Shown here: one piece after another, positions 1 through 64,000 of the stretch
How the letters are laid out: every line of letters begins with the position of its first letter
Numbering within the stretch: the first letter of the stretch is position 1
NCBI RefSeq assembly: GCF_002943525.1
Contig: NZ_CP025394.1
Location: 6,711,001 to 6,775,000, forward strand
Source of the DNA: Kitasatospora sp. MMS16-BH015
GTDB lineage: Bacteria; Actinomycetota; Actinomycetes; Streptomycetales; Streptomycetaceae
Reading direction: 5' to 3'
Length of the DNA: 64,000 nucleotides
Program-made: the position numbers and the translations under genes
Notes under the pieces: model-generated
The model's input: the letters and a program-made list of their open reading frames with translations, nothing else
Told to the model about the DNA's origin: nothing
Databases searched by the model: none

Positions 1-232
1 CCGCCCCCACCCCCGAGGCCAGCACCGCCGACCGGACGTACGCGGCCGGCTCCTCCCGGAACACCCCGACCGAGAGCACCCCCTCGGGCACCTCGGTCAG
101 CAGCTCCCGCACCAGCTCGGGCGCGACCTGCCGGGGGCTCTCCGTGAACACGAAGCCAACCGCGTCGGCCCCGGCCGCCACGGCGGCGGCCACATCGGGC
201 GCGGTCCGCAGACCGCAGATCTTGACGTACAC
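1..232 (-). CDS. trpF: Phosphoribosylanthranilate isomerase, N-terminal part (runs off left edge)
   Basis: TrpF catalyses the Amadori rearrangement of phosphoribosylanthranilate in tryptophan synthesis. The visible protein starts (V)YVKICGLRT and continues with AGADAVGFVF and ESPRQV. These match the conserved KICG and GFVF/SPR motifs at the first strands of the TrpF (beta/alpha)8 barrel, including the catalytic Cys. I chose the GTG at 232 because AGGAG lies 4 nt upstream and the KICG motif follows directly. Only about 77 residues are in the window. The family is usually about 200 residues, so the rest lies to the left. Whether it is the primary trpF or a copy within another cluster cannot be told from here. 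Confidence 0.85.
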   Translation of the reverse strand, partial: MYVKICGLRTAPDVAAAVAAGADAVGFVFTESPRQVAPELVRELLTEVPEGVLSVGVFREEPAAYVRSAVLASGVGA

Positions 233-283
233 GTCACTCCTGTCTCTTCCCGCTGCTCAACCGGTACCCGGTGAGCTCAGCGG

Positions 284-318
284 AAGTGGTCCGGTCGACC
301 GGACCTGAAGTGGTCCGG
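284..318. promoter_or_regulatory. Operator-like palindrome and direct repeat between trpF and the EamA gene
   Basis: Positions 288-305 are a perfect 18-bp palindrome, GGTCCGGTCGACCGGACC. The 12-mer GAAGTGGTCCGG occurs at 284-295 and again at 307-318, overlapping it. The site lies in the divergent intergenic region, about 50 bp upstream of each gene, where a dimeric repressor such as a TetR-type protein would be expected to act. No regulator gene for it is in the window. Function is inferred from position and symmetry only. Confidence 0.4.
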
Positions 319-353
319 GCGCGAAGCGGCTCGACTGTGCCCTAGTAGTCCGT

Positions 354-1316
354 ATGACTCTCGATTCCGCCACCCTGCGCGGCAGTCTCTGCGCAGGCAC
401 CGCCATGGTCTCCGTCGGCAGCTCCGCCGCCGTGAGCCCGCTGCTCGTCGACTACCCGCTGCTGGCCGGCCAGGGCTGGCGGTACCTGGTGGCCGGGCTG
501 CTGCTCCTGCTGGCCGGGCGCCGGGCGGCGGCCACCCCGCGACTCACCCCGCGGCAGTGGCTGCGGGTGGGTGCGCTCGCCGCGACCGGCATGGCCGGCT
601 TCAACGTCTTCCTGCTCAAGGCGGTCGAGCACGCCACCCCCTCCACGGTCGGCGCGGTGGTCGGCGCCGCGCCGGTCGTGCTGGCCGTGGCCGGTCCGCT
701 CGGCGCGGGCCGCCGCCCGTCCGGGCGGATCGCGCTCTGTGCCGCGGTCACCACCCTCGGGGTGGCGGTGATCCAGACCTTCGGCACCGGCAGCCCGCTC
801 AGCCTGCTCTACGCGGTCGGCGCCCTCGCCTGCGAGTGCTGTTTCTCGCTGCTCGCCGTCCCGCTGCTGCCCGTGCTCGGCCCGCGCCGGCTCTCCGGCC
901 TGGCCTGCCTGGTGGCCGCCCCGATGCTCGGCCTCTGCGCCGCCCTGGTCGAGGGCCGGGCCGCGCTCCGGCCGCCCACCGGCACGCAGGGCCTGGCGCT
1001 GGCCTACCTCACCCTGGTGGTCACCGCGCTCGCCTTCTTCCTCTGGTACGCGGGCATCGGCCTGCTGGGCGTGGACCGGGCCGGGCTGTTCGCGGGCATC
1101 ATCCCGCTCACCGCCGTGCTGCTCGGCCCGCTGCTGGGCACCGGCACCCTGGCGCCGTCCGCCCTGCTCGGCGCGGTGCTGGTCGGCGGCGCCGTGCTCT
1201 ACGGCGTCACCGCCCGCACCCCGTCGACTCAGGCCTCGACCGGCTCCCGTGGCCTCGGCACCGACAGCGGCTCGTCCGTCCCGGCCACGGCCAGCCGCAC
1301 CGTCCGGGAGCCGTAG
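354..1316 (+). CDS. EamA/DMT-superfamily transporter
   Basis: A 320-residue integral membrane protein of the drug/metabolite transporter superfamily, likely exporting or importing a small metabolite across the cytoplasmic membrane. It shows two EamA-like repeats of about five hydrophobic segments each (for example the LVAGLLLLLAG, VVGAAPVVLAVAG and LFAGIIPLTAVLLGPLLG stretches), which is the usual length and layout of the family. The ATG at 354 has no clear Shine-Dalgarno, so it may be translated from a leaderless mRNA. The 3' end overlaps the end of the convergent MFS gene by 88 bp. The polar tail after about residue 285 lies in that overlap. Substrate unknown. Confidence 0.85.
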   Translation: MTLDSATLRGSLCAGTAMVSVGSSAAVSPLLVDYPLLAGQGWRYLVAGLLLLLAGRRAAATPRLTPRQWLRVGALAATGMAGFNVFLLKAVEHATPSTVGAVVGAAPVVLAVAGPLGAGRRPSGRIALCAAVTTLGVAVIQTFGTGSPLSLLYAVGALACECCFSLLAVPLLPVLGPRRLSGLACLVAAPMLGLCAALVEGRAALRPPTGTQGLALAYLTLVVTALAFFLWYAGIGLLGVDRAGLFAGIIPLTAVLLGPLLGTGTLAPSALLGAVLVGGAVLYGVTARTPSTQASTGSRGLGTDSGSSVPATASRTVREP

Positions 1317-2524
1317 AAGACCACCGCCCCGGCCAGCAGCCCGGCCACCACGACGGCGAGCGCGGCCCGCGCCCCCAGCCACCCCGCGAGCAGGCCGCCG
1401 AGGAACCCGCCGACCGGGATCACCGCGAAGGCGGCGAACCGGAAGGTCGCGCTCACCCGTCCGGTGAGCTCGGTCGCCACCAGCGCCTGCCGCAGCGCCA
1501 CCGAGTGCACGTTGAACACCGTCATGCCGAAGCCGTTCAGCACGAACCCCGCGGTCAGCACGGCGACCACCTGCCAGGTCGGCCCGCCCGCCAGCGGCAG
1601 CAGCACCAGCGCGGCGCTGGCCAGCAGCATCCCGGCGGTCATCGCCCGACCGCTGCCCAGCCGGTCACCGAGCCGCCGGGCCACCAGCGAGCCGCCGAAC
1701 GCACCGACGCTGCCCGCCGCGATCACCAGCCCCAACCCGGCAGCCCCGAGGTGGAGTTCACGCACGCCGTAGATCGGTACCACCACCAGCACCACGTCCC
1801 AGAGCAGGTTGAACCAGGCCGACTCGGCCATCACCACCCGGAGCACCGGCTGCGCCATGGTCACCCGGAAGCCCTCGGCGATCTCCGCCCGGACGCTGCG
1901 CCGGGGCGCCGTCCGCACCGGCTCCGGGCTGCGGATCAGGAGCAGCGAGACCACCGAGACCAGGTACCCGGCCGAGTTGACCACGACCGCCACCGGCGCG
2001 GTGAGCAGCTGGATCAGCACACCGCTCAGGCCCTGGCCGGCGGTCTGCGCGATCGACTGGCTGGACTGCAGCTTGCTGTTGCCCTCCACCAGCAGCCGGC
2101 GCTCGATCAGCGAGGGCAGGTACGCCTGGTACGCCACGTCGAACTGGGCGGTGAACAGGCCGGTGACGAAGGCCACCGTGTATAGCAGGCCCATGGACAG
2201 GCCGTCCGTCCAGGCCATCACCGGGATCACGGCCAGCATCAGCGCCCGGCCCAGGTTGGCGGCGATCAGGAGCGGGCGGCGGCGCACCCGGTCGGCCAGC
2301 ACCCCGGCCAGCAGCGTCACGCAGGCCACCGGCAGGTACTCCAGCGCGTTCAGCAGGCCGAGCTGCCCGGCGGAGGCGTCCAGCAGCTGCATCGCGGTCA
2401 ACGGCAGAGCCAGCAGCGTCACCTGGGCGCCGAACAGGGCGACGGTCTGGCCCGCCCACAGGCGCAGGAAGTCCCGGTGGCGCCAGAGCGCGCCGCCCTT
2501 CGCACCCGTCGCGACCTCAGACAC
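1229..2524 (-). CDS. MFS transporter, last gene of the ATP-grasp operon
   Basis: A 431-residue major facilitator protein with 12 predicted hydrophobic segments. It resembles the MFS_3 (enterobactin-exporter-like) group: N-terminal FLRLWAGQTVALFG and the cytoplasmic loop LADRVRRRPLL typical of MFS motif A. Its ATG overlaps the stop of the upstream ATP-grasp gene by 8 nt, so the two are probably translationally coupled. That makes export of whatever the dehydrogenase/ATP-grasp pair makes the simplest role. Its 3' end overlaps the convergent EamA gene. Substrate cannot be read from sequence. Confidence 0.85.
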   Translation of the reverse strand: MSEVATGAKGGALWRHRDFLRLWAGQTVALFGAQVTLLALPLTAMQLLDASAGQLGLLNALEYLPVACVTLLAGVLADRVRRRPLLIAANLGRALMLAVIPVMAWTDGLSMGLLYTVAFVTGLFTAQFDVAYQAYLPSLIERRLLVEGNSKLQSSQSIAQTAGQGLSGVLIQLLTAPVAVVVNSAGYLVSVVSLLLIRSPEPVRTAPRRSVRAEIAEGFRVTMAQPVLRVVMAESAWFNLLWDVVLVVVPIYGVRELHLGAAGLGLVIAAGSVGAFGGSLVARRLGDRLGSGRAMTAGMLLASAALVLLPLAGGPTWQVVAVLTAGFVLNGFGMTVFNVHSVALRQALVATELTGRVSATFRFAAFAVIPVGGFLGGLLAGWLGARAALAVVVAGLLAGAVVFYGSRTVRLAVAGTDEPLSVPRPREPVEA

Positions 2525-4988
2525 CGGAGGGCTCCAGGGGCGACCAGTCCATCTCGTACAGCTTCACGGCGGTCTCGATCGCCTCCTGCACCCGGGCCGA
2601 GCTCGCCGCCCGGAAGCGGAAGGCGCCCGCCGTGTGCACCGCGCCGCCGTTGCCGTCCAGCACCGCGCCGGCCGGCGGCAGCGCCTCGGTGTACAGCTCC
2701 GGAATGGCCCCGGTCAGCGAGGCCACCCGGTGCACCACGGCCGGGCGGACGGGCGGCTCGGGCATCATCAGGTAGCCCGCCACCTCGCCGCCGATGTCCG
2801 CCCGGGGGTACGCCCGCTCGATGCCGAGCTGCACCTGCACGGAGGCCGCGATCAGGTCGACGCCGTACACCTCCTCCCAGACGAACCGCACCTGGCCGCC
2901 ACCGGCCCGGGCCCCGATCTCCAGGAAGACGATCTCGTCGGTGCCCGCGGCCCGGAACACCTCCAGGTGGAAGACCTCGTCGGTGAGCCGGAGCGCCTTC
3001 AGCACGCCCTCGGTGAACTCGACCACCCGGGCCTCGAATTCGGCGTCGTCGTTGGCCACCGAGCCGAACGGGGTGCCGGTCGCGAAGTCCAGGCAGGAGC
3101 CCAGGCAGCGCCAGCTGCGGATGGTGCGCAGCACCCCGCCCGAGACCACCCCGTCCACCTGGTAGAGGTTGCCCTCGATGAACTCCTCGCACTGGAAGGC
3201 CGTCAGCTCGACCTGGGCCAGCGCCTGGTCCGTCGCCTCCGGCGTCCGCAGCACGTACACGTCCTGGCTGTCCGCTCCCGCGCGCGGCTTGAGCACGAAC
3301 GGGTAGCCGTGCTCGGCGGCGAACGCCCGGACCTCGGCCGCCGACCGGACGGGCCGGTTCACCGGCACCCGGAGCCCGGCCTCGGCCACGGCGGCCTTCA
3401 TCACCACCTTGTCCCGGACCAGTCGGACGTCCTCGACGCCCTTGCCCGGCACGCCGAGCAGTTCGCGCAGCTCGGCGCCCAGCTCCAGGTCGAACTCGGA
3501 GAGCCCCAGCACATGGGTGAACTGCCCGTACCTCGCTTGGAGTTCGAGGGCGGCGGCGGACACCTCGGCCCGGTCGGAGAGGTCACGCACCACCCTGATG
3601 TGCTCGGCCAGGCCGGCGTCCAGCGGCTGCTGCCCGGCTGCGGTGGTCAGGTAGGCCACCCGGTCCACCGTGTGGTCCAGGTAGCGGTGGTACTCGGCGA
3701 ACTTGTTGTTCCAGCGGTTCAGGATCAGGACGTGCCGTCCCACGGTGGGCTCCTCAGAGGGGTTCAACGGTTCGAAGGCGATGCCGAGTTCGGCCGCGTC
3801 GAGGGCGGCGGTGACCGCCTCCGGGGCCGGCCCGGTGGCGATCACGTACCCGAGCCGGCCGGCCGAGCTGCCCGGCGGCGGCACGGGCTCGCCGGGGGCG
3901 ATCAGCGCGCCGATCTCCCGGACGGCGGGGTCGGCGGCGACGGCTTCGTCCACCACCATCCGGGCGTACCGGTCGAGTTCGGGGCGCTGGAAGTACCGCA
4001 CACCGGCGTGGCCGGCCCGCAGCACCGGACGCGGGCCGGGCAGCCCGAGGTGGCAGCGCAGCGTCAGCTCGTACAGGTCGGCGCCGGTGGCCAGCCGGAG
4101 CAGGTCGGGGATGCGGTCGCCCGGCAGCCGGGCGGCCACCTCCATCAGCAGCGGACCGCGGTCACCTAGCCGCAACTCGGCGTGGAAAGGCCCGAGTTCG
4201 AGCCCGAGCGCGCGGACCGTGGCCCGCGCGTACTCCTCCACCCCGGCCCGCGGCCCGTCGGCCAGTGGCGCCGGGACGAGGTGGCCGGTCTCGACGAACC
4301 AGGGCTCCGGCCCGAGGTGCTTCTCGGTCACCGCGAGCACCACGGCCTCGCCCGAGGAGACGTAGCCCTCGACGCTGTACTCCGGCCCGGCCACGTACTC
4401 CTCGACCAGCACCAACGGCAGCCCGGTGCGGCCCAGGTAGCCGGAGCCGTACCCGTGGATGCGGCGGAACGCGGCCAGTGCCTGCGCCTCGGTGCCGGCC
4501 TTCACCACGTTCAGGCTGCCGGACTGGTCCACCGGCTTCACCACGCACGGCAGGCCCACGGCCCGCACCGAGGCGGCGAGTTGCCCTTCGTCGGAGACCA
4601 GGACGTGCCGGGGCTGGTCGATCCCGTGCTCGGCCACCCGGGCCCGCATCACGTGCTTGTGCCGCAGCGCGGTCGCGCTGCGCGCCGATATCCCGGGCAG
4701 CCCCAGCTCCGCCGCCGCGGCGGCGGCCACCGGCACGTAGTGCTCGAAGCCCGGCACCACGGCCGCGAACGGATCCTGCGCGTGCAGGGTGCGCAGGCGC
4801 GCCCGGACGGCCTCGTCGTCATTGGTGTCCAGCACCACCGTCTGCGCCGCGCCGTCCAAGTGGCGCCGCTGGATCCGCCGTTCGCCCTCGTCGGCGGTCA
4901 GCACCACCACCCGGTGGCCGAGCTCCCGGGCCCGGTCGATCAACTGGCAGCCGGAGGAACGGGGTTCGACGATCGCCACCCTCACCAT
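2517..4988 (-). CDS. Tandem (double) ATP-grasp domain protein, putative amino-acid or peptide ligase
   Basis: An 823-residue protein made of two ATP-grasp units in one chain. Residues about 1-400 hold the first, starting MVRVAIVEPRSSG, with VVKPVDQSGS as the nucleotide loop and LLMEVAARLPGD as the metal-binding end. Residues about 415-820 hold the second, with VLKPRAGADS and IVFLEIGARAGGG. Both resemble the carboxylate-amine ligase branch (BacD- and carnosine-synthase-like), which activates a carboxylate as an acyl phosphate. Two full units in 823 residues recall CarB, but the sequence motifs are not those of carbamoyl phosphate synthetase. I chose the ATG at 4988 because it overlaps the upstream stop by 7 nt and starts the Rossmann-like fold. 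The open frame continues upstream but has no supporting signal. Substrates unknown. Confidence 0.8.
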   Translation of the reverse strand: MVRVAIVEPRSSGCQLIDRARELGHRVVVLTADEGERRIQRRHLDGAAQTVVLDTNDDEAVRARLRTLHAQDPFAAVVPGFEHYVPVAAAAAAELGLPGISARSATALRHKHVMRARVAEHGIDQPRHVLVSDEGQLAASVRAVGLPCVVKPVDQSGSLNVVKAGTEAQALAAFRRIHGYGSGYLGRTGLPLVLVEEYVAGPEYSVEGYVSSGEAVVLAVTEKHLGPEPWFVETGHLVPAPLADGPRAGVEEYARATVRALGLELGPFHAELRLGDRGPLLMEVAARLPGDRIPDLLRLATGADLYELTLRCHLGLPGPRPVLRAGHAGVRYFQRPELDRYARMVVDEAVAADPAVREIGALIAPGEPVPPPGSSAGRLGYVIATGPAPEAVTAALDAAELGIAFEPLNPSEEPTVGRHVLILNRWNNKFAEYHRYLDHTVDRVAYLTTAAGQQPLDAGLAEHIRVVRDLSDRAEVSAAALELQARYGQFTHVLGLSEFDLELGAELRELLGVPGKGVEDVRLVRDKVVMKAAVAEAGLRVPVNRPVRSAAEVRAFAAEHGYPFVLKPRAGADSQDVYVLRTPEATDQALAQVELTAFQCEEFIEGNLYQVDGVVSGGVLRTIRSWRCLGSCLDFATGTPFGSVANDDAEFEARVVEFTEGVLKALRLTDEVFHLEVFRAAGTDEIVFLEIGARAGGGQVRFVWEEVYGVDLIAASVQVQLGIERAYPRADIGGEVAGYLMMPEPPVRPAVVHRVASLTGAIPELYTEALPPAGAVLDGNGGAVHTAGAFRFRAASSARVQEAIETAVKLYEMDWSPLEPSGV

Positions 4989-6004
4989 GAGACCGACTCC
5001 TCCAACTCGGCCGTGACGGCCTGGTCCTGGGCCTGTTCGAGGAGCTCGATGGTGCGGTGGTGGAGCCTGAGATCGGCGGCCGGGAGCGGGCCCCCGTCCA
5101 ACAGGTGCGCGTAGGCGGCGGCCAGGAAGCTGGTCAGCGGCGAGTCCTCGATCACCGCCCGCCCCGGTCGACCGGCCACCCTGAGCTGCCCGTACGGATC
5201 GTCGGTGGAGACCGGGAAGTCCGCCAGGATCTCCCCCCGGGTGCCGGTCACCCGTAGGTGCCGGCGCCGGGTCGGCGAGGTCAGATCGCTCAGCAGCGTG
5301 CTCACCACGCCGTTGCCGTGTTCCAGCCGCAGCACCGCGCCACCCATCGCGGGCACCGACCGGTCCGGCAGCGGCATCGCCCAGACCGGCGAGGAGAGGA
5401 TGCGGGCCTGGTCTCCCGCCAGGTGCAGGGCCAGCAGCACCTGGTGCGGCAGCTCCACCTCGAAGGCCGACCGGTGCGAGTCCGAGCTGCCGGTCCGGCC
5501 GAAGCGGGGCTTGCTCTGCTCCATGTAGAGCGCCACCGGCATCCCGATCGTGCCGTCGGCGATGATCTGCCGCAGCCGCTCGGTCACCTTGCTGTTCGGC
5601 CAGACGCTCACCGGCAGGATGGTGGCCTCCAGTGCCAGCGCGCACAGCCGTCGGGTCTCCGCCGAGCTCGGTGCCACCGGCTTCTCCAGCACGATCCGGC
5701 GGGCGCCCAGCGCCACCAACTCCTCGACCGCACCCAGGTGGTGGCACGGCGGCGTGGTGACGTGGAACACCATCTCCGCCATCGGCCCGAAGCCGGCCGC
5801 CTCCCGCAGCGAGGGCAGCAGGACCGCCCCCGGCGGTGCCTCGGTCAAGGCCGGGTCAACCACCAGCACCTCGAAATCCGGCCCGAACAGCGAACGCAGC
5901 GCGCGGTGATGGAGATCCCGCCCCGCCCGCCCGTACCCGACGATCACGGTCGGCGGCCGCTCCCGCCCCCTTCCGTACCAGCTCCTGCTGTACAAGCCTG
6001 ACAC
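4982..6004 (-). CDS. Gfo/Idh/MocA-family oxidoreductase
   Basis: A 340-residue NAD(P)-dependent dehydrogenase, first gene of a three-gene operon with the tandem ATP-grasp ligase and the MFS exporter. The N-terminal Rossmann motif is VIVGYGRAGRD (GxGxxG). The family EKP motif with the catalytic lysine is seen in RIVLEKPVAPS. The C-terminal half is the alpha/beta dimerisation domain. The first in-frame GTG is at 6022, but the GTG at 6004 has GGAGG 8 nt upstream and is preferred. In this family the substrate is often a sugar, inositol or amino-sugar derivative. Here it may instead act on an amino-acid-like building block for the ligase, which is inference from the operon alone. Confidence 0.8.
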   Translation of the reverse strand: MSGLYSRSWYGRGRERPPTVIVGYGRAGRDLHHRALRSLFGPDFEVLVVDPALTEAPPGAVLLPSLREAAGFGPMAEMVFHVTTPPCHHLGAVEELVALGARRIVLEKPVAPSSAETRRLCALALEATILPVSVWPNSKVTERLRQIIADGTIGMPVALYMEQSKPRFGRTGSSDSHRSAFEVELPHQVLLALHLAGDQARILSSPVWAMPLPDRSVPAMGGAVLRLEHGNGVVSTLLSDLTSPTRRRHLRVTGTRGEILADFPVSTDDPYGQLRVAGRPGRAVIEDSPLTSFLAAAYAHLLDGGPLPAADLRLHHRTIELLEQAQDQAVTAELEESVSW

Positions 6005-6355
6005 AGGCCCCGCCTCCGGCACTCCCAGGCTCCGCGCACCGCAGTGCCCGGAGCTCGAACGGCTAGGCCTTCAGTCTGCGAATCCGTCAGGTTCCGCTCC
6101 AGACCACTCCCACGGAACCCACCCGGACCATTCACACGGCGACCCCCACCCTCCGGTCGGCGGGCGGGGTGATCCGGACGGTCCTGACGGGTGCGGAGAG
6201 CGCGGGCCGCGGCCGCCGGTCGGCCGCGGTTCCGGGGTGCCTGCGGCGGCCGCGACCGCCGCCGCCCGGGGGGATGGTGCCCGGTGCGGATGAGGCGGGC
6301 CGGGTGGCCCCCTCGCAGGTCAGTGGCTGCTTCCGGTCGCCGGTGACGGGCCGGG
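6005..6355. other. Intergenic region with a GC-rich hairpin
   Basis: About 350 bp between the dehydrogenase promoter and the end of the phosphatase gene, with no convincing coding sequence. Positions 6207-6229 form a perfect 9-bp stem (CCGCGGCCG / CGGCCGCGG, 5-nt loop), extendable with G-U pairs to 6204-6232. It lies about 125 bp beyond the stop of the minus-strand phosphatase gene and could be its factor-dependent terminator. No U-tract follows. The dehydrogenase operon promoter must lie here, but no clear -10/-35 pair was recognised. Confidence 0.4.
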
Positions 6356-9073
6356 TCAGGGCACCGGCCCCAGGTCTTCCAGGCCGGCCAGGCCCACTGG
6401 GCGATCGGGGGTTCCGGGGGTCTCGGGCGGGAGTTGTTCGCACCAGATGACCTTGCCCTGCGGGGTGTAGCGGGTGCCCCAGCGGTGGGTGAGCTGGGCG
6501 ACCAGGAAGATGCCGCGGCCGCCCTCGTCGGTGGTGGCGGCCCAGCGGAGGTGGGGGGCGGTGCTGGAGGCGTCGGTGACCTCGCAGACCAGGGTGGTGT
6601 CGTAGAGGAGGCGGACGCGGACCGGGGGCGCGCCGTAGCGGATGGCGTTGGTGATCAGTTCGCTGAGGATGAGTTCGGTGGCGAAGCCCAGCTCCTCCAG
6701 GCCCCAGCGGGCCACCTGGTGGGCGCAGGCCGTGCGGACCGGGGCCACCGCGGCCGGGTCCATCGGGACCTCCCACTCGGCCACCCGGTCGGCGGCCAGC
6801 AGGCTGGTCCGAGCCACCAGGAGGGCCACGTCGTCGGCCGGGTGGCCGACCAGGACGGTGCGGGTGACCGCCTCGCAGATCTCCTCCGGGGTCCGGTCGG
6901 CGTGGGCGGCCAGGGCGCCGCGCAGCCGCGTCAGCCCGACGTCGATGTCGGTGTCGCGGGTCTCCACCAGCCCGTCGGTGAAGAGCACCAGGCGGGAGCC
7001 GGTGGGGAGGTGGAGCTCGGTGGTCTCGAACGGGTGACCGCCGACGCCGAGCGGCGGGGAGACCGGGAGCTCCGGGTAGGTCACCGTGCCGTCCGGCGAG
7101 ATCAGGGCCGGCCGCAGGTGGCCGGCCCCGGCCAGCACGCAGCTGCCGGAGACCGGGTCGTAGACCGCGTACACGCAGGTCGACCCCGCGATCTCCAGCC
7201 CCGCCACCTCCTCGTCCAGCTGGGCCACCAGTTCGTCCAGCCGGCCGAGCACCTCCTCCGGCGGCAGGTCCAGCGCGGAGAAGTTGCGGATGGTGGTGCG
7301 CAGCCGCCCCATCGCCACCGCCGCGCTGATGCCGTGGCCGACCACGTCGCCGACCACCAGCGCGGTGCGGAACCCCGGCAGGCCGATCACGTCGAACCAG
7401 TCCCCGCCGACCCCCGCGTGGGCCGGCAGGTAGCGGTACGCCACCTCCAGGCCGGTGCGCTCCGGCAGGCTGCGCGGCAGCAGGCTGTGCTGCAGGGCCA
7501 CCGCGAGGCCGTGCTCCCGGGTGAACCGCCGGGCGTTGTCGATCGAGACCGCCGCCCGGGCCGCCAGCTCCTCCGCCAGCACCAGGTCGTCCTGGTCGAA
7601 CGGCTCCCGCCCGGCCCCGCGCCGGAACTCCACCAGCCCCAGCACCAGCCCGCGCACCAGCAGCGGGGCCACCACCGCGGCCCCGTCCTCCGCCAGCACC
7701 GCCCGGGCCGTGGTCAGGCTGCCGCCCTGGGCCGCCCCGTCGCGGGCCGTGACCTCGCTGCCCACCGGGGCGACCCGCGGGTCCTCGGCCCCGCGGACGG
7801 CGGTGCGGCGCAGCCGGCGTCCGGCCCGTTCCGGATCCTCTCCCTGGGTCACCTCGTCCAGCAGGTCGACCGCGACGGTGTCGGCGAACCCGTCGACGGC
7901 CACCTCGGCGAGCTCCTCGCAGGTGCGGGTCATGTCCAGGGTGCGGCCGATCCGCATGCCCGCCTCGTGCAGCAGCCGGCTGCGCTGGCCGGCGGCGGCC
8001 ATCCGGGTGCTGAGCTCGTGCAGCTCGGTCGAGTCGCGCAGCGTCACCACGCTGCCGGGCAGGCCGCCGTACGGGGCGGTGGGCCGCTTGTTGACCGCGA
8101 GCAGCCGGTCGCCGGCCCGGTGGATCACGTCGGTCACCTCGCCCCCGACACTCGCTCCGCTCTCGCCGGTGAGCAGCGCCGTGGTGGCCGGGTCCAGGCC
8201 CAGGTCGACGACCGGGCGCTGTTCGGCGTCGGGCGGCAGGTCGAGCAGCCGGCGGGCCTCGTCGTTGGCGAGCAGCAGCCGTCCGTCGTCGCTGACGATC
8301 AGCACGCCCTCGCGCACCGCGTGGAGCACCGCGTTGTGGTGGTCGTACATCCGGGCCAGCTCGGTGGGCCCGAGGCCGTGGGTCTGGCGCAGCAGCCGGC
8401 GGGCCGCCAGCGCGGTGGCGATCGCGGCCAGCGCGACGGCGGCGGCGGTGCCGCCGATCAGCACCGGCAGGTGGCTGGTGACCACCGAGTTGACCTTGCC
8501 GACGGTGATGTTGACCGCGACGACGCCCTTGCTGTGGCCGTCCGGCCCGAAGACCGGCACCGCGGTGGCGACGGAGCGGTACCCGTGGTCGGAGAGGTCG
8601 AAGGTGACCGAGCGGCCGGAGCGCAGCTCGGGCAGCACCTTCTGGGCCACCTCCGCCGGCGGGCTGTACGGCCGACCGAGGTAGTCGGGGTAGGGCGAGG
8701 TGAGCTGGACGAAGCTGGTGTCGAAGACCACCACCGAGTCCACCCCGGTGGTCATCCGCACCCGCTCGGCCTGGGGCTGCAGGGCGGCCGTCGGGTCGGC
8801 GCTCTCCAGGGCGGCCACCGTGCCGGGCGCGTGGGCGAAGGACTCGGCCACGCTGCTGGTCACCCGGCGGGCCTCGGCGTCGGCGCTGGAGCGGGCCTGC
8901 AGCACCATGGCCGCCACGGCCGCGGCCACCAGCAGCAGGACCACCACCAGCTCGCCGAGGAAGAGCCGCCCGGCCAGGCTGTGCACCGACAGCAGCGAGC
9001 GCACCCCGGTCACGCCCCGGGACCGCGCCTGCGCGCGATCCCCAGGCGATCCGGGCTGGCGTCGGTGTCCCAC
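6356..9073 (-). CDS. SpoIIE-type PP2C phosphatase with sensor, PAS, GAF and anti-sigma-like kinase domains
   Basis: A 905-residue membrane signalling protein. Order: TM helix at about 35-57; extracytoplasmic Cache/PhoQ-like sensor (about 60-200, with VVVFDTSFVQLTSPYPDYLGRP); second TM at about 205-228; PAS-like domain (about 240-350); GAF domain (about 370-530); SpoIIE/PP2C phosphatase (about 550-760, with GGDWFDVIGL, VVGDVVGHG and LVLFTDGLVE, which carry the metal-binding Asp residues); C-terminal HATPase_c of the RsbW type (about 775-890, with ELITNAIRYG and DEGGRGIFLV). Such proteins act on anti-anti-sigma factors in response to an external signal. The GTG at 9073 follows AGGATGAGGT. It stands alone on its strand and has no evident tie to the biosynthetic cluster. 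Confidence 0.9.
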   Translation of the reverse strand: MGHRRQPGSPGDRAQARSRGVTGVRSLLSVHSLAGRLFLGELVVVLLLVAAAVAAMVLQARSSADAEARRVTSSVAESFAHAPGTVAALESADPTAALQPQAERVRMTTGVDSVVVFDTSFVQLTSPYPDYLGRPYSPPAEVAQKVLPELRSGRSVTFDLSDHGYRSVATAVPVFGPDGHSKGVVAVNITVGKVNSVVTSHLPVLIGGTAAAVALAAIATALAARRLLRQTHGLGPTELARMYDHHNAVLHAVREGVLIVSDDGRLLLANDEARRLLDLPPDAEQRPVVDLGLDPATTALLTGESGASVGGEVTDVIHRAGDRLLAVNKRPTAPYGGLPGSVVTLRDSTELHELSTRMAAAGQRSRLLHEAGMRIGRTLDMTRTCEELAEVAVDGFADTVAVDLLDEVTQGEDPERAGRRLRRTAVRGAEDPRVAPVGSEVTARDGAAQGGSLTTARAVLAEDGAAVVAPLLVRGLVLGLVEFRRGAGREPFDQDDLVLAEELAARAAVSIDNARRFTREHGLAVALQHSLLPRSLPERTGLEVAYRYLPAHAGVGGDWFDVIGLPGFRTALVVGDVVGHGISAAVAMGRLRTTIRNFSALDLPPEEVLGRLDELVAQLDEEVAGLEIAGSTCVYAVYDPVSGSCVLAGAGHLRPALISPDGTVTYPELPVSPPLGVGGHPFETTELHLPTGSRLVLFTDGLVETRDTDIDVGLTRLRGALAAHADRTPEEICEAVTRTVLVGHPADDVALLVARTSLLAADRVAEWEVPMDPAAVAPVRTACAHQVARWGLEELGFATELILSELITNAIRYGAPPVRVRLLYDTTLVCEVTDASSTAPHLRWAATTDEGGRGIFLVAQLTHRWGTRYTPQGKVIWCEQLPPETPGTPDRPVGLAGLEDLGPVP

Positions 9074-9222
9074 ACCTCATCCTGGGCGGATGTCCGAGAG
9101 ACCGGCAAGCCAGCCGCCGGTCGTGCCGAGGGTCGCCTGCTACCGGGAGCCCGGGCGGTCCGGCTGGCGAGCCGGGGCAGGACGACCGATCGGCAGACCG
9201 CCTCGTCCGGGTCGGTGGCGGG

Positions 9223-10125
9223 TCAGTGCTCCTGCGGCGGGACGTCCGCGACCTCCTCGGCGACCTTGGCCAGGGCCGCGATCGCGTCGGGTCGGTGGAT
9301 GCCCGGCATGGCCACGACGGCGTGCTCGATACCCCAGCCGGCCAGTCTGGTCAGGTGGGCCACCGCGGCCTTCGGGTCGTTGCGCGGGTCGTCCTTCCAG
9401 GGGAAGTTGGTGAGCGCGGTCTTCTCGATCGCCTCGTAGGGCCGACCGAGGCGGGCGCAGTGCTCGCGCAGCACGGTGAGCTTGCGCGGCAGGTCCGGGG
9501 TGTCGAAGAGATTGCAGGCGTCGCCGTACTGGGCGACCAGCCGCAGGGTCTTCCGTTCGCCGGACCCGCCGATCAGGATCGGGGGGTGCGGGCGGTCGGC
9601 GTCGACCCGGCCCACCGGCGGCGGCGAGTTCAAGGGGCGGTCGAGGCGGTAGTGCCGGCCGAGGTGGGGAGTCTGGTCGTCCGAGAACATCTTCAGGATG
9701 ATCTGCAGCGTCTCCTCCAGTCGCTCGAAGCGTTCGGCGACCGGCGGGAACGGCACGCCCAGCCCGGTGTGCTCCTCCTCGTACCAGGCGGCGCCGATCC
9801 CGAGGTACGTCCGCCCCTTGGACAGCACGTCGAGCGAGGTGATCAGCTTCCCGAGCAGGCCGGGGTGCCGGTAGGTCACACCCGTGCAGAGCGTCCCCAG
9901 GCTGATCCGCGAGGTGTGGGCAGCCGCGAACGACAGGGCCGTGTACCCGTCGAGCATCGGGTCCTCGGGGCGCCCGTTGTTCCGGGCCTGGAAGAAGTGG
10001 TCCATGACCCAGAGACTGGCCAGGCCCGCCTGGTCGGCCGTGCTCGCGATCCGAGCCAGGTGCTCGCCGATCTGGCCGGGGCCACCCGGCCACTTGAACG
10101 AGGGGACAGTCAGTCCGATGCGCAT
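9223..10125 (-). CDS. Luciferase-like F420-dependent-type oxidoreductase
   Basis: A 300-residue (beta/alpha)8 luciferase-like protein of the F420-dependent group. It begins MRIGLTVPSFKWPGG and carries WVMDHFF, SLGTLCTGVTYRHPGLLGK and the RTYLGIGAAWYEEEH stretch seen across LLM-class oxidoreductases. AAGGA lies 8 nt before the ATG. It follows the minus-strand PKS by only 33 bp on the same strand, so it is probably co-transcribed from the SARP-type promoter in front of that PKS. It may reduce or oxidise a polyketide-chain or tailoring intermediate. Cofactor (F420 or FMN) and substrate are not decided by the sequence. Confidence 0.85.
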   Translation of the reverse strand: MRIGLTVPSFKWPGGPGQIGEHLARIASTADQAGLASLWVMDHFFQARNNGRPEDPMLDGYTALSFAAAHTSRISLGTLCTGVTYRHPGLLGKLITSLDVLSKGRTYLGIGAAWYEEEHTGLGVPFPPVAERFERLEETLQIILKMFSDDQTPHLGRHYRLDRPLNSPPPVGRVDADRPHPPILIGGSGERKTLRLVAQYGDACNLFDTPDLPRKLTVLREHCARLGRPYEAIEKTALTNFPWKDDPRNDPKAAVAHLTRLAGWGIEHAVVAMPGIHRPDAIAALAKVAEEVADVPPQEH

Positions 10126-10158
10126 GTATGAGGTCCTTCGACGGTTCTTCGGGTGGTC

Positions 10159-16968
<6,810 letters not shown>

Positions 16969-17002
16969 CGACGACATCCGTTCACGTAGGAAGATGACAA
17001 GC

Positions 17003-17033
17003 ACCCTAATGACGGCGACTGGAGTGCCCGTGA
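17003..17033 (-). promoter_or_regulatory. SARP-type promoter box before the minus-strand PKS
   Basis: Read on the minus strand: TCACGGG (17033-17027), 4 nt, CCAGTCG (17022-17016), 7 nt, TAGGGT as -10 (17008-17003). The two heptads are 11 bp apart, on one face of the helix, as in known SARP sites. It matches the boxes at 20062-20092 and 23911-23941 in sequence and spacing. A start near 16996 gives a leader of about 28 nt to the ATG at 16968. Confidence 0.7.
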
Positions 17034-17076
17034 AGTCCGGCTGCCCGGTAATGCAGGGGCGGTGATCCGTCGAAAG

Positions 17077-17119
17077 ACGGACGCCCCGGCGCTTCGTGGC
17101 ACAGCGTCAGGGCGTCCGT
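17077..17119 (-). terminator. Hairpin downstream of the MbtH gene
   Basis: Perfect 10-bp arms ACGGACGCCC (17077-17086) and GGGCGTCCGT (17110-17119) enclose 23 nt that can form a small inner stem. It begins 26 bp after the MbtH stop on the minus strand and lies upstream of the PKS promoter box, so it separates the two transcription units. No U-tract is present, as is common in actinomycetes. Confidence 0.55.
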
Positions 17120-17144
17120 GGGCGCGCCGGTCTCCCGGCCCGGG

Positions 17145-17351
17145 TCAGGGGTGCTCCGGGCCGCCGCGCAGGGAGAGCGGCCGCATGTCCGTCCAGTGTT
17201 CGTCGACCCACCGCAGGCACTCCTCCTGGGAGCCGGACGGCCCCGCGTCCCGCCAGCCCTCCGGGGCGGCCCGATCGGCGAACCAGATCGAGTACTGCTC
17301 CTCGTGGTTGACGACGACTCGGTACCGGGTGCCGCTCTCGTCCTCAGTCAT
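17145..17351 (-). CDS. MbtH-family protein
   Basis: A 68-residue MbtH-like protein, the small partner that binds NRPS adenylation domains and helps their folding or activity. The family signature is clear: NHEEQYSIWF, PEGW, the CLRWVDEHW stretch and the terminal WTDMRP. The ATG overlaps the stop of the upstream flavin oxidoreductase gene by 8 nt, so translation is coupled. It is the last gene of the ACP-TE/flavoprotein/MbtH operon and is the only MbtH seen here, so it most likely serves the plus-strand NRPSs. Confidence 0.95.
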   Translation of the reverse strand: MTEDESGTRYRVVVNHEEQYSIWFADRAAPEGWRDAGPSGSQEECLRWVDEHWTDMRPLSLRGGPEHP

Positions 17352-18990
17352 GGTCCGTTCCTCCTCGGGTGTACATGTCCGCCAGCGATTGGCGGTTGTC
17401 CCAGTCCGGGTCGAAGGCCGACCGGAAGGCGTCCTCGTCCCAGGGCTCGCCGGCGAGCTCGGTCAGCCGGTGGACCAAGGTGCGGCAGAAGATCTCGTAG
17501 GTCCGCTCGTCCGCGGGGACCTCCGCCGTCCAGTCGCGCCGGCCGAAGACCTTGCCGAGCAGGGCCTCGTCCTGGTCGAAGGAGCGCGAGTCCAGGAACA
17601 TCCCCTGGTTCCGGGCGTGGAAGCCATCCTGACGGTCGAGCAGCCCGACGAACTCCTCGGTGAGCCGGTCGGCGGACTCCAGCAGCCGGGCCAGCTTGCC
17701 CGCCAGCACCTGCTCGTCGCACTCGCAGTCCGTGCCGTGGGTGCGGCTGAAGTGGAGCAGGATCCGGTGGTCCTCCAGCGCGTCCGGCACGATCCGGTTG
17801 TAGTAGACCCGCTGCCGCAGGGCGAACCAGGCCGACCAGGCGTCGAAGGAGCCCCGGGAGAGGTAGTGGCCGGGGGAGTTGAGCAGCTTCTTGAACCGGC
17901 TGCGCATCCGGATGTGGAAGTGGTGCACCATGCCCGGCAGCTCGTGGGTGCGGCCGGCGCGGTCGGACTTGATGAACTCGCCGATCAGCTTGTTGTTCTC
18001 GGTGAACATCCAGGAGGAGGCGGCGAACATCGGGTCGAGCACGGTGCCGGCGCTCCCGGTCAGGAACCAGCGCTGCACCGAGAACTGCTCCTGGGCGAAC
18101 CGCGAGAAGCTCCGCCGCGTCCCGAACGCCTCCGGACGCGGCTGCGGCCCGAGCACCTGGGCGATCGCCCGGTGCCCGCGGAGGAAGTCGAGCAACTCCT
18201 CGGCGGAGGCCACCGGAGGGCTGACGTGCCGCCGGTCGAAGGTGACGCCGATGCTGTACTGCGATTCGGTCAGCGGGATCAGCCAGATCCAGTAGCCCCG
18301 GTACATGAAGTACGCCGTCGAGGCACCGCGGCCCCAGTGCGGGACCCGGCCGCGCCACGGCTTGCTGCCGAGCTCGTCGAGCGACAGGCAGCCGTCGAAG
18401 CGGGCCCAGGCGGCGCCGATCGGGTTGCGGTCGTCCTCGGGCGCCAGCTCCAGCATGCGGGCGATCGGCGACTCCTCGCCGGCCGCGTCCACCAGCCACC
18501 TGCACCGGATGGTGCCGCCGGTGGTCCGCACCCGGTGGCCGCGCTCCCCGTCGAGCGAGATCGCGTCGTCCGGCACCTCGGTGCCCAGCAGGACGCGCAC
18601 GCCCCGCCCGCGGTTCAGCTCGCACAGAGCCCGCTCGACCGCCGGCCGGTCGATCAGGTACGTCGGGATCGGGTGTGGAGTCCGCCCGCCGATCTCGGAC
18701 ATCCGGTCGATCGGCAGGTCCCGGTCGGGCGAGTCGAAGAAGTAGCGCAGGCCGGAGCTCACCAGGTGGTGTTTGCGCAGGTACGGGCCGAGCCGCAGCA
18801 CGCGGTTCGCGTAGTTGGAGAACTCCTCCCCGGAGGGTTCGTCCATGCCCGGCCGGAACTCGGTGGCCCGGTCCACCACCACCACGTCCAGGTCGGGCTG
18901 CTCCAGGCTGAGTTGGCGGGCCAGCGAGCCACCGGCGATCCCTGCCCCGATGATCAGGACATCGCAGTCGAGGTCGGCCTCATCGCCCAT
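17344..18990 (-). CDS. FAD-dependent oxidoreductase, tryptophan-halogenase-like
   Basis: A 548-residue flavoprotein. DVLIIGAGIAGGSLA near the N-terminus is the FAD-binding GxGxxG. YWIWLIPL near residues 225-235 resembles the WxWxIP motif of flavin-dependent halogenases and monooxygenases. GSAGTVLDPMFAASSW corresponds to their second FAD motif. The length and the long C-terminal extension fit the halogenase family that acts on carrier-protein-bound or free aromatics. However, the stretch where halogenases keep the catalytic lysine (usually K-x-G-x-x-F) reads LVSSGLRYFF here, with Ser instead of Lys by eye. Halogenation is therefore doubtful, and hydroxylation or oxidation is an alternative. 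Its ATG overlaps the upstream ACP-TE gene by 11 nt and its stop overlaps MbtH by 8 nt. Confidence 0.75.
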   Translation of the reverse strand: MGDEADLDCDVLIIGAGIAGGSLARQLSLEQPDLDVVVVDRATEFRPGMDEPSGEEFSNYANRVLRLGPYLRKHHLVSSGLRYFFDSPDRDLPIDRMSEIGGRTPHPIPTYLIDRPAVERALCELNRGRGVRVLLGTEVPDDAISLDGERGHRVRTTGGTIRCRWLVDAAGEESPIARMLELAPEDDRNPIGAAWARFDGCLSLDELGSKPWRGRVPHWGRGASTAYFMYRGYWIWLIPLTESQYSIGVTFDRRHVSPPVASAEELLDFLRGHRAIAQVLGPQPRPEAFGTRRSFSRFAQEQFSVQRWFLTGSAGTVLDPMFAASSWMFTENNKLIGEFIKSDRAGRTHELPGMVHHFHIRMRSRFKKLLNSPGHYLSRGSFDAWSAWFALRQRVYYNRIVPDALEDHRILLHFSRTHGTDCECDEQVLAGKLARLLESADRLTEEFVGLLDRQDGFHARNQGMFLDSRSFDQDEALLGKVFGRRDWTAEVPADERTYEIFCRTLVHRLTELAGEPWDEDAFRSAFDPDWDNRQSLADMYTRGGTDHD

Positions 18991-20023
18991 CGGGCGTCCC
19001 GTCCAGTCCGAGCTCGGCCGCCAGTACCCGGGCGACGGTCTCGGCGTTGCGGGGGCCGAACACCGTGCCGTAGTCGCCGGGGAGCACCCGGGTGTCCAGC
19101 CCGCCCAGGGCCAGCTCGGTCCAGGCCAGGTCGGGACGGGCCGGGTCGATCCCCTCCCGGCGCTCCTGCGCGAGGAAGTAGAGGATCCTTCCCTGGTACG
19201 GGGCCGGCCGGTAGGCGTGCAGGGCCCGCACGTTGGTCCGGTACACCTTGAGGATCTCGTGCGCGTACGCGTCGTTCACCGCGGTCAGCCCCTCGGCCGA
19301 CATCCGTTCGGCGAGCAGCGCCTCGGCCTCCGCCCCGGTCAGCGCGCCGTGCCGGTCCGGCGGCATCTGCCCCGGGCCGGGGGTGTCGAACAGCGCGAGC
19401 AGCCGGACGGCCTCGCCCTCGGCGCGCAGCCGCTGGGCCATCTCCAGGGCCACCAGACCACCGAAGGCCGCTCCGCCGAGCGCGTAGGGGCCCGCCGGCT
19501 GGACACCGCGCAGCTCCGCCAGGTAGCGCTCGGCGAGCTCCTCGACGGTGCCCAGCGGCTCGGCGCCGTCCCGCAGACCGGCGGCCTGGAAGCCGAGGAC
19601 CGGCTGTGCCGCGGGCAGGCACCGGCTCAGCTCCCGGTAGAAGTACACGCTGCCGCCGACCGGGTGCAGCAGGAAGAGCGGCGGCCGGCCGGCCGCGCCC
19701 TCGCGGAGGGTGACCAGAGAGGCCCCGCGCTCCGCCCCGGCCCCGGCCCCGGCCGTCTCGACGAAGGCGGCCACGCCCGCCGCCGTGGGGGCGTCGAGCA
19801 TGATCTGGTGCGGGAGGTCGACGCCGAGCTCCTCGGACACCCGGGCCGCCACCTGGAGGGCCATCAGGGAGTCGCCGCCCAGGTCGAAGAAGTCGTCCTC
19901 GACCCCGATCGGGCTGATCCCCAGCACCTCCTCCAGCACCCCCACCACCGACCGCTCGGCCGGCGTCCTCGGTACCACGTAGTCCGTGCTCACCGATTCC
20001 GGTCGGTCGTACATCGACGTCAC
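18980..20023 (-). CDS. ACP-thioesterase didomain protein with apparently dead thioesterase
   Basis: A 347-residue protein. The N-terminal carrier domain (about 18-88) has FFDLGGDSLMAL with the phosphopantetheine Ser at 52. The C-terminal alpha/beta hydrolase (about 108-340) matches type-I/II thioesterases, for example PPLFLLHPVGGSVYFYREL. The nucleophile motif, normally GxSFGG, reads GGAAFGG, so the Ser is Ala (codon GCC at 19466-19468, residue 186). The catalytic His motif, normally GDHF, reads GDYG (residue 318). The domain probably cannot hydrolyse. It might hold a chain, act as a scaffold, or offer its ACP to the KS-AT* end of the PKS. The GTG at 20023 is preferred over the one at 20038, because GGGAG lies 6 nt upstream. 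First gene of an operon with the flavoprotein and MbtH. Confidence 0.85.
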   Translation of the reverse strand: MTSMYDRPESVSTDYVVPRTPAERSVVGVLEEVLGISPIGVEDDFFDLGGDSLMALQVAARVSEELGVDLPHQIMLDAPTAAGVAAFVETAGAGAGAERGASLVTLREGAAGRPPLFLLHPVGGSVYFYRELSRCLPAAQPVLGFQAAGLRDGAEPLGTVEELAERYLAELRGVQPAGPYALGGAAFGGLVALEMAQRLRAEGEAVRLLALFDTPGPGQMPPDRHGALTGAEAEALLAERMSAEGLTAVNDAYAHEILKVYRTNVRALHAYRPAPYQGRILYFLAQERREGIDPARPDLAWTELALGGLDTRVLPGDYGTVFGPRNAETVARVLAAELGLDGTPDGR

Positions 20024-20061
20024 AGCCGACTCCCTCACTGGTTGCCCGATTTTCGACCGCC

Positions 20062-20092
20062 AGGCTACGGATGCCGACTGAAATGCCCGTGA
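20062..20092 (-). promoter_or_regulatory. SARP-type promoter box before the ACP-TE/flavoprotein/MbtH operon
   Basis: Minus strand: TCACGGG (20092-20086), 4 nt, TCAGTCG (20081-20075), 7 nt, TAGCCT as -10 (20067-20062). The layout is identical to the boxes before the PKS and the FAAL gene. A start near 20055 gives a leader of about 32 nt. Confidence 0.7.
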
Positions 20093-20149
20093 AATCTCGC
20101 TACCCCGAATGAAGTACGGCTTCGGGCCGTGGAGTCGGGGGAGACGGCG

Positions 20150-21970
20150 TCAGTCCGCCGTCAGCTCGCGGGCGAACTGGGCGGTGAACAGCCGGGCGTA
20201 GGGGCCGTCCGCGCCGATGAGTTCGCGGTGGTGCCCCTGTTCGACGATCCGGCCCTCCGCCATCACCAGGATGGTGTCGGCCTCGCGGATGGTGGAGAGC
20301 CGGTGCGCGATCACGAAGCTGGTGCGGCCCTCCCGCAGCGAGGTCAGGCCCCGCTGGACGAGCATCTCGGTGCGGGTGTCCACCGAGCTGGTGGCCTCGT
20401 CCAGGATGAGCAGGGCGGGGCGGAGCAGGAAGGCGCGGGCGATCGTCACCAGCTGCCGCTCGCCCGCGCTGAGGTTCGCGCCCTCCTCGTCCAGCACGGT
20501 GTCGTAGCCGTCGGGAAGGGTGCGGATGAACCGGTCCGCGTGGGTGGCCCGGGCGGCGGCGACGATCTCCGCGCGGGAGGCTCCGGGCATGCCGTAGGCG
20601 ATGTTGTCGGCGATCGTCCCGGCGGACAGCCAGGTGTCCTGGAGCACCATCCCGATGCCGGAGCGCAACTCCTCCCGGCTCATCCGGCGGATGTCGGTGC
20701 CGTCCAGGGTGATGGTGCCGGCCGTGGTCTCGTGAAACCGCATCAGGAGGTTGACGAGGGTGGTCTTCCCGGCTCCGGTGGGGCCGACCACGGCGACGGT
20801 CCGGCCGGGTTCGACGGTCAGCGAGAGGTCCTCGATCACCGGCCGGCCCGGCTCGTAGCCGAACGAGACCCGTTCGAACGCGACCCGGCCGGCGATCCGG
20901 TCGGGCCGCTCGGGGGAGAGCGGATCCGGGCTCTGCTCCTCGGCGTCCAGCAACTCGAAGACCCGCTCGGCGGAGACCACCCCGGACTGGACGATGTTGG
21001 TCAGTGAGGCCATCTGGTTGATCAGGTTGTTGAAGGTGAGCGTGTAGCCGAGGAACGCCTGCAGCGCACCGATCGTCAGGGCGCCGGAGGACAGCTCCAG
21101 GCCGCCGAGGACGGCGACCAGCACGAAGTTGAGGTAGCCGAGGAAATCGACGGCCGGCCCGATGGATCCGGACAGGAACTGGGCGCGGTGGCCGGCCCGG
21201 TAGACGGCTTCGTTGCGCTCGGCGAACGCCTCGGCCGCCGACCGCGAATCCCCGTGGCTCTTCACCAGCTCGTGGCCGCTGTACGTCTCCTCGACGAAGG
21301 CGTTGAGCTCGCCGACGGCCTCCCCCTGGCGGACGGCCTGCGGCCGGGCCCGCCGGGCGAAGGACTTGGTGAGCAGGGCCGCCAGCGGGATCGTGCCCAG
21401 CGAGCAGAGCGTGAGCAGCGGCGACAGCCACAGCATGATCGCCAGGGCGCCGATCGCGAGCAGCAGGGAGTTGATCAGCCGGGTGAGGATCTGCCAGAGG
21501 GTGAGCGCGATGTTGTCGACGTCCGTGGTGACCCGGGAGAGCACCTCCCCCCGGGGTCGGCCGTCGAGGTAACTCAGCGGTAGCCGGGTGAGTTTGGTCT
21601 GGCAGGCCGACCGGAGCCGGTGGGCCGTGCGCTGCGAGGCGCGCTGGGCGAGCCGTCCGCGGGCGAGGCCGCAGAGCGAGGCAGCCAGCACCACACCGGT
21701 GGCGGCCAGCAGCATCGGGCCGATCCGGCCGGTGTCGGCCCCGGTCCGGCCGGGGGCGCCCGTCACGATCAGGTCGGTGACGTGGCCGAGCAGCCGGGGA
21801 AGGGTCACCGCCAGCGCGGCGCTCGCACCCGCGGCCAGCAGGGCGAGGGCGACCAGCCGGCGGTCCGGCCCCATCGTGCCCAGCAGCCGTGGTGCGGAGC
21901 GGCGGAAGGCCCGCGGCCCGCCCTCGCCGGGGCCGTTCACCACCCGGGCGGCGGTGTTGGCGGTGCTCAC
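20150..21970 (-). CDS. ABC exporter half-transporter, second subunit
   Basis: A 606-residue TMD-NBD fusion. An N-terminal exporter membrane domain of six helices is followed by an ATPase with Walker A GPTGAGKTT, a signature LSAGERQ that departs from LSGGQ, and a canonical Walker B LLILDEATSSVD. The GTG start overlaps the stop of the upstream half-transporter (GTGA), so the two subunits are made together. The altered signature here and the altered Walker B in the partner are what is expected of a heterodimeric exporter with one degenerate ATP site. Likely role: export of, or self-protection from, the NRPS-PKS product. Confidence 0.9.
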   Translation of the reverse strand: MSTANTAARVVNGPGEGGPRAFRRSAPRLLGTMGPDRRLVALALLAAGASAALAVTLPRLLGHVTDLIVTGAPGRTGADTGRIGPMLLAATGVVLAASLCGLARGRLAQRASQRTAHRLRSACQTKLTRLPLSYLDGRPRGEVLSRVTTDVDNIALTLWQILTRLINSLLLAIGALAIMLWLSPLLTLCSLGTIPLAALLTKSFARRARPQAVRQGEAVGELNAFVEETYSGHELVKSHGDSRSAAEAFAERNEAVYRAGHRAQFLSGSIGPAVDFLGYLNFVLVAVLGGLELSSGALTIGALQAFLGYTLTFNNLINQMASLTNIVQSGVVSAERVFELLDAEEQSPDPLSPERPDRIAGRVAFERVSFGYEPGRPVIEDLSLTVEPGRTVAVVGPTGAGKTTLVNLLMRFHETTAGTITLDGTDIRRMSREELRSGIGMVLQDTWLSAGTIADNIAYGMPGASRAEIVAAARATHADRFIRTLPDGYDTVLDEEGANLSAGERQLVTIARAFLLRPALLILDEATSSVDTRTEMLVQRGLTSLREGRTSFVIAHRLSTIREADTILVMAEGRIVEQGHHRELIGADGPYARLFTAQFARELTAD

Positions 21971-23700
21971 GCGGCCTCCTCCTCTACGAGTTGGGAGGAG
22001 ACGATCTCCTGGTAGGTGGGGTTGTCGCGGAGCAGTTCGGCGTGGGTGCCGGCGCCGACCACCTGCCCCTCGTCGAGGACGAGGATCCGGTCCGCGTCGC
22101 GGATGGTGGACACCCGCTGGGCGACGATGACCACCGTCGCGTCTGCGGTCTCGGCGGCCAGGGCCTCCCGCACCGCCGCGTCGGTGGCCTGGTCCAGGGC
22201 CGAGAAGCAGTCGTCGAACAGGTAGACGTCCGGCCGGGCGGCCAGCGCGCGGGCGATGGCCAGCCGTTGCCGTTGGCCGCCGGAGAGGTTCCGGCCGCCC
22301 CGGGTGATCGGGTGGTCCAGGCCGCCGGGGAGTGCCTCGACGAACTCGCGGGCCTGCGCGATCTCCAGCGCCCGCCAGAGCCGGTCCTCGTCGGCCTCCG
22401 GGGCGCCGTGGCGGAGGTTGGCGCCGACCGTCCCCGAGAAGAGGTGGGGCTGCTGGGGTACGAGGCGCACGGCCCGGGTCAGCAGGGCCGGGTCCAGCTC
22501 GCGCACGTCCACCCCGCCGACCCGGGCGCTGCCGGAGTCGGCGTCGAACAGTCGGGGCACCAGCCGGAGCAGGGTCGACTTGCCGCTGCCGGTGGACCCG
22601 ATGACGGCGGTGGTCTCGCCCGGGCGGGCGACCAGGTCGGCGCCGCGCAGCACGGGCAACTCGGCCCCCGGGTAGCGGAAGACCACCTCCCGGAGCTCCA
22701 GCAGCCCTCTCGACTCGAAGGCGCGGACCGGGTGCCGGGGCGGCCGGACGCTGGGCTCGGCGGCCAGCACCTCCTGGATGCGCTCGGCGCAGGTCCGCGC
22801 GCGGGGGGCGATCTGGAAGGCCGTGGTTGCCAGCAGCACGGCCTGCAGGATCTGCACCAGGTAGTTGAGCAGTGCCACCATCGAGCCGACCTGCATCGAG
22901 CCGGCCTGCACCCGGTGGCCGCCGAACCAGAGCACCGCGATGTTCGAGCACTCGATGATCAGCAGCACGCTCGGGTTCATGAACGCCTGGACCCGGCCGA
23001 GTCGGTACCCGACCTCCCGCAGCTCCGTGGTGGCCGCGCCGAACCGCTCGCCCTCCCGCCGGTCCTGGACGAACGCCCGGACCACCCGGACGCCGGCGAT
23101 CTGCTCGCGCAGGGTGCGGTTGACCCGGTCGACCAGCTGCTGCTGGGAGGCGGAGAGCGGCGCCATCGCGCGCAGGATCAGGACGAAGGCGAGGACGAGG
23201 GTGGCCAGGCCGGCCAGGAGGAGCAGGGACATCGGGACGTCCTGGCGGAACGCCATCAGCACACCGCCGAGGCCCACGATCGGTGCCGTCACCATCATCG
23301 CGAGGGTCATCAGCACCAGCGACTGGACCTGCTGCACGTCGTTGGTGGTCCGGGTGAGCAGCGAGGACGTGCCGAAGCGCCCGACCTCCCGGAGCGACAG
23401 CTCCTGCACCCGGTGGAAGACGGCGGCCCGCAGGTCGCGCCCGAGCGCGGCGGCGGTCCGCGCGGCGAGGCGGAAGGCCGAGACCGCGCTCAGGACCTGG
23501 ACGAGCGTGGCGGCCAGCATCACCGCGCCGACGCGCAGGACGTAGCCACCGTCACCCTTGGCCACGCCGCTGTCGACGATGTCGGCGTTGAGCGCCGGCA
23601 GCGTGAGCGCGGCGAAGGACTGGACGAGTTGGAGCGCGACGACCACCGCGACCCAGCCGCGGTAGGGGCGCAGGTAGGTGCTCAGGAGCCGACCCGGCAC
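21967..23700 (-). CDS. ABC exporter half-transporter, first subunit
   Basis: A 577-residue TMD-NBD fusion with six N-terminal helices. Walker A is GSTGSGKST and the signature LSGGQRQR is intact. Walker B ends FDDCFSALD, with Asp replacing the catalytic Glu. It pairs with the following gene to give one consensus and one degenerate ATP site, the pattern of TM287/288-type heterodimers. The GTG at 23700 has GAGGA about 9 nt upstream. It is divergent from the FAAL-NRPS operon across 275 bp, so the exporter is placed to be co-regulated with it. Confidence 0.9.
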   Translation of the reverse strand: MPGRLLSTYLRPYRGWVAVVVALQLVQSFAALTLPALNADIVDSGVAKGDGGYVLRVGAVMLAATLVQVLSAVSAFRLAARTAAALGRDLRAAVFHRVQELSLREVGRFGTSSLLTRTTNDVQQVQSLVLMTLAMMVTAPIVGLGGVLMAFRQDVPMSLLLLAGLATLVLAFVLILRAMAPLSASQQQLVDRVNRTLREQIAGVRVVRAFVQDRREGERFGAATTELREVGYRLGRVQAFMNPSVLLIIECSNIAVLWFGGHRVQAGSMQVGSMVALLNYLVQILQAVLLATTAFQIAPRARTCAERIQEVLAAEPSVRPPRHPVRAFESRGLLELREVVFRYPGAELPVLRGADLVARPGETTAVIGSTGSGKSTLLRLVPRLFDADSGSARVGGVDVRELDPALLTRAVRLVPQQPHLFSGTVGANLRHGAPEADEDRLWRALEIAQAREFVEALPGGLDHPITRGGRNLSGGQRQRLAIARALAARPDVYLFDDCFSALDQATDAAVREALAAETADATVVIVAQRVSTIRDADRILVLDEGQVVGAGTHAELLRDNPTYQEIVSSQLVEEEAA

Positions 23701-23800
23701 GACACCGTTCCTCTCATGGACATGCTCAACGAAGATGGTGCGTCCGCCACGCTAGCCCGAACGCCCTCCGGGAAGACGGCCGGGGGCGACCGCTCCAGTC

Positions 23801-23822
23801 CCGCTGCACCGCAGTGCAGCGG
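23801..23822. promoter_or_regulatory. Perfect inverted repeat in the divergent exporter/FAAL promoter region
   Basis: CCGCTGCAC-CGCA-GTGCAGCGG: 9-bp arms with a 4-nt centre, 100 bp upstream of the exporter start and 154 bp upstream of the FAAL start. The length and spacing fit an operator for a dimeric regulator of the TetR or MarR kind. Immediately to the right, GAATTCCACCGGGAATTCA resembles a sequence at 57781-57797. No TetR gene is in the window. Confidence 0.4.
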
Positions 23823-23910
23823 AATTCCACCGGGAATTCACTCGGGTACGACCGGTGCCGGAGCCGAAGGGCCGTGCTCAGCAGCGCTTCACTGGCCCGC
23901 AGCGGAATCT

Positions 23911-23941
23911 CACGGGTGCTTCAGCGGGCGTCGCTAGCCTG
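23911..23941 (+). promoter_or_regulatory. SARP-type promoter box before the FAAL-NRPS operon
   Basis: TCACGGG (23911-23917), 4 nt, TCAGCGG (23922-23928), 7 nt, TAGCCT as -10 (23936-23941). It shares order, 11-bp periodicity and the 7-nt gap to the -10 with two other boxes in the window. A start near 23948 gives a leader of about 28 nt containing AGGAGGGG. Confidence 0.75.
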
Positions 23942-23975
23942 ACCGGCAATGGCTGTCTTGAGGAGGGGTCAGGCC

Positions 23976-26003
23976 GTGTCGGAGCAGAATGTCGAACCCG
24001 TGGTGCACGATCTGGGGGGCCTGCTCCGGTGGCGTGCGGAGCACGACCCGGACGGTGTCACCTATGCCTTCCTCGACGGCTTCGCCGATCGAAAGAACTG
24101 GCACGAACGACGGCTGACCAATCGTGAACTCGAATTCCGGGCCCGGGCCCTCGCCGCGCGGATCCAGCGCCACGCGGGCCCTGGCGACCGGGTGCTGGTG
24201 CTGAACCAGCCGGGGCCGGACTACTTGGTCGGGATCTTCGGCAGCCTGCTGGCGGGCGCGGTCGTGGTGCCGGCCTACCCGCCGGAGGCCACCAGGCTCA
24301 ACCGCGGCCTGGACCGGGTGCGGGCGATCGTCGCCGACGCGGCGCCGCGCTGCGTCCTGGTCGACGAACCGGCCGGGGTGTCGGGCAGCGCGCTGCGGGA
24401 CGCCGCCCCGGGGGTGGAGTGGATCGTCTCGGCCACGGTCTCCCCCGAGTGGGCCGACTCCTGGACGGCGCCGCAGGCCGACGCCGGGGGCCTGGCCGCG
24501 CTGCAGTACACCTCGGGCTCGACCGGGCAGCCGAAGGGTGTGATGCTCTCGCACCGGAACCTGCTGGAGAACCTGCGGGCCGGGCGGGACGCCTACGGCA
24601 TCGCCGGGCGGATGAACGGCGTGTTCTGGATCCCGCCCTACCACGACATGGGCCTCATCGGCGGAATCCTGATGGCGCTCTACTGCGGTGGCCGGGCCCA
24701 CCTGATGGCGCCGTTCGCCTTCCTCCGCGACCCGCTGCGCTGGGTGCACGCGATGTCCCGCCACCGGGGGTACGTCAGCGCGGCGCCGAACTTCGGCTAC
24801 GAGATGGCCGCCCGGGCCGCCGAGGCCGATCCGGAGGCGGTGCGCGGCCTGGACCTGAGCCACTGGCGGGTGGCGATCTCGGGTGCCGAGCCGGTGCACG
24901 CCGAGACGCTGGAGCGGTTCGCCCGGGCCTTCGCCCCGGCGGGCTTTCGCCGGGACGCCTTCCACCCCTCCTACGGGCTGGCGGAGAACACCCTGGTGGT
25001 GACCGCCCAGCCGGGCGGGGCGAGCCTGGCCCGGCTGGATCCGGCGGAGTTGGAGCGCCACCGGGTGCGCGAGGTGGCGGCGGGCAGTGCGGCCCGGACG
25101 GTCGTGGGCTGCGGTCCGAGCGCCGACCCCGGTCAGCGCGTCGAGGTCGTCGACCCGGCGCGGCGAACGCCCGTGCCGGCGGGCACCGTGGGCGAGATCT
25201 GGGTCGGCGGGCCCAGCGTGGCGCAGGGGTACTGGGGCAAGGAGCCGGAGACCGAGGCCGTCTTCCGGGCCCGGCTCGCCACGGGCGAGGGGCCGTTCCT
25301 GCGGACCGGTGACCTCGGATTCCTCGGGCCGGACGGCCTGTTCGTCACCGGTCGGATCAAGGACCTCATCGTGTTGCACGGGCGCAACCACTACCCGCAC
25401 GACCTGGAGCGGACGGCGGAGGAGGCGCACCCCGCCGTCCGCAGCGGACGGTGCGTGGCCTTCCCGGTCGGCGGCGACCGCGGCGAGGAGCTGGTGCTGG
25501 CCCTGGAGGCGGCCGGGCGCCCTGCCCCGGAGCGGCAGCGGGAGATCGCCGCAGCGGTGCGGGAACGCGTGGGCGAGCAGCACGCGGTGGCCGTCCGGGA
25601 GGTCGTCCTGGTGCCGCGCGGCGGCATCCGGCGCACCTCCAGCGGGAAGCTGCAGCGCTCCGCCGTGCGCGCCGCCTACCTGTCCGGCGAGTACCCGCCC
25701 GAGGACCGGGCCCGGGCCGGCTACGAGGCGCCGCGCGACGAGGTCGAGCAGGCGGTGGCGGACGCCTGGAGCCGGGTGCTGGAGGTCGAGCGGGTGGGCC
25801 TGCGCGACCGGTTCTTCGAGCTCGGCGGCGACTCCTTGAAGGCCGCCCGGCTGCTGGCTGACCTCGACGGGAGGCTCGGGTACCGGCTGACGCTGGCCGA
25901 CCTGGCGACCGTCCACACCGTGGCGGAGTGCGCCGCCCTGCTGCGCTCCGCCGCGCGCGCACCACGGCACGGGGGCGCGGACATCCAGGTGGACCTGGGC
26001 TGA
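23976..26003 (+). CDS. Fatty-acyl-AMP ligase fused to an acyl carrier protein (starter loading)
   Basis: A 675-residue FAAL-ACP. Residues about 10-575 form the adenylate-forming ligase: YTSGSTGQPKGVMLSH near 178, then WIPPYHDMGLIGG, which is typical of FAALs that make acyl-AMP and pass the acyl group to a carrier protein rather than CoA. SYGLAENTL and FLRTGDLGFL follow. The ACP lies at about 590-660 (FFELGGDSLKAA, Ser near 619). The GTG at 23976 has AGGAGGGG 7 nt upstream. The ATG at 23949 has no RBS and would start at the predicted transcription start. The stop overlaps the next NRPS start (TGATG). It most likely begins the assembly line with a fatty or other carboxylic acid. Chain length is not readable. 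Confidence 0.92.
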   Translation: MSEQNVEPVVHDLGGLLRWRAEHDPDGVTYAFLDGFADRKNWHERRLTNRELEFRARALAARIQRHAGPGDRVLVLNQPGPDYLVGIFGSLLAGAVVVPAYPPEATRLNRGLDRVRAIVADAAPRCVLVDEPAGVSGSALRDAAPGVEWIVSATVSPEWADSWTAPQADAGGLAALQYTSGSTGQPKGVMLSHRNLLENLRAGRDAYGIAGRMNGVFWIPPYHDMGLIGGILMALYCGGRAHLMAPFAFLRDPLRWVHAMSRHRGYVSAAPNFGYEMAARAAEADPEAVRGLDLSHWRVAISGAEPVHAETLERFARAFAPAGFRRDAFHPSYGLAENTLVVTAQPGGASLARLDPAELERHRVREVAAGSAARTVVGCGPSADPGQRVEVVDPARRTPVPAGTVGEIWVGGPSVAQGYWGKEPETEAVFRARLATGEGPFLRTGDLGFLGPDGLFVTGRIKDLIVLHGRNHYPHDLERTAEEAHPAVRSGRCVAFPVGGDRGEELVLALEAAGRPAPERQREIAAAVRERVGEQHAVAVREVVLVPRGGIRRTSSGKLQRSAVRAAYLSGEYPPEDRARAGYEAPRDEVEQAVADAWSRVLEVERVGLRDRFFELGGDSLKAARLLADLDGRLGYRLTLADLATVHTVAECAALLRSAARAPRHGGADIQVDLG

Positions 26004-29000
26004 TGGCTGAGTACGGGGAGATGAGAGCGGCGATGGCCGAGGACGTCCGCAGGTTCGTGAGCGAGGCGCAGGAGCGGGGGATCCGGCTCTTCCTGGAGGA
26101 CGGTCGGCTGCAGTGCCGGGGGCCGCAGGAGCTGCTGACCCCGGAGCTGCTCGCCCGGGTGCGGGAGCACCGGGAGGAGATCGTGGCGCAGCTGCTCCGG
26201 CCCGGCGGCCCGGAGCAGGCCGAGCTGCTCACCGCGGGCCAGCGCAGCCTGCTCCTGCACCAGCGGCTGACCCCGGACAGCGTGGCCTACAACCTGGCCC
26301 TGCTCTTCCGCGCCGAGGAGGCGCTGGACGCCGCGCGGCTGGACGCCGCCCTGCGCTCGGTGCTGGACCGTCACGCGATCCTGCGCACCGGCTACCACTG
26401 GCACGAGGGCGAGCCGAGGCCGCAGCTGCGCGAGGTGCCCGCCTCGGTGCTCCGGGTGGAGACCGCGGTGCCCGAGCGCGTGGCGGAGGTCGCCGAGGGG
26501 TTCGCCGACCTCCCGTTCGACCTGGCACGGGACCTGCCGCTGCGGGCAGCACTCCTGCGGACCGGCCCGGCGGACGAGCACCCGGTCGTGGTGCTGGTGC
26601 TGCACCACGTCGCGGCGGACCTGCGCTCCGTGGACGTGATCACCGAGGAGTGGCTCGCGGCCTACCGGGCCGACGCCCCGACGGCGCCGGGCGGCCCGGC
26701 GGCGGAGGAGTTCGCGCGGCAGGTACGGAGCGAGCAGCGGTGGCTGTCCGGCCCGGCGGCGGCCCGGAACCTGGAGTTCTGGCGCGGCGAGCTCGCCGAC
26801 CTCCCCGAGGCCCGGCTGCCGTTCGACCGCCCGCGTCCGGCCCGGCAGACCTTCGCCGGCGGGCGCCTGACGCTGGCGCTGGAGCCCGCCCTCGGCGCCG
26901 CCCTCGGGCGGATCGCCAGGGCGGCCGACGCCACCCCGAACATGCTGTTCCTGTCCGCCCTCCAGGTGCTGCTGCACCGGCACACCGGAGCCGAGGACGT
27001 CGTGGTCGGCACGCCGGCCGCCAAGCGGTCGGAGCCCGGCACGCAGGACACCGTCGGCTTCTTCGCCGACCCGGTCGTGGTGCGCACCAGGCTCGGCGAC
27101 GACCCGGGCTTCACCGCGCTGCTCGGACGGACCAGGCACACCCTGCTGACGGCGCTCGACCACCCGTACCCGTTCCCGCTGCTGGTCGAGCACCTCAACC
27201 CGGAGCGGGACCAGCGTCGTTCACCGTTCTTCCAGGTGATGTACGTCTGGCAGCAGGCGACGGCCGATCGCCCCGCGCTGCCGATCGAGCCGCTGGCCGG
27301 CTCCGGGCAGCGCGGCGCCCCCTACGACCTGGTGCTGGCGGTGCAGGAGACCGGGGGGCGCTACGTCTGCACCTGGACCTACAACCTCGACCTGTTCGAG
27401 CCGGCGACCGTGGCGCGGCTGGCCGAGGGCTTCCTGAGCCTGCTGGAGGCCGTCGCCGCCGATCCGGCCCGGCCGGTCTCGGCGCTGCCGGTGCTGTCGC
27501 CCGCCGCCGAACTGGCCCTGCGGGCGGAGGCGGCCGGCCCGGCCGTGGAGCCGACCGGGGTGTCCTGGCCCCACCAGTTCGCCGCTCAGGTGAGCCGGAC
27601 CCCGGACGCGGTTGCGCTGGTCTGCGGCGAGCAGTCGCTGACCTACCGCGAGCTGGGCCGCCGGGTCGGGCTGCTGGCCGCCGCGCTGCGGGCGCGGGGC
27701 GTCGGCGCCGAGGTGCGCGTCGGCCTGTGCGCCGAGCGCTCGGTCGACCTGGTGGCGGCCGTGCTGGCCGTGGCCGAGGCCGGTGGGGCCTACGTGCCGT
27801 TGGACCCGGAGTACCCGGCCGAGCGCCTCGGCTACATGGCCGAGGACAGCGGGATGGCCCTGTGCCTGGTGGACCGGACCGGGGCGCGGGCCGTCCCCGG
27901 GTATTCGGGGGAGACCGTCACCCTGGAGGCGCTCGCCCGCGAGGGGGCCGCACGCGAGGCGGCCGCGCCGGAGGCCGTCCCGGCCGACGCGCTCGCCTAC
28001 CTGCTCTACACCTCCGGGTCCACCGGCCGTCCGAAGGGGGTCATGGTCACCCGGCGCAACCTCGCCAACCTCTTCGCCGGGCTGGACCGCTCGGTGGGCG
28101 AGCGGACGGCCGGGCCGCAGCCGACCTGGCTCGCCGTGACGAGCGTCTGCTTCGACATCTCCGTCGTCGAACTGCTCTGGACCCTGTGCCGCGGCTACCG
28201 CGTGGTCGTGGAGACGGACCGCTTCTCCGCCCCCGCGCCGCAGGCCCCCTCGCGGCCGGTCGATCTCAGCCTGTTCTACTTCGCCGCGGACTCCGGCGAG
28301 CGCCGCGGGCGTGACGTCTACCGGATGCTGCTCGAAGGGGCGCGGTTCGCCGACGCCAACGGGCTGCGCGCGGTGTGGCTCCCCGAGCGGCACTTCCACG
28401 CCTTCGGCGGTGCCTTTCCCAACCCGGCCGTGCTGGCAAGCGCCGTCGCGGCGGTGACCGAGCGCGTCGCGCTGCGTGCGGGCAGCGTCGTGCTGCCCCT
28501 GCAGGACCCGCTGCGGGTCGCCGAGGAGTGGGCGGCCGTGGACAACCTCTCCGACGGGCGGGTCGGGCTCTCCTTCGCCTCCGGATGGCAGCCGGACGAC
28601 TTCGTGCTGGCCCCGGACCGGTTCGCCGACCGCAGGGAGCGGATGTGGGCGGACGTCGAGACCGTGCGGAGCCTGTGGCGCGGGGCGACCGTGCGCCGGG
28701 TGAACGGGCTCGGCGCCGAGGTGGAGGTCGCCACGCTGCCCCGACCGGTCCAGGCCGAGCTGCCGGTCTGGGCCACCGCCGCCGGGAGCGAGGAGACCTT
28801 CCGTCAGGCGGGCGCGGCCGGGGCCAACCTGCTCACCCACCTGCTGGGGCAGAACGTGGCGGAGCTGGCCCGCAAGATCGAGGTCTACCGCGCGGCCCGC
28901 GCCGGGGCGGGGCACGACGAGGGCGTGGTGACGCTGATGCTGCACACCTTCGTCCACCCGGACCCGGAGGTGGCCCGGGAGGCGGTGCGGGAGCCCTTCA

Positions 29001-30469
29001 AGGACTACCTGCGCAGCTCGATCGACCTGATGCGGGGCCTGGCCAAGGGGCTGGGGCTCGACCCGGTGCGCCACCGGGAGCTGCTCGTCGAGCATGCGTA
29101 CGAGCGCTTCGCGGGCAGCAGCGCGCTGTTCGGCACGCCGGAGCACTGCGCGGCCCTGGTCGGCGAGCTCTCCGGCGTGGGCGTGGACGAGATCGCCTGC
29201 CTGGTCGACTTCGGCGTGGACGACGACCTCGCGCTCTCGGCGCTGCCGCACCTGGTGGACCTCAAGCGGCTGCTCGAACCCGCTGGATCACCGGGCGTGG
29301 CGGCCTCCCTGGCCCGGCACGGGGTGACCCACCTCCAGTGCACCCCGGCCTACGCCCGGGTGCTGCTGGAGGGGGGCGCCGAGGGCCTGGGGCCGCTGCG
29401 CACGGTGCTGGTGGGCGGTGACGCCGTACCGCCGGACCTGGTGGAGGGGCTCCGCCGGGCCGGTGCCGAGCGGCTCTTCAACATGTACGGACCGACCGAG
29501 ACCACCGTGTGGTCGGCGGTGCAGCCACTGGAGGTGGACGAGGCGGGGCGGGTCACCGTCGGTGGCCCCCTGGCCAACACCACCCTGCACGTGCTCGACC
29601 GCCGACTGCGGCCGGTGCCGCCCGGCGTGGCCGGCGAGCTCTTCATCGGCGGCGCGGGGGTGGCCCGCGGCTACTGGGGCCGGCCCGGGCTGACCGCCGA
29701 GCGGTTCCTGCCCGATCCCTTCTCGGACCTGGCGGGCGCCCGCATGTACCGCACCGGCGACCTGGTGCGGCCGCTCGGTGCCGGGCGGCTGGAGTTCCTC
29801 GGCCGGCTCGACCACCAGGTCAAGGTGCGCGGGTTCCGCATCGAGACGGGGGAGGTCGAGGCGGTGCTCGGCGCGCACCCGGGGGTGGCCGAGTGCGCCG
29901 TGGTCGCCCGGCAGACCCGGGACGGCGACGCTCTGCTGGTCGCCTTCCTCGTCCCCGGGCCCGGTGCCGGCTGGGACGAGCCCGGCCTGCGGACGTACGC
30001 CCGTGGCGCGCTGCCCGCTCACATGGTGCCCTCGCGGTTCGTCGAACTCCGCGGCCTGCCGCTGACCCTGAACGGCAAGACCGACCGCAAGGCCCTGGTG
30101 CGGCTCGCGGCCGAGGCGCCCACGGCGGCACCGGCCGAGTACGTGGCGCCGCGCAACCAGGTCGAGAGCTCGCTGCAGCTGATCTGGGCCGAACTGCTGG
30201 AACGCGACTCGGTGGGCGTGAACGAGAACTTCTTCGAGGTCGGCGGCCACTCCGTGCTCGCCGCCAGGTTGCACGCCCGCATCGGCGGCGCCGGTCTCGG
30301 CCCGATCGAACTCGTCGACATCTTCACCTACCCGACCATCGCCGCGCTGGCCGCCCGCCTGGGCTCGGACGGCAGCGCCGCCGGCCCCGAGCGCGAGCGG
30401 GCCGACGACCGGGCGAGCAAGCAGCGGGCCGCCGTCCGGCGGCAGCAGCGCAGGAGGCACAACCCGTGA
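26003..30469 (+). CDS. NRPS: TubC docking-C-A(Gly, monooxygenase inserted)-PCP
   Basis: A 1,488-residue protein. Residues about 12-66 look like a TubC-type N-terminal docking domain. C domain about 75-510 with HHVAAD at 201. A domain about 530-1375, with TSGSTGRPKG near 670 and YGPTETTVW near 1160. A luciferase-like monooxygenase of about 345 residues (about 751-1096) is inserted between FDISVVELLWTL and the next A-domain motif. PCP Ser in VGGHS near 1416. The specificity code read by eye across the insertion is DIVQLGMVWK, close to the glycine code DILQLGLIWK. Similar insertions occur in the Gly modules of myxothiazol and melithiazol synthetases, where alpha-oxidation of glycine occurs, so an oxidised glycine is likely. 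A basic C-terminal tail may dock to the next protein, whose GTG overlaps this stop. Confidence 0.9.
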   Translation: MAEYGEMRAAMAEDVRRFVSEAQERGIRLFLEDGRLQCRGPQELLTPELLARVREHREEIVAQLLRPGGPEQAELLTAGQRSLLLHQRLTPDSVAYNLALLFRAEEALDAARLDAALRSVLDRHAILRTGYHWHEGEPRPQLREVPASVLRVETAVPERVAEVAEGFADLPFDLARDLPLRAALLRTGPADEHPVVVLVLHHVAADLRSVDVITEEWLAAYRADAPTAPGGPAAEEFARQVRSEQRWLSGPAAARNLEFWRGELADLPEARLPFDRPRPARQTFAGGRLTLALEPALGAALGRIARAADATPNMLFLSALQVLLHRHTGAEDVVVGTPAAKRSEPGTQDTVGFFADPVVVRTRLGDDPGFTALLGRTRHTLLTALDHPYPFPLLVEHLNPERDQRRSPFFQVMYVWQQATADRPALPIEPLAGSGQRGAPYDLVLAVQETGGRYVCTWTYNLDLFEPATVARLAEGFLSLLEAVAADPARPVSALPVLSPAAELALRAEAAGPAVEPTGVSWPHQFAAQVSRTPDAVALVCGEQSLTYRELGRRVGLLAAALRARGVGAEVRVGLCAERSVDLVAAVLAVAEAGGAYVPLDPEYPAERLGYMAEDSGMALCLVDRTGARAVPGYSGETVTLEALAREGAAREAAAPEAVPADALAYLLYTSGSTGRPKGVMVTRRNLANLFAGLDRSVGERTAGPQPTWLAVTSVCFDISVVELLWTLCRGYRVVVETDRFSAPAPQAPSRPVDLSLFYFAADSGERRGRDVYRMLLEGARFADANGLRAVWLPERHFHAFGGAFPNPAVLASAVAAVTERVALRAGSVVLPLQDPLRVAEEWAAVDNLSDGRVGLSFASGWQPDDFVLAPDRFADRRERMWADVETVRSLWRGATVRRVNGLGAEVEVATLPRPVQAELPVWATAAGSEETFRQAGAAGANLLTHLLGQNVAELARKIEVYRAARAGAGHDEGVVTLMLHTFVHPDPEVAREAVREPFKDYLRSSIDLMRGLAKGLGLDPVRHRELLVEHAYERFAGSSALFGTPEHCAALVGELSGVGVDEIACLVDFGVDDDLALSALPHLVDLKRLLEPAGSPGVAASLARHGVTHLQCTPAYARVLLEGGAEGLGPLRTVLVGGDAVPPDLVEGLRRAGAERLFNMYGPTETTVWSAVQPLEVDEAGRVTVGGPLANTTLHVLDRRLRPVPPGVAGELFIGGAGVARGYWGRPGLTAERFLPDPFSDLAGARMYRTGDLVRPLGAGRLEFLGRLDHQVKVRGFRIETGEVEAVLGAHPGVAECAVVARQTRDGDALLVAFLVPGPGAGWDEPGLRTYARGALPAHMVPSRFVELRGLPLTLNGKTDRKALVRLAAEAPTAAPAEYVAPRNQVESSLQLIWAELLERDSVGVNENFFEVGGHSVLAARLHARIGGAGLGPIELVDIFTYPTIAALAARLGSDGSAAGPERERADDRASKQRAAVRRQQRRRHNP

Positions 30470-33400
30470 GCGAGCACGACACCGAGGATCTTCAGCACAT
30501 CGCGATCATCGGCATGACCGGCCGGTTCCCGGGCGCCGAGGACCCGGACCGCCTCTGGCGCAACATCGCGGACGGGGTCGAGTCCGTCACCCGGCCCACG
30601 GACGAGGAGCTGCTCGCCCTCGGCGTCTCGGAGGAGGAGCTCCGTGACCCCCGGTACGTCCGGGCGGCCTCGGTGCTCGACGGCCTGGACCGGTTCGACG
30701 CCGGCCTGTTCGGGCTGACGCCGATGGAGGCGGCCGTGCTCGACCCGCAGCACCGCATGCTGCTGGAGGGCACCCAGGCCCTGTTCGACAACGCCGGGTA
30801 CGACCCGGAGCACCTGGACGCCACCACCGGGGTCTACGTCGGGGTCGGCTTCCCCTCCTACCTGGTCCGCAATCTGCTCGGCCACCCGGAGCTCGTCGAG
30901 CAGGTCGGGCTGCAGCGGATCTTCTTCGCCACCGACAAGGGCTTCGCCCCGACCCGGATCTCGCACAAGTTCGACCTCACCGGCCCGAGCGTCGGGGTCG
31001 ACACGGCCTGCTCCACGTCTCTGGTCGCCGTGCACCAGGCGTGCCGGGCCCTGCTGGGCTACGAGTGCGACCTCGCCGTCGCCGGCGGCGCCGGCGCGGT
31101 GCTGCCCAACGGCGCCGGCTACCGGTACGAGGAGGGCGGCATCCACTCCCCGGACGGGCACTGCCGGGCCTTCGACGCGACCGCCGCCGGGACGCGGTTC
31201 GGCAGCGGGGTCGGCCTGGTGCTGCTCAAGCGGCTCTCCGAGGCGCTCGCCGACGGCGACCAGGTGCTCGCGGTCATCCGCGGCTCGGCGGTGAACAACG
31301 ACGGCGCGGCGAAGGCCGGCTTCACCGCACCGAGCGCGGCCGGCCAGGCCGCCGTGATCGCCGAGGCGCTCGCCTTCGCCGAGGTCGCCCCGGACACCGT
31401 CGGCTACGTGGAGGCGCACGGCACCGGCACGGTGCTGGGCGATCCGATCGAACTCGCCGGTCTCGACCGGGCGTTCCGGGAGCAGACGGACCGTCGCCAG
31501 TACTGCGCCATCGGCTCGCTGAAGACCAACGTCGGCCACCTCGACGTGGCCGCGGGGGTGGCCGGGCTGATCAAGACGGTGCAGGCGCTGCGGCACCGCG
31601 AGCTCCCGCCGAGCCTCAACTTCGTGCGGCCCAACCCGGCGGTGGACTTCGCCCGCAGCCCGTTCTACGTGAACACCGAGCTGCGCCCCTGGCCCGCGCC
31701 CGAGGGGGCACCGCGGCGGGCCGGGGTCAGTTCGTTCGGCATCGGCGGGACGAACGCCCATGTGGTGGTGGAGGAGGCTCCCGAGCGAGCCGCCTCGGGG
31801 CCGTCCCGCCAGGAGCAGCTCGTCGTCCTGTCGGCGCGCTCGCCGGAGGGGCTGGACCGACTGGCCGCCGAGCTGGCCCAGGCGCTCCGGACGGACTCGC
31901 AGGCACCGCTGCCCGATCTCGCGTTCACGCTCAGCAGCGGCCGCCGGGCCCACCCGCACCGCCGCGCCTTCGTCTGTCGGGACCGGGCCGGCGCGATCGG
32001 GGCGCTGACCGGGCACGGCCCCTCGGCCCCGCTGTCCGGGCTCGCGGCGGACGCCCCCGGCGTCGCGTTCCTGATACCCGGTCAAGGAGCCCAGCAGCTG
32101 CGGATGCTGGCCGACCTCTTCGCCGGCGAGCCGGTCTTCCGCGAGGTGGTCGACCGGTGCGCCGAGCTCGCGGCCGGCCCGCTCGGGGTGGACCTGCGCC
32201 GGGTGATCTGGCCGTCGGCCGCCGAGGAGGAGCAGGCCCGGGAACGGCTGGACCGGACCTGGCTCACCCAGCCGGCCCTGTTCACCGTCTCGCTGGCCGT
32301 CGCCCGACTGTGGCAGGCGTGGGGCGTCCGCCCCTCGGTGCTGCTCGGGCACAGCCTCGGCGAGTACGTGGCGGCGACGCTGGCCGGCGTCTTCCGGCTG
32401 GAGGACGCGCTGGAGCTGGTCATCGAGCGCGCCAGGCTGATGGACGAGGTCCCCGGCGGGGCCATGCTGGCCGTCCCGTTGGACGAGCAGACACTGGCAC
32501 CGCTGCTGGGCGAGTGCTCGCTGGCCGCGGTGAACGGCCCGCAGCAGTGCGTGGCCGCCGGCCCGCACCCGGCGGTCGCGGAGTTGGAACACCGGCTCTC
32601 GGCCCTGGGCGTCGAGCACCGCCGGCTGCGCACCTCGCACGCCTTCCACTCCGCCATGCTGGACGGGGTGGTGCAGCGCTTCGAGCAGTGCGTGGCCCGC
32701 TACCAGCTGGCCGAGCCGCAGCTGCCGGTGGTGTCCTGCCTGACCGGCCGGGTGCTCACGGCGGCGGAGATCCGCACACCGGCGTACTGGGCGCGGCAGC
32801 TCCGTGGCACCGTCCGCTTCGCCGAGGCCGTCCGCACGGCCGGCGAGTACGGGGCGGAGGTCTTCCTGGAGGTGGGCCCGGGGCGGACGCTCACCTCGAT
32901 GATCCGTCGTAGCGGCGTGCCGACCGACCGGGCGATCGCCTCCGGGCGGGGCCGGCGCGAGGAGGGCACGGACCTCGGCGCCCTGCTCGCGGCCCTGGGC
33001 GCGTTGCACTGCGCCGGCGTGCCGGTGGACTGGGCGGGCTTCTGGGCCGGCCAGCGGCGCCACCGGGTGCCACTGCCCGGCTACCCGTTCGAGCGGGAGC
33101 GGCACTGGATCGACCCCGTCACCGTGCCCGCCACCGCCCCGGCGTCGCAGGACGGAGCCGGGCCGGTCGACGGCCGCCTCCGCCGCTGGGCCGCCACGCC
33201 GCTCGGGGAGCCCGCGGCTGCCCCGGGGCGGCCCGGCAGCTGGCTGGTCGTGGCCGGCGAGGAGCTCGGACCGGAGCTGGCCGACCGGCTGGCGAAGGAG
33301 GGCGCGAGCCTGGTCCGGGTGCGTCCCGGCACGGCCTTCGCCGAGCGGGACGGCGGCTACCTGCTCGACCCGGCGCGCCCCGAGGACGTGGCGGCGCTGC

Positions 33401-36400
33401 TGAGCGCCCTGCGGGCCCGGGGTCCGCTGCCGGAGCACATCGTGCTCGAATGCGGGCGCGGCCCGGCCTCGGCCGACGGGGCCGAGGTCTTCGACGGCCT
33501 GCGGCAGGCGGGCGTGTGGGTCGAGGAACTGCTCGCCCGCGCGGAGGGCGCGCAGCTCCGGCTGGCGCTCGTCGGGGACGGCCTGCTGGGGGTGGTCGAG
33601 GGTGACGAGCCGTCACCGGATCGGGCGACCCTGGCCGGTTTCGCCCGCGCGCTGGCGGCCGACCGCCCCGAACTGCGGGTGGTCTGCTGCGATGTGGACG
33701 GCGGGCCGGGGCCGGCCGCCGACGGGATCGTCCGGGAGCTCCTCGACGGCGCGCGCCGGCCGCTGGTCGCGTTCCGTGCGGGGGTGCGGTACACCGAGTC
33801 CCACGAGGAGCTGCCGGCCCCGAGCGGCGACCTCGGCCGGACCTACCTGCTCACCGAGGCGGGAGCCGAAGCCGCGCGGGTGCTCGCCCGGCAGCTGGCC
33901 GGGCAGCCCGGGGCCAGGCTCGCGCTGATGGACCGGCGGCCGCTGCCGCCGGAGGCCGGGTGGCCGGCCTGGCTGGACGGCACCACCGGGCCGGAGCTCG
34001 CGCTGGCCGCGGTGTCCGGGAGTGCGAGTGCCTTCGACCCGGGGCGCGAGGCGGCCGGGACAGCCGCGGTCGAACGGGAGCTCGCTGCCGCCGCCGGGGC
34101 CGGCTGGGACCGGGACGAGGCCGGCGAAGTCCTGAACCGGCTCTGCGGCAGCCATGTCTACCGGACCCTGCGGGACGCCGGCGTCGACCTGCGGGCCGGC
34201 GTGGTGCACCGGCGCACCGAGATCGCCGAACGCATGCGCCTGCGGCCGGCGTTCCGGAGGTTCCTCGATTTCTTCCTGCGCGTGCTGGATGAGGACGGGG
34301 TCGTCCGGTGCGCCGACGACCGGGTCGAGGTCCTGCGCGGGCCCGAGCAGGTCGAGCTGGTCGACTCGGCCTGGGCCACCACGCGACTGCCCGGCTTCGA
34401 ACCGACGCTCTCCTTCCTCGACCACTGCGTGCGCCACTTCCCGGCCGCGCTCGGCGGCGAGACCGACCCGGTCGGGGTGCTCTTCCCGAACGGTGACCCG
34501 ACGCGGCTGGAGCACGCCTTCCGCGCGCTGCTCGACGCCAGCAACTACCGCGTCTACGCCGAGCTGCTCGGGCAGGTGCTGGCCAAGCTCGCCGACTCGG
34601 TCGAGGGACGGCCCCTGCGCGTGCTCGAAGTCGGTGGCGGCAACGGGCAGTTGACCCGGATCGTCGGCCGGGCGCTGCACGGGCGCGAGGTCGAGTACTG
34701 CTTCACCGACCTCGGCGGCTCCTTCGTACGCCGGGCCCGGCGGTGGGCGGCGGGCTGCGGGTTCGCCCAGCTGGACTGCCAGGTCTTCGACATCACCGAG
34801 AGTCCGTCCGGGCAGGGCTTGGACCCGCACTCCTACGACGCCGTGATCGGCTTCGACGTGGTGCACGCGACGCCGCGGATCGCGCACACCGTCGAGAACC
34901 TGCGCGGGCTGCTCGCTCCGGACGGGCTGCTCTGCCTGGTCGAGGCCGTGGTCTCACTGCGCTGGGTCGAGCTGCTCTGGGGCCTCGCCGAAGGCTGGTG
35001 GCTGTTCGAGGACGAGGAGGTCCGCACCGGCTCGCCGCTGGTGCCGCTGGACACCTGGGACCGGGTGCTGCGGGAGCAGCCCTTCGCCGACGTGCTGTCC
35101 TTTCCCCGGGAGGACACGGCCCGGGGCCGCACCGACTACGGGCTGGTCCTGGCTCGACAGCAGCCGGTCGTCGACTCCCCGGAGCGAGCCGCGCACCTGG
35201 CCCGGCGCGCGGACGCGGTGCTGCGCGGCACCCGTGAGCGGATCGCGGAGCTTCGGGAGCTGGCGGCCCTGGGCGCGCAGGTGTGGCCGGTCCAGGCCGA
35301 TCCGGCCTCGGCCGATCAGGTCGCCCGGGCCCTGGGCGGCGCCGTTGCCCGGTTCGGCCGGGTGGACGTCCTCGTCCACGGGCCGGACCTGCCGAGCGAC
35401 GAGGACGCGACCGACTGGACGGCGGCCGACCTGCCGGCCCTGGCCGCGCCGCACCTCGCGGCGGCCCGGACGCTGCGGCAGGCCGCCGCGGCGGCCGGCG
35501 TCGGCAGGCTCGCCCTGCTCTCGCCCACGACCGATCTGACCGGCCGTCCGGGCGCCCTTCGGGCCGCGCTCGCCGGTGCCGTCTTCGACGCCGCCGCCGG
35601 CGGGGTGACCGTCTCGGTCCGCTGGAGCGCGGACGGCGACCCGGCCGCGCCGGCGGCGGCCCTGCACCGGCCGGGGCCGCGGATCCTGGCCGGGGCGGTG
35701 TCGGACCCCGGCGAGGCGGCGGCCTCGGGGCGGCCGACCCCGGGCGGAGCCGAGGCGGACGTCCAGGCCGAGGTCCTGGCCATCTTCCGGCAGCTGTTCG
35801 GCACCGAGGCGGTGGCGCCGGACGACGACTTCTACCGCCTCGGCGGCGACTCGCTGCTCGCCACCCAGGTGATCGCGCGGATCCGCCGGCGGTTCTCCGT
35901 CGAGCTGGCCGTCAAGGCGCTCTTCGACGCGCCGACGGTCGCCGGGCTGGCCCGGAAGGTGGTGGAGGCCAGGCAGGCGGAGGCGCACCCGGACGTCCCG
36001 CTGCTGCGGGTGCCGCGGCACGACCTGATGCCGCTCTCCTTCGGCCAGCAGTCCCTCTGGCTGGCGGAGCAGTTCCACGGCCCCAGCGCCACCTACAACA
36101 TCCCCGGGGCGGTCCGCCTGGTCGGACGGCTGGCGCCGGAGCAGCTCCGGCGGGCGCTGCACGAGGTCATCCGGCGGCACGAAGTGCTCCGCACCACGGT
36201 CCACGCCGTGGACGGCGTACCGGTGCAGCGGGTGCACGAGGAGTTCGCGGTCGAGCTCCCGGTGCGCGAGGTCACAGAGGAGGAGATCGACGGGCTCGCC
36301 CAGGAGCACGCCCGCAGCGTGTTCGACCTGGAGCGGGGCCCGCTGATCCGGGTCGCCCTGCTCAGGGTGGGGGCGGAGGACCACGTCCTGCTCGTCAACA

Positions 36401-38400
36401 TCCACCACGTCGTCTCCGACGGCTGGTCGCTGGGCGTGCTGGTCGAGGAGCTGGTGACGTTGTACTCCGCGTTCGTACGCGGCGCCCCGTCACCGCTGCC
36501 GCAGCTCGACCACCAGTACGCCGACTTCGCCGACTGGCAGCGGCGCTGGCTCGACGGGGCGGTCTTCGACGAGCAACTGGCCTACTGGCGGCGGAAGCTG
36601 GCCGGTGCACCGAAGCTGCTCGCGCTGCCGACGGACCGGCCGAGGCCGCAGACCCAGCGGATCCGCAACGCGGTGCACCGGTTCGTGCTCCCGGTGGAGC
36701 TGGGGGCCGAGCTCGGCGAGCTGGGCCGCACCGAGGGCGCCACTCTGTTCATGGTGCTGCTCACCGGGTTCAAGGTGCTGCTCGGACGGCTCGCCCGGAC
36801 GGCCGACGTCTCGGTCGGGACCACCACGGCCAACCGGACCCGCGCCGTGTTCGAGCAGATGATCGGGATGTTCGTCAACAATCTGGTGCTCCGTACGGAC
36901 CTCGACGGCGACCCCACGTTCCGGGAACTCCTGGCGCGGGTGCGGACGACCTCGGTGGACGCCTACGCGCACCAGGACCTCCCCTTCCTGACCCTCGTCG
37001 ACGAGCTCCGGCAGGAGCGCAGCCCGGCCCACACGCCGCTGTTCCAGGTGCTGTTCCTGCTGCAGAAGCTCAACATCACCCTCGCCCTGCCCGGGCTCAC
37101 CGCGCGGACCGTCGAAGTCGACGCGCTGCACACCAAGTTCGACCTGACCCTGTTCATGGAGGAGCAGGAGCAGGGCATCGTCGGCACCTTCATCTACAAC
37201 GCGGAACTCTTCGACGCGACCACGATCGACCGGATGGCCACCGACCTGGCGCAGCTGCTGCACCAGGCCGCCGGGGCGCCGGACACCAGGATCGGCGAGC
37301 TGCGCGTGAAGAGCGACAGCGAGAGCGGAGCACGAGAGATGACCGAGCAGGACTCCCAGGCCACCAGGCTGCGGTCGCTCCGCAACGCCCGGCGCCGGTC
37401 GGTGGACATCGGCCGGATCAGCCCGGTCCGGACCGGCTTCCTGCCCGGGCTGCCGCAGGCGCCGCTGGTGCTGGAGCCGGCCGTGCCCGAGGTCGACCTC
37501 GCGGGCTGGCTGCGGATCAACCGCGAGGAGGTCGACGCGCAGCTGCACCGGCACGGGGCCGTGCTGCTCCGGGGTTTCCACCCGGGTTCGGTGGACCGGT
37601 TCGAGGAGGTGGCCTCGGCGGTCTGTCCGACGCTGTTCCGCGAGTACGGCGACCTCCCCCGCGAGGGCGGGTCGAACCGGATCTACAAGTCCACGCCGTA
37701 CCCGGAAGACCGGTCGATCCTGTTCCACAACGAGAGCTCGCACCTGCACACCTGGCCGATGCGGCAGTTCTTCTCCTGCATCGTGGCGGCCCGGGCGGGC
37801 GGCGAGACGCCGATCGTGGACTGCCGGCGGGTGCTGAGCAGCCTGCGCCCGGAGCTGGCCGAGGAGTTCGCCCGGCGCAAGCTGCGCTACGTCCGCAACT
37901 TCATCGACGCGGTGGACGTGAGCTGGTCCAGGTTCTACGGCACGGAGGACCGCGCCGAGGTGGAGCGCAAGTGCGCCGAGGCGGGCGAGAGCTTCCGCTG
38001 GCTGCCCGACGGCACGCTGCGCACCTGGCGCGTCGCGGACGCCGTGCTGACGCACCCCCGCACCGGGGAGGCGGTCTTCTTCAACCAGCTCGCACTGCAC
38101 CACCCCTCCTGCCTCGACCCCGACACCAGGCAGTCGCTGGAGGCCCTCTACGGCGAGGCCGGCCTGCCCCGGAACGTCCGCTGGGGAGACGGCGAGGCGA
38201 TCCCCGACGAGGTGGTCGCGGAGGTCCGGGAGGTGATGGACCGTGAGGCGCTGGTCTTCGCCTGGCAGGAGGGCGACGTGCTCGTCACCGACAACATGCT
38301 GGTGGCCCACGCCCGCCGCCCCTTCGCCGGGCCGCGGAAGGTCGTGGTGGCGCTCGGCGACATGATGCGCGGCCCCCGGTCGGCCGCGGCCGACCACTGA
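30466..38400 (+). CDS. Hybrid PKS-NRPS: KS-AT-cMT/pseudo-KR-ACP-C with fused SyrP-like Fe/2OG hydroxylase
   Basis: A 2,644-residue protein. KS about 12-435 (VDTACSTSL, Cys near 182). AT about 535-855 with GHSLGEY and HAFHS, typical of malonyl-CoA. A region at about 890-1750 carries a SAM-binding LEVGGGNGQL (near 1387) inside a KR-like fold lacking the GxGxxG and catalytic Tyr, so methyl transfer without ketoreduction is expected. ACP Ser near 1796 (LGGDSLLA). LCL-type C domain about 1848-2275 (HHVVSDGWS near 1980). From about 2291 a TauD/SyrP-like domain with the FHNESS iron ligands (near 2420) and a distal His in LVAHARRPF. The frame is continuous between C and TauD. Internal initiation at ATG 37340 (GGAG 8 nt upstream) could also yield a free hydroxylase. 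No A domain is present. The GTG start at 30466 has AGGAGG 8 nt upstream. Confidence 0.9.
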   Translation: MSEHDTEDLQHIAIIGMTGRFPGAEDPDRLWRNIADGVESVTRPTDEELLALGVSEEELRDPRYVRAASVLDGLDRFDAGLFGLTPMEAAVLDPQHRMLLEGTQALFDNAGYDPEHLDATTGVYVGVGFPSYLVRNLLGHPELVEQVGLQRIFFATDKGFAPTRISHKFDLTGPSVGVDTACSTSLVAVHQACRALLGYECDLAVAGGAGAVLPNGAGYRYEEGGIHSPDGHCRAFDATAAGTRFGSGVGLVLLKRLSEALADGDQVLAVIRGSAVNNDGAAKAGFTAPSAAGQAAVIAEALAFAEVAPDTVGYVEAHGTGTVLGDPIELAGLDRAFREQTDRRQYCAIGSLKTNVGHLDVAAGVAGLIKTVQALRHRELPPSLNFVRPNPAVDFARSPFYVNTELRPWPAPEGAPRRAGVSSFGIGGTNAHVVVEEAPERAASGPSRQEQLVVLSARSPEGLDRLAAELAQALRTDSQAPLPDLAFTLSSGRRAHPHRRAFVCRDRAGAIGALTGHGPSAPLSGLAADAPGVAFLIPGQGAQQLRMLADLFAGEPVFREVVDRCAELAAGPLGVDLRRVIWPSAAEEEQARERLDRTWLTQPALFTVSLAVARLWQAWGVRPSVLLGHSLGEYVAATLAGVFRLEDALELVIERARLMDEVPGGAMLAVPLDEQTLAPLLGECSLAAVNGPQQCVAAGPHPAVAELEHRLSALGVEHRRLRTSHAFHSAMLDGVVQRFEQCVARYQLAEPQLPVVSCLTGRVLTAAEIRTPAYWARQLRGTVRFAEAVRTAGEYGAEVFLEVGPGRTLTSMIRRSGVPTDRAIASGRGRREEGTDLGALLAALGALHCAGVPVDWAGFWAGQRRHRVPLPGYPFERERHWIDPVTVPATAPASQDGAGPVDGRLRRWAATPLGEPAAAPGRPGSWLVVAGEELGPELADRLAKEGASLVRVRPGTAFAERDGGYLLDPARPEDVAALLSALRARGPLPEHIVLECGRGPASADGAEVFDGLRQAGVWVEELLARAEGAQLRLALVGDGLLGVVEGDEPSPDRATLAGFARALAADRPELRVVCCDVDGGPGPAADGIVRELLDGARRPLVAFRAGVRYTESHEELPAPSGDLGRTYLLTEAGAEAARVLARQLAGQPGARLALMDRRPLPPEAGWPAWLDGTTGPELALAAVSGSASAFDPGREAAGTAAVERELAAAAGAGWDRDEAGEVLNRLCGSHVYRTLRDAGVDLRAGVVHRRTEIAERMRLRPAFRRFLDFFLRVLDEDGVVRCADDRVEVLRGPEQVELVDSAWATTRLPGFEPTLSFLDHCVRHFPAALGGETDPVGVLFPNGDPTRLEHAFRALLDASNYRVYAELLGQVLAKLADSVEGRPLRVLEVGGGNGQLTRIVGRALHGREVEYCFTDLGGSFVRRARRWAAGCGFAQLDCQVFDITESPSGQGLDPHSYDAVIGFDVVHATPRIAHTVENLRGLLAPDGLLCLVEAVVSLRWVELLWGLAEGWWLFEDEEVRTGSPLVPLDTWDRVLREQPFADVLSFPREDTARGRTDYGLVLARQQPVVDSPERAAHLARRADAVLRGTRERIAELRELAALGAQVWPVQADPASADQVARALGGAVARFGRVDVLVHGPDLPSDEDATDWTAADLPALAAPHLAAARTLRQAAAAAGVGRLALLSPTTDLTGRPGALRAALAGAVFDAAAGGVTVSVRWSADGDPAAPAAALHRPGPRILAGAVSDPGEAAASGRPTPGGAEADVQAEVLAIFRQLFGTEAVAPDDDFYRLGGDSLLATQVIARIRRRFSVELAVKALFDAPTVAGLARKVVEARQAEAHPDVPLLRVPRHDLMPLSFGQQSLWLAEQFHGPSATYNIPGAVRLVGRLAPEQLRRALHEVIRRHEVLRTTVHAVDGVPVQRVHEEFAVELPVREVTEEEIDGLAQEHARSVFDLERGPLIRVALLRVGAEDHVLLVNIHHVVSDGWSLGVLVEELVTLYSAFVRGAPSPLPQLDHQYADFADWQRRWLDGAVFDEQLAYWRRKLAGAPKLLALPTDRPRPQTQRIRNAVHRFVLPVELGAELGELGRTEGATLFMVLLTGFKVLLGRLARTADVSVGTTTANRTRAVFEQMIGMFVNNLVLRTDLDGDPTFRELLARVRTTSVDAYAHQDLPFLTLVDELRQERSPAHTPLFQVLFLLQKLNITLALPGLTARTVEVDALHTKFDLTLFMEEQEQGIVGTFIYNAELFDATTIDRMATDLAQLLHQAAGAPDTRIGELRVKSDSESGAREMTEQDSQATRLRSLRNARRRSVDIGRISPVRTGFLPGLPQAPLVLEPAVPEVDLAGWLRINREEVDAQLHRHGAVLLRGFHPGSVDRFEEVASAVCPTLFREYGDLPREGGSNRIYKSTPYPEDRSILFHNESSHLHTWPMRQFFSCIVAARAGGETPIVDCRRVLSSLRPELAEEFARRKLRYVRNFIDAVDVSWSRFYGTEDRAEVERKCAEAGESFRWLPDGTLRTWRVADAVLTHPRTGEAVFFNQLALHHPSCLDPDTRQSLEALYGEAGLPRNVRWGDGEAIPDEVVAEVREVMDREALVFAWQEGDVLVTDNMLVAHARRPFAGPRKVVVALGDMMRGPRSAAADH

Positions 38401-38453
38401 TCCGGACCCGGGCGGCAATCACCCCCATGGCTGACAATGGAGAGTCACACACG

Positions 38454-41400
38454 ATGTACGACGCCGAGCTCGACACCACGGCGGAGGCCGGATTCCGCCT
38501 GTCCCCGCCGCAGCTGCTGGCTTGGCCGCACGCCGCCGGTCGGCGGGTGCAGGCCCGGATCCTCGTCGAGGGAGCGGTGGCGCCCGAGCGGCTGGAGCAG
38601 GCGCTGCGTCAGGTGGCGGAGCGTCACGAGTCGCTCCGCGCCCGCCTAGTCGAGGTGCCCGGGCTGTCCGTGCCGCTGCAGTCGGTGGCACCGGCCGCAG
38701 CCCTGGCCTGGCACCGGGAGCACCTGCCGGTCGAGGCGGCGGCGGCCCGGGCCGCGGTCGAGGCCGCCGCTGCGGCGGACCTGGCCGAGCCCTGGCCAGG
38801 AGCCGTGCGGGCGCGGCTGCTGCTCGGCGCGGACGGATCGGACGGGGCGGTGCTGCTGGTGACGGCGGACGGGCTGTTCGCCGACCGCAGGTCGCTGCTG
38901 GTGGTCCTGGCGGAGCTGGCCGCGATCCTCGGTGGCACCGGCCTGCCGGAGGAGCCGCTGCAGTACCTGGACGCGGCGGAGTGGCTCGGCGAGCAGCTCG
39001 CCACGGACGAGGCGCGGGCGCGGATGGACGCCTGGCTGGCCCGCGAGCTGGCCGTCGCCGGCGGGGTGGAGCCGGCCTCGGAGCCGGGCCCGGCGGGCGA
39101 GCCGGTGCTGGTGTCGGCGGAGCCGGAGCCGGCTCTGGTGGCGGCCCTGGACCGGACGGCCGCCGAGCTCGGGGCCGGGCCGGCCGCGGTGCTGCTCGGC
39201 GCCTGGCAGCTCCTGCTCGGCAGGTTGACCGGGCAGGAGGAGGTCGTCACCGCCGTCCGGGCCGACACTCGCGGCCTGGCCGAACTGGACGAGGTGGTCG
39301 GCCTGTTCGAGACGGGGGTGCCCGTGCTCGGCACCCTGTCCGGCGCCCTGCCGTTCGCCTCGCTGGTCCGCGACCTCGACCGGGCCCTCGCCGCCGTCCC
39401 GGCCGCCCAGTTCGCCTTCGACGGCGCGCGGGCCGCCGAGCCGCTCCCGTTCGGCTTCGCCTGCACCGAGCTGCCCGCCGGTCTGCCGGCCGGCGCCGGG
39501 CGGCTGACCGTGACGGACCTGTGCACCGGGCACGGCGGCTCGGCGCTGCACCTCGGTGTGGCGCGGCCGGCCGGCGGCCGGCTCCTGCTCTCGCTGGCCC
39601 GGGACGAGCAGCGGGTCTCCCACCGGCACGCACGGGTGCTGGCGGACCAGTACCTCTCGGTGCTGCGCGCGGTGGTCGCGCGGCCGCACGCCCGGCTCGG
39701 CGACCTCGGCCTGGCGCAGGACCCGGCGGTCGCCGGCTTCCCCGTGCTCCCGGCCGGCGCGCTCTCCCCGGCCGCCGGCCCCGCGCTGGCCCATCTGCGG
39801 TTCGAGCAGCGGGCGGCCGAGCGGCCCGAGGCGCTCGCCGTGGTCTGCGGAGAGCAGGAGCTGACCTACCGTGAGGCGGAGGCCCGGGCCAACCGGCTGG
39901 CGGCCGCGCTGCGGGCGCGCGGTGTCGGCCCGGACGCACCGGTCGCCCTGGTGCTGGAGCGCTCCGTCGACTACGTGGTCGGGCTGCTCGGCGTGCTCAA
40001 GGCCGGCGGAGCCTTCGTGCCGCTCGATCCCGGCCTGCCGGCCGCGCGGGCGCGCGCCGTGCTCGACGAGCTCCGGCCTGCGGTGCTGCTCACCCACCGC
40101 GGCCTGCTCGACCCCGAGGTGGCGGGGGCGGTGCCCGTGCTCGACCTGGACACGGCCCGGCTGGAGGACTGGCCCGACACTCCGGTCGAGTCGGCGGCCC
40201 GCCCCGAGCACACCGCCTACGTGATCTTCACCTCCGGCTCCACCGGCCGGCCCAAGGGCGTGGCCGTGCCGCACCGGGCGGTCTGCGCCTACCTGGACGG
40301 CGTGCTGCCCGTCCTGGACCTGCCCGAGGACGAGCTGCTGGGCACCCTGGCGACCCCGGCGGCCGACCTGGGCCACACCGCCGTCTTCGGCGCGCTGTGC
40401 ACCGGACGCTCGCTGTTCCTCGCCGTGCCCGAGGAGGTGCTCGACGGCGCGGGCCTGGCCGCACGGTTCCGTGACCGGCCGCTCGGCCTGCTGAAGATCG
40501 TGCCCTCGCACCTGGCCGCGCTGCTCGACGCGCCCGGAGCGGAGGCGCTGCTGCCGTCCCGGTGCCTCGTGCTGGGCGGCGAGCCGCTCCCGACCGCGCT
40601 GCTTGAGCGGATCCGGGCGCTGCGCCCCGGGCTGCGCGTGGTCAACCACTACGGCCCGACGGAGGCCGCCGTCGGCGCGCTGGCCCACGAGGTGGCGGGG
40701 CCGGAGCGGGGCCCGGCCCCGATCGGCCGGCCGCTGGCCGGCTACCGCGCCTACCTGCTCGACGCCGGGCTCCGGCCCGTGCTCCGGGGGGCGGTCGGGG
40801 AGCTGTACCTCGCCGGGCCCGGTCTGGCCCGCGGCTACCAGGGCCGCCCCGGGGCCACCGCCGAGCGCTTCCTGCCCGATCCGTTCGCTGCGGAGCCCGG
40901 TGCCCGGATGTACCGCACCGGGGACCTCGTCCGGCTGCGCCCCGACGGCGCCGCGGTCTTCCTCGGCCGCACCGACCACCAGGTGAAGATCCGGGGACAC
41001 CGGGTCGAGCTGGGCGAGATCGAGGCCGAGCTGCGCCGCGACGCCGACGTCGCGGACGCCGTGGTGGTGGCGGAGGCGGACGGCGCGCGCCTGACGGCCT
41101 TCGTGGTGGCGCGGCGCGGCCGCTCGGTGGACACCGAGGAGCTCCGGCAGGGGCTGCGGCTGCGGCTGCCGGAGTACCTGGTGCCCACCGCGATCGCCGC
41201 CCTGCCCGCCCTGCCGCTGAGCCCGAACGGGAAGGTGGACCGCCGGGCGCTGCCCACCGTCGACCAGGCCGCCTCCCGGACCGCGCGCTACGCCGCCCCC
41301 ACGACGGAGACCGAGACCCTCCTGGCGGGCCTGTGGGCGGAGGTCCTCGGCTGCGAGCGGGTCGGCCGCGAGGACTCCTTCTTCCAGGAGCTGGGCGGCA

Positions 41401-44400
41401 ATTCGCTCGACGCCACCCGCGTGGTGGCCCGCATCCGCGCGGCGACCGGCGTCGGCCTGCACGTCAGCGCCCTGTTCGAGGCCCCCACGGTGGCGCGCCT
41501 GGCGGCACTGGTCGACGGGTCGGCGGTGGACACCGGCGCCGGGGCGATCGTCCCGGTCGAGCGGACCGGCCCGATGCCGCTCTCCTACGCCCAGCGCCGG
41601 CTCTGGGTCCTCTCCGAGGTGGACGGGGTGCGGACGGCCTACCACATCCCGGCGGCCGTCCGGATCCGGGGCGAACTGGACGTCGACCTCCTGGTCGAGG
41701 CCCTACGCGAGGTGGTGCACCGGCACGAGGCGCTGCGTACGAACGTCGTCCTGGTCGACGGGACGCCCCGTCAGGTGGTCCGCGAACCCGGCGGGTTCGC
41801 CGTCCCCGTCCGGGAGACCGCCGAGGGGGAGGTGCCCGAGCGGGCCCGCGTCTTCGCGGCCCGGCCCTTCGACCTGGCACGGGACGAGCTGTTCCGGGCC
41901 GAGCTGCTGCGGGTCGGGCCCCGGGAGCACGTGCTGCTGCTCTGCCTCCACCACATCGTCTCCGACGGGTGGTCGACCGCGCTGCTGTGGCGCGAGGTGG
42001 TGACCCGATACGGCGACCGCCGCGCCGGACGCGTCCCGGCCCCGGCCCCGCTGCCGGTCCAGTACGCCGACTACGCGGTCTGGCAGAACGCCTGGCTGGA
42101 CGAGGGCGGCACCGCCCCGCAACTGGATTACTGGACGGAGCAGTTGCGGGATCTGCCCGCCGCACTGGAGCTGCCGACCGACCGTCCGCGGCCCAAGGTC
42201 CAGGGCTACCACGGGGCTTCGGTCCCGATCGAGATCGGGGCCGAGACCCTCGCCGGGCTGCGCGCGCTCTCCCACGAGCGGCAGGCCAGCGTGTTCATGG
42301 TGCTGCTGGCCGCATTCAACGTGCTGCTGGCCCGGCACAGCGGCCAGCAGGACATCGCCGTGGGCACGCCGGTGGCGAACCGCACCCGGGCCGAGGTGGA
42401 GCACCTGATCGGCTGCTTCTTCAACACGCTGGTGATCCGGACCGACCTCTCCGGCGACCCGGAGTTCACCGAGCTGCTCGACCGGGTCCGCGCGGCGGTG
42501 CTGGCCGGCCAGGCGCACCAGGACCTGCCCTTCGAGCGGCTGGTGGAGGCGCTGAACCCGCCCCGGGACCCCGGCCGCTCCCCGCTCTTCCAGACCCTCT
42601 TCGTCTACCAGCCGGCCCCGGACGAGGGCCTGACGATGGACGGCCTCCGCCTTGACTCCCTGCCGATCGGTGGTGAGGTCGCCAAGTACGACCTCACCCT
42701 CGACCTGACCGAGCACGCGCACGGGGTGTCCGGGCGGATCGAGTACCGGACCGACCTGTTCGAGGCGGAGACCGTGCAGCGGCTCGGCCGGCAGTTCCTG
42801 GAGCTGCTCGGCTCCGTCCTGCGGACTCCGCGGGCGCGCACGGGCGAGCTGACCCTGCTGCCGGCGGCCGAGCGCGACCTGCTGCTGCACGGCTGGAACT
42901 CCGGGTACCTCGACCGGCCGGACGCCCCCTGGGCGGCCGACGCCTTCGAGGAGCGGGTGCGGCGCCACCCGGAGGCCACCGCGCTCGTCCACGGCGAGCG
43001 CCGCCTGAGCTACCGGGAGCTCGACCGGGCCGCGAACCGGCTGGCCCACGCCCTGCGGTCGGCCGGAGTCGCCGGCAACGGGCTGGTGGGCCTCTGGCTG
43101 GACCGCTCGGTGGAAACGGTCGTCGCCGTGCTCGCCGTGCTCAAGGCCGGCGCCGCCTACCTCCCGCTCGACCCCGACGCCCCGACGGCGCGCAACCGGG
43201 AGTTGATCGCGGACGCGCGCCTCGGCTTCGTGATCACGACCGGGGAGCGCTCGGCGGACCTGCCCTCCGAGGTGGTCGCCGTCGACCCCGTCCAGGAGAC
43301 CGGCGAGGACTCCGCCCCGGCGCGCCGGAGCGATCCCGAGGACCTCGCCTACGTCATCCACACCTCGGGCTCGACCGGCCGCCCCAAGGGCGTCATGATC
43401 GGGCAGCGGAACCTGGCCGGCTTCTTCGCGGCCATGGACGAGCAGCTCGGCGGCGACCGGCCCGGCACCTGGCTGGCCGTCACCCGGTACACCTTCGACA
43501 TCTCGGTGCTGGAACTGCTCTGGACCCTGACCCGGGGTTTCGAGGTCGTCCTCGCCGACGACGAGCTGGTGCTCAGCGAGGGGCGGCGCGGACCGCGGCC
43601 CCGGACGCCGGACTTCAGCCTGTTCTACTTCGCGAGCGACGCCGGGGACCGCGAGGCGGACAAGTACCGCCTGCTGCTGGAGGGCGCGAAGTGGGCCGAC
43701 CGGCAGGGCTTCGCCGCCGTCTGGACCCCGGAGCGTCACTTCGGCACCTTCGGCGGCCTGTACCCGAACCCGGTGGTCACCTCGGCCGCCCTCGCCACCG
43801 CGACCAGCCGGATCGGCCTGCGCACCGGCAGCCTCGTCCTCCCGCTGCACGATCCGATCCGGGTGGCCGAGGACTGGGCGGTGGTCGACAACATCTCGGG
43901 CGGCCGGGTCGGGCTCTCGGTCGCCTCCGGGTGGCAGCCGCACGACTTCGCCCTCGCGCCGGGCAAGTTCGCGGACCGCAAGGAGGTCATGTTCCGCGAC
44001 CTCGAGGTGGTCCGCCGACTGTGGCGCGGCGAGTCGGTGCGCACGGTCTCCGGCACCGGCGAGGAGATCGAGGTCCGCACCCTGCCGCGCCCGGTCCAGC
44101 CGGAGCTGCCCGTCTGGGTCACCGCGGCCGGCAACCCCGAGACCTTCCGCCGGGCGGGCGCCGTCGGCGCCAACCTCCTGACCCATCTGCTGGGCCAGTC
44201 GGTGGAGGACCTCGCGGAGTCCGTCCGGGTCTACCGCACCGCGCGGGCGGAGGCCGGGCACCCCGGCCCCGGCCACGTCACGCTGATGCTGCACACCTTC
44301 GTCTCCGGCGACGAGGAGGCCGTCCGCCGCACCGTGCGCGAGCCGTTCAAGAACTACCTGCGCCAGTCGGTGGACCTGGTCCGCCCGATCGCCCGGGACC

Positions 44401-47186
44401 GGGGTCTGGAGCTGGAGGACTTCGACGAGGGCGACCTCGACGCGCTCCTCGACCACGCCTTCCAGCGCTACTACGAGACCAGCGGGCTGTTCGGCACCCC
44501 CGAGGGCTGCGTGGCGATGGTGGACCGCCTGAGCGAGGTCGGTGTCGACGAGATCGCCTGCCTGGTGGACTTCGGCGTCCCCGCCGACGAGGTGCTCGCG
44601 GCGCTGCCCCAGCTGGCGGAGCTGCGCCGGCTGGCCGACTCGGCGCCCGACCGGGCGCCGCGGGACATCGCGGGGATGATCGAGCGGCACGGTGTCACCC
44701 ACCTGCAGTGCACCCCCTCGCTGGCCGCCGTGCTGATCGCCGACGAGCAGGTGCGGGCCGCACTGGGCTCCCTCGACCGGATGCTGGTCGGCGGTGAGGC
44801 CCTGACGCCCGCCCTGGCCGAGCAGTTGGCGCAGGCGGTCGGCGGGCGCCTGCTGAACGTCTACGGGCCGACCGAGGCGACGATCTGGTCCACCGCCCAT
44901 CCCGTGCACGAGGGCAGCCACTCGATCGGCCGTCCGCTCTCCAACACCAGGGCCTACGTCCTGGACGAGCGGGGGGCGCCGGTGCCGATCGGCGTGCCTG
45001 GCGAGCTCCACCTCGGCGGCACCGGTGTCGCGGCGGGCTACCTGCACCAGCCGGAGCTCACCGCGGAGCGCTTCCTCGCGGACCCCTTCGCCGCCGACCC
45101 GGCCGCCCGGATGTACCGCACCGGCGACCTGGTCCGCTACCGGTCGAACGGCGAGATCGAGTACCTCGGGCGCCGGGACGGGCAGGTGAAGATCCACGGC
45201 TTCCGGGTGGAGCCGGGGGAGATCGAGGCGGCGCTGGCCGCCGCACCGGGCGTCCGGCACGCGGCGGTGGTCGCGGCGGAGGACGGCCGGGGCGGACAAC
45301 GGCTCATCGGCTACCTGGTCCTCGCCGGGCCGCTGGACGAGGAGGAGCTCCGCCGGCACCTGGAGGCCCGCCTGCCGCGCCACCTGGTCCCCGCCCAGTT
45401 CGTCGCCCTGGCGGCGATGCCGCTGCTGCCGAGCGGCAAGACCGATCGGCGGGCCCTGCCGGAGCCGCCGCCACTCCGGCGGCGCACGCCGTCGGCCACG
45501 GCGCCCGCGACGGCGACCGAGCGGAGCCTGGCCGGGATCTGGCGCGACCTGCTGCGCTGCGGGGAGATCGGGGTCGAGGACAACTTCTTCGACCTCGGTG
45601 GCGACTCGATCGTCGCCATCCAGATGGTCTCGCGCGCCCGGCAGGCGGGCATCGTGCTGACCGCACGGGACCTGTTCCAGCACCAGACGCTGGGCGAACT
45701 CGCCGCCGTGGCCCGGCAGGACGGCCGGATCACGGCCGAACAGGGCGTGCTGGTGGGCGAATCCGGGCTCGCCCCGATCCAGCACTGGTTCTTCGAGCAG
45801 CGGCTGGCCGACCAGCACCACTACAACCAGGCCGTGCTGGCGGACGTCCTGGCCGGCCCACTCGACCTGGCGCTGCTGGCCCGCGCGCGGGACGCTGTCC
45901 TGCGCCACCACGACGCCCTGCGCAACACCTTCCACCCCGACCCGACCGGGTGGATCCAGCGGACCGGCGCGCCGGAGCCGGTCACGGAGCCGATCGAGCA
46001 CGTCGAGCTGGGCGCCCTGCCGCCGGCGGACTGGCCGGCCGAACTCGAAGCCGTCCAGAACCGCGCGCACCGCGCCCTGGACCTCGACCGCGGGCCGCTG
46101 CTGCGGATGGTCTCCGTCGGCTACGGCGGGCACCGGCCCGATCAGCTCTTCACCGTGATCCACCACACCGTGGTGGACGGCGTCTCCTGGCGGATCCTGC
46201 TGGAGGACCTGCAGCACGCCTACCGCCTGCTGCGGGACGGCCACCGGGTCGAGCTGCCCGCCAAGACCACCTCCTACCGGGAGTGGATCGCCAGGCTGGC
46301 GCAGGAGGCCGCCTCCGATCGGACGCTCGCCGAACTCGACTACTGGACAGAGCAGGTCGAGGGCCCGCACCCGGCCCACGCCCTGCCGCGCGACCGCGAC
46401 GGCGGCAACACCGAGGCCGCCGCGCGCACCACCACCGCGGAGTTCACCACGGAGGAGACCGAGGCACTCCTGCACGAGGTGCCCCGCGCCCACCACGCCG
46501 ACCTCCACGTCCTGCTGCTCTGCGCCCTGGCGGAGGCCTGTGCGCAGTGGACCGGTTCGAGTTCGCTGCTGCTGGACCTGGAGGGGCACGGGCGTGAGGA
46601 GCTCTTCGAGGACGTCGACCTCTCCCGCTCGGTGGGCTGGTTCACCGCCCTGTACCCGCTGCGCATCGACCTGCCGACCGACCCCGCGGAGCGGCCGGCC
46701 GCCGTCCGGGAGCAGGTGCGCCGCATCCCCCGCCGGGGGATCGGGCACGGTCTGCTGCGCCACCTGCACCCCGACGCCTCGGTCAGGTCCCGGCTCGCCG
46801 CCGGACACCGGCCCGAGATCGTCTTCAACTACCTGGGGCAGGCGGACGCCTCGCACCGCGACGGCGCCCTGCTCGCGTTGGCCACCGGCTCCGTGGGCGC
46901 GCCGCACGCGCCCGCCCAGACCCGGCGGCACCTGCTCAACGTCAACGGACTCGTCGCGGGCGGCCGCCTGCGGGTGGATTTCACCTTCAGCGAGGCCGTG
47001 CACGATCCGGCGACGATCCGCGACCTGGCCGACCGCTTCGGTGACCTGCTGCGCCGACGGGTGGCGGACTGCCGGGCGGGCCTGATCCGGCTCGCCCCGT
47101 CCGACTTCCCCGACGTGGAGCTGACCCAGGAGTCCCTGGACGACCTGCTCGGTGAGATCCGGGACCAGGAAGGAGAACCGGCGTGA
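38454..47186 (+). CDS. NRPS: degenerate C-A(Asp)-PCP-C-A(Gly, monooxygenase inserted)-PCP-E
   Basis: A 2,910-residue two-module NRPS. Residues about 10-430 resemble a condensation domain, but the HHxxxDG site reads TADGLFAD, so it is probably inactive. The C domain ending the previous protein may replace it. A1 about 440-955 has code DLTKVGHVGK, one residue from the aspartate code DLTKVGHIGK. PCP1 Ser near 984. Second C about 1030-1475 (HHIVSDGWS). A2 about 1490-2350 with a luciferase-like insertion at about 1719-2069 and code DILQLGVIWK, matching glycine. PCP2 Ser near 2383. E domain about 2420-2900 (HHTVVDGVSWR, FNYLGQ). I chose the ATG at 38454, which has GGAGAG about 9 nt upstream, over the ATG at 38427. 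The stop overlaps the next GTG (GTGA). Confidence 0.9.
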   Translation: MYDAELDTTAEAGFRLSPPQLLAWPHAAGRRVQARILVEGAVAPERLEQALRQVAERHESLRARLVEVPGLSVPLQSVAPAAALAWHREHLPVEAAAARAAVEAAAAADLAEPWPGAVRARLLLGADGSDGAVLLVTADGLFADRRSLLVVLAELAAILGGTGLPEEPLQYLDAAEWLGEQLATDEARARMDAWLARELAVAGGVEPASEPGPAGEPVLVSAEPEPALVAALDRTAAELGAGPAAVLLGAWQLLLGRLTGQEEVVTAVRADTRGLAELDEVVGLFETGVPVLGTLSGALPFASLVRDLDRALAAVPAAQFAFDGARAAEPLPFGFACTELPAGLPAGAGRLTVTDLCTGHGGSALHLGVARPAGGRLLLSLARDEQRVSHRHARVLADQYLSVLRAVVARPHARLGDLGLAQDPAVAGFPVLPAGALSPAAGPALAHLRFEQRAAERPEALAVVCGEQELTYREAEARANRLAAALRARGVGPDAPVALVLERSVDYVVGLLGVLKAGGAFVPLDPGLPAARARAVLDELRPAVLLTHRGLLDPEVAGAVPVLDLDTARLEDWPDTPVESAARPEHTAYVIFTSGSTGRPKGVAVPHRAVCAYLDGVLPVLDLPEDELLGTLATPAADLGHTAVFGALCTGRSLFLAVPEEVLDGAGLAARFRDRPLGLLKIVPSHLAALLDAPGAEALLPSRCLVLGGEPLPTALLERIRALRPGLRVVNHYGPTEAAVGALAHEVAGPERGPAPIGRPLAGYRAYLLDAGLRPVLRGAVGELYLAGPGLARGYQGRPGATAERFLPDPFAAEPGARMYRTGDLVRLRPDGAAVFLGRTDHQVKIRGHRVELGEIEAELRRDADVADAVVVAEADGARLTAFVVARRGRSVDTEELRQGLRLRLPEYLVPTAIAALPALPLSPNGKVDRRALPTVDQAASRTARYAAPTTETETLLAGLWAEVLGCERVGREDSFFQELGGNSLDATRVVARIRAATGVGLHVSALFEAPTVARLAALVDGSAVDTGAGAIVPVERTGPMPLSYAQRRLWVLSEVDGVRTAYHIPAAVRIRGELDVDLLVEALREVVHRHEALRTNVVLVDGTPRQVVREPGGFAVPVRETAEGEVPERARVFAARPFDLARDELFRAELLRVGPREHVLLLCLHHIVSDGWSTALLWREVVTRYGDRRAGRVPAPAPLPVQYADYAVWQNAWLDEGGTAPQLDYWTEQLRDLPAALELPTDRPRPKVQGYHGASVPIEIGAETLAGLRALSHERQASVFMVLLAAFNVLLARHSGQQDIAVGTPVANRTRAEVEHLIGCFFNTLVIRTDLSGDPEFTELLDRVRAAVLAGQAHQDLPFERLVEALNPPRDPGRSPLFQTLFVYQPAPDEGLTMDGLRLDSLPIGGEVAKYDLTLDLTEHAHGVSGRIEYRTDLFEAETVQRLGRQFLELLGSVLRTPRARTGELTLLPAAERDLLLHGWNSGYLDRPDAPWAADAFEERVRRHPEATALVHGERRLSYRELDRAANRLAHALRSAGVAGNGLVGLWLDRSVETVVAVLAVLKAGAAYLPLDPDAPTARNRELIADARLGFVITTGERSADLPSEVVAVDPVQETGEDSAPARRSDPEDLAYVIHTSGSTGRPKGVMIGQRNLAGFFAAMDEQLGGDRPGTWLAVTRYTFDISVLELLWTLTRGFEVVLADDELVLSEGRRGPRPRTPDFSLFYFASDAGDREADKYRLLLEGAKWADRQGFAAVWTPERHFGTFGGLYPNPVVTSAALATATSRIGLRTGSLVLPLHDPIRVAEDWAVVDNISGGRVGLSVASGWQPHDFALAPGKFADRKEVMFRDLEVVRRLWRGESVRTVSGTGEEIEVRTLPRPVQPELPVWVTAAGNPETFRRAGAVGANLLTHLLGQSVEDLAESVRVYRTARAEAGHPGPGHVTLMLHTFVSGDEEAVRRTVREPFKNYLRQSVDLVRPIARDRGLELEDFDEGDLDALLDHAFQRYYETSGLFGTPEGCVAMVDRLSEVGVDEIACLVDFGVPADEVLAALPQLAELRRLADSAPDRAPRDIAGMIERHGVTHLQCTPSLAAVLIADEQVRAALGSLDRMLVGGEALTPALAEQLAQAVGGRLLNVYGPTEATIWSTAHPVHEGSHSIGRPLSNTRAYVLDERGAPVPIGVPGELHLGGTGVAAGYLHQPELTAERFLADPFAADPAARMYRTGDLVRYRSNGEIEYLGRRDGQVKIHGFRVEPGEIEAALAAAPGVRHAAVVAAEDGRGGQRLIGYLVLAGPLDEEELRRHLEARLPRHLVPAQFVALAAMPLLPSGKTDRRALPEPPPLRRRTPSATAPATATERSLAGIWRDLLRCGEIGVEDNFFDLGGDSIVAIQMVSRARQAGIVLTARDLFQHQTLGELAAVARQDGRITAEQGVLVGESGLAPIQHWFFEQRLADQHHYNQAVLADVLAGPLDLALLARARDAVLRHHDALRNTFHPDPTGWIQRTGAPEPVTEPIEHVELGALPPADWPAELEAVQNRAHRALDLDRGPLLRMVSVGYGGHRPDQLFTVIHHTVVDGVSWRILLEDLQHAYRLLRDGHRVELPAKTTSYREWIARLAQEAASDRTLAELDYWTEQVEGPHPAHALPRDRDGGNTEAAARTTTAEFTTEETEALLHEVPRAHHADLHVLLLCALAEACAQWTGSSSLLLDLEGHGREELFEDVDLSRSVGWFTALYPLRIDLPTDPAERPAAVREQVRRIPRRGIGHGLLRHLHPDASVRSRLAAGHRPEIVFNYLGQADASHRDGALLALATGSVGAPHAPAQTRRHLLNVNGLVAGGRLRVDFTFSEAVHDPATIRDLADRFGDLLRRRVADCRAGLIRLAPSDFPDVELTQESLDDLLGEIRDQEGEPA

Positions 47187-50100
47187 GCCGACCTGACGAC
47201 ATCGAGGCGATCTACCCGCTCTCGCCGATGCAGCACGCCATGCTGCTCCGTTCGCAACTCGCCCCCGGCAGCGGGGTCTACCTGCTGCAGTTGTCCTTCG
47301 AGCTCGGTGGGGCCTTCGACGCGGACGCCTTCCGCCGGGCCTGGGAGCAGGTCACCGCGCGGCACGCCGCTCACCGGACCTGCTTCCTGCGGCTGGACCA
47401 GGAGCAGCCCTTGCAGGTGGTGCGCCGCACCGTGAGCCTGCCCTGGCGGGAGGAGGACTGGTCCGAGCTGCCCGCCGAGGAGCAGGAGGCCCGGTTCGCC
47501 GCCCTGCTGGAGCAGGACCGCGCCGAGGACTTCGTGCCCGCCCGGGCACCGCTGATGCGGTGCGTGCTGGTGCGCACCGCGCCGGACCGCCACCGCTTTC
47601 TGTGGACCCGGCACCACGCGATCTCCGACGGGTGGTCGATGCCGACCGTGCTGTCCGAGGTGGTGCGGTGCTACCGGGCGATCGGGGAGGGCCGCCCGCC
47701 GCAACTCGGCCCGGTGACCCAGTACCGCGACTACATCGCCTGGCTGCGGGCCCAGGACCAGGCCGGCACCGAGGAGTACTGGCGGCGCTCCCTCGCCGGG
47801 GTGGCCGGGCCGACCCTGCTGGGCGTCGGCCGGCCGCAGGCCGGCGGCACACCCGGCCGGGGCGCCGTCGGGAAGCGGCGGGTGCTGCTGAGCCGGGCGG
47901 ACACCGACGCCCTGCTGGCAGCCGTCCGCCGGGAGCGGATCACGCTGAGCACCTACGTGCAGGCGGCCTGGGCGCTGCTGCTGCACGCCTACAGCGGCGA
48001 GCGGGAGGTCATGCTCGGCATGGTCTCCTCCGGCCGCCCGCCGGCGTTGGCCGGGATGGAGTCGGCCGTCGGCTGCTTCCTGAACACCCTGCCGGTCCGG
48101 GTCCGGGTGGACGAGGGGGCGCCGGTCACCGACTGGCTGCGGGCCCTGCAGAGCGCGCAGGTGGCGCGCGAGGAGCACGGTCACGTCCCGCTCGCGCAGA
48201 TCCGCCGCTGGGCGGGGCTGCCGGGCGACCAGCCGCTGATGGAATCCCTGGTGGTCTTCGAGAACTTTCCGGGCGGCGAGGCCCTCGCCGCCCAGGGCGG
48301 GCCGCTCCGGGTGGAGAACGTCCGGATGGCGGAGCAGACCAGCTTCCCGCTCACGCTCACGGTCGCCCCCGGTGACCAGCTCTCGCTCCAACTCGGCTAC
48401 GACCAGGACCGGTTCGAGGATCACGTGGTCGAGCGGGTGCTCGGGCACTACGAGGCCCTGCTCCGCTCGCTGGCCGCCCCGCCGGCCCGGGTCGGCGACC
48501 TGAACGCGGTCGGCCCCGCCGAGCTGGCCGCCCTGCTGGCCGAGTCCACAGGCCCGCAGATCGAGCCGCCGAGCGCGGGAGCGGGCGGTGTGCACCGCCT
48601 GTTCGAGGCGCAGGCGGCGGCGACCCCGGGGGCGACGGCCCTGGTCGTGGACGAGGAGCGGCGTTCGTACGCCGAGCTCGACGCCCGGGCGAACCGGATC
48701 GCGGCGCGGCTGCACCGGGCCGGCGTGCTGCCCGGGGCCTTCGTCGGGGTCTGCCTGGAGCGTACGGCCGACCTGCCCGCCGCCCTGCTGGCGGTGTGGA
48801 AGGCCGGGGCCGCCTACCTGCCCCTGGATCCGACCTACCCCGCCGCCCGGATCCGGCACGTCCTCGAGGACGCGGCGCCGGCCGTGGTCCTGGCCCAGGA
48901 CTCGACCGGCGGGGTGCTGGCGGGCGCGGCTTGCCCCGTGCTGTCGCTCGACGCGCCCGAGGAGGAGCCCGCCGCGGACGGGTTCGCACCGGTGGACGCC
49001 GAGGCCGACGCGGTCGCCCTGACGATCTACACCTCGGGCTCGACCGGGACTCCCAAGGGCGTGCTGATCACCCACCGCAACGTCCGCGCCCTGCTGGCCT
49101 GGGCATCGGGCACCTACTCGGCCGAGGAGCTCTCGGGGACGCTGGCCTCGACCTCGGTCTGCTTCGACCTCTCCGTCTTCGAGCTCTTCCTGCCGCTCAC
49201 CACCGGCGCCACCGTGATCCTGGCCCGGAACGCGCTGCTCCTGCCCTCGCTGCCGGCCCGCGAGGAGGTGACGCTGATCAACACCGTGCCCTCGGCGCTG
49301 GACACGCTGCTGCGGCTCGGCGCCCTGCCACCGCGCGTCGCGGTGGTCAATCTCGCGGGTGAACCGCTGCCCGGGGAACTCGTGGACCGGGCCTACCGGC
49401 AGCCGGGGCTGCGCAAGGTGTACAACCTGTACGGACCCTCGGAGGACACCGTCTACTCCACCTTCGCGCTGGTCCCGGCGGGCGGCGGCAAGCCCCTGAT
49501 CGGCCGGCCGGTGGCCAATGCGCAGGCGTATGTCCTCGACCCTCGGCTGCGACCGGTGCCGACCGGTGTCGCAGGTGAGCTGTACCTCGGTGGTGACGGC
49601 GTCTCACGCGGCTACCACGACCGTCCGGCGCTCACCGCGAGCCGTTACCTGCCGGACCCGTTCGGCGGCCGCCCCGGCGCCCGGCTCTACCGCACGGGGG
49701 ACCTCGTCCGCCGGCTCGCCGACGGTCGGCTGGAGTACCTCGGTCGGACCGACCACCAGGTGAAGCTGCGAGGCTTCCGGATCGAGCTGGGCGAGATCGA
49801 GGCCACCCTGCGGGCCCTCGGGGAGGTGCGCGAGGCCGTGGCGGCGGTGCACACCGACCCGCACGGCGGCAAGCGCCTGGTGGCGTACGTGGTGGCCGAG
49901 CCCGGGCAGCCGCTCGATCAGCCCGGCCTGACGCGTGCGCTGCGGGCCGTGCTGCCCGAGCACATGGTGCCCTCGGCCTTCGTCGGCATCGACGCGATCC
50001 CGCTCACGCCGAACGGGAAGGTCGACCGGGGGGCGCTGCGGCCCCCCGAGACCCTGGGGGCCAGGCGTCCGTACCGGGAGCCCGCGAGCGAGACCGAGCG

Positions 50101-50401
50101 GGCCGTCGCCGCCGTCTGGACGGCTGTGCTCGGGGTGTCGAGGCCCGGGGCGGACGACGCCTTCTTCGACCTCGGCGGCGACTCCCTGCTGCTGGCCCGC
50201 GTGTTCGGCGAACTGAAGGCCCGCTTCCCCGACGGCCTCCTGATGACCGACCTGTTCCGTTTCCCGACCATCGCCGAGCTCGCCCGCCACCTCGACGGCG
50301 GCGGCCGGCCCGGCTTCACCGACGTGCAGAGCCGGCTGGAGCGCCGCAGGGCGGCCCGGCAGGCGGCGCCGCCGGCTCGGGGCGGTGGCAGCGGGCGCTG
50401 A
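47183..50401 (+). CDS. NRPS: C-A(Ala-like)-PCP, last module, no thioesterase
   Basis: A 1,072-residue single-module NRPS. C domain about 8-440 with YPLSPMQHAMLLRS and HHAISDGWS, of the kind that follows an E domain (DCL). A domain about 470-965 with TSGSTGTPKG and YGPSEDTVY. The code read by eye is DLFNNALVYK, close to the alanine code DLFNNALTYK. PCP about 970-1045 (LGGDSLLL, Ser near 998). The protein then ends in a basic tail with no TE, R or terminal C domain, so release must come from another protein. AGGAG lies about 9 nt before the GTG start, which overlaps the previous stop. Confidence 0.92.
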   Translation: MSRPDDIEAIYPLSPMQHAMLLRSQLAPGSGVYLLQLSFELGGAFDADAFRRAWEQVTARHAAHRTCFLRLDQEQPLQVVRRTVSLPWREEDWSELPAEEQEARFAALLEQDRAEDFVPARAPLMRCVLVRTAPDRHRFLWTRHHAISDGWSMPTVLSEVVRCYRAIGEGRPPQLGPVTQYRDYIAWLRAQDQAGTEEYWRRSLAGVAGPTLLGVGRPQAGGTPGRGAVGKRRVLLSRADTDALLAAVRRERITLSTYVQAAWALLLHAYSGEREVMLGMVSSGRPPALAGMESAVGCFLNTLPVRVRVDEGAPVTDWLRALQSAQVAREEHGHVPLAQIRRWAGLPGDQPLMESLVVFENFPGGEALAAQGGPLRVENVRMAEQTSFPLTLTVAPGDQLSLQLGYDQDRFEDHVVERVLGHYEALLRSLAAPPARVGDLNAVGPAELAALLAESTGPQIEPPSAGAGGVHRLFEAQAAATPGATALVVDEERRSYAELDARANRIAARLHRAGVLPGAFVGVCLERTADLPAALLAVWKAGAAYLPLDPTYPAARIRHVLEDAAPAVVLAQDSTGGVLAGAACPVLSLDAPEEEPAADGFAPVDAEADAVALTIYTSGSTGTPKGVLITHRNVRALLAWASGTYSAEELSGTLASTSVCFDLSVFELFLPLTTGATVILARNALLLPSLPAREEVTLINTVPSALDTLLRLGALPPRVAVVNLAGEPLPGELVDRAYRQPGLRKVYNLYGPSEDTVYSTFALVPAGGGKPLIGRPVANAQAYVLDPRLRPVPTGVAGELYLGGDGVSRGYHDRPALTASRYLPDPFGGRPGARLYRTGDLVRRLADGRLEYLGRTDHQVKLRGFRIELGEIEATLRALGEVREAVAAVHTDPHGGKRLVAYVVAEPGQPLDQPGLTRALRAVLPEHMVPSAFVGIDAIPLTPNGKVDRGALRPPETLGARRPYREPASETERAVAAVWTAVLGVSRPGADDAFFDLGGDSLLLARVFGELKARFPDGLLMTDLFRFPTIAELARHLDGGGRPGFTDVQSRLERRRAARQAAPPARGGGSGR

Positions 50402-51197
50402 ACCGTCCATTTCGGGGTGATATCGGAAGGCCGGTGGCGCCCGTTCGGTAAAGCCGGAGTAATCGGTGCCGAAAATCTCGGTCTCGTCCGTGGTGCAGAA
50501 TGGCACCGATTGCTCCGGCAGAATTGCCATATTCGATTGTATTTCGTCCGGCGCGGTCCGTGTGCTGAATTCGTGATGAATCGCAGCTGTGCGGGTGTGA
50601 AGTCAGGCTGCCGAGGAGTGAACCCGGGCGGAAGGCCGACTGGAGGACATGTCAAGACATGATGCCAAGCATGGCTGCGGTGGCCATCAGCCCAGGTGAA
50701 TGGCGATGCCTTCCCGGCCCAGCTCTTGACGAACGAGGTGGCCGGAGGGTGTGGCGCCGACCACGGGTGGCGCCGGTATGAGCAGACTGAATTGCACTTG
50801 ACATGGATGGATCGGCCGGGTTGGATCGAGTTGACGGCAGGCAGTTCGAGTCCTGTCGATCAGATCGCGGCGCTGGGGGGAAGTGCGATGGTGGCGACGA
50901 ACAATCACAGATTCTCGTGTTGCTTTCCGCTGCTGATCGATCTACGTTGTCCCTGGCGGATCTGACGCAGCTTCAAATGCTGTCCGCCATTGCTCCGGTG
51001 TATATCAGGCCCCCGGGAGCATCGCTTTTCTTTGACGTGCCGTAGGCATCATCCGGCGTGCCGTCCGCCGCCGAGAGTCGCCGACGAGTTCCCAGACTTC
51101 CACCACCGAGCCTTGGTGCCCGGCGCCCTCGAGGCGTCGCGCCGTGCCCTGTGGTGGGACATCCGGTCCCTGCGAGTCGCGGAGGGAGGTGTACAGC
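50402..51197. other. Long intergenic region between the last NRPS and the peptide-gene array
   Basis: About 800 bp with visibly lower GC than its surroundings between about 50400 and 51050. Short open frames occur on both strands but none has actinomycete third-position bias or a recognisable product. The only consensus-like promoter element is TTGACA (50798-50803) followed after 17 bp by TTGGAT (50821-50826). TTCATCA and TTCAGCA lie 11 bp apart on the minus strand (50580-50574 and 50569-50563) but have no -10. The region presumably holds the promoter of the peptide genes. No IS remnant was recognised. Confidence 0.5.
50798..50826 (+). promoter_or_regulatory. Candidate sigma-70-type promoter upstream of the peptide array
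   Basis: An exact TTGACA -35 at 50798-50803, a 17-bp spacer and a weak -10 TTGGAT at 50821-50826, pointing at the array. It would give a leader of about 365 nt to the first peptide, so it is only a candidate. Confidence 0.25.
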
Positions 51198-51308
51198 ATG
51201 GAGAAGATCGACTTCGAGAACGTCGAGATCGCCGGCCTCGAGGACGAGGCGCTCGCCGACGTCGTCGGCGGCCACGCGGTGGTCGTCCCGGCCAACCTCA
51301 GCGCCTGA
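51198..51308 (+). CDS. Double-glycine leader peptide 1 (precursor-like, 36 residues)
   Basis: The peptide starts MEKIDFENVEIAG, continues LEDEALADVVGG and ends in the core HAVVVPANLSA. The leader fits the C39-exporter consensus: Gly at -1 and -2, and hydrophobic Val, Leu and Leu at -4, -7 and -12. It is acidic as usual. Cleavage after Gly25 would release an 11-residue, mostly hydrophobic peptide with an N-terminal His. Only one Ser and no Thr or Cys are in the core, so lanthionine or thiazole chemistry is unlikely. GGAGGT stands 7 nt before the ATG. First of four sister genes upstream of a C39 peptidase-transporter, its probable processor. Function unknown: a signal peptide, a bacteriocin-like factor or a scaffold are possibilities. 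Confidence 0.85.
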   Translation: MEKIDFENVEIAGLEDEALADVVGGHAVVVPANLSA

Positions 51309-51363
51309 GTGGGCTGTTGAGGATAGACCGGGTCCCTGCGAGTCGCGGAGGGAGGTGTACAAC

Positions 51364-51468
51364 ATGATCGACTTCGAGAACATCGAGATCGCCGACCTCG
51401 AGGACGAGGCGCTCGCCGACGTCGTCGGCGGCCACGCGGTGGTCGTCCCGGCCAACCTCAGCGCCTGA
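51364..51468 (+). CDS. Double-glycine leader peptide 2 (precursor-like, 34 residues)
   Basis: It begins MIDFENIEIADL, lacking the EK of copies 1 and 3, has EALADVVGG before the cut site, and a core HAVVVPANLSA identical to peptide 1. The leader differs from copy 1 by Val-to-Ile and Gly-to-Asp as well as the shorter start, so the duplicate has drifted in the leader but not in the core. This suggests selection on the core or a very recent conversion. GGAGGT lies 7 nt before the ATG. Confidence 0.85.
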   Translation: MIDFENIEIADLEDEALADVVGGHAVVVPANLSA

Positions 51469-51523
51469 GTGGGCCGTTGAGGACGGGGCGTGTCCCTGCG
51501 AGTCGCGGAGGGAGGTGTACAGC

Positions 51524-51634
51524 ATGGAGAAGATCGACTTCGAGAACGTCGAGATCGCCGGCCTCGAGGACGAGGTGCTCGCCGACGTCGTCGGCGGCCA
51601 CGCGGTGGTCGTCCCGGCCTGTGTGAGCTGCTGA
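51524..51634 (+). CDS. Double-glycine leader peptide 3 with a two-cysteine core (36 residues)
   Basis: The leader is that of copy 1 with Ala18 changed to Val (EVLADVVGG). The core is HAVVVPACVSC. The first seven core residues match copies 1 and 2. The last four are replaced by CVSC, putting two cysteines three apart at the C-terminus, where a disulfide or thioether could form. All base changes between copies 1 and 3 in the core lie in the last four codons. Same ribosome site and spacing as the other units. Confidence 0.85.
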   Translation: MEKIDFENVEIAGLEDEVLADVVGGHAVVVPACVSC

Positions 51635-51697
51635 ACCCCTCAGTGGTGTTTCGAGGATGAGCTCCATCCCCACGAGTCGAGCAGGGAGGTGTACAAC

Positions 51698-51808
51698 ATG
51701 ACCGAGTTCGAGAACATCGAGATCGCCGGCCTCGAGGACGAGGCGCTCGCCGACGTCGTCGGCGGCCACGCCCTGGCGGTGCAGCCCGCCATGAGCGTGG
51801 CTCCGTAA
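51698..51808 (+). CDS. Double-glycine leader peptide 4 with divergent 13-residue core (36 residues)
   Basis: It begins MTEFENIEIAGL, keeps EALADVVGG and ends in the core HALAVQPAMSVAP. Compared with the others it keeps His-Ala at the start and a Pro-Ala pair, but is two residues longer and differs elsewhere. The spacer before it has also diverged. It is the last unit, ending 11 bp before a strong hairpin. As the most diverged copy it is likely the oldest duplicate. Confidence 0.85.
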   Translation: MTEFENIEIAGLEDEALADVVGGHALAVQPAMSVAP

Positions 51809-51819
51809 GGTGCGCTGAC

Positions 51820-51854
51820 GGGACTCCTGGCATGGATCAGATGCCAGGAGTCCC
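51820..51854 (+). terminator. Strong hairpin between the peptide array and the transporter
   Basis: A perfect 14-bp stem GGGACTCCTGGCAT / ATGCCAGGAGTCCC (51820-51833 and 51841-51854) with the 7-nt loop GGATCAG, 11 bp after the stop of peptide 4. No U-run follows. It may terminate or attenuate transcription so that peptides are made in excess over the transporter, or protect the 3' end of the peptide mRNA. An ATG in its loop side (51832) is in frame with the transporter but lacks a ribosome site. Confidence 0.7.
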
Positions 51855-51945
51855 CGTTCATGATAAGCCCGGGGGCGGGCTGGATCCGCTCGCCCCGCAC
51901 CCCGCTCCAGCCCCGAGCCCGATGGAAACATCCCAGGTGAGCACG

Positions 51946-54276
51946 ATGGACACGGTCGACGAAAGCAGTCACTCGAACCCCCGGCCGGGCACGGCGAGCA
52001 GGTTCCGGCAGCAGGCGCTCACGGCGCGCGGGGCGGTGCGCGAATACGGTCAGCAGGTGGCCGCCGGTCGCCTCGCCCGGCTCCCCTTCCGGCCGGCGGG
52101 GCACGGTGCGGAGGGCTCCCGCCGGGGCGGGCGGACTCCGTTGCGCCGCCCCCGGATCCCCGTCCGACTGCAGGCGCAGATCAGCGACTGCGGTGCCGCC
52201 TCGCTCTCCATGGTGCTGGCCCACCACGGTGTGGACGTCCCCGTGCAGGAGCTCCGGCAGGCGACCGACACCGGGCGGGACGGAGTGTCGGCGCGTCAGA
52301 TCCTGCAGACCGCCCGCGGATACGGCTTCAACGCGCGCGGAGTCCGGGTCGGGCTGGGCGCGCTCCGCGACCTGCCCGCCGCCACGATCCTCTTCTGGGA
52401 CTTCGCGCACTTCGTGGTGCTCGAAGGGGTGCGCGGCGACTTCGTCTACCTCGTGGATCCCGCGCTGGGGCGTCGCCGGCTGAGCCTGGAGGCGGCCGGG
52501 GAGTCGTTCACCGGGGTGGCCCTGCTGATCACGCCGGCCCTGGAGACGCGGCAGAACTGGAGCAGTCGGCGGGCCATGCGCCGGAGTGTCGGCTCCTGGC
52601 GCTACCTCTGGCACTTCTTCCCCGCCGGCTACCGCTGGCTCCCGTTCGTCCTCTGCTCCCTGCTGCTCATGCTCTTCAACCTGGGGATGCCGCTCGCCAC
52701 CCGCGAGGTGGTGGACCGGGCGGCCCCGGGGCACCAGGTCGGGGTCGGCGCCCTCTGGTTGGCGATTCCGGTGCTCGCCGCCGCCTACTTCGGGCTGCAG
52801 CTGCTGCGGTCGCTGTCCTTCCTCGCCGTCCAGGCGGCGGTGGACGAGAACATCACCCTGGGCATCCTCGACCGGCTGTTCGCGCTGCCCTACGACTTCT
52901 TCGCCACCCGCAGCCCCGGCGACCTGCTGCAGCGGGTGCGGATCAGCTCGGCGATCCGTCAGGTCTTCTCGGTCTCCGCCTTCGCCGCGGTCTTTGACGG
53001 CATCCTCATCCTGGTCTACATGACGCTGCTGGTCCTGGTGGACACCACCCTGGCCCTGGTGGTGGTCGCGGTCGCGCTGCTGCAGGTGTCGCTCCTGGTG
53101 GCCACCTGGCGCAAGCAGGAGTACGCGAGCTCCGACGCACTGGAGGCCCGCTCCCGGGCCGAGTCCGAGCTGGTCGAGCTGCTGGACGGCATGGCGACGA
53201 TCAAGTCGGCGGGGGTGGAGGGCGCCGTCGGCCACCGCTGGAGCCACTCCCTGGCCGAGGAGCTCAACGCCCGGCTCCGCAGCCGGCGCCTGCTCGCGCT
53301 GTCCTCGACGCTGAGCACGGCCCTGCAACTGGTGGCGCCACTGATCATCCTGGCGGTGGGGATGCAGCGGCTCTCCACGGGCGCGCTCACCCTGGGCGAG
53401 GTGCTGGGCTTCAGCGTGCTCGCCATGGGTCTGCTCGTCCCGCTGGCCAACTGCGTCCAGGTGGGCTTCCAAGTGGCCGGGATCGGAGCCGAGTTGAGCA
53501 AGCTGAGCGACATCATGGAGACGGCGCAGGAGAAGCGCGCCGGCGCCGTCGAGACGGGCACCGTGCACGGAGCCCTGGAGGTCCGGGACGTCTCCTTCGC
53601 CTACCAGGCGGGCCAGGGCGACGTGGTGAGCCGGGTCTCGTTCCGGGTGCCCGAAGGTAGTTTCACCACCATCCTCGGCGCGTCCGGATCCGGTAAGTCC
53701 TCCTGTGCACTCCTCCTCGCGGGGCTCCACCAGCCCACCGGCGGCGCCGTGCTGGTGGACGGCCGTGACCTCGCCGCCCTGGACACCCGCGACTTCCGGC
53801 AGTCCATCTCCTTCGTGAACCAGGACTCCCGACTCTTCTCCGGGGCGATCCGGGAGAACATCGGCTGGGGCGGCTCGGAGGTGACCGAGGCCGAGATCGT
53901 CGAAGCGGCGCGGCTGGCGGGGATCCACGAGGACATCGCCCGGATGCCGATGGGGTACGACACCCTGCTGGGCCCGGGCGGCGCCGGCGTGTCCGGCGGG
54001 CAGCGGCAACGGATCATCCTGGCCCGGGCATTGGTGCGCAAGCCGCGGATGCTGATCCTCGACGAGGCGACCAGCGCGCTCGACCCCGTCCTGGAAGCGC
54101 AGATCTTCGAGCGGCTCCGCACCTTGCCGATGACCCTCGTGGTGGTGGCCCACCGACTCACGGCCATCGAGTCGGCTGACCAGGTGGTCGTCCTGGAGGC
54201 AGGACGGCTCGTCCAGCTCGGGCCCCCGCGCGAACTCTCCGCCCAGGACGGCCCCTATCGGGCTCTGGCGAGCTGA
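51946..54276 (+). CDS. Peptidase-containing ABC transporter (C39 peptidase-TMD-ATPase)
   Basis: A 776-residue PCAT, the class that cuts double-glycine leaders and exports the core. After an unusual 70-residue polar N-terminal extension, the C39 domain (about 70-200) keeps the oxyanion Gln (76), Cys (82, in ISDCGAAS), His (155, in FAHFVVL) and Asp (171, in LVDPALG). The 6-residue Gln-Cys and 16-residue His-Asp spacings match characterised C39 domains. Six membrane helices follow (about 225-500), then the ATPase with Walker A GASGSGKSS, signature VSGGQRQR and Walker B MLILDEATSALD. The ATG at 51946 is preferred (AGGTGA 5 nt upstream). In-frame ATGs at 51832 and 51922 are possible. The four peptides just upstream are its evident substrates. 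The SARP gene follows 75 bp downstream. Confidence 0.9.
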   Translation: MDTVDESSHSNPRPGTASRFRQQALTARGAVREYGQQVAAGRLARLPFRPAGHGAEGSRRGGRTPLRRPRIPVRLQAQISDCGAASLSMVLAHHGVDVPVQELRQATDTGRDGVSARQILQTARGYGFNARGVRVGLGALRDLPAATILFWDFAHFVVLEGVRGDFVYLVDPALGRRRLSLEAAGESFTGVALLITPALETRQNWSSRRAMRRSVGSWRYLWHFFPAGYRWLPFVLCSLLLMLFNLGMPLATREVVDRAAPGHQVGVGALWLAIPVLAAAYFGLQLLRSLSFLAVQAAVDENITLGILDRLFALPYDFFATRSPGDLLQRVRISSAIRQVFSVSAFAAVFDGILILVYMTLLVLVDTTLALVVVAVALLQVSLLVATWRKQEYASSDALEARSRAESELVELLDGMATIKSAGVEGAVGHRWSHSLAEELNARLRSRRLLALSSTLSTALQLVAPLIILAVGMQRLSTGALTLGEVLGFSVLAMGLLVPLANCVQVGFQVAGIGAELSKLSDIMETAQEKRAGAVETGTVHGALEVRDVSFAYQAGQGDVVSRVSFRVPEGSFTTILGASGSGKSSCALLLAGLHQPTGGAVLVDGRDLAALDTRDFRQSISFVNQDSRLFSGAIRENIGWGGSEVTEAEIVEAARLAGIHEDIARMPMGYDTLLGPGGAGVSGGQRQRIILARALVRKPRMLILDEATSALDPVLEAQIFERLRTLPMTLVVVAHRLTAIESADQVVVLEAGRLVQLGPPRELSAQDGPYRALAS

Positions 54277-54350
54277 CCCGGCCCACCACCCGACGCACCC
54301 ACAGACCAGCACCGTCACACCTCCGCAGCCTCCGGCAGCGGATCTCCACC

Positions 54351-56336
54351 GTGAAAGTGAGCGCCGTGTTCCCCTCTCCGCATGCGACCGCCAAGTCGTT
54401 CCGCTTCGAGTTGCTCGGCCCGATCCGTGCGTGGAGCGGCGGCCGCGAGGTCGATCTCGGCTCGGCCAGGCAGCGGGCGGTCCTGGCCCGGCTGCTGCTG
54501 GCGACCGGTCAGCCACACGCGATCTCCGACATCATCGAGGCGGTCTGGGGCGAGGAGCTGCCCGGCAATCCGCGGAACCTCGTGCACAAGTACGTGGGGG
54601 GTCTGCGCCGTGCCCTGGACCCAGAGGTCGGCGACGCCAGGGCCAGCGAACTGCTGCCGCTGATCGACAACGGCTACTCCCTGCTCGTCGACCGCGACCA
54701 GGTCGACCTCAACGTCTTCACCCAGACCGTCGCCGAGGGCGTGGCCCTGGTGGACATCGACCTGCCCACGGCACGCGAGCGTCTGGACACGGCGCTCGGC
54801 CTCTGGGGCGGTGAGGCGTTCGCCCCGCTCTCCACCGAGTTCTTCGACACCCAGCGCAGCCGCCTGATGGAGCGTCGGCTGTCGGCGCTGGAGGACCGGA
54901 TCGGCATTGACATCGCACTCGGCCTGCACGCCCAGGCGACGGCGGAGCTGGTCAGCTTGCTGGTGGAGAACCCGCTGCGCGAGCACCTGGCGGCACTCCT
55001 GATGATCGCGTTCTACCGCTCCGGCCGTCAGGCCGACGCCCTCCGGGTGTTCCAGGACTGCCGCCGGAAGCTGAGCCACGAGCTTGCCATCGAGCCGGCC
55101 CAGGAGCTGCAGAGCATCCAGCTCCAGATCCTGGCGGGCGAGCCGATCCGGACGATCGCCCTGTCCTGCGGCCGCGCGGTGACCCCCGGCGTCCAGAACG
55201 GCCGGGGGCGCCGGCCCGCGAGCACGGACACCCCGAAGGGGACCACCCAGCCCGCGGTGACCGCACTGGAGCACTGTCACCTCAAGCCCGACCTGGGCGA
55301 CTTCACCGCTCGGGACCGCGAGCTCACGCAGATCTGCACGATCCTCGCCGAACCGGCGGACGTCCCGCCCATCGTGGTGATCACCGGGAGCGCCGGCGCG
55401 GGCAAGAGCGCCCTGGCGGTGCACGTGGCGAACCTCGTACGGAGCCGATTCCCCGACGGCCAGTTCCATATCGACCTCCGGGGCATGTCGGCCCGGCCCG
55501 TGACACCGAGCCAGGCCCAGCACCGACTCCTGCGGATGCTCGGCATGGAGGAGGTCGACGACCTCCTGAGCGGTGACGAACTGAGCGAGGTGTACCGGTC
55601 GGGGCTCGGCAGCCGGACGCTCACCATCTTCGACGACGTCGCCGACGAGCGCCAGGTCCGTCCGCTGCTCGGGGCGGGCGCCACCCTGATCACCAGCCGC
55701 CGACGGCTCACCGGCCTGGAGGGGGCCCGGATGGTGGAGTTGGACGCGATGGCCGAAGACGACGCGCTGCGCATGCTGGGCGGGATCATCGGCCCCGAAA
55801 GGCTGTCCACCGACCCCGCGCAGGCCGTCCGGATCGGACGGCTCACCGGTGCGTTGCCGCTCGCGCTGCGCATCGCGGGCGCGCGCCTGCTGGCCCGGCC
55901 GCACTGGTCGTTGGGGCAATTCGCGGACCGGTTGGCCGACGACGGCCGTCGGCTGCGGGAGCTCGCGCACAACGACCTCGACATCCGGGTGAGCCTCGCT
56001 GCGACCTTCCACCGGCTGAGCCCCGACAGCGTGCGGGCGTTCCTCTTGCTGGGCCTGCACGGCGAGCAGTGCTTCTCGATGCGGCAGGCGTCCGCCCTCC
56101 TCGGCATCTCGGAAATCGACGCCGCCGACCTGGTCGAGGAGCTCGTGGACCTCCGGCTGGTCGATGCCCGTCGCACCGAGGGCAGCGGCGAGATCCGCTA
56201 CCACCTGCCGGACCTCGTGCGTGACTTCGCCCGGGTCGAGGCGCAGGACCTCGACGCCGCGCCGTCCGGCAGCCCCCTCCAGCGGAGTTCCGTCGGGATC
56301 ATCGACCTGCACCGTCACAGTGGCGCCGCAGCCTAG
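54351..56336 (+). CDS. SARP-family activator with NB-ARC ATPase domain (AfsR-like, no TPR)
   Basis: A 661-residue regulator. N-terminal OmpR-like winged-helix DNA-binding domain (about 17-110, FELLGPIRAWSGGREVDLGSARQRAVLARLLL), bacterial transcriptional activation domain (about 115-260, with FYRSGRQADALRVFQDCRRKLSHELAIEP), a linker, then an NB-ARC-type P-loop ATPase (about 320-640, Walker A GSAGAGKSA, TIFDDV). The TPR region found in full-length AfsR is absent. SARPs bind direct heptad repeats 11 bp apart next to the -10. Three such boxes control this cluster, making this the prime candidate activator. The GTG at 54351 is the start used, although nearby GTGs at 54357 and 54366 cannot be excluded. 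It lies on the same strand as, and 75 bp after, the peptide transporter. Confidence 0.9.
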   Translation: MKVSAVFPSPHATAKSFRFELLGPIRAWSGGREVDLGSARQRAVLARLLLATGQPHAISDIIEAVWGEELPGNPRNLVHKYVGGLRRALDPEVGDARASELLPLIDNGYSLLVDRDQVDLNVFTQTVAEGVALVDIDLPTARERLDTALGLWGGEAFAPLSTEFFDTQRSRLMERRLSALEDRIGIDIALGLHAQATAELVSLLVENPLREHLAALLMIAFYRSGRQADALRVFQDCRRKLSHELAIEPAQELQSIQLQILAGEPIRTIALSCGRAVTPGVQNGRGRRPASTDTPKGTTQPAVTALEHCHLKPDLGDFTARDRELTQICTILAEPADVPPIVVITGSAGAGKSALAVHVANLVRSRFPDGQFHIDLRGMSARPVTPSQAQHRLLRMLGMEEVDDLLSGDELSEVYRSGLGSRTLTIFDDVADERQVRPLLGAGATLITSRRRLTGLEGARMVELDAMAEDDALRMLGGIIGPERLSTDPAQAVRIGRLTGALPLALRIAGARLLARPHWSLGQFADRLADDGRRLRELAHNDLDIRVSLAATFHRLSPDSVRAFLLLGLHGEQCFSMRQASALLGISEIDAADLVEELVDLRLVDARRTEGSGEIRYHLPDLVRDFARVEAQDLDAAPSGSPLQRSSVGIIDLHRHSGAAA

Positions 56337-56342
56337 ACGGCG

Positions 56343-57662
56343 TCACCAGGTGAGCCGCACGCCGCCCAGGTCGGCCGCGAAGGAGTCGAAGATGCGCCGT
56401 GCGGCCGGATCCGCCGCGAAGCGGGAGCCGAGCGCCAGCGTCACCCGGAGTGACTCGGTGCTGCCGAGGACCTTCAGCTCCGCTCCGCGCGAGCTGTACC
56501 GGGTGTCCGCCGGATAGCCGTTGGGGCGGGCGACGATGCCCCGGACGGATTTCTCGCCGGGATTCTGGTCGTTGTTGAAATAGCCCGTGGACAGCATCCA
56601 GCCACGAACCCCGTCCCGCTCCCTGAACGATTCGCTGACGGCCGAAGCCGTGGCATGGTCGACCTGGCGGTGCGCCGCGACTGACATCACCTCGTTGCGC
56701 ACCTGCCGGATCATTTCGGCGATCCCGTCGGTGCGGCGCAAGGAGACCGGAAGGGAGACCGTGAACATTCCCGAGGTGTCGGATTCGCCGAACGTCCTGG
56801 CATCGACGGGCAGCCAGACATGGAGGTGATCCTCCGCGGTCTCGGCGAAAACCGCGTTCGCGAGCGCCGCAATGGCCACCTGGACCTCGGTGGCCCGGAA
56901 AGACTTCGCGTACGCGCGCAATTCGGACCGCTCGGCCCCCGTCACGGTGGCATGCGCTGCGGTGTACGAGGGCTGGTCATCACCAGGGAGCTCGGCCGGC
57001 CGGGGTGCGAACTGCCGGGGTGCGAACTGCCGGGCTTCGGAGATGCGCTGGTCCCAGAAGGCCCCGGACGCCTCGTGTGGACCGGCCGTGCCCCGCTCCG
57101 CCGCCTCGACGAAGCTTGCGGCCGGCGCCATGGTTTCGGCGCCCGGGCCGGTCGGCCCGTACTCGAAGGCGTGCCAGAGATCGCGGAGCACCAGCGCCGT
57201 CCCCCTGCCGTCCAGGGCGACGTGCGAGAACGACGCGAGGAAGGCGTGCAGACCAGGGGAGTGGCGCAGCAGGCGAAACCTGAAGGGATATCCGGCGGAG
57301 AGATCCCAGGGCTCGGCCAGGTCGCTCCGGTGCACCAGCTTCGCGTACCGGGTGAACTGCTCCTCCGAGCTGCTGCGCACCTGCTGGCAGCGGATCAGTG
57401 CAGCCCTGCCGGGCGCGGGGCGGGCCCACTGGACGGGGGGTCGGCCGTCCTCCTCCGACAGGCCGATCCGGAGGCAGTCGTGCCGCGCGACCGTGCTGTC
57501 GAGCGCCTCGATGAAGCGCTCGACATCGAGCTCCCCGTCGATCCGATAGGTGACCGAGAGGGAGGTGGAAACCTCCGGCGCCGATCGCGACCGGGCGTGG
57601 TGCGAAGCCTGCCCTGGAGTCAGCGGATATCTCTTCGCAGAGCCACCGGAGGATGTTTGCAT
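56343..57662 (-). CDS. Stand-alone condensation-domain-like protein
   Basis: A 439-residue protein with the NRPS condensation/acyltransferase fold (PapA-, WS/DGAT-like). The active-site motif HHxxxDG reads SHVALDG near residues 147-153. The second His, the catalytic one, is kept and the first is Ser. The N-terminal YPLTPGQASHH resembles the C1 motif, and the length equals a lone C domain. No A or PCP domain is attached. Such proteins acylate an alcohol or amine, sometimes releasing a chain from a carrier protein, which would suit an assembly line without a working thioesterase. ATG at 57662 with GGAAGG 6 nt upstream. The longer frame to 57725 begins inside a TTGACA promoter-like element (57725-57720). 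Convergent with the SARP gene, 6 bp apart. Confidence 0.8.
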   Translation of the reverse strand: MQTSSGGSAKRYPLTPGQASHHARSRSAPEVSTSLSVTYRIDGELDVERFIEALDSTVARHDCLRIGLSEEDGRPPVQWARPAPGRAALIRCQQVRSSSEEQFTRYAKLVHRSDLAEPWDLSAGYPFRFRLLRHSPGLHAFLASFSHVALDGRGTALVLRDLWHAFEYGPTGPGAETMAPAASFVEAAERGTAGPHEASGAFWDQRISEARQFAPRQFAPRPAELPGDDQPSYTAAHATVTGAERSELRAYAKSFRATEVQVAIAALANAVFAETAEDHLHVWLPVDARTFGESDTSGMFTVSLPVSLRRTDGIAEMIRQVRNEVMSVAAHRQVDHATASAVSESFRERDGVRGWMLSTGYFNNDQNPGEKSVRGIVARPNGYPADTRYSSRGAELKVLGSTESLRVTLALGSRFAADPAARRIFDSFAADLGGVRLTW

Positions 57663-57782
57663 GCCCTGCCTTCCGAAATCGAATCCTGAGTCATGATGAA
57701 ACAGAATGCGCGCGACACGTGTCAAGGGATCACGACGGGCCGTTGGAAAAGGAACTCCGACTTCAGAATGGGGAGGTGTGAA

Positions 57783-57801
57783 TTCATCGGGAATTCAGTT
57801 C
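57783..57801 (+). promoter_or_regulatory. Weaker SARP-box-like direct repeat
   Basis: TTCATCG (57783-57789) and TTCAGTT (57794-57800) are 11 bp apart, resembling the heptads of the three strong boxes. The expected -10 position reads AGGGTG, not TANNNT. It points toward the polyprenyl synthase gene. A similar GAATTC-containing sequence lies at 23821-23840. Confidence 0.3.
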
Positions 57802-57908
57802 GATCGGAAGGGTGATGTGCGGGGATCCGCCGATGGTGACACCGAGGGTGAGTGCGGCCCGGCGGGGGGATTGGTGCAGGTGGTGGGGTGGGTGGAAGGC
57901 TGGGGCGG

Positions 57909-58997
57909 GTGGACCAGACGATCACTGCCGCGCTGCGGCGCGGGGAAGAGCACCGGCGACGGTTCGAGGAGCGCTTCGCGGCGTACTTCGATGGGTTGAC
58001 GGCGGCCGGGGAGCCGGACGGGGTGGCGTACGGGCGGTTCCCCGGGCGGGCCGTCGAGTTGCTGCGGGACATGGCGCTGCGCGGCGGGAAGCGGCTGCGG
58101 GTGGCGGTGCTGTGGGAGGCGGCCGGGCTGGTGGCCGGGGCGGAGGTGGTGGGGCTGGACGAGGCCGCGATCAGCATCGAGCTGCTGCAGGTGCACGGGC
58201 TGGTCCATGACGATCTGATCGACGGGTCGGCCCTGCGGCGCGGCGCGCCCTCCGTGCCGCAGGCGTACCGGGAGGAGTGGCCCGGGCGGCCCGGGCTGGC
58301 GGCTGGACTGGCCGTGCTGGCCGGGGACTTGGCGGCCTTCCTCTCGGTGCGGGTGCTGGTCGACTCCGGTCTGCCGGCCGACCTGGCGATGGCGATGGCG
58401 GCCGAGCAGACCGGGGCCGGGAGCGCGGGGGTGGTCGGGCAGTTCCTCGATCTGGAGCGGGATCTCGGGCCACTGCCCTCGGTCGAATTCCTTGATGCTG
58501 TCACCGAGTTCAAGTCCACTCGGTACTCGATCCTGGCTCCGCTGCGGCTCGGCCTGCTCGCCGCCGGGGTGGACCCGGCGGCGTACGGGGACGAACTGGG
58601 CAGCTATGCAAGCGCGTTGGGCATCGCCAACATGCTCCGGGACGACTGGCTCGACCTGTTCGGCGACCAGGCGGTGGCCGGCAAGTCGCTGGGCTCGGAT
58701 CTGCGGGCCGGGCGCCGCAGCTACGTCCTCCGGGCCCTGCTGACGGCCGAGTTGGACGAGGACGAGCGGCGGGTGGTGACGGCCGCGCTGGGGGATCCCG
58801 AGGCCGGGGAGGAGGCGCTGGAGCGGGTGCGGGGCATCGCGCGGCGGCACGGGGTGGACCGCGCGGTGCAGGGGGAGGCCGAGCGGTACGCGGCCCGGGC
58901 GGCCGAGGTGGCCGCCGGCTGGGGGACGCGCTGGCGGGCCGAGGCCGTGGCCTTCTTCGCGTACCTGCCGGTCTGGACGGTGGCCCGCGACCACTGA
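57909..58997 (+). CDS. Polyprenyl (isoprenyl) diphosphate synthase
   Basis: A 362-residue all-alpha prenyltransferase that elongates allylic diphosphates with IPP. Both aspartate-rich motifs are intact: HDDLIDGSALRRG (first, DDxxD) and MLRDDWLDLFGD (second). GGKRLR near residue 70 is the conserved IPP-binding stretch. Length is usual for farnesyl/geranylgeranyl-type enzymes. Product length is not clear. The GTG at 57909 is preferred over 57852 because GGAAGG lies 9 nt upstream and homology begins here. No prenyltransferase or terpene cyclase is adjacent, so a link to the NRPS product is uncertain. Confidence 0.88.
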   Translation: MDQTITAALRRGEEHRRRFEERFAAYFDGLTAAGEPDGVAYGRFPGRAVELLRDMALRGGKRLRVAVLWEAAGLVAGAEVVGLDEAAISIELLQVHGLVHDDLIDGSALRRGAPSVPQAYREEWPGRPGLAAGLAVLAGDLAAFLSVRVLVDSGLPADLAMAMAAEQTGAGSAGVVGQFLDLERDLGPLPSVEFLDAVTEFKSTRYSILAPLRLGLLAAGVDPAAYGDELGSYASALGIANMLRDDWLDLFGDQAVAGKSLGSDLRAGRRSYVLRALLTAELDEDERRVVTAALGDPEAGEEALERVRGIARRHGVDRAVQGEAERYAARAAEVAAGWGTRWRAEAVAFFAYLPVWTVARDH

Positions 58998-59106
58998 GGC
59001 GGATAGGGCGGGGGCGGAGTCGGGAAGAGAGAGGGGAGGGGAGGGGAGGGGCGGGGGCGGGACCGGCGCAGGCCGGTGAGGTGCGGAGTCGATCGGCGGA
59101 TTCCGG

Positions 59107-61167
59107 TCAGGCGGACGGGAGGTGGTCGGCGACGAGCTCGGCGAACTCCTCGGGGGAGAGGATCCGGATGCCCAGCGACTCGGCCTTGGCCCGCTTGGAG
59201 CCGGCCTTCTCGCCGGCCACCAGGAGGGTGGTGCGCTGGGAGACCGAGGAGGAGGACTTGCCGCCGGCCCGCTCCACGAGTTCGTTCACCTCGGTGCGGG
59301 AGAGGGCGGCGAGGGGGCCGGTCATCGAGCCGGTGACCACCACCGTCTCGCCGGTGAGCGGGCCGGCGAGCGGACCTGCGCCGACGGTCTCCCCGTCGCC
59401 CTCGGCCGCCACCGCTGCGGTGCGCTGCGGCTCGGCCACCTGGGTGCCGACGCCCTGGGCCGCCAGGCGGTCCAACAGCGGTGCCAGGGAGAGGAGTTCG
59501 GCGGAGATCAGGCGGGCCTTCTCGGGGCCGATGCCGTCGACCTCGGCGAGGGTGTCGGCGTCGGCGGCGCGGATGGCGGCCAGCGAACCGAAGTGGGCGG
59601 CGATCCGGCGGGACATCGTCCGGCCGGTGCCCCGGACGCCGAGGGCGCAGAACACCCGGTGCAGGGCCGCACCCCGGGCGGTCTCGATCGCGGCGAGCAG
59701 GTTGTCGGCGCTCACCTCGCCCATCCGGTCCAGGGTGAGCAGTTGCTCCTTGGTGAGGGTGAAGAGGTCGGCGAGATCGCTCACCAGGCCGCTCTCCACC
59801 AGCTGGACGGCGCGGGTGCCGCCAAGGCCCTCGATGTCGAGCTGGTCGCGGCCGGCCGCGTACCGCACCGAGGCCACGGCCTGGCAGGCCCGCCCCCGCA
59901 CGCAGCGCCAGCGCTGCTCGGAGCTGTCGATCGCGTCCTCGCAGCGCGGGCAGGCCTCGGGGAAGACGATCTCGGTCTCGGCGCCGGTGCGCTGGTCGGC
60001 CAGCGGGGCCTCGACCCGGGGGATCACGTCGCCCGCGCGGTAGACGAAGACCTGGTCGCCGAGCATCAGGCCGCGCCGGGTGATGTCGGCCGGGTTGTGC
60101 AGGGTCGCGTAGGTGACGGTGACGCCGTCGATCACCACCGGCTCCAGCACGGCGCGCGGGGCGATGATGCCGGTGCGGCCCACGTTCCACTCCACCGCGA
60201 GCAGCCGGGTCACCTTGTGCTCGGCGGCGAGCTTGCGGGCCACCGCCCAGCGGGGCGCGCGCGAGCCGGAGCCGGCCGCCTGCTGGTCGGCTCCGGCGTC
60301 GGCCTTGACCACCACGCCGTCGATCCCGAACGGCAGGGCGCTGCGCAGCGCGGTGATCGCCGCGATCCGCTGCCCGACCTGCGCGAGGTCGGCGCAGCGC
60401 AGCGGGGCCGCCGGGGTGCCGGCGGCGGTGTGCGCGCCGAGCGCGGCCAGAGCTTCGAGCAGGGCGCTGTGGTCGAGGTGGTCGAGGCCGACGGCGCCGT
60501 AGGCGAAGAAGGTCAGCTCGATCCGGTACGGGCGGTCCTTGGCGCGCAGGGTGCCGGCCGCGCCGCTGCGCGGGTGGGCGAAGGGGGTGGCGCCGTGCTC
60601 GGTGCGGATCCGGTTGGCCTCGTCGAACTGGGCGGTGGTGAGCAGGACTTCGCCGCGCAGCTCGAGGTCGAGCGGCTCGGCGAGGGTGGCGGGCAGGCCG
60701 AGCACCGCCTCGGCGGCGTGCGTGATGTCCTCGCCGGCCAGGCCGTCGCCCCTGGTCAGCAGCTGCACCAACTGCCCGCCCTGGTAGCGGGCGGCGACGG
60801 CCAGGCCGTCCAGCTTGGGCTCCACGCACCAGGCGGCCACCGGCCGGCCGAGCCGGCGCTCCAGACCGGCCGCCCACTCGGCCAGCTCCTCGTCGGAGAA
60901 CACGTTGTCCAGCGAGAGCATCGGCACCGAGTGCGGCACGTCGCCCTGGACGGAGCCGCCGGCCACCTTGCCGCTCGGTGACTCGGGCAGCACCTCGTCG
61001 GGGTGCTCCTGCTCGTACGCGAGAATGGCACGCAGCAGCGCGTCGTACTCGTCGTCGCCCAGGGGCGTGCTGCCATCGGTGTAGTACGCGGTGGCGGCCC
61101 GCACCGCGGAGCTGACCGCGGCGGCGTAGGCGGCGGGGGAGGGCAGGGGCGTGGTGTCCGTCGTCAT
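59107..61167 (-). CDS. ligA: NAD-dependent DNA ligase LigA
   Basis: A 686-residue NAD-dependent DNA ligase. Order: Ia domain, adenylation domain with [11 protein letters not shown] holding the nucleotide-accepting Lys, OB fold, zinc finger with CPRCE and the later CVRGRACQA cysteines, helix-hairpin-helix repeats (GEVSADNLL and DGIGPEKA) and a C-terminal BRCT domain ([10 protein letters not shown]). ATG 61167 has GGGAGGA 8 nt upstream. The longer frame has no homology. It is slightly shorter than typical actinomycete LigA and sits away from usual housekeeping neighbours, so it may be a second copy. Divergent from the ABM gene by 79 bp. Confidence 0.9.
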
Positions 61168-61246
61168 GGCACCCATCCTCCCGAGCGGCACCGACAATCG
61201 GACGAAGGCAGTCCGCAGCAGGCAGTGGAAGGCGAGAGGCAGCAGG

Positions 61247-61570
61247 ATGATCTTCATCGTGGTGAAGTTCCAGGTCAAGGCCGAGCACGTCGAGGAGTGG
61301 CCCGAGCGGGTGGCCGCGTTCACCGAGGCGACCCGGGCGGAGGCCGGGAACCTGTGGTTCGAGTGGTCGCGCAGCCTGGAGGAGCAGGACACCTACGTGC
61401 TGGTCGAGGCCTTCCGGGACGGCGCCGGGGAAGCGCACGTCAACTCCGACCACTTCCGGGCCGGGCTGGCGGCGATGCAGCCGCTGCTGCGCCGCACCCC
61501 CGAGATCGTGAGCACCACGATCGAGGGAGCGACGGGGTGGAGCGCGATGGGCGAGCTCGTCGTCGACTGA
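61247..61570 (+). CDS. ABM-domain (quinol monooxygenase-like) small protein
   Basis: A 107-residue ferredoxin-like-fold protein of the antibiotic biosynthesis monooxygenase family. It starts [18 protein letters not shown] and contains [14 protein letters not shown] and [23 protein letters not shown], the usual YgiN-type pattern with the conserved His near the C-terminal third. GAGAGG lies 7 nt before the ATG at 61247. These proteins oxidise quinols or related aromatics without a bound cofactor, or act as small-molecule binding dimers. No clear substrate in the context. Confidence 0.85.
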
Positions 61571-61598
61571 CGGGCGGTGGCGGACCGGCCGCCGGGGG

Positions 61599-64000
61599 TC
61601 AGCTGGCGTGCGGGATGATCAGCGGCCAGGGCGGGCCGGCATCGCGGCCGGCGGCGGCGCGCAGCGGGTTGAGGGTGTGCCGGCGCTGGTCGCGCGGGGT
61701 GCTGGCCGAGTCGGCCCGGACGGCCTTGCGGAACCAGCTGGCTGAAGTACGCGAGCTGGTGCGGGAGTTGGGCAGGACGAGCCCCAACAGGTGGTCGATG
61801 GCGGTGTCGGAGAGCGGTTCCAGCGTGATGGTGGTGGCGTGCCGCCGCCCGCCGCCCCAGCCGGGCCGGCGGCCGAGCAGCTCCGGGCCGGCCGCCGCGA
61901 CCACCAACAGCGGGATCGGACCGGAGAGTTCGGCGAAGTTGTCGGCGAGGTCGAGCAGGGCGTCCTCGGCGTTGTGCAGGTCGTCGATCACGATGACCAG
62001 CGGTTCGGCGATGGCGATCTCGGTGATCAGTCGGCACCAGCCTTCGGAGGCGGTCGGGGCGCCTTCGGCCGGCTCGGCGTCCTGGGCGTCATAAGCGTTT
62101 TCGGCGGCCGCGGGGTCGAGCAGTCGGAGGAGGCAGGGCAGCAGCCAGGCGGATTCGGCCGGGCAGACCAGTCGGTCGAGCGCCTCGGCGAGCTTGGTCC
62201 GGGCCGCGTCCGGCGAGTCGGCCGGGGTGATCCCGCAGTACGCCTTGAGCGTCTCGGCCTGCGTGGCCGCGACGCTGCCGTCGCCGGTGGCCGGAGCGCG
62301 GCTGACCAGTACCCGGACCGGCGTGGACCGGTCGGCGACCAGCCGCTCGAACTCGGCCAGGAAGGTGGTCTTGCCGATCCCCCGGTCGCCCAGGACGGTC
62401 ACCAGGTGCGGCATCGAGCGGAGCCTGGTGCGGTCCAGAACGCCGCGCAGCAGCTCGAGTTCGAGCTCGCGCTCGACGGTGGGCAGGCCCTCCTGCGGAC
62501 GCGCCCCGCGCCGGGGGCCGTGGATCGGCCAACCGGCGCCCTCCGCGTCCTCGAAGGCCGGACCGTCCCCGTAGGCGACCAGGGCGGAGGTCGCCCGGTA
62601 GGTGGCGTCGCAGGCCAGCAGCTCGCCCTCCTCGGCCAGGTCGAGCAGCTGCTGACAGCGGTCGAGCAGGCTGCCGGTGATCGAGACGGGCACCGTCGGG
62701 TCCTCCCGGTGGTAGCGCAGCAGGGCGTCCCCGGTGGCCACGGCCGCGTGGAACTCCGGCTGCTGCCCGGCCGGGGCGGAGTGGGCCAGCAGCCCGGCGG
62801 CGGCCCGGAAGCCGTCCCGGATCGCCATCGCGGCGAACACCGCGTCCTCGGCGTGGCCCTCGCCCTGGCGGCCCTTGAAGAGCGCGAGCGAGACCGAGCC
62901 GATCGAGGCCGCGACCACCCCGCCGAAGTGCCGGATGTGCTCCTGGATCATCCCGGACATCTCGTCGAGCAGCTCGTCGATGTCCGAGGGCGCGTCCTGG
63001 TGCAGCTCGACGTCCAGGATTGTGCGCATGATCAGCACGCTGACCTGCTCCCGCTCCGCCGTCGCCGGCCGCGGCCCGGCCCCGCTCGGGGCGGATGGCG
63101 ACGGTGCGCCGGAGGGCGATAGCGGGAGCGAGGGCGCAGCGGCGGAGGAAGGAGCGGCGGAGGGCGTCGGGGCCGGGGTGACGGGGCGCGGGGGCGCGGC
63201 CTCGGTGGTCGGGGCCGCCGGTCGAGCGGGCCGGCGGAGCTCGACCGGGGCCGGGGCGGGCTCGGCGGCCTCCAGGTTGAGCGCCGGGTCGTGGTTGAGG
63301 ATGGCCTGCTGGAGCGCCTGCAGCTCCCGGCTCGGCTCCAGGCCGAGCTCCTCCACCAGGGCCGTGCGCAGCCGGCTGTAGGCGTTCAGCGCGTCGGCCT
63401 GGCGCCCGCAGCGGTACAGCGCGAGCACCAGCTGCCCGTACGAGCGCTCGCGCAGCGTCGCGGTGGTGGCCGTGGCCTCCAGCTCGGGAAGGATCTCGTG
63501 GTGCCGTCCGCAGGCCAGCTCGGCCTCGAAGCAGTCCTCCACGGCGTCGAGCCGGGCGTTCTGGATGGTCGTCAGCTCCGGCCAGCAGACGCCGGTCTCG
63601 ACCAGGTCGGCCAGCGCGGTGCCGCGCCAGAGCGCGAGGGCGTCCCGGAGTAACCGGGCCGCCTGTGCCGGGTCTCCGGCCGTCAACTTCGCCCGGCCCT
63701 CCTCCACCCGGCGCTGGTACCGGTGGAGGTCGATCGCCTCCGGGTCGACCTGGAGCCGGTAGCCGGGAGCCTGGGTCAGCAGGGCCGCCCGGCCGGATCC
63801 GGCCGGTTCGGGCGCCTGCCGGGACGGCTCGGACGGTGCGGCCGAGAGCAGCTGGCGCAGGCCCCAGACCGCGTTCTGCAGGATCTTGCGGGCGGAGGCC
63901 GGGGCGTCGTCGACCGGCCAGAGGGCGTTGAGCAACTGGCTGGTGGGCACCACGCGGTTGGGCTGGAGCAGCAGGAAGCCGAGGGTGGCCCGCTGCTTGA
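61599..64000 (-). CDS. Large SARP-type regulator with cyclase-like and AAA ATPase domains (N-terminus off right edge)
   Basis: At least 800 residues are in the window, and the frame is open to the right edge. N-terminal winged helix (partial: QRATLGFLLLQPNRVVPTSQLLNALWP), bacterial transcriptional activation domain (about 240 residues, with YRCGRQADALNAYSRLRTALVEELGLEPS), a Pro/Ala/Ser-rich linker, a region resembling a class III nucleotidyl cyclase fold (VSVLIMRTILDVELHQD, HFGGVVAASIGSVSLALFKG), and an AAA-type ATPase (Walker A LGDRGIGKTT, Walker B IVIDDLH). The Pro-rich linker and SARP-cyclase-ATPase order recall large LuxR/SARP hybrids. The cyclase-like part lacks an obvious pair of metal-binding Asp residues. 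It may regulate genes beyond the window or the nearby cluster. Confidence 0.8.
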   Translation of the reverse strand, partial: KQRATLGFLLLQPNRVVPTSQLLNALWPVDDAPASARKILQNAVWGLRQLLSAAPSEPSRQAPEPAGSGRAALLTQAPGYRLQVDPEAIDLHRYQRRVEEGRAKLTAGDPAQAARLLRDALALWRGTALADLVETGVCWPELTTIQNARLDAVEDCFEAELACGRHHEILPELEATATTATLRERSYGQLVLALYRCGRQADALNAYSRLRTALVEELGLEPSRELQALQQAILNHDPALNLEAAEPAPAPVELRRPARPAAPTTEAAPPRPVTPAPTPSAAPSSAAAPSLPLSPSGAPSPSAPSGAGPRPATAEREQVSVLIMRTILDVELHQDAPSDIDELLDEMSGMIQEHIRHFGGVVAASIGSVSLALFKGRQGEGHAEDAVFAAMAIRDGFRAAAGLLAHSAPAGQQPEFHAAVATGDALLRYHREDPTVPVSITGSLLDRCQQLLDLAEEGELLACDATYRATSALVAYGDGPAFEDAEGAGWPIHGPRRGARPQEGLPTVERELELELLRGVLDRTRLRSMPHLVTVLGDRGIGKTTFLAEFERLVADRSTPVRVLVSRAPATGDGSVAATQAETLKAYCGITPADSPDAARTKLAEALDRLVCPAESAWLLPCLLRLLDPAAAENAYDAQDAEPAEGAPTASEGWCRLITEIAIAEPLVIVIDDLHNAEDALLDLADNFAELSGPIPLLVVAAAGPELLGRRPGWGGGRRHATTITLEPLSDTAIDHLLGLVLPNSRTSSRTSASWFRKAVRADSASTPRDQRRHTLNPLRAAAGRDAGPPWPLIIPHAS

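Follow-up and report, generated by a model that had tools for sequence, protein, structure and literature searches.

What are four tandem double-glycine peptides and a peptidase-containing transporter doing inside the NRPS-PKS locus of an actinomycete? The initial annotation of the window (the whole stretch of 64,000 nucleotides analyzed here) placed four adjacent genes for peptides of 34–36 residues, followed by a C39 transporter, between the last NRPS gene and a SARP regulator, and did not recognize the arrangement. These observations were borne out, and two further features came to light: a hairpin behind the last peptide gene and a gene for a freestanding condensation-domain protein, called C-like here. 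The features of this region are as follows.

51198..51308, plus strand: double-glycine precursor 1, 36 residues, leader MEKIDFENVEIAGLEDEALADVVGG, core HAVVVPANLSA, with A1/A5 profile matches
51364..51468, plus strand: double-glycine precursor 2, 34 residues, core HAVVVPANLSA, the same as in precursor 1
51524..51634, plus strand: double-glycine precursor 3, 36 residues, core HAVVVPACVSC
51698..51808, plus strand: double-glycine precursor 4, 36 residues, core HALAVQPAMSVAP
51820..51854, plus strand: hairpin between precursor 4 and the transporter, 14 bp perfect stem, 7 nt loop, z −4.5
51937..54276, plus strand: C39 peptidase-containing ABC transporter (PCAT) with C39, ABC membrane and ABC ATPase domains
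54357..56336, plus strand: SARP-type regulator (BTAD, NB-ARC)
56343..57725, minus strand: freestanding NRPS condensation-domain protein (C-like), PF00668 match

Each of the four small open reading frames has a GGAGG motif 8 nt 5' of its ATG, and the tandem array has a start-to-start spacing of 160–174 bp. The leaders end in ALADVVGG in three copies and VLADVVGG in one, and positions −4, −7, −12 and −15 are V, L, L and I in all four; the initial annotation had named the first three of these positions. The core DNA of precursors 1 and 2 is identical. Small adjacent precursors with double-glycine leaders and conserved hydrophobic positions are what PCAT-type systems require. When LADVVGGHA was back-translated, it occurred four times in the 8.96 Mb genome, always in the array, while the reversed control gave no occurrence. 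Among the loci collected here, the leader was found again in 27 others, so the array is more than a chance assembly of short frames; the absence of such conservation had been named beforehand as grounds for giving up the idea of a peptide system.

The transporter alone matches C39 in this genome at E ≤ 0.001. Its C39 domain is fused to an ABC exporter and has the catalytic Cys, His and Asp together with the oxyanion Gln (Q79, C85, H158 and D174), as the initial annotation stated. Though its reading frame is open from ATG 51832, this codon sits in the hairpin loop, and GTG 51937 is therefore the likely start. The same hairpin occurs in the orthologous loci of ST-888 and G1145, with a paired change of A-T to C-G, and a strong hairpin (≥ 11 bp) lies 3' of the peptide gene in 19 of 24 loci vs 18 of 313 other gene ends. 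It has no T-run, and terminator and promoter scans returned nothing canonical; its role may be termination, processing or stabilization. Two other ideas were set aside: the plasmid relatives among the matches listed were all below 60% identity (best 36.9%), and PADLOC gave ATPase-level matches only, which does not make a defense system.

The protein encoded beyond the SARP gene changes how the array can be read. C-like matches PF00668 at 93 bits (cut-off 30.6) and is predicted to have a condensation-domain fold: the top PDB matches of its AF2 model (pLDDT 82) are condensation domains (Foldseek E 7.8e-25, VIA Z about 30), so that both profile match and predicted fold place it in this superfamily. 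Its motif, SHVALDG (residues 146–152, counted from a start at 57662), retains the second His, the D and the G of HHxxxDG and lacks the first His. H139 was considered as a family-specific residue and judged to be common to C domains.

Double-glycine peptide, C39 transporter and C-like protein are one co-inherited trio in actinomycetes. In a profile search of genome contigs for C39 loci, C-like was matched in 15 of the 17 family loci listed (L029–L045; the family is larger), the exceptions being L029, on a 5 kb contig, and L030, and none of the 63 C39 loci outside the family in that scan had a freestanding C-like protein. The peptide was whole in 16 of these 17 loci and partial in the last. The trio was also recovered from its other members. 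A search from C-like gave seven matches at 339–642 bits and all others at ≤ 153 bits, which by score sets C-like apart as a separate subfamily, and the new loci with both flanks (G119 twice, G124) had peptide and C39 transporter in three of three cases. Starting from the peptide added four more genomes; each has both C-like and C39, the latter in one case only as a fragment. Distances between transporters correlated with those between C-like proteins (r 0.95, n = 22; maximum of 2000 permutations 0.44). At E ≤ 1e-60, C-like was present in at least 2 of 296 genomes of the class and at least 2 of 396 of the phylum, the same two genomes, in a survey that scored few candidates per genome and may miss rarer members.

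The trio lies within or next to biosynthetic clusters that rely on carrier proteins. Using HMMs derived from family members, we found an AMP-ligase or carrier protein near 18 of 23 family loci vs 1 of 63 control C39 loci. One branch has the cassette order peptide, C39, C-like, PCP, ligase, ligase, JmjC, with a FAAL-like second ligase, and a PKS lies near the trio in L032/L034 and L140. The L034 locus also contains a GNAT-domain protein, as a neighbor only.

How does this compare with known systems? The array and transporter share with PCATs of the ComA/LctT/LanT type the hydrophobic leader positions, the C39 catalytic residues and a precursor adjoining its transporter. They differ in being tied to a freestanding condensation-domain protein and to carrier and ligase genes, in having actinomycete hosts, and in having no LanM-type enzyme or receptor beside the array among the scanned window genes. 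A double-glycine leader with a PCAT is the classical bacteriocin arrangement, and the peptides could be bacteriocin-like toxins which, with their exporter, give the cluster an additional weapon and receive no NRPS or PKS chemistry. The L038 peptide does match bacteriocin models weakly, below cut-off. However, cores of 7–15 residues are short for a toxin, no immunity gene was recognized beside the array, the window peptide matched no NCBIfam model at E ≤ 0.01, and the C-like, carrier and ligase genes would be left unexplained, making this highly unlikely. A lanthipeptide was rejected as well: there is no lanthionine synthetase among the Pfam-scanned window genes, and most cores lack the Ser/Thr and Cys make-up.

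The initial annotation favored a secreted-peptide system, perhaps an autoinducer that times the cluster. Its first half stands, in that double-glycine precursors are paired with a C39 transporter; its second half found no specific support. Unmodified secreted signals could switch on the cluster via the SARP or an unlinked receptor, and the SARP gene is directly downstream in the window, ST-888 and G1145. BTAD-family neighbors (blast family FAM5) appear in 7 of 23 locus entries, and a regulator with HTH and TPR domains, of a type able to sense peptides, lies near the trio in L045, with a homologue in L042. However, no receptor adjoins the array among the Pfam-scanned window genes, the SARP orthologue of G091 (58%; that of G1145, 75%) occurs without the cassette, and four copies with three different cores are odd for one receptor. 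Signaling also leaves the conserved C-like protein and the carrier and ligase genes unexplained. Because the conserved partner is a condensation-domain protein and not a receptor, we regard the autoinducer as distinctly improbable and keep it as a rival.

Our preferred reading, to which we give about an even chance, is a RiPP module in which C-like transfers a carrier-bound acyl group to the precursor and the transporter then cleaves and exports the conjugate. Freestanding C domains such as SgcC5 and the enacyloxin chain-release domain use acceptors that need not be carrier proteins. Both are among the structure matches of the C-like model, which would share their fold and freestanding state; C-like differs in that its proposed acceptor is a ribosomal peptide and in that many homologues lack the motif His.

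The steps of such a module can be outlined. With the hairpin between the last precursor gene and the transporter gene, precursors would be produced in excess over the exporter. The acidic leader DEALADVVGG would be recognized by the C39 domain and perhaps also by C-like. C-like would then take over the acyl or aminoacyl load of a carrier protein; the source in the window would be the NRPS/PKS or the FAAL-ACP, and in many relatives a PCP accompanied by a FAAL-type ligase. The group would pass to a nucleophilic side chain close to the C-terminal end of the core: Cys if C-like of that locus has lost the motif His, Lys or Ser if the His is retained. In the window the acceptor would be Ser10, present in all four copies. 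The transporter would then cleave after GG and export the conjugate.

Peptide sequences across the family bear on this outline. The leader is conserved and the core variable, though the latter usually still has a Cys, Lys or Ser close to its C-terminus. The close pair L038/L143 differs by 3 synonymous and 0 non-synonymous changes in the leader and by 1 and 7 in the core. Pairs other than this one are mixed (L035/L037, leader 5/5), and dating from synonymous changes is weak. The few leader differences among the window copies are all non-synonymous (0 synonymous, 1–3 non-synonymous), which counts against the module, as does the lack of both Cys and Lys in the cores of copies 1, 2 and 4. We also count against it L030, where peptide and transporter occur without C-like, L021, L025 and L143, where the approximately 20 kb visible contain neither ligase nor carrier, and the derivation of the ligase and carrier HMMs from members of the family.

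The state of the catalytic motif correlates with the core. The second, catalytic His is kept in nine loci, including the window, and lost in 17, in which the D and usually the G are retained; in C-like proteins of the PCP branch it is mostly replaced by N, Q or S. All 16 loci that lack the motif His have a core Cys (17 of 17 when L154 is included); of the nine loci that keep the His, only three have a Cys in every core copy (16/16 vs 3/9, p 0.0005, Fisher, for loci that are not phylogenetically independent). The proteins of the PCP branch that lack this His may not be acyltransferases, which counts against the module. C-like might instead serve for docking or recruitment, with no catalysis of its own, like the glycopeptide X-domain, and hold the precursor or a carrier while JmjC, P450 or radical SAM enzymes modify the peptide. 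The loss of the His with retention of the D, the X-domain 4tx2 among the Foldseek matches, and a JmjC_2 family in 10 of 23 locus entries (two being one locus) are consistent with docking. Against it stand the nine loci that keep the His, the window with no recognized JmjC homologue, and the FAAL and PCP genes, which point to acyl transfer. We consider docking unlikely.

Orthologous clusters were compared as well. The remaining genes of the host cluster are listed here; the block on the minus strand spans 10159..23700 and, taken as a block, has orthologues in ST-888, G1145 and G091.

10159-16977, minus strand: PKS
17145-17351, minus strand: MbtH
17344-18990, minus strand: FAD enzyme
18980-20023, minus strand: ACP-TE
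20150-21970 and 21967-23700, minus strand: two ABC exporter halves
23976-26003, plus strand: FAAL-ACP of the host assembly line, with orthologues in ST-888, G1145 and G091
26033-30469, 30466-38400, 38454-47186 and 47183-50401, plus strand: four NRPS/PKS genes, the last being the last NRPS gene, on the array side of the assembly line, with orthologues in ST-888, G1145 and G091

The cassette is present in three of the four orthologous NRPS-PKS clusters (window, ST-888, G1145) and absent from that of G091, so the assembly line can do without it. The cluster also has its own ACP-TE for release, which again counts against the module. For the same reason we dropped the argument that a last NRPS gene without a TE implies off-loading onto the peptide; in G1145 the ACP-TE is fused to the PKS. 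The two-ABC exporter pair is present without the cassette in G091, the cassette without the pair in G1145 (100 kb read), and both in the window. This distribution would fit an exporter swap, and with it a bolder version of the module in which the double-glycine peptide serves as an export tag that is later cut off. The C domain would off-load or derivatize the product of the assembly line at the nucleophile near the precursor's C-terminus, after which the PCAT would recognize and cut the leader and secrete the conjugate. We hold this version to be rather unlikely. Elsewhere in the window, a single HATPase-bearing gene was seen among the scanned genes, of the SpoIIE type (6356-9013, about 42 kb from the array).

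Returning to the acyl-transfer module, the nearest described products are acylated RiPPs. As far as the accessible text of the reports goes, lipolanthines/goadvionins, lipoavitides, selidamides and nostolysamides use GNAT-type acyltransferases and lanthionine synthetases (PMC13060382, PMC10435860). What the window would share with them is the proposed outcome, in which a neighboring pathway supplies a fatty-acyl or polyketide group to a ribosomal peptide; the difference, on that text, is a condensation-domain protein as the window's candidate instead of a GNAT. Neither a lanthionine synthetase nor a peptide-acting GNAT acyltransferase is among the Pfam-scanned window genes, though both would be expected of the lipolanthine/goadvionin or selidamide type. 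In the open-licence literature, which mostly excludes subscription journals, we found no description of a double-glycine peptide and C39 transporter with a freestanding C domain.

The trio hints at an unrecognized coupling of ribosomal peptides with assembly-line chemistry. If the acyl-transfer reading is true, it would be a condensation-domain route to ribosomal/non-ribosomal hybrids, as opposed to the GNAT route of the acylated RiPPs described in the text available to us. It would also provide a handle for genome mining, in the form of a double-glycine leader, a C39 transporter and a freestanding C domain, and would make it testable whether PCATs can export small molecules attached to such a ribosomally made tag. 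Even without this chemistry, the family is a sharply bounded, mobile gene trio found across unlike biosynthetic clusters.

The initial annotation described an array of four double-glycine-leader (GG) precursors followed by a peptidase-containing ABC transporter (PCAT), here called the C39 transporter, and its ORFs, leader consensus and C39 residues were all confirmed. It overlooked a partner on the minus strand, a freestanding NRPS condensation-domain protein (C-like). The three kinds of gene form the trio, or cassette, discussed here.

Features of the cassette in the window
51198-51308, +, GG precursor ORF 1, 36 aa, GGAGG 8 nt upstream
51364-51468, +, GG precursor ORF 2, 34 aa, GGAGG 8 nt upstream
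51524-51634, +, GG precursor ORF 3, 36 aa, GGAGG 8 nt upstream
51698-51808, +, GG precursor ORF 4, 36 aa, GGAGG 8 nt upstream
51820-51854, hairpin, folding z -4.5
51937-54276, +, C39 transporter
56343-57725, -, C-like condensation-domain protein, PF00668, 93 bits

The precursor ORFs lie in tandem, and all four leaders end in GG with V, L, L and I at -4, -7, -12 and -15. Their shared motif, LADVVGGHA, does not occur in the rest of the 8.96 Mb genome, whose sole C39 match is the transporter behind the array, with Q79, C85, H158 and D174 present. By sequence, the pair belongs to the PCAT/GG export systems, and it would work like them; the window peptide matches no NCBIfam model at E <= 0.01. Within 160 nt past the GG gene, 19 of 24 loci have a perfect stem of at least 11 bp, whereas of the other gene ends in these loci 18 of 313 do. 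The window hairpin, which has no T-run, recurs with a paired change in the orthologues of G1145 and ST-888 (relatives with the same cluster), and both the window and G1145 have it after the final array copy alone.

The pairing of GG peptides with a C39 transporter recurs in relatives, together with the C-like partner. A profile built from the four window peptides (E <= 0.01) gave weak matches in 10 of 70 same-genus genomes, the window's own included. The nine other neighborhoods hold a GG peptide in the same architecture; eight have a C39 transporter (44-80% identity to the window's) and eight a freestanding condensation-domain protein, the ninth being a 5 kb contig. From the transporter side, the best 80 loci of a contig scan were kept, comprising 17 family loci (L029-L045; transporters at 38-80% identity) and 63 others. 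Among these, the C-like HMM matches 15 of the 17, the exceptions being L029, the 5 kb ST-888 contig, and L030; the 63 others have no freestanding copy, and in one of them (L099) an NRPS protein scores 58 bits. Sixteen of the 17 have a complete GG peptide; the one in L029, whose contig begins within the array, is partial. The second ST-888 copy there (L029/L022) lacks a normal start and leader, and either is broken or reflects a collapsed assembly. From the C-like side, a search of 150 genomes in the same taxonomic family yielded seven matches at 339-642 bits, then none above 153 bits. Three were already in the profile; of the four new ones, two in G119 and one in G124 adjoin a GG peptide and a C39 gene, and the ST-888 match lies at a contig end, with the other half of the locus on another contig. 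From the peptide side, 391 genomes in the order were searched and 6 gave a match at E <= 1e-6; the four new to the set, including that of L039, all have C-like and C39, the latter a 125-residue fragment in G1110. The trio is thus sharply bounded, being recovered from all three sides alike. It is a real, conserved, optional gene set. The distance matrix of the transporters correlates with that of the C-like proteins (r 0.95, n 22; maximum of 2000 permutations 0.44), which shows joint inheritance, although correlation alone is no proof of interaction. The L143 cassette (genome G039, one of those already in the profile) is a decaying copy, with a GG peptide, C-like and JmjC, no transporter found, and transposase-like genes nearby by sight.

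C-like homologues are nearer to one another than to the NRPS C domains of the same set, and NCBIfam gives only low partial NRPS matches. An AF2 model from 15 sequences (pLDDT 82.4, pTM 0.81) matched condensation domains in two comparisons, in one the surfactin C domain at E 7.8e-25 and in the other at Z 27-32 over the rows listed. Among the matches are an X-domain, the release domain of enacyloxin and SgcC5, which is freestanding. The model thus predicts a condensation-domain fold; fold alone does not give function. A polyprenyl synthetase gene (57909-58997) adjoins the C-like gene divergently.

Among 22 leaders compared, L, D, G and G are invariant, and the cores vary (e.g., QFAIAAHCVI, AFSVDPACVI, SDVVVPYDKT, SGGFVTPLGKP, HALVANPARCTA). 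AFSVDPACVI occurs in three identical tandem copies in L045 of Kutzneria sp. CA-103260 (9251, 9446 and 9641, 195 bp apart). Most cores have Cys or Lys near the C-terminus. Core position 10 is Ser in all four window copies and Cys in both G1145 copies and one ST-888 copy. Where C-like lacks the second His of HHxxxDG, cores contain Cys in 16/16 loci (17/17 with L154); where it is kept, every copy has Cys in 3/9 loci, and one of four window copies does (Fisher p 0.0005, the loci not being independent). One tentative idea that fits is that a general base is required for an amine or hydroxyl but not for a thiol.

AMP-binding enzymes or carrier proteins were seen within ~20 kb in 18 of 23 family loci versus 1 of 63 other C39 loci, using HMMs built from family members and with several control contigs short. 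PKS genes in L032 and L140 add to this context, leaving L021, L025 and L143 without it. One branch has a compact GG-C39-C-PCP-ligase-ligase set, often with a JmjC_2 protein; of its two ligases, the second most resembles fatty acyl-AMP ligases, at scores below the curated cut-offs. We read the trio as a RiPP-NRPS/PKS conjugation system, the best reading at about even chances; the annotation's view of the peptides as a signal, perhaps an autoinducer, seems improbable. Near the L045 trio is an HTH+TPR regulator (15162-16526; homologue in L042), of a type able to sense peptides. A fused glycyl-tRNA synthetase alpha-beta gene adjoins the L039 cassette (5902-8937; homologues in L037 and L041), and a gene resembling class II tRNA synthetases lies in L042 (8176-9183); these synthetases are possibly self-resistance targets. 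If acylated, the product of a conjugating trio would stand beside the lipolanthines, goadvionins, selidamides and nostolysamides, which use GNATs and lanthionine synthetases (PMC13060382; PMC10435860). Neither feature was found among the window genes scanned with Pfam, so we do not file the trio with lipolanthine/selidamide-type RiPPs.

Three genomes, ST-888, G1145 and G091, contain orthologues of the host assembly line (FAAL-ACP, NRPS/PKS genes, PKS, FAD enzyme, ACP-TE, MbtH). In the window, adenylation domains of two NRPS proteins (26033-30469 and 38454-47186) contain luciferase-like monooxygenase domains (Bac_luciferase), with AMP-binding matches on either side, and the PKS-NRPS protein at 30466-38400 carries a TauD-type dioxygenase domain at its C-terminus, fused after the C domain. 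An 823-aa protein with ATP-grasp/L-amino-acid-ligase domains (2517-4988), adjoining an MFS gene and an oxidoreductase, is perhaps part of another pathway. The cassette is present, differently arranged, in ST-888 and G1145 (G1145 identities: C39 82%, SARP 75%, C-like 56%). In G091 the NRPS orthologues are 62-65% identical to those of the window and the pair of ABC exporter genes 74-78%; neither GG array nor C-like gene was found on the contig parts read, and its genome has no C39-type relative (best transporter match 31%, without the peptidase part). No ABC pair of the window's kind was found in the 100 kb read in G1145 (best 36%), nor seen in 60 kb of one ST-888 contig. In this host cluster, then, the cassette is optional, and it and an exporter may be interchangeable.
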